Assembly (NCBI GenBank): GCA_914767715.1 | Contig: OU612075.1 | Coordinates: 18,664,001 to 18,728,000, forward strand | Reading direction: 5' to 3' | DNA length: 64,000 nucleotides | Origin: Membranipora membranacea | Lineage: Eukaryota > Bryozoa > Gymnolaemata > Cheilostomatida > Membraniporidae | Shown here: piece by piece, positions 1-64,000 of the stretch | Position numbering within the stretch: the stretch's first letter is position 1 | How the letters are laid out: each line of letters begins with the position of its first letter | Translations under genes and position numbers: made by a program | Notes under the pieces: generated by a model | What the model was told of the DNA's origin: nothing | Database searches by the model: none | What the model saw: the letters and a program-made list of their open reading frames with translations, nothing else

Positions 1-649
1 GGTAGAAAGTTAGTTTATTCTCCCTGGTTGAAGATAAATGAACCTTGTTTACAAACAGATGCACATGAACTACCATCTGAGAGCCCTGAGCGTGTTTATT
101 GTGAAGTTTGATCAATGGAAACAAAAACCTGTGTGCCTAGACAATATTATGTGCCTTGTGATTATTTTGTCTTATATATATACACAATTATATATATATA
201 TATTTATATATATGATATAGGCGCTGGCTGACCGTGTTAGATTTATTTAACACAATGTATAATCAGTAGAATATGGCTACAGCAGATCTACTTAGCTCTT
301 TTTATTCTATTCATTGACCCTCCCCCCCCCCCTCCATACCATAGGTGGTAGGCAGCCCACTGTATGTATAGGTAGAATAGATAGATACTGTTGCGCCTGC
401 TGGCTAGATAGAGAAAAAGCAGGTTACACTTTTAGAGGTAGGATAATAGTCTTTGGGTACCCAGGCATAGTTGAGCTGCAAATTTTATCAAATAACCTGA
501 AAAATACACAACAATTATCCATAACACAATATTATAACGTTGATATTCAACTCCCCACCATGTTTTGAAGTCCGTATGCTCCTATCTACTTCTCGCAACG
601 AATCATCATCACCAATTTGCATCAAATGAGAAGACAACTCGGCATTTTT

Positions 650-832
650 GTTGAGTTGCGACATTTGCGACGTTAGTGGGTTCGAGCTATTGCGACGTTT
701 GAAAAATTGCGACGCTTGTGGGTTTGCGATGTTATAAAAACCCTTCGTTGCAACGTTTTTGGGATTGCGACGTTAGTGGAATGCTAGATTGCGACGTTTA
801 GACGTTTGCGACGTTTGTGGGTACAACAGACT
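650..832. repeat. Degenerate short tandem repeat, TTGCGACGTTTGTGGG-like
   Basis: The word GCGACG with flanking TT and GTGGG recurs about eight times at irregular spacing of 15-40 bases. CpG density is far above that of the surrounding AT-rich DNA. I see no coding frame across it. The origin (satellite remnant or protein-binding array) is unknown. Confidence 0.6.
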
Positions 833-1243
833 CCAATGTTTTTTTTAACTAAAAACGGATGCAAATGAGTTATTGTTACATTCCATTACCAAGAAAACAG
901 ATGCTTGAACGTGAATGGAAAAAGGACCTACTCGCAACTGTTTTAGCCCATAAACTCCCTTGCTTGCACCGCAGCCACCCTTTTCGAGAACCACCCATAT
1001 CCTCAATCCGACAAAAAAATAAGAAACTCTCAGAGGTTGGCTTTGTAGCTACGGCTAGCTAGTACCTGGCACTTAATTCAAAGTTTCTGATTTCAGGTAA
1101 GAACAAATATATATGATACATAATTTCTTACCTCGTTCACAAATCCTTGATCAGAAGGACAAAGTGCGTCACTCTGCTCGGAACAATATTACAAGGCAGA
1201 CAGTATAGACAGGTGGTACAGCTTTGAGTAGAATTAAACCAAA

Positions 1244-1340
1244 GCTGTGCCGGGATAGCTAGTAGTAGAATTACATTACCAACAACTTTTCCGAAGTGGT
1301 TGGTAACCGAATGCTACTACCAGCTATCCCGGCACAGTTG
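1244..1340. repeat. Foldback element A, copy 1
   Basis: The left arm GCTGTGCCGGGATAGCTAGT is mirrored on the right as ACCAGCTATCCCGGCACAG, giving a hairpin with arms of about 30 bases. A related copy lies at 3,386-3,472. No protein is encoded, so this looks like a MITE. Confidence 0.75.
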
Positions 1341-2029
1341 AGCACTTACACTTGATACAATTTGCCATCATCTTAAGTTGCTCCCTCTCTTCTTAAAGCA
1401 TATCGATAGAGGGTAAGCAACTTCAAATACATGCTCATCATGTTAAATTTTATCTAAGCCACACCATCGCTCAATTTGGAATGTGAGATCATTCGTATCA
1501 CACTGTCAACTAAAGGGAACATTTTCTGCAGGTTTGTTGCCACCACAATCACATTTAAAATCAGATGTATTATATGTTTATAATATAATATGTTTATGAG
1601 TAGAGATTCTGGAACATGTACCCTATCCTCAGCGTTGAATCTGAATCCAAACTGGATTCATTTCGACACCATGTTACTGCTATTTAACATTTCAGTGTTG
1701 TTTTCACATTGAAAGGTCTGTTGTCCCAAGTGGATCAAGATGAAATTCAGTGGCAGTCCTGCCATTATCAAGCACTTTGGTCTTTCTGAATAGAATCCCA
1801 ACAAAGATTGCTGTTTGGCCATTCAAACAAACTCTTTAGCTGTATGTCTTTGCACCGTTCATGATATTTTGAGAAAAGGAACCAAAATATTACATCAACA
1901 TTTACAGAGTTACTTGTGCACAGAAGAGAGAAAATCATTTGTATCACTGAAGGTGAATATATCGTTCCATGTTGATATTGAGGTGAAGGAGTAACACATA
2001 CCTATACAAAGCACCTAATGTCTTGTGCT

Positions 2030-2541
2030 ATAGACAGTTTTCTGAGCTCTTATTTATGCCTCAATTCGGAGTTGTCCTCTCTCCAGTTTGGTACTTTTAA
2101 CCCACACCGCATAGGAAAAACCTGCTGAAAGAGGGTTATCTTGAAAACCGCTTACGTTAGAATAAAAATGATTTCTGATTCAGAGTCTGCACCATTGAAA
2201 ACCCTGTGAGACAGGGTTTCCAAATCATTGGAAGCTTGAATGTTGGTAAATCTTAATTTTAGTGACGAAACTCGTGAACAATTCTGCCAAATTGTCCGCA
2301 AAACAGGCAGAAAATGCTATAATTGACTATCCAAATACTTAAATTATGTCCCAAACTATGTCCATATGAGTTTTCAATGTTACAGATTCTGAATCAAAAT
2401 TAATTTTTATCCTATTATAATCGGTTTTCAAGATAACCCTCTTTTCAGCACGTTTTTCCTTTGCAGCAGGGTTAAAAGTACCAAACTGGAGAGAGGACAA
2501 CTCCAAATTGAGGCCTAAATCAGAGCTCAGAAAACTGTCTA
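2030..2541. mobile_element. Foldback MITE with ~170-base arms
   Basis: The outer ends are TAGACAGTTTTCTGAGCTC and GAGCTCAGAAAACTGTCTA. Inside them the arms continue as near-perfect inverted repeats for about 170 bases around a loop of about 170 bases. No open reading frame for a transposase is present, so it is non-autonomous. A related single arm lies at 4,770-4,853, between two array exons. Confidence 0.8.
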
Positions 2542-2663
2542 TTTGTATGTCTATGGTACAACATGTAACATATATATTATATACAGATATATATAAATAT
2601 ATACATAATATATATATATATATCTAATGATAGATCAGCTTCTCGAGATCAACCAATCCTCAA

Positions 2664-3182
2664 TCAGCTAGTGTGGTCCCATATCTGGACCAAATGTGGA
2701 GGTGATGCTTGATTCGAGGCCATATGGACAGGCGCTAGAGAAAGAGTGAGATTACCACGGGTAGAATTATCACCAGTAGAGGGGTTGTCCTCGCTCGGAC
2801 ATCCCCCAAACAGGGAGTAGTACATTTTTAATTGTCCATTGCGGGTATTGGCACTGAACGGGGCGCCGCTCGCTGGGGGCTCGTTCAATATAGCCTCATA
2901 TTCCATTTTACTTATACAGTATCTAGCGAGTTTCTCTGCAGACGTATCGGGATTTTTATAGAACTCAGAATGTACACAGCGACCATATCCCTCCTCTTCC
3001 AATTTTCTCATGGTGCCGAAAATGTATTCAGTTGGAAAGCGTGCTTTGGACGAACATGAAAAGTCAATCTGTCGCCTACACACAACCTTACCCTTCATGC
3101 GTAATATTTTCCTCCGAAGTTTAAACTCAGGGTCCAGTTTGTTTCCATATGATACTTCTGATCTGTTACCAAACAATGCTTC
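2664..3182 (-). CDS. Array unit 12: alternative terminal exon with G[YF]G/FYKNP domain
   Basis: This is the last exon of the array in transcript order. A TTGTCAG acceptor precedes 3,182 and the exon opens in phase 0. It encodes 172 residues and a TGA stop. It carries the domain signature: a RRKIL-type start, a helix-like stretch, EEGYG, then FYKNP and a following Y. Its C-terminal extension beyond the domain is about 60 residues, rich in Ser, Asn and Pro. No in-frame ATG lies between the upstream stop at the element (3,227-3,253) and the acceptor, so it needs an upstream exon. Its selector-like element is the best match in the array to the docking site. Confidence 0.8.
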   Translation of the reverse strand, partial: EALFGNRSEVSYGNKLDPEFKLRRKILRMKGKVVCRRQIDFSCSSKARFPTEYIFGTMRKLEEEGYGRCVHSEFYKNPDTSAEKLARYCISKMEYEAILNEPPASGAPFSANTRNGQLKMYYSLFGGCPSEDNPSTGDNSTRGNLTLSLAPVHMASNQASPPHLVQIWDHTS

Positions 3183-3226
3183 CTGACAATTGAAATATCG
3201 TACTTTGCAAGGGAGTCAGTTCATCT

Positions 3227-3253
3227 TCAGTTTGGTCTTTAAAGACAGGTGGT
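3227..3253 (-). promoter_or_regulatory. Selector-like element of unit 12
   Basis: On the minus strand this 27-base element differs from the reverse complement of the docking site (13,255-13,288) by one substitution and one missing A in 28 positions. Its core reads TTTAAAGACCAAACTGA. It lies 45 bases upstream of the unit 12 acceptor. Confidence 0.75.
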
Positions 3254-3385
3254 ATTTTGCAAAGAGCATTGTAACATTTTTATTGGAATATAAACTCAGT
3301 CGAATGGACACAACCAGTGATGCAACACACTTTAGGAACTTATTTACAACAAAGTATTATCCACCAGGTAGATTCAGCGCCCATA

Positions 3386-3472
3386 CAGTGCCGGGATAGC
3401 TGGTAGTCGCATTCCAATATCAGACACTATGGTTGATAATAAAATGCTTCTACCAGCTATCCTGACGCAGTT
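3386..3472. repeat. Foldback element A, copy 2
   Basis: CAGTGCCGGGATAGCTGGTA on the left is mirrored by TACCAGCTATCCTGACGCAG on the right. It is related to 1,244-1,340. A third, more diverged hairpin with the same GTAGTGGCATTCC inner block follows at about 3,498-3,632. Confidence 0.7.
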
Positions 3473-3970
3473 TGAGGGCTTAAATAACCCAGCGGTAGTA
3501 CAAAATGCCCAAACTCTGCCATGGATATTGGTAGTGGCATTCCATTATTAAATACAGCCCACCCAACACTGTCTTGGTTTGCTGTGGTAGAAAACTGAAT
3601 GCCACTACAAGCAACCTGGGTGGAAATTGAGCAGTAAAACTAGATAGGCTTAATGATCTATATACTAATACTGGTTCATAGCAAATGGTACTAATACTAA
3701 AATTTTAATTCCATGAAGCATGCTACAGAAAACTTTCAGGACAGCATTGGCAGATATGTGTCTTTTTACCCATTGGGCAACTGTTTTCGAAAATATTCTA
3801 TTATAAATTCTATGTACATATAATTTGAAAGTCATGAAATGTAGGACTAGGCTATGAATTAAATGTCTAAAATGTAATGGGGATGGAGAGGATACAGCGT
3901 TGAGTAATCTTGATTCCAAGATTCCATCGAGTGGCACACCCACAGATGGGCGTGTAAACTAGCTATTAGA

Positions 3971-4333
3971 CTAGGAGGCTTGTCGGTCTGCGAAGCTATT
4001 ATACAATTCCATACATTGTTCCGCCTTGGAACGAGTTACACATCCAAGTGGCCGAATGGATTCAAGCTGGTCATGATATTCTTGATTTGTGATACCATGT
4101 TCTACCAATTTCCTGTTTGTTAAATTAGGATTCTTGTAAAACACTTCATTATGCAGCACCCCAAAACCTTGGTCAGCAAGGTTTGACATCGCAGACAAAA
4201 TGCTTTCCTTTGTCACCCCTTTTTTCAGCCGGCTTTGAGCATTGAAGGTGTCAATAATCTGCCTGAAGGGTACAAATTTTCCCGCACCAAGCAGTATTTT
4301 CTGAGGGATGGATTTTGAGTTTCGCGGTCGCAT
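3971..4333 (-). CDS. Array unit 11: alternative terminal exon with G[YF]G/FYKNP domain
   Basis: The exon follows a TTTCTAG acceptor, opens in phase 0 and encodes 120 residues and a TAG stop. Here the first codon after the acceptor happens to be ATG, but sister exons have none, so I treat it as internal. It carries the signature QKILLGAGKF ... DQGFG ... FYKNP and ends with ELYNSF. No donor of usual form precedes the stop. The function is unknown; the order of predicted helices and the G-F-turn resemble a winged helix, which is an inference. Confidence 0.8.
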   Translation of the reverse strand: MRPRNSKSIPQKILLGAGKFVPFRQIIDTFNAQSRLKKGVTKESILSAMSNLADQGFGVLHNEVFYKNPNLTNRKLVEHGITNQEYHDQLESIRPLGCVTRSKAEQCMELYNSFADRQAS

Positions 4334-4390
4334 CTAGAAACCAATTTTAAAGTATTTGAGTTCAAAGAATTGATGCCAATGAATCAAACA

Positions 4391-4410
4391 GCAGTCTTGG
4401 TTTTATAGAT
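4391..4410 (-). promoter_or_regulatory. Selector-like element of unit 11
   Basis: On the minus strand it reads ATCTATAAAACCAAGACTGC. It can pair with the docking site at 13,255-13,288 with one bulged base, and the A to G change in CCAAGACTG is wobble-compatible. It lies 58 bases upstream of the unit 11 acceptor. Confidence 0.7.
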
Positions 4411-4769
4411 TCCGTGGTCAGCAACAGTGTTTATTTAAATGTTACTGGTATATTCACCCTGTCAGCTAGCTACCAGCCAGTATACTATGGATGGGCAGGT
4501 TGAAAATGAGGCAATATTTTTTAATAAATTATATTTATTCTGAACCCCACAAAAGGGAAATACGATGGACTACCAAAATGAGACTAAATTCACAGAAGTA
4601 TTATGCAGATTATTCACAAATGTTGCAAAATACTCTCACACCGACTATAATTTTTTTGGTTTTTATACACAAAACTACAAATTGGACCCTATATTTGCGT
4701 CAATGATAGGTATTCTTAGTCTCTACCATACCGTACCATATCATTGTCTATGGTCTCTACTAACACCTC

Positions 4770-4853
4770 TATAGGAAGATTTTTAGCTCAAATTTAACCC
4801 TATATTTGGAGTTGCCCTCTCTCCATTTGGGCACTCTTCAACACACGCGACCT
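4770..4853. repeat. Single-arm relic of the 2,030-2,541 MITE family
   Basis: The text GGAGTTGCCCTCTCTCCATT and its flanks resemble the arm GGAGTTGTCCTCTCTCCAGT of the element at 2,030-2,541. The opposite arm is not seen. It lies just past the stop of unit 10. Confidence 0.55.
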
Positions 4854-4864
4854 TTGCTAATTTA

Positions 4865-5224
4865 TCAGAACTTTATCCTTTTACCATAGATGAGATTGTG
4901 ATTGTTGACACATTGATCCCACAACCCTGGCTTTGTGCTAAACCCATAGGCCGCTGCAGTGGTATCTAAAGATCTTTGATACTCATTTTGGTTCACATTA
5001 ATCTCAACCAACATTTCAGCAGTTAATTCTGGATCTTTGTAAAATACTCCATCAAGTAATGTTCCAAATCCCTGTTTGGCCAAATCTTCTAAAGCTGAAT
5101 GGATTGCTTGGTGGTTCCTTAGATCTCTTAAGCGGTAATCAATACGAAACACTATCTGACGAAGTTGCACAAACTTCCCACGTGTCAGCATTATTTTTCG
5201 ATGCAGGTACCTCGTTGTATCGAG
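4865..5224 (-). CDS. Array unit 10: alternative terminal exon with G[YF]G/FYKNP domain
   Basis: It follows a TTTTTAG acceptor, opens in phase 0 (first residues LDTTRYLHRKIM) and encodes 119 residues and a TGA stop. The signature is RKIMLTRGKF, KQGFG, FYKDP. An internal ATG (5,191) sits at the same place in units 8, 9 and 10 but is absent from most units. Unit 10 is closest to units 9 and 8, so these three look like recent duplicates. A possible donor GGTAAAAG lies six codons before the stop, so splicing onward cannot be excluded. Confidence 0.8.
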   Translation of the reverse strand, partial: LDTTRYLHRKIMLTRGKFVQLRQIVFRIDYRLRDLRNHQAIHSALEDLAKQGFGTLLDGVFYKDPELTAEMLVEINVNQNEYQRSLDTTAAAYGFSTKPGLWDQCVNNHNLIYGKRIKF

Positions 5225-5472
5225 CTAAAAACATACCAAGCCTTCACATGAGCAAGGTCTGTTATAAAAAGGGCTTGAGAAAATTAACACTTGACTAGAT
5301 TCTCCTATTCTGCCCTGTAACCAGTGTTTCTCTTATCAAATTCTGAAGGCTTCTATCTATATAAGTTATGTGAGGCATTCCTCATTCAAAATTATATTCT
5401 GAAACTATATAGCGTTACACCTACTACCTTATCAACACAAACTAAAACTAAAATTATTTGAATCAGCAGCAT

Positions 5473-5493
5473 GAAATCAGTTCTGGTTTTTAC
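5473..5493 (-). promoter_or_regulatory. Selector-like element of unit 10
   Basis: On the minus strand it contains AAAAACCAGAACTGATTTCA, identical over 20 bases to the unit 9 element. It lies about 250 bases upstream of its acceptor, farther than in most units, and only about 45 bases past the stop of unit 9. Confidence 0.65.
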
Positions 5494-5537
5494 TCAGGCT
5501 TTAGTTGAAACTGTATGTCATAAATATCTAGTTACAA

Positions 5538-5897
5538 TTATTTACTGTACAGTTCGTCATGGCGGTCAAGGCATGCCTGCCACTTCCCAGGCCTCTGGCT
5601 GAAACCAGCATATGCAGAAGCGGCATTCAACGAATCCCTATACTCTTCATTCGTAACATGAATATTATCCAACTGTAGATTGTCAACATTAGTGTTTTTG
5701 TAAAACACCCCATCGGCCCAAGTGCCGAATCCATGTTTGGCCAAATAGTTCAAAGCAGCATTAATTGTTTGTTTCAAGTGTTTCATCCCTATCAACCTTC
5801 TCTGTCCATTATTGAATCGAAATAGAATTTGAAGGATTTGCAGAAATTTTCCACGCGTGAGCATTATTCTTCGATACAGACCCTCCTCCGGATCGAG
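5538..5897 (-). CDS. Array unit 9: alternative terminal exon with G[YF]G/FYKNP domain
   Basis: It follows a CATTTCAG acceptor, opens in phase 0 (LDPEEGLYRRIM) and encodes 119 residues and a TAA stop. The signature is RRIMLTRGKF, KHGFG, FYKNT (the Pro of FYKNP is replaced), and it ends DELYSK. The stop lies only about 45 bases from the next selector-like element, which leaves very little 3' untranslated sequence unless that element is itself transcribed. Confidence 0.8.
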   Translation of the reverse strand, partial: LDPEEGLYRRIMLTRGKFLQILQILFRFNNGQRRLIGMKHLKQTINAALNYLAKHGFGTWADGVFYKNTNVDNLQLDNIHVTNEEYRDSLNAASAYAGFSQRPGKWQACLDRHDELYSK

Positions 5898-6130
5898 CTG
5901 AAATGATACCGATGTAGAATTGATAATTCTGTTGATGACTTACTGCTCAAAGGGGTATCTTTCTTTTGTAATATCATCCTTTTTTTAGAATGATGGTCAT
6001 GTAAAACTTGTTTAATATCACGTCACCATGATTGATGAACTTATCAAGTTGACCATTTTAACTTGTAACATCCGTAGATACAAAAGATCAATGTTTGGAA
6101 AGATTGCTGAAAAGATGCCAACAAAAGCGT

Positions 6131-6154
6131 GAAATCAGTTCTGGTTTTTATGAC
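6131..6154 (-). promoter_or_regulatory. Selector-like element of unit 9
   Basis: On the minus strand it reads GTCATAAAAACCAGAACTGA followed by TTTC. It lies about 234 bases upstream of the unit 9 acceptor and 50 bases past the stop of unit 8. Confidence 0.65.
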
Positions 6155-6203
6155 TTGTCCATAAATGTGAGCATTTTCAAGTAAGACATCTGCTAGAGGA
6201 GTC

Positions 6204-6578
6204 TTACTCTTTCTCTTTGACCTGACTGTACAGCTTGTCATGAACCACTGAGCACTTTTCATAGAGATCCTGCCTAGAACTGAACCCTGGGTATATCGTG
6301 GAGGTATCCAGTGACACAGCATATTCATTTACAGAAACACCAATGGCATCTAATTCCTCAGCTGTCATATGGGGATTTTTAAAGAACACACCATCATACA
6401 GTGTACCGTACCCCTTGTTGGATAAATCATTCATTGCTGATGTTATAGACTGTTTGAGATTTTCCATACTTATTCGCTTGCGTTGATTTGTACTGAAGCG
6501 AAATATAACTTGACGAATTTGGAGAAATATCCCTCGGGTTAGCATTATCTTGCGGTAGAGTGCAGGCTCGGGATCAAA
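6204..6578 (-). CDS. Array unit 8: alternative terminal exon with G[YF]G/FYKNP domain
   Basis: It follows a TTGTTTCAG acceptor, opens in phase 0 (FDPEPALYRKIM) and encodes 124 residues and a TAA stop. The signature is RKIMLTRGIF, NKGYG, FFKNP, with a C-terminal DKLYSQ. I could not find a clear selector-like element upstream, unlike its neighbours. Confidence 0.8.
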   Translation of the reverse strand, partial: FDPEPALYRKIMLTRGIFLQIRQVIFRFSTNQRKRISMENLKQSITSAMNDLSNKGYGTLYDGVFFKNPHMTAEELDAIGVSVNEYAVSLDTSTIYPGFSSRQDLYEKCSVVHDKLYSQVKEKE

Positions 6579-6860
6579 CTGAAACAATGACCAATTTAAC
6601 ATCAACTGTTATGCTTTGATCGAAAATGTATTTTTAGAGTTATTTTTGTCGTCATGGTTATTACAGATCAGGTGGCAGCTATTCAATAGACATAGATATT
6701 GTGTAATAATGTGCCCTGTTCATTCTGTGCAAAGAAAATAGTGTGTGTTAGTTTCAAAGGTTTCTTTTTACCACATTGATCATTTTGGCTGGCTCTAATT
6801 GGTTGCAGTGAAATAATGAATGCATCTCATTTCTTAACAATAAAGTGAAAAATTAAAATG

Positions 6861-7120
6861 GTTAAAGACTACCCAAAGACCATTCTCTGCATTATGTTGT
6901 CACTATGAACAGGAAGTGCAATATAAGAAACAAGCACTTCCTGCTCATAGTGACATCATAATGCAGAGAATGAGAGTTACCTTCCCTTATGGGAGGTACT
7001 CCTCCACCATCAATATTCATGCCAATTAGAGCATTGAATTTTTACCATGCAAATCTGACATGACATTGTCATAAGTAACTGCCTGACTAAAACATGCATT
7101 GGTCTTTGGGTAGCCTTTAA
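6861..7120. mobile_element. Foldback MITE between units 7 and 8
   Basis: The outer inverted repeats are TTAAAGACTACCCAAAGACC and GGTCTTTGGGTAGCCTTTAA. An inner hairpin (6,881-6,918 with 6,933-6,972) pairs over about 38 bases. No coding sequence is present. The text AAAGACC inside the repeat resembles the selector core but lies in a different context. Confidence 0.8.
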
Positions 7121-7218
7121 AAAGCTTGAATATTACTCATGAATGTGTTTCTATTTCCACCCCTCTAGCGGCTTCCTAAACCTGTTAGTTCATATTTTAG
7201 TAAAAGTCTATTTTGAGC

Positions 7219-7584
7219 TTATAATGTGGTTGCATTGACTTTAAATAATGAGTTGTAGAGCTGCAATATGTCAGCTTCCCTTTGTGCTGTGACAGTGAAT
7301 CCTCTCTTGTGTGATGCAGGGGCTAACCTGCCTCGGTAAAATTCAGGTTGCAGTCCATAAACCGCAAGCTGCGATGCGGTTAAAGAAGGATTTTTGTAAT
7401 ATCGGCCTTTGATAAAGTAACCGTATTGTTTGTTCGATAGATTCATCATGGCCTGCTCGACTCGGCTACGTAAATCTTTGACATGGAATTTAGTGAATAA
7501 AGAATAGCGTACTTGTGTAGCATTCACAACTTTTCCATATGATCTCAAGACGACTCGCTCCAGTTCCAATATAGGGAGTACAGT
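7219..7584 (-). CDS. Array unit 7: alternative terminal exon with G[YF]G/FYKNP domain
   Basis: It follows a CATATTTCAG acceptor, opens in phase 0 (TVLPILELERVVL) and encodes 121 residues and a TAA stop. The signature is LRSYGKVV, NKQYG, YYKNP, then LAVYGLQ and LYNSLF near the end. It has no in-frame ATG in its N-terminal half, so it depends on an upstream exon for a start codon. Confidence 0.8.
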   Translation of the reverse strand, partial: TVLPILELERVVLRSYGKVVNATQVRYSLFTKFHVKDLRSRVEQAMMNLSNKQYGYFIKGRYYKNPSLTASQLAVYGLQPEFYRGRLAPASHKRGFTVTAQREADILQLYNSLFKVNATTL

Positions 7585-7630
7585 CTGAAATATGACCCAT
7601 AAAAATTGCAGAAGACTGACAATAATTGCA

Positions 7631-7652
7631 GAATCTGATCCTTATAGACAGG
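7631..7652 (-). promoter_or_regulatory. Selector-like element of unit 7
   Basis: On the minus strand it reads CCTGTCTATAAGGATCAGAT. Relative to the complement of the docking site the changes A to G and C to T both keep G-U pairing. It lies 47 bases upstream of its acceptor. Confidence 0.75.
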
Positions 7653-7987
7653 GTAGTGGTCAGTCTTATCTTGGTGCACAAGTTTTAATCAGGTTGAATT
7701 TGAATGATTTCTATCTGGATTCTTTGCGCTCGAGTCATGTCATTGAACTCAGCTATAGTCATTTGACTTAGTTTTCCAAGTTTATATCACAATCTACAGT
7801 CATTGTTTCATTCAAATGCAATTGATATTATTGGCATTTTGTCAAAACCACAACTGTTACATTGTATACATTTATTTTTGAGAACAGTTGAAATAAAGGT
7901 AAAACATATTTACAATGTATATATGTATAGGTTATGGGTCTATTTTGGAGTAGATAATGTCACTTTGACATGTTTGACAAAGTTGCT

Positions 7988-8359
7988 TCAGCTTTTCCTA
8001 CTGATTTGGAAAACAGGAAAGAGAATTTTGACCTCATCCTCATCAGCTTGAGGTGAAAAGTTGGATGCAGGTTTTAAGTTCTTCACAGGTGATGGTGAGG
8101 TAATGTACTGGTGGTATTCTGACAAAGTTAATCCATACTGAAGCAGCTTGTTATCTTTAATGTTCGGGTCCTTGTAGAAATGTCCGTTGAAATGGCCATA
8201 CCCGTTCAGAGCCATTTTAGTCATTATATCCCTAATGCGCTGCATCAGGCCACCGACACGATGCTTTGCACTGACAGCATTTGAGATTTGACGGGGATGA
8301 ACTGACATCCCATGCGATCGAAGTATTTTCGATACAACTTCCTCTTCAGAAAGAGCAGA
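7988..8359 (-). CDS. Array unit 6: alternative terminal exon with G[YF]G/FYKNP domain
   Basis: It follows a GGTTTTTCAG acceptor, opens in phase 0 (SALSEEEVVSKIL) and encodes 123 residues and a TGA stop. The signature is SKILRSHGM, LNGYG, FYKDP, then LLQYGLT. An AATAAA on the minus strand lies about 120 bases past the stop, consistent with a terminal exon. Confidence 0.8.
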   Translation of the reverse strand, partial: SALSEEEVVSKILRSHGMSVHPRQISNAVSAKHRVGGLMQRIRDIMTKMALNGYGHFNGHFYKDPNIKDNKLLQYGLTLSEYHQYITSPSPVKNLKPASNFSPQADEDEVKILFPVFQISRKS

Positions 8360-8424
8360 CTGAAAAACCGAAAACAAATTTATTTCACTCAGGGCTCTTG
8401 ATCAAAATAAAACTGAATTGTGTC

Positions 8425-8447
8425 ATTGTTCTGGTCCTTTTAGACTA
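8425..8447 (-). promoter_or_regulatory. Selector-like element of unit 6
   Basis: On the minus strand it reads TAGTCTAAAAGGACCAGAAC, matching the docking complement at 12 of 14 core positions. It lies 66 bases upstream of the acceptor. Confidence 0.6.
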
Positions 8448-8530
8448 GTTCTATAACCCCATCTTGTAAAGCTCAATTTGTATTTTATTCCAAAAATTCA
8501 TATGCCATATCACAAATGACTCTTGAAAAT

Positions 8531-8923
8531 TTATTTATTATTTTTATTCTTGTTCCTATTGTCATGACTGTATGTATGTGCATAGATAGATTGTTCAATG
8601 CCAAGGATCTTAGTGGTCAATGATTTGGTGCGGTAAATGGGTAATTGCTCTATATCTACAAAATACTGCATCATAAACTCGTCTCTTGTGACAAAATATA
8701 TATTAAGCTTAGACTGGTCTATATGAGGATTTTTGTAAAATCTCCCATCTTCAAAATAACCAAAGTTGTCATTGCGAAGCTCCGACATGGCGTCGTTTAT
8801 TGTCTTACTGTTTTCTTTTGAGCGGAAATTCCTGCTCAGAGATTGAGCATAGGCCCACGGTGTTATCGACTTGCCCGGGGACAGGAGAATAGATTTTGCC
8901 GTTTCACATTGGCTGAGGACAAA
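8531..8923 (-). CDS. Array unit 5: alternative terminal exon with G[YF]G/FYKNP domain
   Basis: It follows a TTGATTGTAG acceptor, opens in phase 0 (FVLSQCETAKSIL) and encodes 130 residues and a stop. The signature is SILLSPGKSIT, NDNFG, FYKNP. It is most like unit 4, sharing LLSPxKSITP and a C-terminal LPxYR block. AATAAA words overlap the stop on the minus strand, as expected of a terminal exon. The exon extends about 135 bases upstream of its first in-frame ATG. Confidence 0.8.
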   Translation of the reverse strand, partial: FVLSQCETAKSILLSPGKSITPWAYAQSLSRNFRSKENSKTINDAMSELRNDNFGYFEDGRFYKNPHIDQSKLNIYFVTRDEFMMQYFVDIEQLPIYRTKSLTTKILGIEQSIYAHTYSHDNRNKNKNNK

Positions 8924-8974
8924 CTACAATCAAATTCATCATCCTTCAAATTACAGACGGATTGAATTTAAAAC

Positions 8975-9000
8975 ATCAGCAGTCACTGGTCTTTAGAGAC
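8975..9000 (-). promoter_or_regulatory. Selector-like element of unit 5
   Basis: On the minus strand it reads GTCTCTAAAGACCAGTGACT, matching TGTCTxTAAAGACCA of the docking complement at 14 of 15 positions. It lies about 52 bases upstream of the acceptor. Confidence 0.7.
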
Positions 9001-9241
9001 AAATTTGGTTACTATAAGCTTGCATTCACAGCAGTGAATCCCACCACTGAAGGTGAAAAACTATTGAGCAAAATCTCATGATTAAATGCCCAGTTCTCAG
9101 TGAAAACATTATTGAAGTTAATTTGGATTATAAGATTTATTTATAAATCTATGTGCAATTTGGGAGTATTAAATCATCAAAAATAGTCTCCATTAGTACC
9201 AACTGCATCCATCAACCAGAATGGAAATGTTAAACAACCAG

Positions 9242-9595
9242 TTATTTTTTTAGCAACATCAACTTCTCAGCCTCAAGGACACTGTCAGATATGAATTGAT
9301 TGCGATATGCAGGCAGTCCTTTTCGATCTATGTTGTATTGTATCAGATACTCAGCGACCGTGATTGAATATACACCAAGCTCTACTTCACTTTTATGTGG
9401 ATCCATGTAAAACCTTCCAGCGTTGAAGTCCCCATAGCCTTTTGAGTGTAGATCACGCATGACATCATTGATTGTCCACCTATTCTCTCTGGTGCGGTAC
9501 TTTGGACTCAATGAGTGAGCATAAGACGTAGGAGTGATTGACTTGCTAGGTGACAGAAGTATGGCCCTTGCTGTTTCATAGCGATTGATAATGTA
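9242..9595 (-). CDS. Array unit 4: alternative terminal exon with G[YF]G/FYKNP domain
   Basis: It follows a TGATTGTAG acceptor, opens in phase 0 (YIINRYETARAIL) and encodes 117 residues and a stop. The signature is AILLSPSKSIT, SKGYG, FYMDP. It is the closest relative of unit 5. AATAAA words on the minus strand lie about 100 bases past the stop. Confidence 0.8.
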   Translation of the reverse strand, partial: YIINRYETARAILLSPSKSITPTSYAHSLSPKYRTRENRWTINDVMRDLHSKGYGDFNAGRFYMDPHKSEVELGVYSITVAEYLIQYNIDRKGLPAYRNQFISDSVLEAEKLMLLKK

Positions 9596-9644
9596 CTACA
9601 ATCACATTCATTTATTCATTGATCGTGCACAAGTTCAAGATTTA

Positions 9645-9670
9645 GCAGCATTGGTCTCTATACACAGGGG
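9645..9670 (-). promoter_or_regulatory. Selector-like element of unit 4
   Basis: On the minus strand it reads CCTGTGTATAGAGACCAATG. It matches the docking complement through CCTGT, TATA and AGACCAA; the A to G change in TATAGAG keeps G-U pairing. It lies about 50 bases upstream of the acceptor. Confidence 0.7.
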
Positions 9671-9833
9671 TGTCAACAAAGTCAGTTCATGCTCGAAGAG
9701 TATTTTTTGATCTTTGATTTCAAGCCTTTCAACAACATCATTTCACTGTTGTTCTTAATCAGACAAGAATCATATTTTGCCATCTACATTGAGGAAGGGT
9801 GCCCTACAGAAGACATCCTAACCATATAATTCA

Positions 9834-10238
9834 CTAGTTGTCATGGTGTGGGTCCCCAGAGTGTTTAGCTGCCGCTGGGCGTTTGATTGGAAAAAGCAAG
9901 CTCTCAAGATAATGTATTTCATCTTTCCGCAGCTGTTCAGATTTGAGAAAATGTGATGACTTCTTGTTTAGAGTTGCATATTGCCTGTCGTACATTTCTT
10001 TTGAAAGGCCATAATGTTCCAACTTCTCAGCCGTTACAAGGGGATTCTTGTAAAATCGGCTTTGATTTGTGCATCCATACCCCGTAGAGGCCAACAACTC
10101 CATGCTGTCATAGATTCTTTTGGCAAGACCCTTGCCCCGGTAGGCAGGTGGAAGGGAATTGATGATTCCAACATTGACTGATGACTTTCCTTCCAGAATG
10201 AGGATTTTTCTGGCCAAATCTAAGTCACTGATATCAAC
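9834..10238 (-). CDS. Array unit 3: alternative terminal exon with G[YF]G/FYKNP domain
   Basis: It follows a TCGTTTCAG acceptor, opens in phase 0 (VDISDLDLARKIL) and encodes 134 residues and a stop. The signature is RKILILEGK, STGYG, FYKNP, then LEHYGLSKEMY. The first in-frame ATG lies after half the domain, so an upstream exon is required. Confidence 0.8.
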   Translation of the reverse strand, partial: VDISDLDLARKILILEGKSSVNVGIINSLPPAYRGKGLAKRIYDSMELLASTGYGCTNQSRFYKNPLVTAEKLEHYGLSKEMYDRQYATLNKKSSHFLKSEQLRKDEIHYLESLLFPIKRPAAAKHSGDPHHDN

Positions 10239-10293
10239 CTGAAACGATGATAGCAGTTTAAGAGCTTGTGTCAAATTTAAAGGAGCGATAACG

Positions 10294-10320
10294 TCATCAG
10301 TTCTGGTCTTTATGGACTGG
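10294..10320 (-). promoter_or_regulatory. Selector-like element of unit 3
   Basis: On the minus strand it reads GTCCATAAAGACCAGAACTG then A, matching the docking complement at about 18 of 20 positions, with one of the two changes (A to G) wobble-compatible. It lies 56 bases upstream of the acceptor. Confidence 0.75.
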
Positions 10321-10557
10321 ATCTGCACTTGTAATCAATCGAGTTTCTAGTAGCCATGGAATCATGATTGAATGCTGATGCGATTTACCCATTGCCCATT
10401 TTGCCACTGATCATTGCAGTTCCACTCAATTATGTTTGTCTTATATAAGTCAAAAGCTAAGAAACTTACAATGGGTGCCGCTTCTCATTGCTGTTTTTAT
10501 TCAAATTTACGACTCATTTAATAAAATGTGTTTAAAATAGATGCCTCAGTTATTTAT

Positions 10558-11061
10558 TCAAAACTTTTGCATTGGTAATTTATTCACTAGGGGAGGGTCC
10601 ATAGCTCCAACATCGTCAGTAAATGGGCTAGGAGCCATCTGATAATCTTCACCAAGAAGCTGCGAGTTCTGTAATAGTACTAGGTTCACCCATACTTCTG
10701 AAGTTATTCCAAGATGATTCAACTTCTCCTTGGCCGAGAAATTCAATTCGTCCCAGTAATGGCGCTGGAAGACATGTTTTTTGCCTATTGTACGTCGCTT
10801 TCCAAAACCCATAAGTTCCAACCTTTCTAGAAAATGATGGCCAATAGCAGCCGAGGTTACAACTCTTCCATTGCATGTTCCTCTAGGTAAAAATCTGCCA
10901 CGCTGCAGATTTCTTGAAGTAAGCAGGTCCCGGTGCTGTAGGATGTTCTTTATAGAGTAACAGTATTCCTTCAAGAATCGCTCATTATTGAGCATCACTC
11001 CAGGAAATTCAACTGGCTCAGATGTTAGTGGAGTACTTTGAAGTCTCCCTAAGATGTCAAT
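10558..11061 (-). CDS. Array unit 2: diverged alternative terminal exon
   Basis: It follows a CTTTTTAG acceptor, opens in phase 0 (IDILGRLQSTPL) and encodes 167 residues and a TGA stop. It is the most diverged unit: the G[YF]G motif is present (ELMGFG) but FYKNP is replaced by a FQRHYWDE stretch, followed by the usual LNHLGIT. Both ends are longer than in the other units. AATAAA words on the minus strand overlap the stop and recur about 60 bases on. Its upstream selector-like element is weak. Confidence 0.75.
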   Translation of the reverse strand: MDILGRLQSTPLTSEPVEFPGVMLNNERFLKEYCYSIKNILQHRDLLTSRNLQRGRFLPRGTCNGRVVTSAAIGHHFLERLELMGFGKRRTIGKKHVFQRHYWDELNFSAKEKLNHLGITSEVWVNLVLLQNSQLLGEDYQMAPSPFTDDVGAMDPPLVNKLPMQKF

Positions 11062-11147
11062 CTAAAAAGCGATTCAGTGGATTTTGTTTAGATGGTCATT
11101 TGAAGAGCTTTTTTATATCCAATCAACTCACTGAATCACATGTATCA

Positions 11148-11170
11148 CCGCTTAGGTCTTATTTTGAGCA
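11148..11170 (-). promoter_or_regulatory. Weak selector-like element of unit 2
   Basis: On the minus strand it reads CTCAAAATAAGACCTAAGCG. Only ATAAxGACC agrees with the docking complement. It lies 87 bases upstream of the acceptor. I regard it as uncertain. Confidence 0.3.
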
Positions 11171-11530
11171 GATGAGTCTAGGTTTTTGCTGAGGATAAAA
11201 CAATCTACTGTACCTTTTCTAGTACTATTGCCTGAAGCATGTAATTTAATTTGCATATTTGACAGAAAAACAACAGTTGAGAATCACCATAACCTTAAAC
11301 ATTAAAATAAGAGCTTATCTGACAATATGATATTTGTATACAACAAATAACTGTGCTAAAATTTAAAACCAAAGACAACACTTATTTCTTTTATAAAATG
11401 ATTGGATTGATTGTAGAATGAGAATAGTATTTTTATATAGATTTTGTTTGCTTGGCGTAAAAAGGAAGCCATCCGTAAGCATGAGGAAAAATACTAAAAG
11501 CAAATCATAAACATTCTGGGGATAGAGTTT

Positions 11531-12103
11531 TTACCATCCTGCTTGGTAAATAGGAGGACCACTTTCATGTGTCTGGGAATCATCAGAAAGAGTTTCATCA
11601 ATTGAGAGTTCAGGGGTAAAGACAATTGGCTTTGGTCGAATCTCCTGGTGGAATTCGTTCGTTTGCGAAATGTTTGGCCTTTCAGGAAACTTTTTTGGTG
11701 ATACTTTGACCGGGGTTCTTTCATCATTCTTGACAGCGCCTTTCATTGCAAAGCTCATCATGCTATTAAACCCATACAAAGATTCATGAATTTCATTGTG
11801 CTCCTCTTTTTTGGCTGGGGTGATGCCGTATCTTGTAATATTTGAATGGAAAGCCCCTTGATACGCTTCTATGGCAATATGGTATGGTGTAAGCATGTCA
11901 GACGATAGCATGGGGTTTTTATAGAAAGTGGAACTTCGTCTCATTCCGTAACCACGTTCTGCAAGGTTTTGCATAATGTCCAATATCTTTTGGTGGAACT
12001 GAGACCGCAAGCGGCAATCAAGGCTATATTTAATCTGTGATAGTGTCACAAATCGTCCTGGGCTGATCAGGATCTTTCTGCTGAATCTAGTGTCAGTCCA
12101 TTT
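11531..12103 (-). CDS. Array unit 1: first alternative terminal exon
   Basis: This is the first array exon after the constant region. It follows a TTTCTGTAG acceptor, opens in phase 0 (KWTDTRFSRKIL) and encodes 190 residues and a TAA stop. The signature is RKILISPGRF, ERGYG, FYKNP, then LTPYHI. A long Ser/Pro/Glu-rich tail follows the domain, and a GGTAAAAA donor-like word overlaps the stop. Confidence 0.8.
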   Translation of the reverse strand, partial: KWTDTRFSRKILISPGRFVTLSQIKYSLDCRLRSQFHQKILDIMQNLAERGYGMRRSSTFYKNPMLSSDMLTPYHIAIEAYQGAFHSNITRYGITPAKKEEHNEIHESLYGFNSMMSFAMKGAVKNDERTPVKVSPKKFPERPNISQTNEFHQEIRPKPIVFTPELSIDETLSDDSQTHESGPPIYQAGW

Positions 12104-12150
12104 CTACAGAAACAAGTGCGCAGCGTTCAGAAAATAGCGAATCTACCTTG

Positions 12151-12180
12151 AGCTCAGAGTGGTCTTTATAAACTTGGTGG
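12151..12180 (-). promoter_or_regulatory. Selector-like element of unit 1
   Basis: On the minus strand it reads CCACCAAGTTTATAAAGACC followed by ACTCTGAGCT. It shares CCACC, TATAAAGACCA and CTGA with the docking complement. It lies about 48 bases upstream of the acceptor. Confidence 0.7.
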
Positions 12181-13254
12181 GTGTCAGTATCAGTTTAATG
12201 TCGAGTTAAAACCCTCGGTGTTTTGCTTGTCTAATAGTTAGTTTAGTTACTCTATGCGCATAAGCGTGTTAACGTTGCCGCCATCTAGATGGTGTATGGG
12301 TGGGAGAAGAAGAGAATGGACATCATCATATTGCTATTTACTTCCTAATATCAGTGGTATACTGAGTTCCTTGTCGGAGATCTACACTCAATTATAGCAA
12401 AGCCTACCAAGTAGGGGTTTCATAAGGGTACCATTCAGTTAGACAAGCCCAAGGGTACATCAAATTCATTAGATAGATCTAGGCCAGTTAATACAGTGAC
12501 TTTTATCCGAAACTTGTACAGCCACTCTGATTGGAAGCGAATTCTGTTGACAACTGCAAATCATAAAGTTCCTGCTTATTTTTGAATAAATAGGCCTAAA
12601 TGAGTATAAATACTACTAAGAACACTATATAAGTATCCAGCTTCAAATCAGGTAGTAGGAGGGTGGTGCCAAGCATTATTCAACAAGTTCTTCAACAAGA
12701 TCGTTACAATTACCTTCCATAAGAAGTTGTGAAGCAACCATGGCTCAAGCTTTGCCCAAGGTCTTGAACATTACTAGAACATAAGCACCTTATACCACCA
12801 GACCAGAATCCTTGTATCAAGGAAACTATGCTACGAGTTATTTGTCAAACTTGTTTCATTGTACCAGCATGAATAAAGTAATGGATTTCTTTTTCTATCA
12901 CACTGCCTATCATTGTATAATCATTGTCTTCTTCATGGCAGCTTTGCACTTCATGCTTTTGAAGGTCACACCATAACGCAGTGATTTACACTTGAAAATT
13001 TGCTTGATCCTCCTCTCACAAATGGATAGGTCTCTACCTTAGGCATGTCGATGGCCGAGATTCGCTGAAGCTACATTTTGCGGTTTCTGTTGTTGCAACG
13101 GTGTACGGATTACCAACAGAAGCCTAATTTAGATTTGGTCATTTGAGGCGATGTGTACTATCTCATCTTTTCAGTGATACATGTGACTCATATGAGTTAT
13201 AATTTTACTGACTAAAATCCTCCCCATGATGCATTCCATATCAAAACTTTGCCG

Positions 13255-13288
13255 ACCACCTGTCTATAAAGACCAAAACTGACTTCAG
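13255..13288 (-). promoter_or_regulatory. Docking-site-like element complementary to the selectors
   Basis: On the minus (transcript) strand the core reads CAGTTTTGGTCTTTATAGAC and continues AGGTGGT. It is the only copy I found in the array region in the opposite sense to the selector-like elements, so the transcript can pair it with them. It lies in the 3 kb intron between the constant-exon donor at 15,097 and the first array acceptor at 12,103. Insect Dscam exon 6 uses the same order: constant exon, one docking site, then variable exons each with a selector. The core GTCTATAAAGAC is nearly palindromic, but the flanks GACCAAAACTGA fix the orientation. Pairing has not been tested. Confidence 0.7.
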
Positions 13289-14149
13289 CTGAGTGAAAAA
13301 TACGCAACCAAAAGCTAAGTGCTGTGCAAAAAGTTCTTGTTTTAAATAGTTGAAGGGAACCAATGTTGCTTCATGAGAACTACACAGTATATCTTTGATA
13401 TAATTCTACTTATCATCTCAGGACTAAATTGTACCTCATGTGCTTTTATGTGCAATTATCACGCTAAATGAATGCTGCAAAGTTTTTTGAACCAAGGTTG
13501 GACCAAGATGAATGGTTTACTCACTACGAATTACATCATGAAAATTGCCACACATGGTTATTATTTCTAAATGACTTGAAGCACAGTGGACAGTGGACTG
13601 TAATTCTCTACTTATAGCTCAAGTGCAGTTACTTTATTTTTGAGAACCTGATCACATGTTGTCTTTATATGTTATCCTTTCCACATTGAGGTAATGCCAG
13701 TTGAGTAAATTATAATTTAGGAGTTGTAAGCATGTTTCAACAAGGCCTGAACCTTGTGGTTATGTTGATTAAGGTCCTCACAATAGCTCTGCATTGCAAC
13801 TTCATGTTTTCATATTATCACTGTCAGCTACATATATGTATATATACACTTCATTCACTTAATCTTCTTGTCGGATGTCTCCCATCCAATTGTTAGATTT
13901 TTACACAGGTAGTTCTCATGATGCAAAACCAAAGGCCCGAATGAGTAGCACTATTTACAGTTGGATTCTGAATCAGTGGCATAGCAGTTAGCTTTTCGTT
14001 GGATGGAAGAATCTGCCATACTTTGAGAAAAAAAAAACTATTCGATATTTACTGTTTAAAACCTTGATAATTTCAACCACAGGTCACCTGCGAAAAATGT
14101 TGCAATGGTCTATCAACTGTACAAAATCTGCTTGAGATTATCCTGTTTA

Positions 14150-14213
14150 CAATAAACAGGATAATATCAAGCCAATGAACTCCCTCTTTGAGGAAGAGGG
14201 AGTTCATTGATCA
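14150..14213. repeat. Two abutting hairpins in the array intron
   Basis: CCTGTTTACAATAAACAGG lies inside a longer inverted repeat (GCTTGAGATTATCC with GGATAATATCAAGC). It is followed directly by a second, near-perfect hairpin, CAATGAACTCCCTCTT with AAGAGGGAGTTCATTG. The second hairpin belongs to a dispersed family with a copy at 37,024-37,062. Confidence 0.7.
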
Positions 14214-15096
14214 AGCAGCGAAATCAAAAATTTGGGCATTTAGTGAATCAACTTATTGGAACCAACATGATACATTGATGGCAAACAGACTATACCTACT
14301 TCAACAGCTTTGACTCTTCAGTTTAAATTGAGCAAGAGATGACAACTAAAAAAGCTTCATATCTAGCTCATTTATTTTTCGTGATGAAAAACCAAGATCT
14401 GTTCACTTCTCCTATTTTCATAGCCAAGAAGAGAATCAATTTTTGAAACAAAAATTTCCTAGTCTTTAAATTTTCATAACCATAAACACATAGAAAAAAA
14501 CCTATTTATTATAAGTTTTTTTATAAGTTTGTGGTCATGACAGTGGAAAATAACCAGTTATTAAAATTCTATAATCATAGCACATGGATTTGATCCAATA
14601 ACCCTATAACAAAACCTAGACCATTCCAGTTTTTGAACCTGTCGACATCTAATGTGACATTACATATTGTTGATTGACAGTTGATAGACCATGACAACAG
14701 CAAAGCTATACTGAGACGTATCATATGGACTCAGCGACATATCCGACATCTCATTCCCGTTTCACTCTACAAATTCACTTATTAACTTCTTAAATAAGCA
14801 GCAGCTGAGTGTGATGATGTCTCAGTAGAGCCTTCTCAGATCTCATCATGACAGCCTTATGCAGCAACCACTGGATGATTGCATGCCTAGAGATGGCAAT
14901 GATGGACCTAAGGTTGTGTGTAAAAGCTCAGATTGTCTGAGCCACATAGGTGTTATATATTATACTCTATAATACATATACTACATATATATATATTATA
15001 TACTATACCATATAATAACTGCATGGTCCGACCGCTTACACAAACTATTTTACCAAAAAAACCTGCACTAGTTATAATTGAACTTTTATTGCTTAC

Positions 15097-15326
15097 CTTA
15101 GCTCCGGGATTGGAAGCAGCAGCTGGTGATTTTTTGGCAGGTGGTCCGGTTAGTGATTTCTTGAGGCTGGTTACGTTTCCGATGGCGAGCTCAGGGGGTG
15201 TGTAAGTTTGAAGAGGTCCAGGGATCAGTTGTGATGAGGTTCCGGGCATACTGGTAGAAGTTCGATCTCCAGTACTAAACGTGCTCATCAGTGCGTCGTT
15301 TGGATCGTTAGTTGGTTCAAAATGGT
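15097..15326 (-). CDS. Last constant exon, feeding the array
   Basis: The acceptor is TATTTTCCAG in phase 1. The donor is GCTAAG then GTAAGC in phase 0. It encodes about 77 residues, Ser/Thr/Pro-rich with two Lys-rich patches (SLKKSLTGPPAKKSP). The phase-0 donor is what every array exon needs. No other phase-0 acceptor with a coding exon was seen before the array. Confidence 0.75.
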
Positions 15327-18300
15327 CTGGAAAATATAAATACTTATTTGACGTGTCTCTTTAGAAGAAGGTCAAAGCTCATTTCCGTACTGTACTGTTG
15401 CAAGCCTTCACTTGTGCTACAATCCTCAATGATTTCCTTTTTTCATTGAAGCGCTGGAAATTTTCCATTCTTGTTCGGAAGTCATAAGAGCTGGTTTAAA
15501 AGTAAATTTCTGCTGGGTGAGGTACAAAAAGGAGATAGGTGGGTGATGTCTATGGTTATGTTGCACTACCCATATACTGATGATAGCTGCAGTACCGATT
15601 AAGTAGAAAATCTGTTATACCCTCATTATTGTTACACAAACTAATAGTATACACAACATTTAGGGTTTTGTGAGTACAGATACAAGCGCATATACATTAT
15701 GAAGTTTCATGTAAAGTACATACCACAGCATAGACCTAATATATTAAGTATATTAAGTCTGTGGTACATACATACAAGAGAATCTCATACATACTGACAA
15801 CATAGATAAATACTTGTATGTCAGTAGGCTTGATACACACTCAGAACTCCGCCAGACGTACCAGTGGGCTTGGTTGGGTATACAGCGGGGTTATTACGCT
15901 GCAGAGCCGGAGGAGGCTGTGAGTGTGAGCCATCGAGTTCAATTTTTATTTCAGCGAAGTCATCAATGGGATTGTAGTACACATCCGGCTCCTTTGAGGT
16001 AGCTGGATGTCTCAGAGGCACACCGGGAGATATAGACGCTGAGGCATGGCTGGCATTCTACAAATATGACAGGCGATTGCTATATAATAGTGTGCAACGA
16101 TAAGTTACTTACTTACTTGAAATAGAAAATACAGCTGAATATCAATCTGTCACTGTCACAATAATTTCCCCGCTTTCGAATATTTCAAGTCCAACAAAAC
16201 GGTGTTTTGACTAGCTACGAAACTCGTCCACGCTGTTCGCAGACTAGAGCCAGTCAGCGTTTTATCATGGTCGGTTCAGTAAAGTCAGGGGATGATTCCC
16301 ACCACATAATTTCATCCATATCTGGTCGTAATATACCAGTAGACCGGGATTCCATAATATTAGTTGCAAGAAGGCTTTCTGTAAAACCAGCAGATGCAAA
16401 GTTTGATCATAATGTTGGGGGGGGGGGGGGGGATTAGAGCACCCCTGGTGATTCCTAATGGCTTGCTATTCACATTGCAGGCGACAAATGTGTTATCTTG
16501 TGACTAAGTTAGTGGGCTTAAATCTAGGCCAGACCACCACACTAGCACGGCAATAACAGAAATTATTGTGAGCGTGACATATCTTTGTTTTGCTTGAATG
16601 AACTTCATCTAACTATCAATGATTCCCTTTGGGCTGGCATGTTGACAACTGACAACAGATTATGGGCGTCTCATGTCAAGACCCATCATTAATTACCAGC
16701 TATCTATCTGACTAGGAGCTAAAAATACTTCATCTAATGTCAGATAAGACTGACAATCACTGCCTGCCTACATAAAGAGGCACTTTGCATAGACTGTCAG
16801 TTTTATTGATCATGACAATATGTTACACGTGTCACAAACTAAAATGCCACAAATCACCCAGTCACATGATGGCAAGCTAACAAGGTGCCATATTTTCACA
16901 CTATCCCTCGTTAGCAACCCAAGTTATTGGCTGTAATTTTCTGATGTGACTGTGATGAATGGGAAGTTAGCCTGAGAAATTGGGTGGAACTAGACTTGGA
17001 CAGGCTACATTAACCAAAAAAGCTGCTGAGCCCAACATTAAAAGTGATGAATTCTTGCTTAGATTTGCACAAAATGTACCTTGTGTTTGCTTGATGGAGG
17101 AGGCTGGTCAAAGTCTAAAGAGTGCTGGTTGATTTCATTAGCTGGAATGATTGGGATATCATCCCGATCTGGACTAGATAAGGTTGTCTCAAACTCTACA
17201 TCCTGTGGTTCCATGGATATAACATTTTTGTGTCCCTAAAAATCATAACAAATAATGCACAGTGGGTGTCATATTATCTCTAGTGTGATCATGGGACTTA
17301 GTGGTTTATATTCCCAAATGGGCATTATCCCTGTCAAACAAAGCGAGCCCTATCAAAGCTATATAATAGATACAACACAACTCATGACAACCAGCAGACA
17401 TAATATAAGTTTTAAAAATAAGGGTGCCATAATAACCGGCTATAACCAGCTGTGGTTTACGCAATAAATGTATCCATTCAGTCTGGTCTGGTGTGCCAAT
17501 GAATATTTATGCATGTCAGTGTCATGTCTCCTAAAAGTGATATTAGCTTCATCTGACAGTCACAGCTTTTCATTGTCCTGCGATCTTCCAAATGCGACAC
17601 CAGATTAAATTTAAACTATTACTTTTCATTAAAATGACTACACTGAGCACTGACTCCAGTAGTATAGAACACTACTTACCCTCTGTAGTTGTGGTACAGG
17701 AGGTGTACGTTTGTGTGCTGAATTACTACTGGTCAGTGGGCGAGCGTGTGTCGCTGTAGATGTGGTAAAGGATCGCTCAGAGTCGTGGTCTGAATCTAAC
17801 AACAGAAACATATCGCTTGATCTAATCTGCCATATTGGATAAGTGACATAAGCTGGCCTAGGTTACCTCTTAACCGAAGCCAAAAATTGTCCAGCTAATA
17901 AGTGGTTTAAGGACTTGATGGCAATTAATGTAATAACTTCAAAACATTAACAGCATAAGAGTTCGGCCTACCTGTATTGGGGGGATGCGTAGAGCTAGTA
18001 ACTCGTTTTGGCGGCACCAGTTTGCGTTTCTTTCCTACTTGGTATGTCGATGGCAGCCCAACTGAACAGTTCTGTTTATGGTCCTCCATGTCGTGAGAGT
18101 AAAAGGCTTTATAGTTACATTTCTCACATTCAAAATACCAACTGAGTTTTTGTGTGTAGCCATCATGTGGCAGTGACATATCTGTGTGTTTGTGGCCACT
18201 GGGTGTGGTGGAGTCCACTATCTGTTGAAGAAGATGCCGCAAGGCGATGGACAGGTTGTGTTGCCCTGCGTCCTAAAATAGAAGAACAACCATCCAGATG

Positions 18301-18714
18301 TACCCATTACGTGTAGGAAATAAGTTTTTTTCTCCACAATCTTAGGTCAGGCATCCTCTAAAGCAACAGACTTGACTCAGATAGGTATTTTTTCTTGATA
18401 AATGAAATATCAGCTTTCAACACCCCACCTTATGTGGCCACTACCGTATTCAGCTCCTCACCTTTGAATATTATCAGTTAAGCAAGGATCAGAAAGAAAA
18501 AAACTTCAGTGTCTTTTCGTAATTGTTGAGTTGCGATTTCCTACTGCAAACCATGGCAAGTCCTCTACTATATGAATACTTTTTCTTTTTTATTTAAGTG
18601 CAGAAGATCAACCATCAGGAATCGGTGGAAGCGTGGAGCATTAGTGATTTGGCCTGTGCTATAAGCGACATTTAACTAATGTACTCACCAACATAGCTGT
18701 GCAGGTGATAAAAT
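15097..18714 (-). CDS. Constant region of zinc-finger gene with swappable C-terminal domains
   Basis: Six proposed exons, in transcript order, are 18,714-18,689, 18,272-17,972, 17,795-17,680, 17,235-17,080, 16,057-15,862 and 15,326-15,097. All junctions have GT and AG and compatible phases. They encode about 335 residues. Residues 51-71 hold a C-x2-C-x12-H-x3-C zinc finger, and about ten residues later GKKRKLVPPKR looks like a nuclear localisation signal. The rest is Ser/Pro/Thr-rich and probably disordered, with a SUMO consensus (IKIE) in exon 5. The final exon ends in AAG then GTAAGC, phase 0, matching all twelve array exons. I do not recognise the gene. The general plan, a shared N-terminus plus alternative C-terminal domains, is that of insect lola and mod(mdg4), but no BTB domain is seen. 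A nuclear regulatory role is inferred. Confidence 0.7.
15862..16057 (-). CDS. Constant exon 5 with SUMO consensus
   Basis: The acceptor is TTTGTAG in phase 0 and the donor is GTACGT in phase 1. It contains DDFAEIKIELDG, which includes the psi-K-x-E SUMO consensus IKIE, in otherwise disordered Pro/Ser-rich sequence. Reading past the donor meets a stop at 15,821, which supports the splice. Confidence 0.7.
16057..17079. other. Intron of the zinc-finger gene
   Basis: No coding exon is seen. It includes a run of about 14 G on the plus strand near 16,419-16,432. Confidence 0.5.
17080..17235 (-). CDS. Constant exon 4
   Basis: The acceptor is ATTTTTAG and the donor GTACAT; both are phase 0, giving 52 residues. 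The exon is acidic with a Pro-rich end (FDQPPPSSKHK). No domain is recognised. Skipping it would keep the frame. Confidence 0.65.
17680..17795 (-). CDS. Constant exon 3
   Basis: The acceptor is TTGTTAG in phase 1 and the donor is GTAAGT in phase 0. It encodes about 39 residues rich in Ser, Thr and Pro and ends PPVPQLQR. No domain is recognised. Confidence 0.65.
17972..18272 (-). CDS. Constant exon 2: C2HC zinc finger and basic stretch
   Basis: The acceptor is CTATTTTAG and the donor GTAGGC (phase 1). It encodes a Leu-rich helix-like segment (IALRHLLQQIV), then FECEKCNYKAFYSH with a following H and C that complete a single finger, then GKKRKLVPPKR. It is the only exon of the constant region with obvious folded structure. 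Confidence 0.75.
18689..18714 (-). CDS. Proposed first coding exon (Met-Leu) of the zinc-finger gene
   Basis: ATG TTG is followed at once by GTGAGT, a good donor in phase 0 that fits the phase-0 acceptor at 18,272. An in-frame TAG lies about 50 bases upstream with no other ATG between, so this ATG would be the start. CTCTACAG before 18,714 could be an acceptor. The assignment is tentative because only two codons are involved. Confidence 0.4.
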
Positions 18715-21700
18715 CTGTAGAGATAAAACAAGACCAGTTCTACAACTCCCTGGTATCTAAAACTGAAAGAAAAAGACAGTCAGGTTATTTCATACAAAAG
18801 TTTCCTCTGATAACTTTTAAAGCCAAGGACCAGAGGCATACTGTCTATTTCCAGATCCCCAAATTTCTGGGGGTGACATAAACCCAAAGTTATCTGGAGT
18901 TAATATTGGCTGCATCATAAAATTTAAAGTTATAGGTATCTCGTGGGAAAAATCATAAAATGTGAACAACTTCAACATGCTGTTAAAACCCGAAATGTGT
19001 AATTGGATCAAGCAAAGACTTTGGTTAACTTTGCAAAAAAGATGTAGATGGGACTCAAATTATATGAGCAACAAGATTTGAATCTGTTGTATCTGGATCA
19101 TGACCACTGTAAAAATGCCGGAAATAAAATAGGCTATCACCTTTATCCTTTGCATTAACGATTTAAATATTCACAAAAATGACTTCTATGGATATATCGT
19201 CAAATTTATAGATCCGCATCCCCTTGCCTACCTAGTAGTACCATGGATGGAATTATTTGATCCCATTTGCTGCGGTTCACCACTAGAATGGGAAAGCCTG
19301 CAGTGTGATCTAGGCCTATACTATGTGGCTTCAGAGCATTGGTCCTGGGACTTACAAGCCTGTACTTTGCCCACCCCAGGTCTTGTCTATTATCAACTAG
19401 AAACTGGCAAGCCCATTGGCATATTACATGTATGGAACCATGTATACTTAAGCTATTCATTGCATAATAATTGAACTTTAATGCAGTATAATTGAGTATA
19501 GAATATATTGCGATGTATGGATATGCTAGTGAGCCCCATCCATGACACATATACCCAGTTAGCCCATGAATGGCTGGTTTGCAACCATCAAACTGGATAA
19601 TCATCATCATCCTGCCGCATTGCAGAAAGAGAATTCATTGTGGTTTTGGTATTACAATTGTGGTCGGTGTTGGGAACCAACTTATTCATTCAACATCACA
19701 TCATCATCATGCTATCACTACTCTCAAAGATTATAAATAGTCATTGCTACTCTATTGTACTACTAACTTAACTATCACTCACTCGGCTTGGATTGAATTG
19801 AGTAGTATGTATGCAAGCCAAGCTTCATGACATATTGTAAGGTATGTTGTTGGTTGATACATATATTGGGTTCCTAGACCGTAAGACCGACTCATTGGAC
19901 TGACTAAATCACAACCATATTGACAACATCATGATTACAACAATTAATATATACTATATGTGACATATATATATGATATATTATAATTAATATCAATTTT
20001 TTACCAATAATAAATATAATATATTATTTATGATGATTAATTAATTTCTGCGTGTATGCATACAACCAAGGATACATAATAATAATGCCAACCTTCATTA
20101 GATTATTGCAGTCTAGCATGTAGAGGCCACCACTTCTCCCTGAATTGCCACCATATTTAGTTGACTAGAATATTTTCTTGGAAATTTAGAGTTTTTTCTT
20201 CTTCAATATGGCGTCCAAGGTTATTTTTTTACATTTAGAGCAATTTTAGTCTTTGATCTTACATGGAAGGCAATACCTGAATCCGAGGTTTATAAGGTAA
20301 AATTTAGAGATGGTTGGAACAATGAACTCCGAGGGAGGGACTTCATTGGTTGGAAGCCAATCAGTTTAAATCTTTTAAATATCTTAGCCAATGACAACTG
20401 TGGTTATTTAAACCAATGAGTATTTGATAGAAATGACAGCGACTCAAATGTAGGGTTTTACAAAATAACCTTCATGTGACCTTGATCAGTTTGAGGATGA
20501 AAACAAACACACAGTTAGAAAGGCAGCAAATTATTATTGCTGCTTGACCTCTTTACACCAAGGGTACACATTTGTTGATCAATAAAACCGGATTACTATA
20601 TATCTATATATAAATTCTGTGGTTGCCCCCCACCCAAGGAGAAGTAGTTCTATTTAACGCCTTGCCCCTACAACAGCATGAAACTTACACTACACCACAC
20701 TCCACAGTGACCACACCACTTCTTTCTACTCTTACATTATATAGAGTAGACTTAACAATACTAGTCCATCTATTCAATTAACTCCCTCTCCTTGATCAAT
20801 TCATTGACATAGATCTTCTTCTTCAGGGTACTCTGACGCGCCTTTTGGGGAAAAGCATAAGTTCGGACGATTTGTGTTGTAGATATTGGTAGTGTTGTTT
20901 GTCAAGTGGTTTGTCTTGTAGCTAGGGCTAATAAGCTGAACAAAAATATCTGATAACAATGGATTAACAATTCTACATAAAATCTGACCCTATTGACCCC
21001 GGTAAAAGAGCGGATATGCCCCTACAGAGTTTGTGAAAAGTAAAAATTTATAAATCAAATGAATACGAAATAAGTTTATGATTGGGATATCCTGGGTAGC
21101 ATAACTTCATACGTTCGTGTGTGGTTCGACTTCCATTCGCAGTACTCTTATGTTGTTAGTAACAAATCTTGACATGTGATCTCATGCGATTGAAGAATAC
21201 GTGTTTGAAAATGTTAGAAATGAAATGTGGGTTAATGGTGTTACCTCTTGTATTGTGTGTTTCCTTAAATAGTATATAATCTTTTAGATCAATCTCGTAG
21301 TTGCCAAGGTGTATTTTGTTTATCAGTTTAAGGTCCGGTTGAGATCTCTTGTCAAATAAAGAAAAAATACAGTGGGCCTCCATTGATCCAGAAACACTAT
21401 CCATTCGCTGGAGATGGAGATGGATCATCTTTTTCCCTCATCCAGTCATCCTCAAATTTTTGAACAAGTTAATTGTCTCAATAAGCTCCTTGTTGGAGCA
21501 ATAGAAGCCAGCACAAGTCTGTCTCAAAAATCATATGTTATAAGTCAAGTGGATTAAGTCCGTTTATTATCTTTAGTGGCATCAAAGATCATCACTTCTG
21601 ATTTTCAATACCAGTAGAAAATGTCCATCACTAAACCAACTGGACAGAACAACAGGCAGATAAACTACTTTTGACGACATAAACAACTCTTGACGGGAAG

Positions 21701-21945
21701 TAGAAATAGGCCTAGGGCTTGCTTTATTTTCCCTATGTTGGTGGTTGATTCTAAACATAGGAAATTTACAGGCATGCTGGCCACAGGAGCCAATGTTACT
21801 AGGGCAGTTGTTATCGTAAATTTATAATATTCAGCTCTATTTAGTTGTTAATGATCATACTCTAATGAATCAAACTTGGGAAGCTATCAGTGACTATCAG
21901 TGCTATCAGTGACATAAGATTAAAAATTACAAACTCTCTCAATAC
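18715..21945. other. Intergenic region between divergent genes
   Basis: This lies between the proposed starts of the minus-strand zinc-finger gene and the plus-strand BCAR3-like gene, so it should hold both promoters and any 5' untranslated exons. I see open frames near 19,206-19,610 but no recognisable protein. A hairpin-like CAATGAACTCC/GGACTTCATTGG element lies near 20,322-20,352, and AT-rich microsatellite sequence near 19,950-20,050. Confidence 0.5.
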
Positions 21946-24900
21946 ATGTTTACGATGATTTTAGAATGTGTAGGTGAGCACAAGTCCTACCAACAGCTTC
22001 AAACTCTCAGCATGGATTCTCAACACCAGAATATACACATTCCAGTGTCAGTATGGCTACAAACCATTGACCTGCCGCAGTATGACTCACTGTTTGCCCG
22101 ATACAAAGGAGCTCAGGTATAATGGCTTAACTTTAATTAAAAAATTTAATTGTAATCTGTCTTAGGTAGACCATAAAAAAACAGTCGATTCCTATATGTA
22201 TCCCATGATAGGTTAATTATAGTGGTGCGGCAACCTCCTCTGAAAGCAACTCTTTGTACAACTGTTCCATAATAATTGTATTCCATGTCTACTTTGTACA
22301 TAAACTCTTGTGTTAGTCGGACGATCAAAGGTAGTTCATCGGTCGGACAAAAGTAAGTTTCGCTCATTTCTAGGAGCTATTCAATATTACGGATAGAGAA
22401 GTACTGATGTTGGGCGTTCAGAACCCTGAGCACAGATCACGAGTTATATCTTCTCTTCAGCTGTTAGGCGCTAAATGTAGGAGTAACGCAACATTATCAA
22501 ACTCTGGTTGGTACTTGAAACACAATTATTATTTTCTTCAGAATGTAGAGCTCATTTTATTGTCGATACATTGCCAGGATGGATGGATTTTTCTTCCTGT
22601 TGACATTTTTAGTTGTATGACGTTAAATAATACAATTTGAGCTCATAAAAGTAAATGGCAACTTGGGTTTTAGATCTATTTTGAAACGAAATTGTCATCC
22701 TGAAATGTAACAGTACGGATCACTGAGATTACTTTTGATTTAACTAATTGATTCAACTAATTGAACCTACTACTCTAGTTTCCTCACAACTTCTTCATAG
22801 TAGGAAATAATTAGTGATGTTCCATCCAAAAGTATGGGTCTGTCGATGGCAGAGGAGTACTATTTTCAATAATGTACCATAAATTGATTTTTAGCCAAAC
22901 CATATGAATCATTCAGTTCTATTCCCATTGCCTCTGCAGCGCCACCAATCCCCGAACCCAAACTGACACCAGAACAAGAGCAACAGAGGAGGAGGCAGCT
23001 TATGGAAGAGCTGAAGCTACCTTCATCAGACATGAGAAGCCTTCCGTGGTTCCATGGCAAGATAACGAGAGAAAAATCAGAACAGCTGGTCACTACACCT
23101 GGAGACTTCATCGTCAGAGAGTCTCTCTCACAGCAAGGTAGCATATTGGTGCATTATTATATTTAGTTCTTGCTCATTGCAACTTTTCATCTTGCTAATA
23201 GATTATTTGTTATCTCCATTTATCATTAGATACTGGACAACAATTCTCAATGAAATCTGATATCGTAAATTTTGAGAATAAAACCAAATTTGCTAATATT
23301 TTATGTAACGCATAATTATGTTCAATCCTGTAGGGCAACAGATACATTTTCTTGCAGGTTTATTTAACTAAGCCTTGGTGAGAAACAGGCATCTCGTATA
23401 AACTATCATCCAAACAAGATAACTGTATATTTTCATTGCAGGTTCATATGTGCTGACATGTAATCACAACTCACAGCCTCTACACTTTGTCATCAACAAG
23501 TTTGTGGAGACTTCAGGTGGGGGCCGGTATAGTAATATAGAGTATGGATTTGAGAGCAGCAGATACTCTTCTATACAAGCTCTGATAATGGCTCACATCG
23601 GCGACCGGTGAGTAAATTTATGTCAGAATTTGCTTCCGCATGTCAAGTTCATGATAAGCAGTATTTTTATGTTCCACTGCCTTACTGAATCTGTAATGAA
23701 ATATTCTCAGTTTGGGCATTTATTTTGTCAGTCCCTCAATTTATTTTAAATTATTAATTCTGTAGAATCAAGAAAGTACCGGAATTCACTGGTGGGAAAA
23801 ACATTGCAAAGGTGCACAAATAAGAGAAAACAAAAGAGCCTCTAAAGTTGATTAACCCGCCTACTTTTTTAGTTTAGAGTCTCTTAAACGTAGGTTTGAA
23901 GGGATTGGCCGATGTCAGGAATTATTGATTGGCTAGAACACTTGGCTAACCACATGCAAGTTCTACACTTTGCTTGATATCGATGCTACTCATGAAAATG
24001 AAGTATATTATTCATTGAATTAGAGTCAGACCTGAGGCATATTTTAAGGCTCACTCTAATAACAACCCATCTCTAATAATTGATTAATTGTTTGAATAAT
24101 TTTAATTCTGCAGGGCGGAGATTACTTCTGCTTCCCATGCTCGTATAGTAAGCCCAGTGAATAGAGAAGCTCCTATCGGTGCTGTAGAGGAGCAAAACAG
24201 AAGGAGTCTCGGTCTATCCAAAGCCTCTTCATCAGACTACGGTAAGTACTGCCAGACAGCTTCATAGATATAAAAACTTCCTTTTTATATCTGTGGACAG
24301 CTTGAATTATTGGTTACCCTAAAGGATGATAATTTTTCATTAGAAATTAAGTATCGCCATTTTTTTGTAATTGATAGTATGCATTATCTAAACTGTGAAT
24401 ACAACATTTCTTTGGTCTATAGCCAAATTTAAATCAATGAATATTTTCATCCTTTAGGGTAGGAAATTAACAACAAATTAACAACACTGCTAAATATCTG
24501 CTAATCTGCAGGTTGTTTATTTGGTATGATGATTTTATGCTTACTGATGCTCAGTATATGAATACTGTGATGACAGTCAATGATGCGGGTGAAAATTTTC
24601 AATAAAAACACTCATGCTCTAGCTTATATGTCGATACCATATTTGTGTGTGTGCCCTTTGTTTATATTCTCTTTGGTCACTTTTCCTTTTCTACTGCCAA
24701 CATACTAATATGTTTTGTGTGCGTGGTTATGTTATGTGTTTCGATTTACTTTTTCTCTAGAAATGACTTCGCCATCTTGGCAGATTAGAAAACCACTGTT
24801 TTATCAACCCTCGTCAGCTTCTCAAAAATCTGTAGAAAGTCTGGCATATAGTCCAGGCTTAAAAAGAGGTGAGCAATGATGTCTCTATTCCTTTGATGCT

Positions 24901-27900
24901 TCAACCCCATCAGTGTATTGGAAATACCATGGAGATATCTTTATTCTATTCCAACCAGTATTAATTGTTTATGATTGGCAAATCTGTTATAAGTTGTTTT
25001 TTTTGTCAACTGACAATTTACCAATAAAGTTTTCATGTTGGACAATCAAATGCCACAACAAGTCTGTTGGTTGCTATGGTATAATAATAAACGCTGTTAT
25101 TACCAAAGTCTCAGCTATGTAATTAACTCTGCCACTTTACTGAGCGCAGGTATGTTTATGTGTGATTTTGTGTCTAGCCAATACTTCATTGACATGTGTT
25201 ACTTGTGTGACAACAAAAAAAACTTCTTTATCATTTTAATTTAAAGCCATCATCACAATTAATAAAACCGTCATATTGACTTAGAGTCAATTGATGATCA
25301 TGATTTTAAATTGAATTGTAGAGTTGGATCCGCCTCAATGCTCAAGAAGTAAGTGGAAGGCTGGTCAGCAAAACTTCCTTTGCGGTCAACTTTCAGTCTG
25401 GCAGATAAGATTCATTTATTTAATTATAGATCCCTCTATGGAGAGAGTTAGCAGCAGTCCACAGCTACACGCTGCCGATAAAGGTCACAGGTCATCCAGT
25501 AATATATCCTCATCATATCCGAGGAGTGTCACCAGCTCAGGCAGTCTACTCGTACCTGACTCAGGTCTGACTAACAAAGCTAGTGAGTGTGTTATACTCG
25601 CTTACTAAAACAGATCACCAGCGCTCAAACATCTATTTTATTAGTAAAGACCAAATGTGGTATACAGTTGTGTTAGTACCCTCTGTAGTTTCAGATTTGA
25701 AGCAAGCCCTATGCAGGCTGTGTTACAGAGTATGCACACGCTGAATTCTAGTTGCACCAGCATAATTCTGTCACTGTAGTCTGTGAAACCCCCCCCCCCC
25801 TCCTTATTAAAGCTTGAAAAGCACTCTAGGTGCCACTGTTGAAAAGTATTTTATATGATATTACAATTACAATTCCAATTCCAAGCTTTGCATACTCAAA
25901 CACATAATTTATTCAACATAACACCTCCCCGCTCCGTTACGCTTGTGTCCAGTCACCACAGAACACATGGATACAACCTGTAGGGCAGGCAGTCTCCTCA
26001 TTCTACCGCTTTTATTTATGTATGTATTATAGTAACATGACCTTCACTGGTAAGATAACTTCTAAGCTGTATTTTAGGAACACTAATTGTTTGTATGTCT
26101 TCTCCACAGAATCAGAAGGAGAGTTACACTCCACTCCGTCTCAGCTGCCTCAGAGATCCGCTGAGCTGAAGACGTCACGTAATACATCGGCAGCACGTCA
26201 GCCTGTTATAGCTATCAGGAACAGAGAGTTATACGATGACGGAGCAGACTACTCTGACTACTATGAAGTTAAACGCATGCCAGGTGGGTAAATTTGGGTT
26301 ATTGAAATAGGATTGTTGTAAATATTAGCTAGATTTTTAGTCACCTAGTTCCAAAGGTAACGCAATGTAAGCTTTTTTGTAATAAGGCTCAGTAAATGTT
26401 AGCTAGCCATAAATATAGCTACTTCAGGCATTTGCATAAGGCCATACTTAACTCCTCCAGGGTATAACTCCTTCAATGTTTTCAATGTTTAAATTGTTCT
26501 CAGGATTGCTGTTCCCTAAAATGATACTATTTAGATTTTCATTATAGATGAGGCTAAAAAGACTAATTCACAACAACCATCACAATCACTTCCTTATAAT
26601 ACACACAATAATACTAACAGATCCCCTAGTAATGTCTCACATAACAACCACCAACAGCAAGGTAATATCACCACAATAGAAAGTCATTGAAAGACCAGAA
26701 TTTGTTGTAAATATTGTAGTGTTTAATTACACAGATCGAGCAATATTTGGTGTGGTACCAGTATAAACTATTATGTTGATCTTCATGTGTATCATTGCCA
26801 TAACTCCCCCAATATACAGCTTGGTGTTTTTACACTGTAAATGGAAGCTATATCTGAAACCTGTGAAAGATGTGAAATTATTCTCTGTGCTCTTATCATC
26901 CATTTTATCTAAATATTTTATCTATATTTTCTTTTCGTATTTATATAAATATTTCATCTAAATGTTTAAATGTTTATCTAGAGGATTACTAGATATTTTA
27001 TTTATTCTAGATGATATCGGGGGAGATGATTACGACACACCTGCACCTATAGCTGTTGAGATACATGATTTTATTCCCCCTATGATCCCTACAAACTACA
27101 TAGACGCAACCAATTTCTCTACAGACTTACTCGGAGATCAAAATAAACCTCTCGATCCTAACTGCATGTACAAAATGAAGGAGGCACTTTTCCAGGTATA
27201 CTCTCAGGGTTACTCTATCTCAGTAGCAATTATTTTGTCTTACGTTGTGATGTTACTCCTACTCCTCGTCAAGTTCCTCTTTTTCACATCATAAACTGTC
27301 CACCCTATGTATCTTATGAAGTATTAGTATTTAATTTTTAGTTTGATAAATATCTAGTTGATTGAATGTCCTGGGAAGACCTTGCAAATCCAGCTTTCTC
27401 CTTCGCTTTCCTTCTCTACATTTCAATATTTTTCTTGGACAGGTGAACCACCAAACACTTTCGCAACACATCACATATCTCGACCTGCACCTGCTCAGAG
27501 TTATAGAGACACGTAATCTTGGTGCTGGTATCTTTAGCGGGATAGAGGCGCTGACTTTACCCCAGGGTCAGCATTTTAGACAAGCTGCTATCGAAAGGTA
27601 TACACTGACAGCTCAATCACAATCTTAAAACTAGTAATGTTGGTGTACAGAAATTTTCTCCCACATTTCTACTATAAGTCCGTTACAATGTTTGGTCTCT
27701 AACCTGAACCAACAAATTAATACCATGGTGCAGCTTTTGAGCTATTTTTGAGATAAAACTTTTACCATCTCATGCACAATTTTAGTACTCATACTTTGCT
27801 GATATAACAGTTGTTACGATTGATGAATCTAAATCACATAAATATATATCAGTATAGATGACTAAAATGAAATTATTTGATTTACAATTCGAGGGTTAAT

Positions 27901-30438
27901 ATAACTGTAAAGATGAATTGCTAACTTTAAATAAACTCATTCTACTCACCATTGATGTTTTTATTTATCTAAAGGCACTGCAGTCTCTCCTTCATAGTAT
28001 CAGTGACGATCCTCGCATGTACGGACGATCTGCTGGAGCGTTCTCAGATGCTGAAGCAGTGGATAATGATTGCTAAAGAGCTCATGAGAACTCAGGGAAA
28101 TCTCTTCAGCTTTGGTGCCATCATGCACGGAGTGTGCTCCCCTTCTGTGCGTATGAAATCAAATAAATAAATCCAATAAATAATTGAAAAGCGAAGCTTT
28201 GTTATTTTCCTTCTATAATTTATTAAAAATTTACTGCGAAACGAGTGAAATTTCCACTGGAATTGCAAAGAAAATATGAGAAAAAGAAGATGCCTTATGT
28301 GATACATTGTAAAAAAATGATAAGATATGCAATGTTATTTAATAATAAAACCAAGCCCACCCTAAAATAATTACTTTTGACTATACAGACTCGAATCAGC
28401 TTCCCTTCTCAAGTATAGTATTTTTTTGGTTTTTGACTTTCATATTCTTATTTTATTCTGATCTCCAGTGGGACACTTTATTGCTTTTCTTGTATGACAT
28501 ATAAAAAAACATGAATGTAGCCTCCTTCTATTTATTCTTAACTAGACCAATGGACCTAGCTAAAATGTTAGTATTAGTCAAATCAAGTCAGGCACTGACT
28601 GATATGGCAAAGAAATGATATGTTTCATGTTGGAAGAAACCATTTTGTATTGTTAGTGTTACTTTTCTGCAATACTTTGTGACAGTGTACTTTTCGGCCT
28701 TGAATTTATGCAGAGAGACAGGCAATATCTCTCATGTCGGAGTCTATACTGATTTTTTTCTTTGGCTAAAAATCCCCACAATATTCTCATGATTTCAATC
28801 TAGTCATGTGTATGTGAATTTTTCCATTGTTGTAGATATCAAGACTCACACAAACCTGGAATATTCTGGAGCGAAGTGACCCTGTGTTGATGAATCAATG
28901 GAGGACCAAAATTAGATCTACTTATATGGTGAGAAATCTTTTGCTGTGCTAACTCATCTCATGAATGACTACTGATATCCTGAGAAATAAGAGATTATTT
29001 TGAAAGATTATTCATATAGTTATAGGTCTACGAGCAAAAGGTATGCTTAGCTTATATTGCTTTTTGATTGTTTAGGGAATATTAGGAAGCAAGTATCACA
29101 CATTGAATGAGGTATATTTCTGGACAAATGCATGATATCTATTAATGGAGCATATTTCTGTAATATGTCATGTTTAAGTTTAATGGTCTTTCATTTAGGA
29201 GTTGAATTCAGCTTCGAGCTCTAGAGTAATGGATAATATCAGTATTCCCTATGTTACACCCTTCTGTGAGCTGTATGAGGTACAGGAGGAGATGATCCAC
29301 TCACCAGATGTCACTATCACAGGAAACGATGACCTAGATTCTCTGTTTGCCCATATGGACCTAGTCAGGTAACTAATTTTTAAGTTTTGAGATCCTTTTC
29401 ATAATGTGGATCATGTTATAAAGAAAACCCGTGGTCTTGTGTACTCACTACTAGACCTGAAGAGATCAGGAGTACCGACACACATCATGAGAAAATTCTA
29501 CACAACATGCATTCGACCAATCATCCTCTACACCTGCCCCTCCTGGTACTCATTCACAACCGATGAGCAGAGACTACGGCTAGTAAGACTAGAAAACTTA
29601 GCTCTGAAGATCATGGACCCAAGCAGCCGAGACTACGATGAACGCGTTCAAACAGCCGAAATAGTGCCCATTCTCACTCTTCTCGAAGACACCAGCAAGA
29701 GTTACATCGATCGCATCATGGGCAGCCCTGAACATTGTCTCCACCAGCTAGCCCATAGCTATACTCCTGCAGCACCCCCTCGGAGATCCGCCCGCCTAGA
29801 CCTGCCCATACCACCATCCACTCGGACCGAACTCCGATCGAAGTGTCTGCTCATTTTCTATCATAATGTTTAAAGGTCACTCTCGATTCCACTCTTTTGT
29901 TTTTATATCCAAAGATCAATAATAGATTTTGAATAATTTTTAAAATCTCCGATCAAATATAAAGTAACTATATATATGTTTACAGTTGGAATTTTAAGAC
30001 TATAATAAAGTTGCTTACACTCAGTTTTTTTCATTCTGTTCTTTTTTGACTGACCTTTTGTCAAAAAGGTGAGATGTTCATTCTCACTGTGCATTGGAAA
30101 GATGTAGCATTTCTTGTCTATGTCTCAAAACTTTCCAACATACCACCTAGTTTTTATGATAATTGATGGTCATGTATTTAAAACTGTGACTGATTAAAGG
30201 AATTCTTTGTTTCAGGCTGATGGCCAGTCAAACCTCTGAATACAGTCGCAAAGGTAAGGATATCCTGAGGTATTTTTCTCTCAGACCTGACCTGAGAGAT
30301 TTATTCAAAGTAGAGCTACACATGAGGCTACTCTACGGTCACAAGGGAGCTCAGGCTAAACGTGCAGAGCGTCAGGTTAAGTTCCAGCAGATTCTAAATA
30401 TTCTATCAGAAAGAGCTGAAAATCAGGACGAGCTCTAA
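21946..30438 (+). CDS. BCAR3: BCAR3/NSP-family adaptor (SAM-SH2-Cdc25-homology)
   Basis: Eighteen coding exons: 21,946-21,973; 22,046-22,116; 22,374-22,476; 22,895-23,137; 23,442-23,607; 24,114-24,241; 24,761-24,868; 25,322-25,348; 25,430-25,582; 26,110-26,283; 26,548-26,661; 27,011-27,195; 27,443-27,597; 27,975-28,146; 28,836-28,928; 29,076-29,111; 29,199-29,368; 30,216-30,438. Lengths total 2,349 bases, a multiple of three, and every junction agrees in phase, giving 782 residues (human BCAR3 has about 825). The order is an N-terminal SAM-like domain, an SH2 domain with GDFIVRES, a Ser-rich linker, and a C-terminal region matching the NSP Cdc25-homology domain (ending HMRLLYGHKGAQAKRAER). 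In vertebrates this family binds phosphotyrosine proteins and the Cas scaffold through a closed GEF-like domain lacking exchange activity, in adhesion signalling. The first exon is the least certain. Confidence 0.85.
22046..22476 (+). CDS. SAM-domain exons of the BCAR3-like gene
   Basis: Two exons (22,046-22,116 and 22,374-22,476) joined in phase 0 encode VWLQTIDLPQYDSLF and then TDREVLMLGVQNPEHRSRV. Together these give the WL..I.L..Y...F and L..LGV....HR pattern of a SAM domain. The second exon leaves by AAAT then GTAGGA in phase 1, fitting the SH2-bearing exon. I know of no SAM domain in vertebrate BCAR3, SH2D3A or SH2D3C. Confidence 0.7.
22895..23607 (+). CDS. SH2-domain exons of the BCAR3-like gene
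   Basis: Exons 22,895-23,137 and 23,442-23,607 encode LPWFHGKITREKSEQLV, GDFIVRES (the phosphotyrosine-binding Arg sits in the FLVRES-type motif) and, after the intron, GSYVLTC and LHFVINKFV. A coiled, Gln/Arg-rich stretch (PEQEQQRRRQLMEELKL) precedes the domain, as a similar acidic-basic stretch does in human BCAR3. Confidence 0.85.
27011..30438 (+). CDS. Cdc25-homology (GEF-like) exons of the BCAR3-like gene
   Basis: Seven exons from 27,011 to the TAA at 30,438. Landmarks aligning with human BCAR3 are NKPLDPNCMYKMKEALFQ, EALTLPQGQHFRQAAIER, SFGAIMHGVCSPSISRL, IPYVTPFCELYE and VELHMRLLYGHKGAQ. In NSP proteins this fold binds the p130Cas focal-adhesion-targeting domain. The donor at 28,147 is GTGCGT and the acceptor at 27,974 ends AAG; both are acceptable but non-consensus. 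Confidence 0.8.
29400..29873 (+). mobile_element. Non-LTR retrotransposon fragment (end of reverse transcriptase ORF)
   Basis: The open frame has the LINE reverse transcriptase C-terminal pattern: KKTRGLVYSLLDLKRSGVP, then MRKFYTTCIRPIILY, PSWYS and RLENLALKIM. It is cut off at its 5' end and sits in the last intron of the BCAR3-like gene in the same orientation. It is a 5'-truncated CR1-like or related LINE copy; the clade is not assigned. Confidence 0.8.
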
Positions 30439-31206
30439 CAGACTGACTGAGAACGTTCATTACCGGTGCTGACTCTTATCAGTGAATTCTTTGGTATATA
30501 TAACACTGTAAGTTAAGGATCTGCTCACTATCAACTGTCTGAATAGCTTTACCTATATATAATTTGGCACTTAGACTAATCAATTTTTTTGTTTACTCAA
30601 ACCAGGGAGGGTGGGATATACCTCTCCCACCCTCCCTGCTCAAACAGTCTTCTATTTCTTATTTTTGTGATTGTCTTCCCATAATCAGAAGAGGGACAAC
30701 TCCATCATGTCCCTGATCAGGTCAATTCAATGAATGTTTATCCATTTTTTAATGATTAAATGATTAGATTTAAGCACAATTTTCTGTGATAAAACTCCAG
30801 TTTAATCCAATGCTTTGCTACCTTCATTTCTTCCTTCACTATATAAAATCATTCACGGGCCATTCAAAGACAGACTTTTTTACATTTTAGCCATTGTAAT
30901 TTCTTAATGATTTCTAGGCTTAATTCAGAATCATCCATGGTCCTACTTCTGACACTTTCAGTTGCATATAATATTTCATTTCTTCTTCTCGTGATCATTT
31001 TCCTCTACGTTTTCAACAATTTATTTTGAATGACTGCCTGCGGTTTTCTGACAAGATAGAATAAGTTGTATTACATGTTCTTATTTACTCCCGCTAATGC
31101 AATGATTGCTTTTTCCAATGATTTTTAAAAAATTCGCTGTGATATTTGTCTTTTTAAATTTGCCGTTTAATTTTGCACCGGTATGATTAGTGTTAAATAA
31201 ATAAAA
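30439..31206 (+). other. Probable 3' untranslated region of the BCAR3-like gene
   Basis: Plus-strand AATAAATAAAACC near 31,194-31,206 could be the polyadenylation signal. The region includes a short hairpin near 30,604-30,645 (GGGAGGGTGGG with CCCACCCTCCC). No further open frame of note. Confidence 0.5.
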
Positions 31207-31996
31207 CCTACATAAATCAGCAAGTTATACATAGACATTTATAAACACAGACTTTGTAGATGACCCAGGATGAGGGGTGAGGCCTGAGCTGTTAGGCAAT
31301 CTAATTCTGAGTGTTGATCACCTAACTGCATGTGCTGAGGTCTCACTGAAAACTGTGATCCTGAAACCTATAGTTCACCCTAGGCTCCTACAGTATTTTT
31401 AACTTCAGGCAGATTGCTCTTCTTTGTGGACAACTGTTTCTACCCCTCAGATTAAGCCGTAATGCTCAGCAATAAATTATGTCAGTGATAACTCCATTCT
31501 GTTTTGTGTGTCATAGTGGTTACAAATTGCCTACTGACCAATTTGCATCAGTGAAGCGTGGTCAGGCTGTCTGGGGTATGTTGTGGCTGTTACACCCCCA
31601 CCCACCCCAGACAGCATGCCTAGTCGAGTGACAGTGAGTCTCCCTACACTTTTTTTGTTTTTGGGCCAAAACATAAAAAGTAGCCGAGTCACAATGCTAG
31701 ATCAGTGCACATTCAACTGTTATTGACTATTTGCGTTGGCATGACTTATTATATACGCCTAAAATATCATTGTCAGCAACAATATGTTGTAAGCTGGTAT
31801 TGAATTTCTATCAATAATTGATTACATTCCATTCAGCAATTTCAGCAATTCATAATCCAATGTTTGCAAGTGACCAAGTTTACTTTTCTGCAGGCAGTCA
31901 TAGTTATACACTGCTTCTTTTTGTTGCAGTACAGAAAAGAGAGGGGTTAGTTATCAAAACAGTTGGCCGGTCTTGGTTTTTTAATTTACCCTTTAT

Positions 31997-32080
31997 AGGT
32001 AGCCTGGGCAGCCTGTCGGGAGTGGGTGGGGTGTCCCCCCTCCCCACCCACCAACCCCCGACAGCCTGCCCAGGTTACTC
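31997..32080. repeat. GC-rich hairpin
   Basis: GTAGCCTGGGCAGCCTGTCG is mirrored by CGACAGCCTGCCCAGGTTAC, with a second inner pairing of GGGAGTGGGTGGGG with CCCCACCCACC. A related, weaker hairpin lies at 31,566-31,622. It looks like a foldback element family. Confidence 0.7.
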
Positions 32081-32409
32081 TATAGGATAATTGACCCTGT
32101 TAATATTCAGCTTCATCATTTAGCTTCATTTAGTGTTCTGATGTTAGAGATGCATATGAACAAGCTAATAGTTAATTTATCTGTATTTTAAAAATCGGTT
32201 ATGTTGTTCATTTTTACTCTTTATTTCAAATCGAATGAAGCCCTAGACAGCGAATCGTCTGTCTAACCCAATGAGGAAAGCACTATTGACTAGGCACTAA
32301 CTTGTAACCACTCCGAGAGAACGGTCAACTATCATGATGTGGCATATATTGAGGCGCAGAATACTTTTTAGCTAGTAGTAAATTATTGTGTCTTCATCGT
32401 TTGGATATT

Positions 32410-32576
32410 CTAGACCGAGTTTGGTCCATTTCCCTGAATTCGGAGTTGCTCCTGATCCACTGGTCACGCCGCAGGCAAAGGGACCATTTTGTGGCAATTG
32501 TGCGCTCCCAGGTGGATATGATGTGACCGATGGAAGGGAGCAACTGGAATGCAGGCAACGGGATTAAACTTGATCT
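32410..32576. mobile_element. MITE with TAGACCRAGTTTGGTCC end, copy 1
   Basis: It starts TAGACCGAGTTTGGTCCATT and ends in a diverged inverted copy. The inner block GGAGTTGCTCC pairs with GGGAGCAACTGGAATGCAGG. A shorter, more complete copy lies at 46,403-46,512, so the two define a family. It ends about 40 bases before the start codon of the nucleotidyltransferase-TPR gene. Confidence 0.65.
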
Positions 32577-32618
32577 CGGATATTCCATCATTTCATCATT
32601 TAATTTATGTTGTAGAAA

Positions 32619-35600
32619 ATGTCTGCGGCGCAAATAAGCGATTTCAAGAAAGACTACCAGCGGCATGGAAAATACAATCTGAAATACCAGGCACCACATT
32701 TGGCCAAACTGGCTGACAACTACCGTGATAAATTCCAGAGCAGTGGAGACTGGACGGACTGTTTGAAGGTAATACTAGTTGAATGTAGTAGGTTTATGTT
32801 AAATTTTATGAAATGAAAGCAATTAAAATTGCTACAGACATAAAAAGCATCACAACTTGACAGAGAAGGACATATACTCTTACTCCTTACTCTGTGACAA
32901 CTTCATTATCATTCGTAAGCACGACATAATCACAGAGTAAGGATAAGCAGAGGGGACACTTCAATGATCGTTATAGTGCCTTCGGGTTTTTATCCACTGG
33001 GGGAAATTCATCAATCTGGCCACCTGCCAATTTCAGAATATATATAAGTTACAGTGGAGTTTTGTCATGCAGACATAGCCACCTTTGATAGGTCATAATT
33101 CATTCTGTATTTATTCTAAAGACTGATTTCTAACTTTTCTGAAATGTCCAATCTTCGAGCTATACACCATATTATTGTCATTTTTTGCTAGGATACATAG
33201 GCTATGAGTAATCCAGGTTTTTAAAATGAGTTATATCATATAGATTTACATAGGGCTTAGGTCAATGCACGGACATTTCCTAATTTTGATGACCAGCCGT
33301 CTATCAATTGTCACATGTAAATCTATATGACAAAACTCATTTCAAAAACCTGGATTACTCTTAGCCTATGAACCCTAGCAAAAAATGACAATAATATGGT
33401 GTATAGCTTGAAGCTTGGACATTCCAGCAAAGTTGGAAATCAGTCTTTAGGATAAATACAGAATGAATTATGGCCCATCAAAGGTAGGGATGTCTGCAAG
33501 AAAAATGCCATTATAACATATAGAGATAATGAGTTTTTGGCATCCAGCTGTGCACAATTTTCCCCCAGTGAATCAAAAACCGCTGGCACTATAACTATCA
33601 TTGAACTGTCCCCTCTGTATATCCTTACTCTGTGACATAATCAAGCAGCGACACAAGGACGATATTTGAACTTTGAGCTTGAACTTTGTTTATTGCCTAA
33701 ATTCTAGTATCCATCCTGTGATTGGTTGATATCATCAAATGTACAGCACATACATGGAAAAAAATAAAAATAAAAGGAGTCTGAGCTGCATTAGTTAAAA
33801 AAGCGCATATAAAATTCCAAAAAGGTATTTTGTCTTTTGGTTGTTCTACACTTGGATGGCCTATACTTGTTTATTTTTGCTCTAAGAGCAGATGTTCTGT
33901 TTGTATTTATTTTAATACGAGAGTTCAAGGGGTGATTCTCACAATGCAAGGCAGTTTGAGACAAACGCTTTCATTTTAATATTAGCTGATGTCATCGCAG
34001 TTAGCAGAAGATTGACTTGAGAGAAACCTGGCTCTTTGGAGCTGACCCCTATGTACTATGTATATTTTTGTATTCATCAGGCACAGTCTCTTTACAACTC
34101 TGTCGCAGTGAGGCTACCGGAAGACAATAAAATATGGCTACGCAAAGCTTATGAAACCCAGCAAGCATACTGGAGTGGCTCCATAAACATGTCCCTTGAG
34201 GAACAGCTCAAACACACTAAGAGCCTGACCGATGAGATTGAGTCAATTCGGAATGTGACGAGATCACAGCTGGAGATTGCAAACAATCACGCTGACTCGT
34301 TTGGATCAAATGAGGTAGAAAAGTCACGACTTGTTGCCTTCATTGATTCCATCAAACAGACATCCGTCGATTGTACCAATGACATGATATCCTTGGCATC
34401 TCATGTAATGGAATTGAGTGTGGGCATGACAATTGAAGAGCCACCTTGCCCGTTCTCAGTCGTGGCTATTGGTTCATTAGCTAGGGGAGAGGCAACTCCT
34501 TACTCAGATTTGGAGTACATGTTTCTGCTTGATAGAAAAAACCCAACCATCGAGAAGTATTTTGAAAGGTTAGCTGTGACCACATACTTTTTGATGGGTA
34601 ACATGAGAGAAACTAAGCTATCCTATATAGCTGTTTCCGAGCTCCGGGGATGGTTTGATGATAAATCTAGGAATGGTTTCAAAATCGACGGGTTATCTGC
34701 TGGAGCTGGGAATATACCAACAGGAAATGGAAACCCCAACTCCAAAAATCACTTCATCGCAACACCCAAAGAAATGGCTGCGCGTTACCAAAATGTTCTG
34801 AACAATCCTGACAAAAAAGAGGCTTTGAGAGGAGATCTTACTGCTATGATGGCTTACATGAAATCTATATTCACCTACAGGACAGGGTTCAAGCTTCTTC
34901 CCGAACTTAAACGTCGGATTGCAAAGATGAGCTCTAACAGTCAGAGACGCGCAATGAACATGGAAATGCTGAGAAACGACATGGCCAAGTTTGACTTTAA
35001 ACCGGACTTTGATCTTCGACATAGAGGTTTTACAGTGGATGTCAAAAAAGAGCTCTATCGATTTCCTTCCCTGCTACTTTATGACATTTCAATCATTTTC
35101 TACCAACATGGTGACACCGTGTGGGACACTGTAGAAAAATTGCATGAGTGTGAGCTCATTTCCGATCACATACGATTGTCGATAATGTTTCAGCTAGCGT
35201 GTGCATGTTATGTGCGTCTCTCAACTTACCTTTACCATGATTCCCATGACGACCGAGTGTCTCTAGCACCAACTGTTAGCCCGGTGGTTGCTGCTCAACA
35301 TGGATCTCAACATTCCTCAGAAATGTCAAACACGCAGACACGCTGGGTGATGCCAGGAAATCTTCTGCTTGCCATGTGCCGTCATATGGTGCCCTTGAAA
35401 CAAGCACTGGCTAAGCGGGAGAATATCTTCGAAGTCCTCAAATCCAATGTGACATCACCAGATTGGCTTACAGAAGTGGAAATTCTCCATAGTTGTGGCA
35501 GATATAGAGATGCAGTGAACTTTCTAACAGAATTATTTGGCAGCGATCTTTTGTCGAATACTTCCGAGTTTGTAGAAGTATTGAAACAAACAAGCCATCC

Positions 35601-36599
35601 TTTCCCAGAACTCACCGATATGATTGGTGATATTTTCTATGATTGCGGAGAATACAAGCTTGCTATGGATGTTTACAAGAGCAATCCCCACACCAACAAC
35701 ACAGGTCAAACAAACAGCAGAAAAATGGCATGCAATTATCAAATGGCGAATCTAGATGGAGCAATAGAGCTTGGCTTGCACACTGCAGGCCCACTACTAA
35801 ATAGCATTAGTGGTGCTATGCGAGACAATAAAGATTTGTTTGGATCTAGCAGACGGAAGTCAAGTGTAGATATGAATAATCCTATGGATTTCTTGGTCGT
35901 GTCACCGATTTGGCGAGTCAGATAAGCAAGAGGACCAATCCCAACTCACCAGCTCATATGGAACTCAAGAACATGGCATACATGTCCAATAGGTTCCTTA
36001 AAGATGTCATGAGCAAACCAGGTGCCACTGGTCTAGACATGATGGAGGGAGCAATGGTTTACTCCCTGGAAATATACCTCAAAAGTGCTCGCAAAGACAA
36101 CAACTATATGAAGCTTAGAATTCACGATCAGGTTGGCACTTTTCTCCATATTGACCATGAGCTAGATGATTGCGATGCTGACCTTTTCTCCATGACACCA
36201 CTGCAAAGACTCGATCACATTTCCGAGTATCTAGGTCAAGGCAAAGATCAATATTTGTTCATGTCCATCATCCTAAAGCTTGGAGAGTTGTACTATTCTC
36301 AGCGCAAACATGACCTAGCAGAAGTTTACCTTCATGCTTGCCTGCCCATGCTAGCTGACTTATGTGGAGGAAATGTTCTTGTCCAAGAAGCCGGACTCAT
36401 CTATGGTACACTCGGAAAGAATTCAATGGCAACGGGACAAAGAACAAACGCCAGAGAATATTTCAAGAGAGCTATCCACATCTATTCAGAGCTTCATGGC
36501 GATCAAGCAGGACATGTCACGGAATTGAAAAACCTCCTCACTGAACTTGATATAGACTCCATTGCTATCGCTGCATACGCTGATGAAGAACTTGACTGA
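32619..36599 (+). CDS. Nucleotidyltransferase-like/TPR protein, with frame break
   Basis: Exon 1 (32,619-32,768) encodes 50 residues starting MSAAQISDFKK and ends in a phase-0 donor (GTAATA). Exon 2 (34,081-36,599) follows TATTCATCAG. In exon 2 the motif VAIGSLARGEATPYSDLEY is that of the nucleotidyltransferase fold at the N-terminus of PII-uridylyltransferase (GlnD) and related DUF294-type proteins. C-terminal residues include TPR-like helices (LGELYYSQRKHDLAEVYLHA; YFKRAIHIYSELHG). The reading frame breaks once between 35,880 and 35,925. The two frames join smoothly as MDFL then GRVTDLASQIS if one base is missing near 35,893. Restored length would be about 889 residues. The single large second exon is unusual here. 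A substrate is not known for animal members, and a non-catalytic role is possible because the second acidic pair reads DLE. Confidence 0.75.
32926..33638. mobile_element. Large foldback element in the nucleotidyltransferase gene intron
   Basis: The arms (about 32,926-33,240 and 33,310-33,638) are inverted copies of about 320 bases. For example, ATCACAGAGTAAGGATA is mirrored by TATCCTTACTCTGTGACAT, and GAGTAATCCAGGTTTTTAAA by its near complement. There is no transposase frame. If transcribed, the intron would form a long hairpin. Confidence 0.8.
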
Positions 36600-37659
36600 T
36601 GATCCATATTATTATATACACCAGTGCGGGTTGGAACCCTTCCACCCTCCATGTATGCATAACCACAACAAATATTATTGACCTTATTGAGAGTTGTCTC
36701 TCTATTAAAAGTGGACAGACAACTCTAAGTACTACATACTTCTGTTGCTTTTTCAACAAAACATTTTACTCCTTATTTGTATTCCTTATATACAGTGTTA
36801 GAAGTGAGTGTGAACTGGTTGGAACTGAGTACCCACCAAAATATATAGAACACAATTCCCACTGGATTTAGTGCAGAAAACTGTAAAAATGTTGCTTTTT
36901 GACCAAATATAAATCATATTTTCGATCATACTTTTACAAATCTATATTTCTGCAAAAATTTTATGCTCAGCATGCTTAGCTTCACAGTTTGATATAGATA
37001 TTGCAAAAACTTCCATACTTTAGGCAATGAACTCCCTCTTCAGAGAAGAGGGAGCTCATTGCTTTAGGGCTTTGCCTGTTGTTTATGATTTTCTGGTAGT
37101 TCATGTTCATGTAGGAACTAGTATAAGATTATTCTTAGAATTTGAATTATTTGTTATATTTAGAGAATTTGACCGGATACCCACATAGCTATATACAAAA
37201 TATATACAAGAAAATAATTGTGCCCCATCGTTTCTTTAATTTTGAACAATTCTGTGATGTTAAATCAAGCGTTTATTACAAACTCATTCCACTCTATTTA
37301 TGCAAATTCTGAAAAAAATGATATAACAGTGCATCGATGCCAGGCCGCAGGAACCAAATATCTGGCTGAATAAAATACAGTATTGTGTCTGTGGCTGTCA
37401 ACGAATACGTTTCCATCCGATGACATAGCGGTATTGTCAACATCTAGGTTCAGCATATATTAGGTCATATAATTATGTCTATATTCGGTGATTGTAAAAG
37501 CGATTTAAGAATTTCCTCATTGAAAGTTTGCTGATGAGGGTGGTATCATATCCTTCACAATACAACACACTATTATAATATAACGTGTTGGTAATATGAC
37601 CTTTAACCTTTAACATTAAGGGTTCACAGTTCAAGGTCATACAAAAGGTCAATCAGTCT
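36600..37659. other. Intergenic stretch
   Basis: No gene is seen. It contains a short perfect hairpin family member at 37,024-37,062 (CAATGAACTCCCTCTT with AAGAGGGAGCTCATTG), also found at 14,177-14,213. Confidence 0.5.
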
Positions 37660-38675
37660 CTAATTCGAGGTATTGGCTGGTGGTTCACATGTTGACTGAC
37701 TTGGACATTCCTCCATTGATACAACAGCCTGAGTTTCCGTATTGAAGTAGTAAAAATCAGTGCAAGACGCGCCACATGACCGACAATCAAATTTTGCAAT
37801 ATGTGAGCAGGCAGTGTTCATAATACGTTCAAAGTCGCAGCCGGATACGAAACAGCTGTGTGCTGTTCTAGCCATGGCTGCAATCGCTACAATGAGAGAA
37901 AGTATGTATTAACTGATGACATTGAGTTTAGAAACAGGAAGTTATGTCACACTGTATTGAACCAGATTGACTATTATTAGTAACATGATAACCCATAGTG
38001 TTCTGACTACCGGAGCTAGCATACCGCAATGGACGCACAAAGCAGGGACACTGGACACAATTATGATGGATAAAATTTTTACTGTGGGAGAAAGATATCA
38101 AAAGAAAGCAGGAAGTATTCTGAAGGTTGAAAGTCAAACCAAAACTAAACCAAACAAATTCGTTGTAGTGTGTTGTCTGGAAACAGGCTATGAAAAATTT
38201 AGCAAATTAGCAAATTTTTAGTAATTAGTGAACTTTATCATGTGGGTAGGTCTAATGCTCCGCAAAATTCGGCTCAGATACAGAGCTAGGTTAAATATTT
38301 AACTCAATGCTCACATCCCTAAATGTTTCTGAGTAGACTACTTTTGACTGTTAATTTCTGTGACCACTGAAATGCTTTTCTCTGTTTCGCCTCAGCCATT
38401 TTCTCCACTAATATTTCCACAGAAGGTAATGCAGGGACACTTTTGACATCAGTAACTGAGTCAAAGCAATACTTCTACAGATATTTCATGTCCATTTTAA
38501 GTCACTCATTATTCCGATGAACAAATTAACTCGCTTACAATTATTAAATCTGATCTAAAGTATCATCCCTCACCGTTTTATGGCCGCTGCTTAGGTAGCG
38601 AAAAAAATTACGAACATTTATGTTGATAGGTTCAGATAATGTTCACTCACCTAGTAGTACAAAGATAATCCTCAT
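37660..38675 (-). CDS. Small secreted cysteine-rich protein 1
   Basis: Exon 1 (38,675-38,651) begins MRIIFVLL and ends in a GTGAGT donor in phase 1. Exon 2 (37,886-37,660) begins after a CATTGTAG acceptor and completes the signal peptide (AIAAMARTAHS). The 83-residue product has nine Cys after the predicted cleavage site, ending FYYFN ... EECPSQSTC. It is the first of three like genes here (with 39,607-40,796 and 44,701-45,364). I do not recognise the family; defence, venom-like or matrix roles are all possible. Confidence 0.7.
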
Positions 38676-39606
38676 AATGATAGCTTCTTTTGGTTTCTGA
38701 CAGGCAGGTAAAGATTGAATAGAAGTTTGGATTCAGTATGAATCAAAAAATGTCAATTTATAATTATTGAACAGACGTAAACTCAGATGGTACTAGACAG
38801 TTAATTATCTGACAGTGAGCTGCAGTGATCAGGCTGTGAGGTCTCCAGCAATCGGTTTCTGAGTATAAAATGGCACCAAATCGATGATTTATAGCCTTTC
38901 TATTACTACCAGGTTGTACATGAAACGTAGATCAGTCATGCGCTAACAGTGTAAATAGATTTACAGGTAATGTGATCACGCTCGCTTGGTTAGCCTATGT
39001 TTTTGAATGGTTTGTTTTTTTGGATGGGGTTATTGATGACATGCCTTAGTGTGAATATTCTGGCTAGCCTCCAAAATAATTTTGCCTGAAATATATGATG
39101 ATGCGTTTTTGATTCCTTTTTTACAACCTCATTTTTTATCAAGTCATTGTTTTGTAGTAATATTTTTAATGGGTTGTTTTTCATTAAAGAAACACGTCAG
39201 CATCTGGGGTGATGAAGCAATGAAATGTTTAGACACACAGTTTTGCCTCTCATAGCAGTACTGTGTTGTATAATTTACTGTCATTAAATATGATATTAAT
39301 AATAAAAATAGTGATAATAATAATACAGCCAAATTTGAAAAGATATAGCAGGAATAAAAATATAGCAGAATACCGCCATAATGACACAATATAATGATGT
39401 TATTATTACCAATATCTTAAAAACCATTTACCACTTAGTTGAAGACCTGCTATATTTTGTTGTTGTGTTATATGAGGTTTAAAAATATCAAAGTTATAGC
39501 AGGAGCATCTTTATAAATCATTCAATCAAATCGCAGTTTAGGAATTGAGGTTATTAGGACAGTTTTTAATGTCTGCCGTTTTTTAAATCAGACAACTTAA
39601 ATGCCA

Positions 39607-40796
39607 TCAAGGCCCATTCAACACCTGCGTCAATCTTTTCCTCAAGTTCCTTTCAGTGTTGCGTGGATGGTTGTTTCTTGGTGCAGGAGTGGTAGTAATG
39701 TTAGCCTGTGTTTCCTCGATTTCACAAGTTGTTGTGGGGCAGTCTCTCTTTGACATGATCTTTTCATCTTTATCAACAAAATACAACAAACAGGGGCTTT
39801 GAAGAGCAGCTCTGCATTTGTATTTCTTGGAGCACGCTGACTTTTTTATCAGAGTTTCAGTGTCACATGGAGGGAGAATGCATGTCCTCCGTGAAGGCTG
39901 TTTACATCTTCGCACTGGCTCTTCTTTCTGTGCGGTCTCATCTGCTAAAAAAGAGAGAAACATCATGATGCATAAACTTCACAATCAAATATATTTTGAG
40001 ACTAAATATATATACACACGAAAAATGGCAGGGAGTATGGGCTTTCAATAGACCGTCTATACACCTTCGTTGAAAGAGAATGAGTTCAAATCACGCAATT
40101 AAAAAAAGACTGCCTTTTGAAATTGCTGCAGGATTCTAAGTTCACTTTTATACACCAAAGGGAGGCTTAGGCGTCCATCAATTTACTCTTGCCTAAATGT
40201 TAACATATAGTTATAGGGAATATCATCGCCTGGGGAAGATCGATTGATTATCAAAGATGTTGTACTTTAACTCATGTAATGAGAATGCATATATTTGAGA
40301 GGGAGTCACTTTCATCTTTAGGTTAACAATAGCCCACACATTCTTTTAATAGTAATGAGCATCCGTTCATCAAACTCCTGATGGTGTTAGAAATTAATCA
40401 CTATTGTTTCCAACATGCAAAAAAATGTAATACTTTCATTTCCGATTAATTTTGTCTTGTTTTGCCGTTGAACTAGCCCAAGATTCTTAAAATATTCAGT
40501 TGGGGAATGGTAGTGTAGTCCCTCATACAAACCTTGGTTGCCAGCAAAATAGCTGTGGGCGTCATGCTAACATCGTGTTATTTCACAAATGAGTAATGAT
40601 AACATGTTACTTCCTAAACTTAAATGTTTTGAAGATACTACCTGATACCAAAAAGAAGCGAATCACAGAATCTTGCATGGTGTTTCAGCTCAATCAAAAA
40701 ACAAAACTGTCACAATCTCTCTGATAAATAGAAAATTGACTTACCAATTATCAGCAGAATAAGTAAGGTAGATATAATCCATTTTGTTGTTGTCAT
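39607..40796 (-). CDS. Small secreted cysteine-rich protein 2
   Basis: Exon 1 (40,796-40,745) encodes MTTTKWIISTLLILLII, a signal peptide, with a GTAAGT donor in phase 1. Exon 2 (39,944-39,607) follows TTTTTTAG and encodes the mature part: CILPPC, SACSKKYKC, then LLYFV ... DCPTTTC and a basic, Asn/Thr-rich tail of about 40 residues absent from the other two genes. The total is 129 residues. Same exon plan and strand as its neighbours. Confidence 0.65.
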
Positions 40797-40799
40797 TTT

Positions 40800-43700
40800 T
40801 TCTGCTGTTTCAGGAATGTTGATTGATCCTCGATTACGACAACGTAATACTAGATTGATACAGGTAGGCGGACAAAGATCTCAGAGATATCCGCTCATTT
40901 ACCAATTGATCCTTTGATCAGAAAGCAATGAATAAGAATGAATGCTGAAATAATAAACTAAACTGTTGAGGTTATTATTCTCCTAGGCTTCAGGATTAGT
41001 CCAGGAAAAACCATCCGACAAGTTAATCCAAATGGATGAGTAATAAATTGGGCGAACATCCCCTAGCTGACACCATTTAAATAACGATAACCGCAAATCT
41101 GAGACCCAAAAAACCATAAAAACATCCCGAAATAACATGACAAACAACTTCGCCTTGACTCAGGTAAAAAGAGAGCTAAGCATTGTGCAAAAATACTTGA
41201 TAGCGGACGGTGTTGACAGTACCGTTTTATCCCTAAGATATTGTGTAAGTGACTAGGTTTCTTGGGATCTTGACCTGAACTGCTTGCCAAATGCGTACGC
41301 ATCAATGCTAGATCGGTGGAATAGGTCGTCCAGGAGTTATTAATTCCATCGTTCAACCACCACTACTTTGCGCCGAATAGCACCAAAGTGACAGACAGGA
41401 ATAATACTAGAATGAAATGACTGGAACTTTCATAGTTGGAACATATTATTTCCTGATTAATTGTAAAATAATTAGGAAAAGAAAATTCTCTCATCATTAG
41501 TTCAGCCGTAGCTGTACTATGTAGAAGGGAAACTTTTTTCCAGCTCAACATAATTATGCAAACGATACAAGTAAGCGTTTACCAGTCATAGGCTTGGCAT
41601 GATTATTTTGGGCCTCCTGACGTAGGGTTTACAATTATAAATTTAGCACAAAATTTCTACAGGGCCCAAACAGTTTACTTTGAAAAGAAAAGATAATATG
41701 TAACATGTGACTCCCGAGCTGCGAAAGGGAGGGCAGAGCTGATCATGTGAAAAGAGTTAAATTGTTCCTTTAGCACAAAGCCATCTGACCTCATGCCTGG
41801 AGACGACGCGGCGCAAATGCTCAATTTACTTGACCCAATGATCTGTGGTAGTTTGTGATAAGATCAATAATGTAAAAAAAATAGCGGTAGCCAGGTACTG
41901 CGATGTGCCGCGTGGTGCTTTGTGCAGAGGTGCAAAGGTGTACCAGTAAAGTTGTGAGAATTCTGAGTAGGAAGAGATTTCACTCACCAAATAACAGGAT
42001 AATCCATTAATCCTTTCCTCTCTCCCAGAGTTACACATTAAACGCTACAGCGTTTGTTAACGGCAATGCTGATTATTTTTGGATTATATTATGATTAAAC
42101 TGTATGTATGTCCAATTTCCTGGTGAGTGAACTTACCTTATATTCCTATATATATTTGTTTGTGACAAGGCAAGTGGCCATGAACGAGCCGTGATCGGAT
42201 GAAGGCCAGAGGGAAAAGTACCGTAATAAGAATAAGACTACAGACGATATGTTGCAAACATACGTAAGTCGATTCAATATCGACTTGGATTACTAGGCTT
42301 ATTTGCTTATTTCCCTTTAAAATAGCGTGGTTTATGTTCCTCTATATTTGAGATTTGAGTGAGTATAAGGAAATTCACTTGCCGTTGGTTCAGTCCTATG
42401 GAAAATTTTCCTGAAAACAATCACTTCTATCTTATCGTTTCTTATCTGTTGTTGTTTTCAAAAACATGGTCTTATTTGCTTCTTGCATTGATTGGTTCAT
42501 AATTTAAACTGATTCCAGCTCATACATCGATGTGGCTTCTTCATGGTTATTTTGTTCCCATGCACTCTGCACAGACCATAGAACATCAAACATCATCCAT
42601 GTACGCGACAAAAAAAGGTGGTTCCTGTGACTTTGATCTGGAACCAAATTTGTTTCAATACTGTGCAGTTGGATATCAGAGAACCTTTCTTCACATATGT
42701 TAGTCTGAATACATGGACGCAAGTGGTTTAAAAACTTACCTACACTGTGTCCAAATCCTTGTTAGCATTCCAAAATTCGAGTTCAAACAAAAGCTTATTA
42801 GTACAAATTGTGAAATGGTGTCTCCTAAAAGCTTCTTCTTTGTTAATGGGTGAGCATTCATTGCTTTTAACCTAGCTATTTCACAAAACGAAAAACTTGA
42901 TTCAATAAGCTGTGAGCTCATGTTGTCCGCTCATCCTCCCCTCTTCCTGCCTCCTCAGTGCTGCTCATGTTGTCCGCTCATCCTCCCCTCCCCCTGCCTG
43001 CCTCCTCAGTGCTCATCCTCCCCTCTTCCTGCCTCCTCAGTGCTCCTGCTTGATCAGATAGATGTAGATAGAAACCATGTATCACCTTTTGATTGCGTAT
43101 GTCAACTTGTCCTGCATTGCAATAGTTGGTACAAAAACAGTACAAATTTAGAGATAGCGTACAACCATAGAAATAAATAAATAGAAATAAATATGCATAC
43201 AACAGTTGGCATCAATTTCTAAAAATAAACTGTGTGACTGTATGATTTTTAATCATGGCCAAAACAAGTACTATCAATGAAAAAATATAATCACACAAGT
43301 TGAAAGATCTACAAAACCTGACACCATCTCTTTGGTCTAACTACTTTTTATTGGAAGATGTGCTGATTTTCATTGCCCGAAAAAGTGTTCAACTGCATCA
43401 AAATGCGTATACACATAAAAGCATAGAGGGAACCTTTATCATGCAATAATTTATATGATAATTCATATATATTATAACATACTATATAACAATATTTCAG
43501 ATTGTGCACAGAGTGTCAACAACAATCGATTTTCTGACCTGAAGTTTCAGTCGACAACATTGTCTCATGTTAGTAAAGAAATGAGGGCGAAAAGAGTGTT
43601 TTTTTATCATAGTGGATGCACAGTCAAGAAATCGCAAGAGATTTTCAGGTCATATTGATTCATCATAAATCAAATATGATGAAATGACTATTTTTATTTT

Positions 43701-44700
43701 GTTGTTTTTCTTGTGCATTAGTCTACATCACACAGCAAACATATCAAATTTAGTTGTGTGACCAAGAATTGATGTTTTTGTTGATATTGATGATCTTTAT
43801 ATAAGCCATAAGTCATAACATGCCATTTTATCAAAATCTCATTCAAAGCGTAATAATCGATATTCCATGGTGACTTGCAGAATTTAGAATTTATTTTTCT
43901 TAACTTATGTCAGAATTATAGAATGAAAAGAGGCAACTGAGATAAGAAAGCGCTTTGGAAAGAGAATGAGGACGGGACGGGACAGTCCAAGAACACTCTA
44001 TGCGCCCATTTTCTGAACCCTGGCCGATTATGATCATCATGATAAGCTGATTGGCTGCACCAAAATAAATGATAAGAATAACATTTTTTGTACTGGAGGT
44101 TTTTTTAAAACAGAATGCCATGGCCTAACACACTCTAGTTTGCATTTATGTAATGTGAACATGGCGTAATAGGGTAGTGCTTGGGTTTTTTTTCTTGCTT
44201 CAACTCTCAATCAAATGCATTTGTTACTAAACGTGTTGTGTTACTAATTGTGTTACTAAATTTGTTAATTACCATTGTAATTAACATCTCAACAAATTCC
44301 TGGAGGCCTGTAAACCATGGTTTTACGGTTCAGTCTAGATGAAATAATAAAATAATAAAGGCTTATTTGAGAAGAGATAAAATAAGAAACATAGTAAGAA
44401 ATAAGCATGACGATTAGAAATTGTTGTTAATTTATACACTATATTCTATTCTACCAACCGAAAGATAAATTTATAAACTTGGCCAAATCATGTCTAGATA
44501 GATAGATAGATAGATAGATTATTACATTACATTATTATTACATTAAAAGCAAAAACTAAGAATCAGTATGTATTTATAAATGTCTTTGGTAAAGGAAGGG
44601 AGTTCAGAAAAGCTCTGTCATTTTTTCACTCTTTGTCATTGTATTAGACTCTATATTTGTGCTGTATTACAGGTACAGGTACAGATAATAGGTGCAGGTT
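40800..44700. other. Intergenic region between secreted protein genes 2 and 3
   Basis: No gene is recognised. It includes a minisatellite at 42,919-43,050 and a (GATA)n tract near 44,495-44,518. Open frames here lack signal peptides joined to Cys-rich exons. Confidence 0.5.
42919..43050. repeat. Minisatellite, three imperfect units
   Basis: GCTCATCCTCCCCTCTTCCT followed by GCCTCCTCAGTGCT recurs three times, twice with CATGTTGTCC in front. Each unit ends in a pyrimidine tract plus CAG, so it would look like repeated splice acceptors if transcribed on the plus strand. Confidence 0.7.
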
Positions 44701-45364
44701 TTAGGTACAGGTGTTAGGACACTCCTTTATGGTGGCTCCGGTGACTGGATCCCTGAAGTAGTAGTTACATCCATGGCAGTAGTCTGACACACACTCAGCT
44801 GTTGGGTGTCCCTCACACGTCTTCCGGAAACAAGGAGGCACAAAACACATGGCCCCTTGACCTTGACACGCAGAGCCTGGACAACGCTCAGGAACATCAG
44901 GAGCAAAGCCACTTACTGCTACAATCAAAAGCACAGCAATCTTCAATAAATCATATATCCCACAATGCAACTTTATGGATTTCCCAGAGAATGTGGATTT
45001 CCCAGAGAATATAATAATATTATGAGTTTTGCTCACAAAATAAAATTAAAACAAAAAAGATTTCTTGAGCATATGGCAGTTACACAAACTAATCCCATTA
45101 AAGCATATCAATAAGGTCTGGTTTGTGTCCGGAAGCAAAGGCTGCCAGGTTCCTGTTAAGTTCCTCACAATGGAACGTAAAAACCAAGCCTGTGGACACA
45201 TTGATTTTTCCCTGGTGTGTGTCCCCCAGACTATGGGCACCCTGCCGAACAGCCTGTGAGGTTTTCTCATTCACAGGCTTTCTGAATCTCACTCTAATTT
45301 ACGAACAGTACTCACCGGCAAGCAGCAGTGCAGAGCAAACAGCAAAGAAAGTCACGATTCTCAT
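44701..45364 (-). CDS. Small secreted cysteine-rich protein 3
   Basis: Exon 1 (45,364-45,316) encodes MRIVTFFAVCSALLLA, a signal peptide, with a GTGAGT donor in phase 1. Exon 2 (44,918-44,701) follows GATTGTAG and encodes VSGFAPDVPERCPGSAC, CFVPPC, CVSDYCHGC, then YYFRD ... ECPNTC and a stop. The total is 88 residues. A TATA box lies about 90 bases upstream of the ATG. The spacing of the first Cys pair (CFVPPC) and the YF...CP...TC end match genes 1 and 2. Confidence 0.75.
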
Positions 45365-45450
45365 TGCCAATGATAATCAATGTCTATGGATAGTAAATAA
45401 ACTTGTGGATTTCTCTTCTGATCTGTTTATGCAGCAGTCAGCGTATCGAT

Positions 45451-45462
45451 GGTCTTTATATA
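45451..45462 (-). promoter_or_regulatory. TATA box of secreted protein gene 3
   Basis: On the minus strand it reads TATATAAAGACC, about 90 bases upstream of the start codon. The sequence AAAGACC also occurs in the selector-like elements of the exon array, but here the context is an ordinary promoter. Confidence 0.6.
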
Positions 45463-46402
45463 CCTCTCATCACTCCCTACAAGCATATCCTCTTTGTTGT
45501 GAGAGCGCCAAAGCAACTGCCTTAGCCTATTAGTAGATACAAACCACCAGCATTTTGTGGGTCCGATGTGGTAACCCATGTCATATGTTTCGTGTATGAC
45601 GATAATCATCTTATGCAGTTGTCTCAACTGAAAATCATGTAGAAATATAAAGAACAGTAACAATCAAGATCAGATGCAGAAATCTGAGGTCCATCTGCGT
45701 AATAGTTCGGAGATTCATGCTTCTATAACCAGAACAGGAATAACTTGTGTACCAATATAGTTAAAATGATGGTTGGTAGACATTACATAACTAAGTCCAT
45801 ATTCCGCTGGTGTTGATTGTATCTGGTGATGTTTTATTTGGTCTGAGGGCAGTCTGAGTAAACAACTATTATCATATAGTCATGTAGGCTTAAACTTTTT
45901 CTGACACCTCCCCATATTAAAAACCGTTTGAAAGCTTTTAGTCTAACTTAGAGGACTGTGGCGACCTCTAAAGTAGACTGTGGCTTCATTCTAATTGATT
46001 GGAAATTGAGGGTTGAAAATCCTTTTATCGTTGGTATAATTGCTCATCTGTCAGGGATGTGAACATAAGAATTTATATACTTACCTAAGGTGTGCGCTAG
46101 AACTTTTGCAGCAGTTGTAGGAACCAATATGGCATCAGTCACATTTATCATGTTGAAGCAGCTTGTATATATCCTATTATACCATATCATGTGATGTTTT
46201 CGCTTAACACCTACAGAAAGAAAGCTAATCATGGCAAAAAGCTAGCACAGCTTACAGTGGATATCATCATAGCCCTCATGATGAGATAAACCTTCCGATC
46301 AATTCCGATGCATCAACACAGTCCTAAGCTCACTCTGTTAGTAGATGATTTCAGATGGCCCATATTATATTATGATGATATACTTACAAATTGTTATCAA
46401 GC

Positions 46403-46512
46403 TAGACCAAGTTTGGTCCATTTGCCATTCGGAGTTGCTCCCGATCCACTGGTCACGCAGCAGTGGAAGGGAGCAACTGGAATACAGGCGATCGGATCAA
46501 ATTTGGTCTAAT
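46403..46512. mobile_element. MITE with TAGACCAAGTTTGGTCC end, copy 2
   Basis: The left end TAGACCAAGTTTGGTCCATT is mirrored by ATCAAATTTGGTCTA, and GGAGTTGCTCCCGATCC by the inner GGGAGCAACTGG. Homologous to 32,410-32,576. Confidence 0.75.
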
Positions 46513-46864
46513 CGTTATCAAATGATTGTTCAATACTGCGAAAGAGATTAAATATTCAGTAACTACAGAGACTATTTTAAGTTCCAGAAGTTGAAACACC
46601 GTTTTGAATGTGGAATCTGACATTTGCTAGTCTTCAAACTTCGGGCAAAATTAAGAATTTTTAGAAATAGCCTTAGGACCCTACTTGTCCTGAGATCTTC
46701 CAACTCTTGTTCCTGTCTTTACGCAGTGTAAAAATTCTGCTATTCCAGGATCCTCAGGAAGATACACTAGGGGTAGTAGGCCCCATATTTCATTAATGGA
46801 TATGAAAACTCCTTTTGAATGAGGCACATCATTATATAAAAAACGGCAGACACAGTTTATGCTC

Positions 46865-47222
46865 GGTTCATGTTGTCCCAGATGACACTAGGATGCCATC
46901 CCAGATGCTTATCTCAGTCATATTATAACATTCATCCCAGATAGCCATCCCATATAGCCATCCCAGATAGCCATCCCAGTCAATGTGAACCAGAAAATGA
47001 CACAATCCCAGACTGTCTGGGTCCGTCTGGGATAGCATCGGGAAAGTTTGACGCTTACAAACTTTCCCGATGCTACCCCAGACAGTCTGGGATTGTGTCA
47101 TTTTCTGGTTAACATTGACTGGGATGGCTATCTGGGATGGCTATCTGGGATGAATGTTATAATGTGACTGGGATGAGCATCTGGGATGGCATCCTAGTGT
47201 CATCTGGGACAATGTGAACCAA
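46865..47222. mobile_element. Near-perfect palindromic element with ~175-base arms
   Basis: The element runs from GGTTCATGTTGTCCCAGATG to CATCTGGGACAATGTGAACC, with its centre near 47,050. Each arm carries two or more copies of ATCCCAGATAGCC. The arms are almost identical, so the insertion or its repair is recent. No protein is encoded. Confidence 0.85.
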
Positions 47223-48051
47223 GCATAAGTATCACAACTAATGGTCATGTACGATGACATTTATATCTTTATTTGTCAACATTAGAGGCTGATATGCACT
47301 AACTGGAAAAGTATGTGTACAAAAGAATCGATGATAAATGAAAAAAAAAACGCTTCCCAGAAAACAAGTATAAGCAATATAATTGGTGTATATAATAGCT
47401 GTACAAGAAAAGTTATAATTGTAAATCAACGACTGTACAATAATTTGTGTCGATACATGTACAAATACATGGTGAAACGCTCTGCAGACTATATTATATG
47501 AGTCTCCAAGTTTTACACGATGAAAAAGGAGGGTACAAAACATGTTAAAAAGAACTATGGTACAAGTCTTTGGTCAAAATCGACTCATGGTAGTAAAACG
47601 TAGGCTAGCAGATAAGTAGATTTGTGTAAAAGTTGTTACCCAGGCAACAAAAATGATATTTGCATAGTACATTTAATCAAATTTGTGCAATTAAAAAAAA
47701 CAAGTGAGCCTGAAATGTAAAGTAAAGCTCAATATGTAAGTTTATTATACTGCCGTATAATTAGTAATAATATTAATACAACTAGTGTAATATGAAGCGC
47801 ACATTATGCCAAAGAAAATAAATTATTTGAATATTTCAGTGATGGAATTCTCGGGCTTATTGGTATGTCATTATTATAAACTTGGGGAGGTTGTATAGCA
47901 ATACTACTGTGTAAAAAAAAACAAAATGATCTACAAAATATGAGAAACAATTCATTGTTACAAACTTTTAGCGCTATTATGAGCATGATGAAAAAAATGA
48001 ACAATATTTGCTTTCGAGTCAGCAAATAGCTTTTAAATTTAGAAATAAACT

Positions 48052-48572
48052 TTAGATCCTGAACTCCATGTCATTACCGCTGTTCATACTGCGCGGTGGT
48101 TGGAGATGTGGCGGTAATCCAGGATGACCTTGCCTTGACCCCTGTGTCGACCTTGACCTGCTGCCATTAGATTGGAGGGTACTGACAGACGGACTACGGG
48201 TGGCAAGTGGTGACAAAGCTGGGGTAAAGTTCGGAGAGAAAGCTAAGTTAGAGAAGCTCGACTCGTGGCTTATAGGGCTGTGAGGTAAGCTGACCATACT
48301 AGTTAACTGACTAGTTCTCGCAGAACTGAGCGCCGTCATCTCATGGCCCCGTGATTGGCTGTCAACACGAGGGGGCGTGGCTGTGATTATAGGGGGTGGT
48401 CCTCCGAGCTTCATAGGCTGAGGGCGTAAAGAAGATGTTTGTGGTATTGTCTGTATAGGTTTGCGTTTTGGTTGTATAGTTTCGTCTTTGAGACGAGCGA
48501 TTTCTGCAAATACATCGGCCAATGGCTGAAACTGTGGGCCCCAGTTCAGTAAGTAGTCCCAGTTGTAAGAAC
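48052..48572 (-). CDS. Terminal tail exon of the Dachsous-like gene
   Basis: It starts with SYNWDYLLNWGPQFQPLADV and ends with a TAA. The first part is the most conserved tail block of Dachsous proteins. The remaining 130 residues are Ser/Pro-rich. A minus-strand AATAAA near 47,741 may be the polyadenylation signal. Confidence 0.85.
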
Positions 48573-51500
48573 CTGCAAATAAAGTAAAAGTTATTACCAA
48601 TATATGTTTGAAGTTTGAAGTTCGTTTATTGCCATTTCTTGGAAATCCATACTTATTACTAGGTTAATCGTATTGAATATTATATGAGATTTTTTAATTG
48701 AGAAGGCAAAAAAATCTCAATTGAAAAATCTCCTATAATATTAAAAAAAAGTATTCTGTCTGTTTGGTATCTACCAATCAATGAACTTGGCAACATATCA
48801 AAGCCAAGATACAATGCAATCAATATTTTTGTACAGGTCAATAAGGAAATACACGCAACTTATTCATCAGTTTGGCTTGTTTTATGATTTTAAACAAATT
48901 TTAAGAGTTTCACACTTAACCAAGAAACAACTGGCGGCTTGATGTCTTTAAGCAAACTACTTTAGTGTGTGAAAGTTTAGAAATAAACTTTCCTTATTTT
49001 TATACCTTTAGCCTGGGCGTTTACCAGTCTACCTCATAAAAACCAGTGTCAAATTACCTAAAAACTGATTAATTTTTGATCAATTTTTATGAACATCATC
49101 AAATAGTTACACAATCATTTATGTCCTAAAGCTCACCTGTAAATTCCTCACTTGCATCTGTTACAGAACTTAGGCTACCAATTTGTGCGGGCGCCTCACC
49201 GAAGCCCATCTGATTGATATTATTTTCACCGGCGGAGGCCTCCTCCTGGCCACCGTCTCCTAGCTTGTTATAGATGTTAGAAATGTCCAAAGGGTCAGCT
49301 TCGCCGCCTCCTTCATCCGAGAACTGATGCATCGATTCCACCGACTGCGCTAAGCCCTTCTTTTCTCCTCCTGTAAATAAGACCAAGTCATATCACATCG
49401 TGTCCAAACTTTAGGTCTCTGTGTTACAATTAATTAAAAACTAAAATATATACCCTTAAATTGCGATAGTTTAACAATTGGAGGAACTGGACTGATACTG
49501 CTTTACGGCAAATTAGCCCCAATTGCATGGATTATGAATGAAAAAATTGGGCATTCTGTATCATTCTATCACATTTTTCATCGGTCACACGGCACTAATG
49601 TACTTGGACAATGGTGTTTAAAGCTATTGGCTTCTATTATCACAGCGTAGCTTGAAGGTAATTCATCTTTCGTTTGATCTGTTATGGACGTTAAGCTTCG
49701 CTGTGAGTTGCTCAGGCGTTGGCACTGGTTGACACAAATGATGCGATAGGCAAGCACAATAAGGGACAGGATATGAGACAACTATGTGTTAAGTTATTCT
49801 GAAAGCAGTTTTGTATCAGCCCGCGACCTCCTCAAATCTCATCTCATAACAGATATGGATCATTTTTCAAATAATGACAACCGTATCGAATTCCCTTTCT
49901 ATCCAAAACGAGCAGTGACTACAATTTCCTTAGCTTGAGTTCCTGAGATTGGTTGGTGATAGATCAAAAATGCGGGGCAATCACTGAAGGCCCTAACTAT
50001 TGTACTGGGTTTTTGAGCAGTGGCAATCCTTCACAGGTTCGGGGAGTGCAGTTAATGCCAGTAAACTGTAGGTCAATAGGTCAATAGGTCGATAGGGTAA
50101 GCGACACATAAATGTGTAGCCTAAGATTTTTTTGGTGTTGGTTTCAAAATAGAATTTCAAAGGATCTGGTATGTTTGAGGCATTTAGGCATTAATCAACA
50201 TCTGAGAACGTGATTATTCATATCGTAATACAAGACTGTTCCATTGCCAAAGTGTTCTCAATTTAAATACTTGGGGACCACTATTCATCAAGAGGGAGGA
50301 TGCCGCAAGGAAGTGGAGCTGAGGATATCGAAGGCATGAAACAAATGGAGAGAGCTCACAGGGGTATTATGTGACAAAAAGATGCCATGCAAACTGAAAG
50401 TTCTAATCTACAAAACATCAATAGGACCAACCCTTCTCTATGGCAACGAAACATGGCCAATAACGGGACATCTGTCAGATAAGATGGCCTCATGCAAAAT
50501 GCGCATGGTCCGGTACTGTCTTTGGATCAGCCTGGAGGAACATAGGAGGAACGAAGATATTTTACAAGAAGCAAAAGTGGTGCCAATTAAAGAATGATGA
50601 GAAGAAAGAGAATGCAGCGGTTTGGACATGTTCAAAGACGAGATAGTCAGGAAGACATCAGAAAAGTATGTGAGATGGAGATAGATGGCAATAGACCTAG
50701 AGGCTGCCCTAAGCAGAGATGGAGTGATACAATACATGCGGACCTCAGATGGCTGGATCTTGATAGCAGCGATGTGGAAGACCGGAGCAGATGGAGTAGT
50801 CTGGTTGAGCTTGGTATCAAGCAAAAACCCACCACCCGTACAGGACAAAGGCGGTGAAAGGTGAGAAAGGTGAGTAATACAAGACTGTACCAGCTTCAAT
50901 TTCCAATTATCTACAATTTATTTACATTCCCAGAAACACTCCAATTTACTGATGGACTGTTCATCCGAGAAATACTCCAATTTCCTGATAGACTGTTTCA
51001 TAGATAATGATACAAGTTTTCAGCTAATGCTAACGCTATTTGGAGGCCTTCCCTAGTACATCAAAGTATACACATGGATAAAAGCCTTACCTATTTTTTT
51101 AGGATCGATACCGAGCCTTGCGAGATATTCTTGATGATCCCTGGCGGAGTGCTCCGATATCGTATCTGCGTCTCTCTGGATGCCGCTGTCTGGCATCATC
51201 TTAGCCCTCTGATGTACGTGGTGGGGCACTCGGTTAATACTGGTAATCTCCTCATCACCATCATCATCAAACTCTGCAGATCCTCTACCGCTCGACGCGC
51301 ACTGAGATCTACACAATCATACAGAGAATAACATTGAGATCTACACAATCATGCAGATAAAACATTGAGATTTACAAAATCATACAAAGAAAAACATTGA
51401 GATCTTCAAAGAATTTGTGAAGTTTTATTTTACTTATTTTTGCAGACGATGTTATTGTAGGTATGTAGTAGTAGGTGGCGGTAGTGGCTTGGTAGGTAGG

Positions 51501-54500
51501 TATGTAGGAAGTGAAAACGGAATAAGCTAATCTTCTATGTCTGGTTTGTTATTGATGGCCACCGGAGATCATTGAGCAGGATGGATGGGGGTTAATCCTA
51601 CAGGATGTTATCTTAGAAATCAATTTAATTTAAGCCATTATTGCAATCATTATTAACATAATATTGTTAATTTTGGCCTTGGAAGAATCACCAGAAGTGT
51701 CGAAAAGTTGTAAACAGAGTTTCAAATATACTTTTTGAGGTTAACAAAGCTGCATAAATAACCCATATTTTGACACACTCAAGATCTCAGAAGAGATCAG
51801 TGCAAGTCTGCACTACTCATAAATCATCCCGTAAGTGCTGCTTTATGAAAATGAATAGTTGAAATTTTAAACTTTCCACAGACATTAGAATAAAAGGCTT
51901 TGATTTAGCTGAATGAACCAGTGTGTGGGGACAAAACAGGGCCTACTTGACAATATTTTGATGGCTTCGCTTGATTTTGAGTAAACATTAAGGAAGCTGG
52001 CACAAGCCAGCACCAGAAATGGTGAGAAATTCAGATCAATCATTGCCAAATCACCATCAAATGTGATCTATTGTAGTAATGTTACCAACAATCTAATCGA
52101 TAACAGCCTTCAAGAATAATTAATTTGGAGTGTGCTTTGCCAAACATTCATTAGAAGCTTAAGTTAGTAACTAAACTGCATCATCGACTAAGCGTCTACG
52201 CTAATATGGGAACACAAATCACAAGAGCAATGATTTTCCCACTCAATGTCCGGAGACCGAATTCAAGTGCTTATCGATATAACTAAGACATTATTTGTGC
52301 AACTCTCTGATTTTAGTGTGCGTCAGTTGAGTTTTATATAAAGTCTGACATCAGAGAACCAAAAAATAGATGATTTTAGTCCATTTAAAGGTTGGTTGAA
52401 GATGGTACAAATTGTTTGTAAAAATGAATTCAGAATAGCTCATTCCTATTATTTCCCAACTCTCATCTTGTTCTGAGCATTCTGTGCCGTGTGAGGGGGC
52501 AAAATGTCCTTACATCTCACCATCTATGTGGGGATAAACCCTACATTCAGATCATATAAACAGTTTATATACGTTGCGCAGAGCACGACGTTATATCTTA
52601 CCTATCAGTCATATCATGAGAAGGAGTATATTGAGGATAGGCTCCATAAGGTGGAGGAGCCATACCAGTAGGCTGATGCATGATACGTCCGTATGTGTCA
52701 GTTCTACCTAGGCTATCCATATTATCAGGCTGTGTGAGCACCGATTGTGGCTCCTTCCTAGTGCTGCGACAGTTTCTCATAGTTTTGACCACCAGAACCA
52801 CGACTAAGACGATAACCACTAAGCACACGACCACTATAATAATGATCATCACTTGCTGATTAGGTCCTGCAAGAATAAAAGAGAAAATGCATGAGTGACA
52901 AGTAATAATGAGGTTGTGTCAGGAGTTGTCCATATTTAGATTGGGCGCTGAACAGTCGACCATAAATTTGTAGTTTGTATACCGCTATGAATTAAAAAAG
53001 GAAGAGATTTTCCACTTTTTGCGATCACAGTTAAATTTCCCAAAAGACTGGATAAATTATTATCTTTTCGAGTAAACAGCAGTATAACCTAAGTTTGGTT
53101 CTTCAAAGAGCAGACGATCACCAATACAGCTAACTTATAAATCAATGCCTAATCTAGCAAGTAGCCAGAAACAGCAGCGAAAAGACACATAATGTACAAT
53201 CACAGCCGTAGAAAAATTTGGCCACAATTGAGTAGAATTGATCCTATGGAGCTGACTCTGACAAAACTGATGGAAATGGTCCATTTGTAAATGAGAAAGT
53301 TAGAGGGGAACTCTTGCTACAGCACACGTCCTGAGCCGCAATAACAGGGGACATAAAGATAGCGACATACAGCGAGTCAACTTCATCTTTGCTCTTACCT
53401 GCATACGATAAACTGGTGGTATTAACCAGACCTATCCAGAATCAAAACATTGGCATAAATATGTGCATAAGACTGATCAGTATATTTTAATATGCCTATA
53501 TATGGAAAGTACCTTTCTCTTGAAGCTATGGGCATTGTATCAGATCAGTAGGATAAAAGTGCAGACATCTACTTACACAATTAGATTAGATGTTGAACAA
53601 TTACCAACCAATCAGTTTAGATGTTGAACAACTACTAACCAATCAGATTAGATGTTAGACAAATCAAACTTACCTTTACCGGGGCTAGTGCTCGGATCTG
53701 TAGTACCTGCTACAGCAGGTATGACAATGGTGACGTCCACCTGGGAGCTTCTAGAGCCGGGGAGTCCGCTTGACGCCCTTATTGTTAGGACTTCATTACG
53801 GCTTGCTGCTCTTATACGCCTCACTATGAACTTAGAGTCATCTCCCTCGCTAAGTGATCTCTTTTTACGAGCCTCGTTGAGAGGAGCCTTTACCATAATC
53901 TCACCTTCATTCCGACTGACATCTACAAGAGACAAAAAGTATAATCACAATTCTACAGGCCCCGCAAGCTGCAGCTGTTTAACTGTTGAGATCTAACATC
54001 ACAGAATATGATTTTGGTTGATAAACGCGGCGCATTGTTGCATATACTATTCAATTCGCAACAAATTAAAAGCAAGAGTTTAAGACTGATGTATAAATAG
54101 TATCGTTAACTGCAAGCTTGTAAGGGGAGTGAGAAGGCTATCAGCCTTAAACCTTTAGGACCTGTAGTAGTCATTAAGGTGACTTACTGAAGTAATCTGA
54201 TGAAGACACCAGCTCATAGACGATCACTCCGCCATCTCCGTTATCGTTATCGTCAGCCTGCACCCTACCAACCACGTACCCGACCTTAGCCTTAGACATG
54301 TCTATGTCAAACTTGTAAGTCTGCTGAGTAAACACTGGAGAGTAGATGTCAAATCTACAAAAATAAATAAATAATGGATGGTCGATTATATAAAGAAACA
54401 CAAGGATATATACTTGTATTACTCACGGGGAATCCTGAATTAGGCATTTACTTTATTGAATATATTATTATCGTGTTTGGCACAGCACCAAATGTGCTGA

Positions 54501-57500
54501 GTCATTCACATATATTCATGTATATATACATTAAAGTATGTATTTATGGATATATATATAGAAAAGCCACTAAGTTTCATTTATGACTGATTTTATACTG
54601 CCTGTCATGCCATTCAGGCAGTTGTAGCCAAGTTTTGTTAGGAAGAAAGGAAACGGGATATCGATAGATGTAGTGCATAATGTACTTGAAAGCTGATTTC
54701 TTCAAAATATACAGCAGTCATAAATTCTTCAAACATATCATACACAAAGTCCTGCAAATATTCAAAACATTTTGTGTTTATCTTTTCTTCATCCTGATTG
54801 AAATTTGTTTTTTTTCCTTTTTTCTCAATGGCCGATTTAAAAAATATTCTCATCAAAGGAAAGTTATGCCAAAAAATAAAATAAAATCGAGTCATACCGA
54901 TTGATCTGGACTTGGACAGGGATCTGAGCTTTGTAACCTCCCGCGTCTGTAGCAGTCACATTGAAGCTCTGGCTCCTCTTTCCAGCGTAAGTAAACACTA
55001 TGGCTGTGGTGACATCTCCAGTAACAGGGTCAATATTGAACGACGTCGAGTCACCTCCGACTAGAGCGTAAGTCAACACACCATACCTGTATCGAGTAAG
55101 AATAATAATTAATGAAAGGTAAATAAATATGAAATTGTGGAATTTTCTTAGTGACTTCAAAGTATGCATCTTAGTTTCTCCCAATTATGTTACCAAATCC
55201 TGGAGCAGTACTAAACTGGCTTGGGGATGATGTAACAACACCCACTCACATAGGAAAACCGCAAATCCATTGAGAAGGAAATTTTCTTCTAATGTAAAAA
55301 CAATTGGGGATACTCTTCTCTTTATCATGAGTCGTTCCTGATTGTATGGTAATGTGCCGTTCATTATAAAAGGAGCGATAACCAGTACCTTACTCCACCT
55401 ACGGACAGTAAAATCCCACACTGATATCGAGACTACACTTTTATCATGTGTATCTCTGACAGTTAGAGTCAATTTAGTATCGGTACCGTACTTGTAACGG
55501 CCCCTAACTACTAAAATTGAACCCGGGTCGTCATACCAAACTCCTTGTGATGGTACTATTACTAAATGAATTAGTTCACTCTCTATCGATCAGAGATATA
55601 CATGCAATAGTACATCACGTGATCAGTCCTTTACTGGCTAGGTGTGAAGCATACGTTAGACTTACATGCCAGCATCGTGGTCGATAGCCTGAGCGGTGAA
55701 TACATAGGTACCATAAGCCTGCTTCTCGTTTACAGCCTCCAAATACATAAGCCTAGGGAACTTTGGTCTGTTATCATTGACATCGGAGACGTTCACTAAT
55801 AATGTAGCTATATTAGATCGGCGGGGTATACCAGTGTCCGCAGCGCGCACCTGGATTAAAAGATATATAGGTTGTCAATGTGCTGTAAAATATGAAGAGC
55901 TTTAAATTTCAACAAATAATTAGGATCTTATATTTACTCAAGGATCTCGCAATTAGTAACGCTTTTTTGGTTGATGGTTCAATAAGTATGTATGTCATAC
56001 AAGCACATCGACAGGTTATTAGTATTTCATATTTGAGAGCGGAATCACTGGCTTCAAAGCTTCAGATGAAAGTCAATTATGAGGATCACGTTTAGGGTGT
56101 CACAGAGAAAGTTTAGTGTCAAATTTCAAAGTTTAATAAATACCAGTCAATTGATTCATCGACCTAATTACATTCAAAATTAGGGAGTAATCAACATAGC
56201 AAGTTCAAAAGCTTTTCATTAGAATAGGTGTATTTTTCTCATTACTTGATCCTGTTACATTGTCACAGATTTTATTGCCAGTCATTCTATCATTGATGTA
56301 TCGGAGAATTAACATAACAATGCAATCTGATAATCCTGTTTCGAGAATTCTGCTTAGCTCGTATGTACCAAAGGTAGCCAGGTACTGGATATTACAACAA
56401 AATCCAAATACTGTCCTGGGTTTAGTAAACAAACTTATGGGAACATGCACGGAAAATTATTACATCTCAGTTGTCACAACTTAGTACCCTATACTACAGG
56501 ACTTAAATCCTATTACATTTTTTGTTTTTTTTTAATTAGAATATATTTTTTTGAGTAGAGTGAGTGAGACTGCAAACTTAAAATGTTTTTTTTACTATGA
56601 CCACACCACAACAGCTGCATAAGCATTGTAGTTATAATGTATACATAATAAATAAATAAAATACAGACCTGCATACGATGTTCCTTTTTAGAATCATAAT
56701 CCAGAGTTTTACTGTCTGATAGACTTATAATTCCTTCTTGGTTGATCTGGAAGAGACCGTCATCATTTCCTGACACTATCATATACTCGATTCTGGCGTT
56801 ATCCCCGATATCTCTGTCTGTGGCGTGTACCTGAATTATCTCAGATCCAGCTAAAATATAACAAACAGTAAAAATTAATAATAGAAACTCAGCATTAGAT
56901 AAAAATCATGCCAAGGACAGAAACCTCACTAAAATTAACAAAAGCAAAGAATAAGGTTAATGCAAAGGAGTCTGCTAATGAACAATAGTGAAAATGTCAA
57001 TCTTATAGGGATTACATATATCCAGCATAATAATTATTATTAAAGTGATATCAATAACAAACAAAATTTAAACCATTACAAAATTAGGAGTTGCCCACTC
57101 CAGTACAAATTTCTCAAGGAGAAGGCAACTTCTACTTACAGTGCAAACGACGGCCATTCTTTTCAACATTGCCAAACTGAATCAATTCAAACTTTAGATA
57201 GTCCAGCCGTCCTTTCCAGTTTTGCTTGTGATTTCCTTCGCAGTGCCTTTTAGGTCGAATGACCTGATTGGCAAACTTAATTGATATATTGACATATTTT
57301 TCAGATTAACTTACCTGTGACATTTTCCATGACGTTAGCTACAATAAGTGGTGTCTCTGAGTCAGGTGACATCATAGTGCCAACAAAAACCGGTGTCCAA
57401 TCATTGAAGTCGCTCACTGTGATGTTAACCTGAAAAATACGGATATAATACCACTTATAATAAAAGAAAGAGTGAATACAGATCACCAGACTGTTGTGTT

Positions 57501-60500
57501 GATGAAATTCGAATAGAAGGAACTAATACAGAGTAGTTCATTCTTTATGATTTAGATTTACCATCTTGATCATTCTATAAACACAACAGGCAAATGATCA
57601 ATAGAATAAAACAAGGATAAAGGAAAGGAGGAATAAGTTGGATGCATTCCAAACTGACCATTGTGGTGGTGTTCCTTGATGGAGTTCCTCCATCAGCGGC
57701 TTGTATGATGAGGAAGTAACTATCTGTGGTCTCACGATCCAACTCACTCTTCAATACTATGTTACCTATGAAAAATAGTAAAAAGTTGCGATCAAGCTTG
57801 GTGTCAATTGGAATGACATTAAAATCACGCCATGAATTGAATTATGACGACTTGATAGCTGTCAAAATCATCGAAGTCCTTGACTCAAGAATGTCACATG
57901 GGAGTGTTACCCAAGGCTTTGGCAACATACCAAGTGGATCATTAGAATACCAAGTGGATCATTAGAATATTGAAGCACTTCTATCTTGAAATTCAATATA
58001 GTGATAATCAAAGACTGAAGAAAATCTACATTATACTACAGTCTACACATTTTATTGTATATAAATAACCGAATATTGATAAAAATGCTGACTTACATGT
58101 AAATAACACTCCTAAAACCCAAACTTGACATATGAAGTAATCAAGAAAATACAGGAGAATCATTCAAGAGGTTTCATGATATGGTCAGTAGCTTGTATAG
58201 CTAAATGGCGTTATGCCATGGTGCAGAAATCTCCAAGAACTCAAATCAGTACATAAAAGCATCCGCAGTGCTTTGTTTGTAAAGGGGTGTGGTTTATATA
58301 GGATGGGCGTGGCTTGTGAAGGTGATGAGTTATCTTACCAGTATTAGGCTCCTGGTTTTCCATGCTGAACACTCCCTGTGGATCTCCACCGATTATTGAG
58401 AATTCTATCTTTCTGTTATCTGGGCTGTCATCAGCATCAGTGGCAGACACAGATATTATACTCACACCTTTAAGAATTCAATAATATTTTTTATGATAAT
58501 AATAGAATTAAAATTAAATAAAACATACACTCATGGTGAAGCTTCTCATTGGCCGAATAATTAACTGAACAGAGAAACTGACTTCATTGATATGTTGTTC
58601 CCATAGACTTAATAATAAAGTCTATGGTTGTTCCTGTTTTTTGAAAGGGCCAATCAGAGACTCTGATGATTTGAAATACTCAACTTGTTTTTGAAAAATC
58701 AACTTGTACTTGTAAATCACAATGTCTATCATATGAAATGATAAAATAAAGTACCCACCTGTTTCTTCTCTCTCATTGACTGATTTCTTGTAGCTCTGTG
58801 TTTGTGTGAAGACAGGTGCATAGTTGTTAATGTCCTTAATATGTATCTGGACAAACACTAAGGCATTCAGCTGAGGTACACCTTGGAAAGAAAACATTTA
58901 AATCTTATAATTACTCAATTCTCAAATTACTAGGTGTTTGAGGAGAGAATTGTGGAAAAACATTTGAAGGCGCAATTCCCATCAGTGACTCCAACTTGCG
59001 TCAACAGAAGTTAGCACTGTATTCACACTAGCTATATTGAAGTCAGCAGAATGAATAAGAATATGTGGGTTCAATTTAAGTAATGCGAGTGGGGGATAGG
59101 GGCGGGATGCAAAAGAAGAGTATTTAGCTCCTCCACCTGTCTTCTATATTACTTACCTCCATCAGTAGCCTTGATTGCCAGGTTGACTGTAGCCTTATCA
59201 GTGGCGTACTCGATCTGCCGACTGTTATATATCCAGCCAGTAGTTGAGTTAATATAGAAGTCGTCTGCTCCTGTTCCCTGTAGACTGTACCTAATTCTGC
59301 CGTTTAGTCCAGAATCTCGGTCTGTCGCATCAACTTGTATAACTGGTGTGTTTGGTGGCAACAACTCTTCGATTGTTTTCTGTATAAGAAAAGAAAGCAA
59401 ACTTAGATATGCAGGACACAAATATACAGATAATCGGTTGTTTTCTACGGTCATATATATATCCTTAAACAATATTTAATTAACATAATTATTAATTTAT
59501 TTTCAATTTGAATTATTCTAATTAAAATTTGTAATTCAAATTTAACTAGTCGGTTACCTCATAAGTTGATGCTCTGAACACTGGAGAGTTATCGTTCTCG
59601 TCTATTACAGAGACGTGTAGATCCCCTGTGACTGTGTGTACCGTGTCGTTAGCTATCAGATTGAGGACATACATATCCTCCATCTCATGGTCTAGCTCTT
59701 TAGCCAGAGTTATCCTACCAGAGTAACGGTCTATACTGAACGTAGAGTCGGGGTTACTGGAGGGAGTGAAGTCGAATGTGACCTGCTCGGGTGTGCTGTC
59801 TCGGTCGAGAGCTGAGACTACATAAACCTCCTGCCCGATCTGCATGTCTGTAAGGTAAATGTCAGAGATTGTTGACAACTGATAGCGGCTTGATATATTG
59901 TAATATATCATTTTTAGCAGGGCCTTGTACAGGCAGTCACTCAATTCTAGGTCAACTTTTTCAATCCCTTATTTGTAACAATGTGGTGGTTATCATCCAT
60001 AGAAGCAAGATATTGTAATTCACAATTGGTTTCCGTTTAGCCGTATTTAGATATATCTGTACACATGGGTCAAAAGTGTAGCCTTTAATCTATAGTAAGA
60101 CTAGGGGAGGGGATCAATCCTTACATATTAGGTCCCAAACTTGAGAGTATACTGTATTTGTAAACTTACTTTCTTTGATCATGACGGGATTACGAGCCTG
60201 ATGCTGAGCTAGATTTGTGAAAGTTGGTGGATTATCGTTAGCATCCTTGATGAAAACTTTTAGTACTGTGCTGCCAGACAAAGGCGGGGTGCCGCTATCG
60301 GTAGCCACAATCGTGACCCTGATCTGTTCGTTTGTCTCTCGGTCTACGGGCTGAGCAAGCTTTATTATACCTGTCTTAGGGCCAATGTTAAGGAAGTGTG
60401 CCTTCTCGCCCTTCAAAAGCCACAAAAAACATTCATTATAGTGGCAGAAAGATAACGTATCGGAATATAAAAAGCTGTCCATCTATCATATAGCTTTCAA

Positions 60501-63500
60501 AGTTGAAAAATTCTAGATTGATCTATGAGAGTCACAGTAACAATCTTAAGTTAGACTAACATGTTTCTCAAAAATCAATCATAATCATCAGAGTTCTAGA
60601 ATGTATTGTGTATTTCATTGCACATTGTATCGCATATTGTATATTATATTGCATATAGGTATCCAGCCAAGTCAATGCTTTTAATTTTCAGAAAATCCTA
60701 CCTGCAGCCTGTACGATATCTCATTGTTGGCACTAGTAGCATCTTTGTCTCTAGCTTGCACCTGTTTGATGTATGTGGTCACATTGGCTGACTCATAGAT
60801 AAAGCCTAAGTACCTCTCATCATAAAATACGGGGGCGTTATCATTCTTATCCTGGATATTCACGAGAACTTGACACAAGATTGTATCCCTACAATATGAT
60901 ATTCCATAATTTTATCAACTAATTTTAACACACATATACAAAACAATACTTTATTGTAATGTGTTAGCTAGGGGTGTCTGTCTTTGTATGGGATCGCCGA
61001 AAAACCCCTGCACTGTGGGATGCATTCACTGCGTTGCCTGTGAATAACAGACCTTTCAACACAAGCACAAGAGTTTTTTCTATGCATTCCTTAATACTCA
61101 TGACAAAGAAGTCATTGTACATTTCACAGTAACAGTAACAGTACCAGTAACCGTATGTAGTATAGACAGTTCAGGTTGACATACTCTGAGTGGTGGTTGT
61201 GACTTACCGCCCAGTTGATGCAACAACTAACATCCTGTATCTCATCTTATCCTCGTAGTCTAGCTGTGTCTCATCAGATAAAGTTATCAGCCCGGTGGTT
61301 CTATTGATAACAAACGGTCCGGCTGACAGGTCTGTTGTTATGCGGTAAGAAATTGGTCCTGGCGGTGTGCCGTCTGCGTTTGAGGCCTCAATTTGAATAA
61401 CCTTAAAATCAAGATATCAAGAAATCAAGAAAAATCTTAACATTTGTAGTAGAAAAACCAGCCAAGTGACAGTCACCCCTGTTTTGTGCCACTGGTGAGC
61501 TGAGAGTGGGACCAAGTTCTTCCATTTTACCGTCTGAGTCATTACAATTATAACTACACGATCTCCTATGTCACAACTAGTATGTCCATCACACTGATCA
61601 CTGATAAATGTGCATGGTGCACGAATTTAATAATGTGGCCCAAGTATCTTTGAATTGATATCGCCACCCAAATAGTGCATTTGTATAATAAGGGGTTAGC
61701 ACTTGGGGCAAGTTCACTCTAACGATAAGAGATACATAATAAATATGTTAGGAGTGCAATCTTATGATAAGATTAGAACGCAATTAGATTATAATGTGAT
61801 TAGAATTAAATTAGATTATGATTAGATTATTTACCGTATCACCGTTCCTGGCATCCTCGTCTAAGTTGACACTGTACTGTCGTGAGTTGAACCTGAAGTT
61901 CTCTGGACCGACAGCTGTGCCAACTGTGATCTCAACATAGCCTTCACTAGATAGCGGGGGCGTACCCTTATCCATAGCTCGCACTCTCAAACTACGCAGG
62001 CCTCTCACTCCCATCAGGGAACTCTTAACCTAATATATAATATATTCGGTAGAGCAAATACATAAACAGATATATGCAGTATTTATGATAGACCTTATGA
62101 TATTATCAAGTCTATCATATTTATATATTTATGAGCCAATAAAAGCACAGGTCAAAGGCTATCCTGTCTATTGAACTTCCAAAACTTCAAGATTAAGGCT
62201 GATTAACTTAATCTTTTGTTCAAGATTAGCTCCTAACAAGCCAGAACCGAGACTGTATTTAAAGACTTCAGAAGGACCACAGCAATACATAGTCTGGCAG
62301 CTAGTTCTGCAATAGTAATGCAATATTTTCACACTTAAAAAATTCCGAGCACTTCTGGGTCAAAATTATGTTCAGTGTTAGAAATTGTCCTCCCTTCTCA
62401 TCTATAAGCTGTAAGGTATTTATGAGCCCTAGTGCTGTACCAACCCAATAAACCATCACTTCTATCTACTTGAGAAAACTGTATAAATTAAGGAATGAAG
62501 ATATCTACTATTGTAAAATGTCTACTGACAATGGAACTATATTTATGTGGAAAAGAATGGTAATCAAAGTGTTTTGAAGTGGTAGCTTATTAGGTTTGCA
62601 CAGCACTAGGGGTCATAAATACCTCACAGCTCATAGATGAGAAGGGAGGACAATTTCTAACACTATACATAATTTTGACCCAGAAGTGCTCGGAATTTTC
62701 TAAATGTGAAATTATTGCATAATTACTGCAGAACCAGCTGCCAGACTATATATATTGCTGTGGTCCTTACGTAGACTTTTTAATCAAAATTAAGAGCACC
62801 GGGAAACAAAACATCTACTAAAAGTCAAGACAGCAGTAGCTAGTCTCGATGTTGCCGATTTGAACAGTATAGATTATAGAATGACGTACCTTGATGTCTC
62901 CAGTATTGCGATTGATGTCAAAGTAATCTCCGTTTTGTTCGACAATCTCATATTCTATTTGACTATTCGGTGTGTTCTGCTCGTCGGCATCATCGGCTTC
63001 AAGCTATAAAAAATGATCATACGAATAAATATCCCAATGCAGTGAGTGAGTGACTGATGCAGTGGGTGAGTGACTGATGCAGTGGGTGAGTGACTGATGC
63101 AGTGGGTGAGTGACTGATGCAGTGGGTGAGTGGCTGATGCAAATGATCCCTAATGACTCATTGTTATTCTACATGGAGGCTTCATTAGCTCAGGACCCTC
63201 AAAAGAAAATATAATTCACTGTGTCGGTGATTACACAGAGTACAGCTATGGTATGTGTTAAGTCGATGAATAGTAATAATTCTCGTAGCCAGTTGGTCTA
63301 TATGACTGTGATTGAAGCAATTATGTTAGTAAAAACATAACTGAACAATTTGACATAGGGGAGAATATAAATTCCCAAGTATGACCATGTTTGTGGGTAC
63401 ATTTTGGTTACTGTTACTTTTTAGTAAGACCATCCAGTTCATCTGAGAGATAACGTTTTTTTTCATACTTTTTTGGCATCATAATCATCTTTAAGAAAAA

Positions 63501-64000
63501 CGACATGAAACATACCGTGAGTACAGTGGTCCCAACAGTCTCCCCTTCGCTGAGGGTGGCATTGAATGGGACATGTCTGAAGATGGGGGCGTTATCATTG
63601 ATATCCAGTATGGTTATCTCCACCCATGTTTGTTTGGTCCTCGGGTCGTACTGCGCATTGTCTTGAGCTGTAACTCGGAATGTGTATGAGGATTTCTTCT
63701 CACGATCAAAATGCCTGCAACAATTTTATAACAGATTAACAGAAGACTCGAAAAGTTATAATTCAAATGCTATCAAGGGAAGGCAATTTAACAATGCCCT
63801 AATTGTCAGTAAAACTGTTAGGCTCACAAGCCAATGAGGCATTAGGTAACATTTAAGATAATAGACCAATCATGAAGAATATAACAATTTTGGTTTCTTA
63901 CCCAGCTGCTTGTGAGGTGGTGATGACTCCAGTCTCACTATTCAGATGGAATTTTCCCTCCGTACCATCGGTACCATTACTGGATATGTAATACGTTATC
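48052..64000 (-). CDS. DCHS: Dachsous-like cadherin, 3' half (runs off the right edge)
   Basis: Exons in transcript order: 64,000-63,902 (partial), 63,714-63,516, 63,003-62,890, 62,029-61,835, 61,401-61,208, 60,888-60,702, 60,413-60,170, 59,847-59,558, 59,379-59,157, 58,881-58,759, 58,467-58,339, 57,765-57,659, 57,429-57,315, 56,850-56,669, 55,850-55,666, 55,086-54,898, 54,354-54,188, 53,922-53,674, (53,431-53,399), 52,866-52,602, 51,308-51,091, 49,370-49,137, 48,572-48,052. All phases agree. About 1,475 residues include ten cadherin repeats with DINDNAPIF, DKNDNAPVF, DANDNPPTF and DENDNSPVF linkers, no EGF or laminin G domain, one transmembrane helix and a long tail. The tail has YNWDYLLNWGPQFQPLADVF and EIARLKDE, matching Dachsous. 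In flies and mammals Dachsous binds Fat cadherins between cells and acts in planar polarity and Hippo control. The N-terminal repeats lie beyond the window. Confidence 0.85.
49137..49370 (-). CDS. Cytoplasmic-tail exon 3 of the Dachsous-like gene
   Basis: It encodes an acidic, Gly/Glu-rich stretch including DPLDISNIYNKLGD and SLSSVTDASEEFTG, entering and leaving in phase 1. Confidence 0.7.
50258..50863 (+). mobile_element. Broken LINE fragment in the Dachsous-like gene
   Basis: The plus strand encodes FKYLGTTIHQEGGCRKEVE, then RISKAWNKWREL, LIYKTSIGPTLLYGNETW and RMVRYCLWISLEEHRRNED, followed after a stop and frame change near 50,597 by RFGHVQRRD and GNRPRGCPKQRW. These are the thumb and C-terminal landmarks of LINE reverse transcriptases. 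It is antisense to the host gene and inactive. Confidence 0.8.
51091..51308 (-). CDS. Cytoplasmic-tail exon 2 of the Dachsous-like gene
   Basis: It encodes an acidic block (SAEFDDDGDEEITSINR) and HQEYLARLGIDPKKI before a GTAAGG donor in phase 1. Both blocks resemble conserved tail motifs of Dachsous. Confidence 0.75.
52602..52866 (-). CDS. Transmembrane exon of the Dachsous-like gene
   Basis: It encodes GPNQQ, then a run of about 22 Ile/Val/Leu residues starting MIIIIVVVCLVVIVLVVVLV, then KTMRNCRSTRKE as stop-transfer, and a Pro/Tyr-rich start of the cytoplasmic tail (APPPYGAYPQYTP). It leaves by GTAAGA in phase 2. Confidence 0.85.
53399..53431 (-). CDS. Possible 33-base microexon of the Dachsous-like gene
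   Basis: It is flanked by GGATAG and GTAAGA, both phase 1, so it would add 11 residues (LVNTTSLSYA region) between the last cadherin exon and the transmembrane exon without changing frame. The joint without it also works, so it could be a cassette. The pyrimidine tract is weak. Confidence 0.4.
53577..53662. repeat. Short tandem repeat of ~36 bases
   Basis: The unit ACCAATCAG with TTAGATGTTGAACAA recurs two and a half times just downstream of the donor at 53,673 in the Dachsous-like gene. Confidence 0.6.
53674..54354 (-). CDS. Last cadherin repeat with basic site, juxtamembrane
   Basis: Exons 54,354-54,188 and 53,922-53,674 encode the tenth repeat in the window (SPVFTQQTYKF ... YFNVSRNEGEI). 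It contains NEARKKRSLSEG, a furin-like RKKR site, and then a Ser/Thr/Pro-rich linker to the membrane. The repeat lacks a DxNDN end, as the most membrane-proximal cadherin repeats often do. Confidence 0.75.
62273..62767. mobile_element. Foldback MITE in the Dachsous-like gene
   Basis: GGACCACAGCAATACATAGT is mirrored by CTATATATATTGCTGTGGTCC. The arms continue inward for about 165 bases (ATTCCGAGCACTTCTGGGTC with GACCCAGAAGTGCTCGGAAT) around a 160-base loop. It lies in the intron 62,030-62,889. Confidence 0.8.
63038..63140. repeat. Minisatellite of 20-base units
   Basis: Five copies of GCAGTGGGTGAGTGACTGAT lie in the intron just upstream of the exon at 63,003-62,890. Copies differ by one or two bases. 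Confidence 0.85.

Follow-up and report, generated by a model that had tools for sequence, protein, structure and literature searches.

Twelve related coding exons lie head-to-tail on the minus strand of the window, the whole 64,000-nt stretch of the Membranipora membranacea genome analyzed here, downstream of six constant exons and a candidate docking element (Table 1). The constant exons form one open frame of 1,005 nt encoding 335 residues, with GT donors throughout and AG acceptors in exons 2–6. The last of them leaves by a phase-0 donor at 15,097 (AAG|gtaagc), in agreement with the original prediction, which had been made from the letters of this DNA alone. The constant part contains a single zinc-finger-like C-x2-C-x12-H-x3-C motif, whose cysteines and histidine are invariant in all five aligned rows (representing three distinct N-terminal parts). 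Pfam searches with the 335-residue constant part and with proteins P0008–P0011 gave no family above cut-off, hence no match to a BTB domain. A search for another copy of the constant finger found none (one weak match besides the gene itself, E 0.24), and a search with the N-terminus of the Watersipora paralogue returned, besides the Membranipora gene, two weak matches only (E 2 and 4).

Table 1 Features of the locus, including candidate docking and selector elements (window coordinates; the upper coordinate of each variable exon is its acceptor-side start)
Feature	Position	Strand	Basis
Constant coding exon 1 (ATGTTG)	18689..18694	-	GT border and frame; start codon inferred; 5′ UTR not delimited
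Constant exon 2 (C-x2-C-x12-H-x3-C motif)	17972..18272	-	frame and splice borders
Constant exon 3	17680..17795	-	frame and splice borders
Constant exon 4	17080..17235	-	frame and splice borders
Constant exon 5	15862..16057	-	frame and splice borders
Constant exon 6 (phase-0 donor)	15097..15326	-	frame and splice borders
Docking element	13252..13287 (about)	-	top rank in two window scans; shuffles; inverted pairs I5 and I7
Selector, unit 1	12154..12188	-	window scan and shuffles
Variable terminal exon, unit 1	11531..12103	-	frame, stop, family alignment
Weak candidate selector, unit 2	11149..11179	-	8/300 shuffles as strong; background in window scan
Variable terminal exon, unit 2 (most divergent)	10558..11061	-	frame, stop, family alignment
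Selector, unit 3	10297..10324	-	inverted pair I7, window scan, shuffles
Variable terminal exon, unit 3	9834..10238	-	frame, stop, family alignment
Selector, unit 4	9645..9676	-	window scan and shuffles
Variable terminal exon, unit 4	9242..9595	-	frame, stop, family alignment
Selector, unit 5	8979..9010	-	window scan and shuffles
Variable terminal exon, unit 5	8531..8923	-	frame, stop, family alignment
Selector, unit 6	8427..8450	-	2/300 shuffles as strong; 15th in window scan
Variable terminal exon, unit 6	7988..8359	-	frame, stop, family alignment
Selector, unit 7	7628..7664	-	window scan and shuffles
Variable terminal exon, unit 7 (nearest Watersipora isoform X5 C-terminus)	7219..7584	-	frame, stop, family alignment
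Selector, unit 8	6650..6679	-	window scan and shuffles
Variable terminal exon, unit 8	6204..6578	-	frame, stop, family alignment
Selector, unit 9	6135..6160	-	30-nt dock: 15/300 shuffles as strong; 35-nt dock: within ten best places
Variable terminal exon, unit 9	5538..5897	-	frame, stop, family alignment
Selector, unit 10	5477..5508	-	30-nt dock: 5/300 shuffles as strong; 35-nt dock: within ten best places
Variable terminal exon, unit 10 (winged-helix model)	4865..5224	-	frame, stop, family alignment, AlphaFold2
Selector, unit 11	4391..4422	-	window scan and shuffles
Variable terminal exon, unit 11	3971..4333	-	frame, stop, family alignment
Selector, unit 12	3227..3254	-	inverted pair I5, window scan, shuffles
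Variable terminal exon, unit 12	2664..3182	-	frame, stop, family alignment

All twelve units start after an AG in phase 0, end in their own stop and align as a single family (average column identity 25%), bearing out the predicted set of paralogous terminal exons. Donor-like sites are depleted within them (9 at a score of at least 6 against 17.1 expected; 3 of 200 shuffles with as few). Choosing a unit would therefore also fix the stop codon. The individual stops are equally what one would expect of twelve independently started genes in tandem, and units 2, 8 and 11 do carry a methionine at or ahead of the domain start. In the other nine units, however, no methionine allows the whole domain to be read, so separate tandem genes were rejected for at least these nine; separate starts had been named beforehand among the results that would speak against one shared gene. 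Together with gene models from Watersipora subatra that join such domains to a constant N-terminal part, this makes the tandem-gene reading extremely improbable.

In Watersipora, the NCBI gene models X5 and X7 have 409 residues in common and then diverge at the corresponding lysine. Their N-terminus aligns with the constant part of the Membranipora gene; after the switch, the C-terminus of X5 is a relative of unit 7 and that of X7 a relative of unit 2. This evidence, which consists of gene models with two C-termini rather than RNA, is independent of the original prediction and supports the constant-to-variable junction that it had proposed.

AlphaFold2 predicted a winged-helix fold for unit 10 (pLDDT 91), with the α-β-α-α-β-β order present. 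Sequence searches did not place the variable domains in any named winged-helix family: across the 12 units, the best Pfam E-value was 0.036, with nine weak families each matched by one unit alone, and the PDB gave no match. In all but one of the 12 units, residues 1–95 carry a net positive charge, which fits DNA binding, and no more than that. Each unit encodes a different version of a probable DNA-binding domain, and the product is probably a nuclear, transcription-factor-like protein. AlphaFold2 modeling of the entire Watersipora protein P0008 was uninformative (pLDDT 35), and a PDB search with P0008 led nowhere.

The docking element sits ~1.8 kb past the last constant donor, in the intron ahead of unit 1, and confirms the reverse-complementary element predicted at 13,255–13,288. 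Within this intron (593 scanning windows), 13252–13281 ranked first, with a summed best duplex energy of −363.9, where the mean was −184.8 (sd 29.9; any window that overlapped the target region of unit 1 scored 0 there). Along the gene from 18.7 to 2.1 kb (2,767 scanning windows), the dock and its shifted copies took ranks 1 to 4, with a best z of −6.6 and the next place at −3.0. Neither shuffled intron sets (mean −224.8, sd 8.3) nor shuffled docks (mean −233.7, sd 11.0) reached the real value in any of 300 trials each. Like the exon anatomy, the frames and the domain family, the complementarity and its prominence along the gene can be read directly from the sequence.

Scanning both strands of the entire window (15,990 scanning windows) with a 35-nt dock located the counterparts of this element. 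The dock aside, each of the ten best places is on the minus strand and lies ahead of a unit (in order, units 12, 4, 7, 1, 3, 8, 11, 10, 9 and 5). Next came places outside the array, at 15105–15148 (minus), 62153 (plus) and 58745 (plus), followed by unit 6. The first 15 places thereby include 11 of the 12 units; the exception is unit 2, which came 37th, at background level. The best duplex of each unit pairs 20 to 29 of 30 dock bases, which means that the registers overlap. As for selector-to-acceptor distance, the predicted pattern of 45–90 nt in most units and 235–250 nt in two persists with corrected values: 44–72 nt in nine units, 88 nt in the weak unit 2, 238 nt in unit 9 and 253 nt in unit 10.

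The predicted core of these elements, TATAAAGACCA, fared less well. It lies within two mismatches at the selector in 8 of 12 units and is mildly enriched (48 matches with up to two mismatches against 31.7 expected; 1 of 100 shuffles had as many). The bare core is not the signal; complementarity to the dock is. This distinction bears on whether the elements are simply promoter or protein-binding motifs in DNA or RNA, for instance TATA boxes or the site of a splicing factor, that the units share through duplication, with the single inverted copy ahead of the array a coincidence. The TATA-like look of the core, the origin of the units by duplication and the 44–72 nt spacing in 9 of 12 would all suit such a motif. 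In addition, 7 of 11 selectors resemble other upstream regions beyond all 60 of their own shuffles, and 12 of the 66 best intron–intron local alignments land on the selector in both introns (~3.4 expected). A profile-based search of the locus yielded no conserved stretch. The dock, however, out-paired every pseudo-dock built as the complement of a selector (11 of 11). This speaks against simple sharing of a motif, as do the mild enrichment of the bare motif and the confinement of the ten best places to one strand, ahead of units. We therefore regard a shared motif as very unlikely.

Taken together, these features make it likely that the locus is one gene with twelve alternative C-terminal winged-helix exons, chosen by long-range dock–selector pairing. 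In the protein, a constant N-terminus bearing the zinc-finger-like motif would be followed by one of the twelve domains. In the proposed mechanism, the single dock would pair in cis with one unit's upstream selector, looping out the intervening units and bringing the acceptor of that unit to the donor of constant exon 6. Given that the selectors cover overlapping stretches of one dock, only one could be paired at a time. The terminal array, the single upstream dock, the competing selectors and the C-terminal swap of the original prediction are all supported; its further remark of knowing no described case is contradicted by Drosophila genes discussed below.

The closest precedent in layout is the exon 6 cluster of insect Dscam1, described in the available passages of PMC8042237, PMC6071210 and PMC11802352 as having one dock and a selector before each variable exon, in competition. 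As there, the bryozoan gene has one intronic dock, placed after the last constant and before the first variable exon, and selectors that overlap on shared dock bases; these are present before 11 of 12 units, those of units 2, 9 and 10 being weak with a 30-nt dock. In contrast to the 48 units of Dscam1 exon 6, the bryozoan array has 12, known here from sequence, whose winged-helix domains belong to a probable nuclear protein. A further difference is that Dscam1 exons are internal, so that exclusion must be enforced, whereas the bryozoan units are terminal, with own stops and few donor-like sites. A second unit would therefore not be read, and pairing would be needed to choose an exon, not to exclude the others: the bryozoan device would perform the choosing step only. 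If so, the gene offers a natural system separating exon choice from exclusion, two steps tied together in Dscam; with pairing needed only to pick a distant acceptor, choice could be studied apart from mutual exclusion.

Competing RNA structures have also been linked to alternative 3′ ends. They operate, according to the parts of PMC9013439 available, in the 3′ variable region of Drosophila PGRP-LC, with a similar programme in CG42235 and pip; the primary study (Pan 2018, RNA 24:1466) is represented here through that article and a reference in PMC8052449. If its dock–selector pairing, evident in the sequence, also governs choice, the bryozoan gene would resemble these three in selecting alternative 3′ ends through competing structures. 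As far as this secondary description goes, it is set apart by its twelve single coding exons and one upstream dock: the PGRP-LC structures also mask an intron-proximal 5′ splice site, and pip repeats eight clusters. What is new is the phylum, a terminal array of twelve exons served by a single upstream dock, and the swapping of winged-helix domains. Among the papers listed on docking sites, selectors and mutually exclusive exons, we found no relevant bryozoan report, judging by titles or the beginnings of abstracts. A scan of viral_contigs, with P0006 only, gave no related sequence.

To our knowledge, docking–selector devices of such size are known only from insects. We lean, with some reserve, toward the view that such a device arose in bryozoans, choosing among twelve whole winged-helix DNA-binding domains of one regulatory protein. 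Large docking–selector arrays would then be present in Spiralia as well as insects, an independent origin being the simplest account. The DNA-binding domain of a transcription-factor-like protein would be determined by RNA base-pairing, and a single gene could yield as many as twelve regulators.

The protein architecture itself has a parallel in Drosophila mod(mdg4) and lola, whose products are nuclear and exchange C-terminal parts that bind DNA or contain zinc fingers, behind a constant part carrying a BTB domain. The bryozoan constant exons likewise lead to many alternative terminal coding exons, as the frames and the Watersipora models indicate; unlike those genes, they encode neither a BTB domain nor any other Pfam family above cut-off. 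In mod(mdg4) and lola, trans-splicing connects the constant N-terminal exons to one of numerous 3′ terminal exons, and mod(mdg4) has independent promoters and exons on both strands, according to portions of PMC12692577 and PMC3228551; these portions mention no docking element, whereas the bryozoan gene has a candidate dock. By analogy, bryozoan units or groups of units could be transcribed from their own promoters and the constant pre-mRNA joined to them in trans, with dock and selector pairing between two RNA molecules. In favor are the shared architecture, the likeness of the selector core to a TATA box (TATAAA), and the ability of pairing to act between molecules just as within one. Yet all 12 units lie on one strand, head-to-tail, the TATA-like core is more than two mismatches away in 4 of 12 units, and dock complementarity exceeds the likeness among selectors. 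We hold trans-splicing to be improbable, if less so than the shared motif.

Selection might alternatively proceed without RNA pairing, through polyadenylation-site choice and splice-site strength alone. Such arrays are usually ascribed to multiple poly(A) sites, in the available text of PMC3228551, every bryozoan unit has its own stop, and AATAAA occurs downstream of 7 of the 12 units, a weak enrichment. This reading leaves the dock–selector complementarity unexplained, and we give it the same very small likelihood as the shared motif. Should the dock–selector mechanism be correct, the passing over of poly(A) sites of skipped units becomes a testable question.

The minus strand was read over 2,400-26,200, and its six constant exons (table below), when joined, form a single open frame of 335 codons whose terminal residues, GAK, lie at the phase-0 donor. 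As predicted, each of the twelve array exons follows an AG, opens in phase 0 and runs to a stop of its own. Their products form one family with a mean column identity of 25% and a FYKNP-like core in common. Pyrimidine tracts are poor at units 4 (0.35) and 5 (0.41), compared with 0.65-0.76 at the five constant acceptors.

Constant exons of the array gene, in window positions
Feature	Position	Strand	Borders
Constant exon 1	18694-18689	-	GT donor; 5' end not delimited
Constant exon 2	18272-17972	-	AG acceptor, GT donor
Constant exon 3	17795-17680	-	AG acceptor, GT donor
Constant exon 4	17235-17080	-	AG acceptor, GT donor
Constant exon 5	16057-15862	-	AG acceptor, GT donor
Constant exon 6	15326-15097	-	AG acceptor, phase-0 GT donor

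The units might instead be free-standing genes, each with its own start, a reading encouraged by the Met that opens unit 11, the Met at residue 23 of unit 2 (the start of the aligned domain) and an in-frame ATG just upstream of unit 8. It is rejected for at least nine of the twelve units, where no Met occurs in frame upstream and the earliest one in frame is already within the domain. Donor-like sites within the units are rarer than chance at a score of 6 or more (nine, 17.1 expected; 3/200 shuffles with as few), and a single one, in unit 7, reaches score 7 (3.3 expected; 35/200 shuffles with as few). Because the constant donors score 6-7, some unit could still hold an internal donor. AATAAA follows 7/12 units, only mildly above chance.

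The claim of one docking element before the array was examined independently of any motif, by summing for each 30-nt window the best duplex energies with the twelve upstream regions. The predicted element held up: 13252-13281 ranked first of 593 windows in the 3-kb intron before unit 1, with a summed energy of -363.9 (intron-window mean -184.8, sd 29.9). Among 2,767 candidate windows across the whole gene, with target regions limited to 320 nt before each acceptor, the dock site took ranks 1 to 4 (best z -6.6), the next place reaching z -3.0. Neither shuffled introns (mean -224.8, sd 8.3) nor shuffled docks (mean -233.7, sd 11.0) attained the observed value (0/300 each).

A serious rival is that the element is a shared promoter or protein-binding motif of which the dock is merely another copy, in which case any selector could serve as dock. 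TATAAA is present within the element. We therefore scored pseudo-docks, the reverse complements of each of 11 selectors (best of five offsets), on the other eleven regions. They exceeded chance, 7/11 beating all 60 of their own shuffles and the other four being matched by 1, 5, 5 and 6 of 60; however, they reached only -221 to -291, whereas the real dock gave -325 to -342 on the same regions and was stronger in 11/11 comparisons. The selectors are thus somewhat alike, but their likeness to the dock's complement is much greater, as expected if dock pairing is what is kept. G-U wobble asymmetry ran in the direction that fits RNA pairing and was not significant (p = 0.12).

Unit by unit, the number of shuffles as strong as the 30-nt dock was 0, 8, 0, 0, 0, 2, 0, 0, 15, 5, 0 and 0 of 300 for units 1-12, and with a 50-nt dock 5, 2, 1, 0, 2, 0, 0, 3, 1, 2, 0 and 0 of 200. 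When a 35-nt dock was scanned against both strands of the 64 kb, ten units took the top ten positions behind the dock, followed by three places outside the array and then unit 6; unit 2 ranked 37th. The scan thus marks unit 2 as weak, and in the 30-nt shuffles the weakest units are 2, 9 and 10. The region upstream of unit 8 carries two inverted structures within 6862-7120, a hairpin of 39 nt (6881-6919/6934-6972, 95%) and an inverted pair of 21 nt (6862-6882/7100-7120, 95%), with a dock-like piece, GGTCTTT; they may be left over from a mobile element or act as a local decoy.

Dock and selectors are complementary, and we infer that their pairing acts in exon choice. In the nascent RNA the dock would be exposed first and the selectors later, one by one. 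Whichever selector pairs would bring the acceptor of its unit close to the 15,097 donor, looping the units in between; these would be removed by splicing, and transcription would stop after the chosen unit or further on. As each unit has its own stop, a second unit would not be read, and no further mechanism would be needed to keep the proteins to one unit each. Between donor and dock lies a 23-nt inverted repeat (14098-14120/14677-14699, 91% complementary, 556 nt apart), which, if it forms a stem, would shorten the donor-to-dock path.

The dock layout is that of Dscam1 exon 6, and mod(mdg4) and lola swap C-termini through alternative 3' exons. The suggestion that no such case had been described fails, since competing RNA structures are reported to choose alternative 3' ends in Drosophila PGRP-LC, pip and CG42235 (PMC9013439). 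What is new is the combination of a bryozoan, twelve winged-helix exons and a single upstream dock; among the papers listed, from a library covering a minority of subscription journals, titles and abstract openings showed no bryozoan or other spiralian docking array.

The nearest proteins come from the cheilostome bryozoan Watersipora subatra. A twelve-unit profile retrieved seven proteins at E up to 1 (785 candidates drawn from 5.8 billion sequences), of which P0001, P0003 and P0005 are, judged by eye, the M. membranacea locus or nearly so. Over aligned parts, P0002 shows 66% identity with unit 1, and P0006 and P0007 show 74% and 62.5% identity with unit 2. P0004 is a shorter form of P0002 that lacks one stretch within the tail and may represent a splice variant from a different species. 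The constant part plus unit 10 retrieved four proteins, all from Watersipora and all on one 61-Mb contig; the Watersipora protein P0008 as query returned the same four and none from other taxa among the 7,991 scored candidates sharing most words. In the Watersipora gene models, isoforms X5 and X7 have 409 residues in common, ending GIK where the M. membranacea constant part ends GAK, and then diverge into C-terminal domains closest to unit 7 (45%, E 6e-26) and unit 2 (27%, E 8e-4), respectively, the only two array-type C-termini represented. X1 and X2, with a different but related N-part, share 240 residues before two C-termini without significant match to the twelve units. This second N-part, seen in P0010 and P0011 with alternative C-termini of quite different make-up after the 240 common residues, has no clear counterpart in the M. 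membranacea genome. Elsewhere on contig OU612075.1, a weakly similar exon with AG and GT borders (L015 1459-1602; GYKQKLKWTLECDRCDF...; E 0.24) may be distantly related to the constant finger.

Two plus-strand open frames also lie in the window. The one at 29391-29873 (160 aa) has no Pfam match and by eye resembles the terminal part of a reverse transcriptase from a retrotransposon; that at 22888-23166 contains an SH2 domain (E 1.4e-8) and probably forms one exon of an adjacent gene on that strand.
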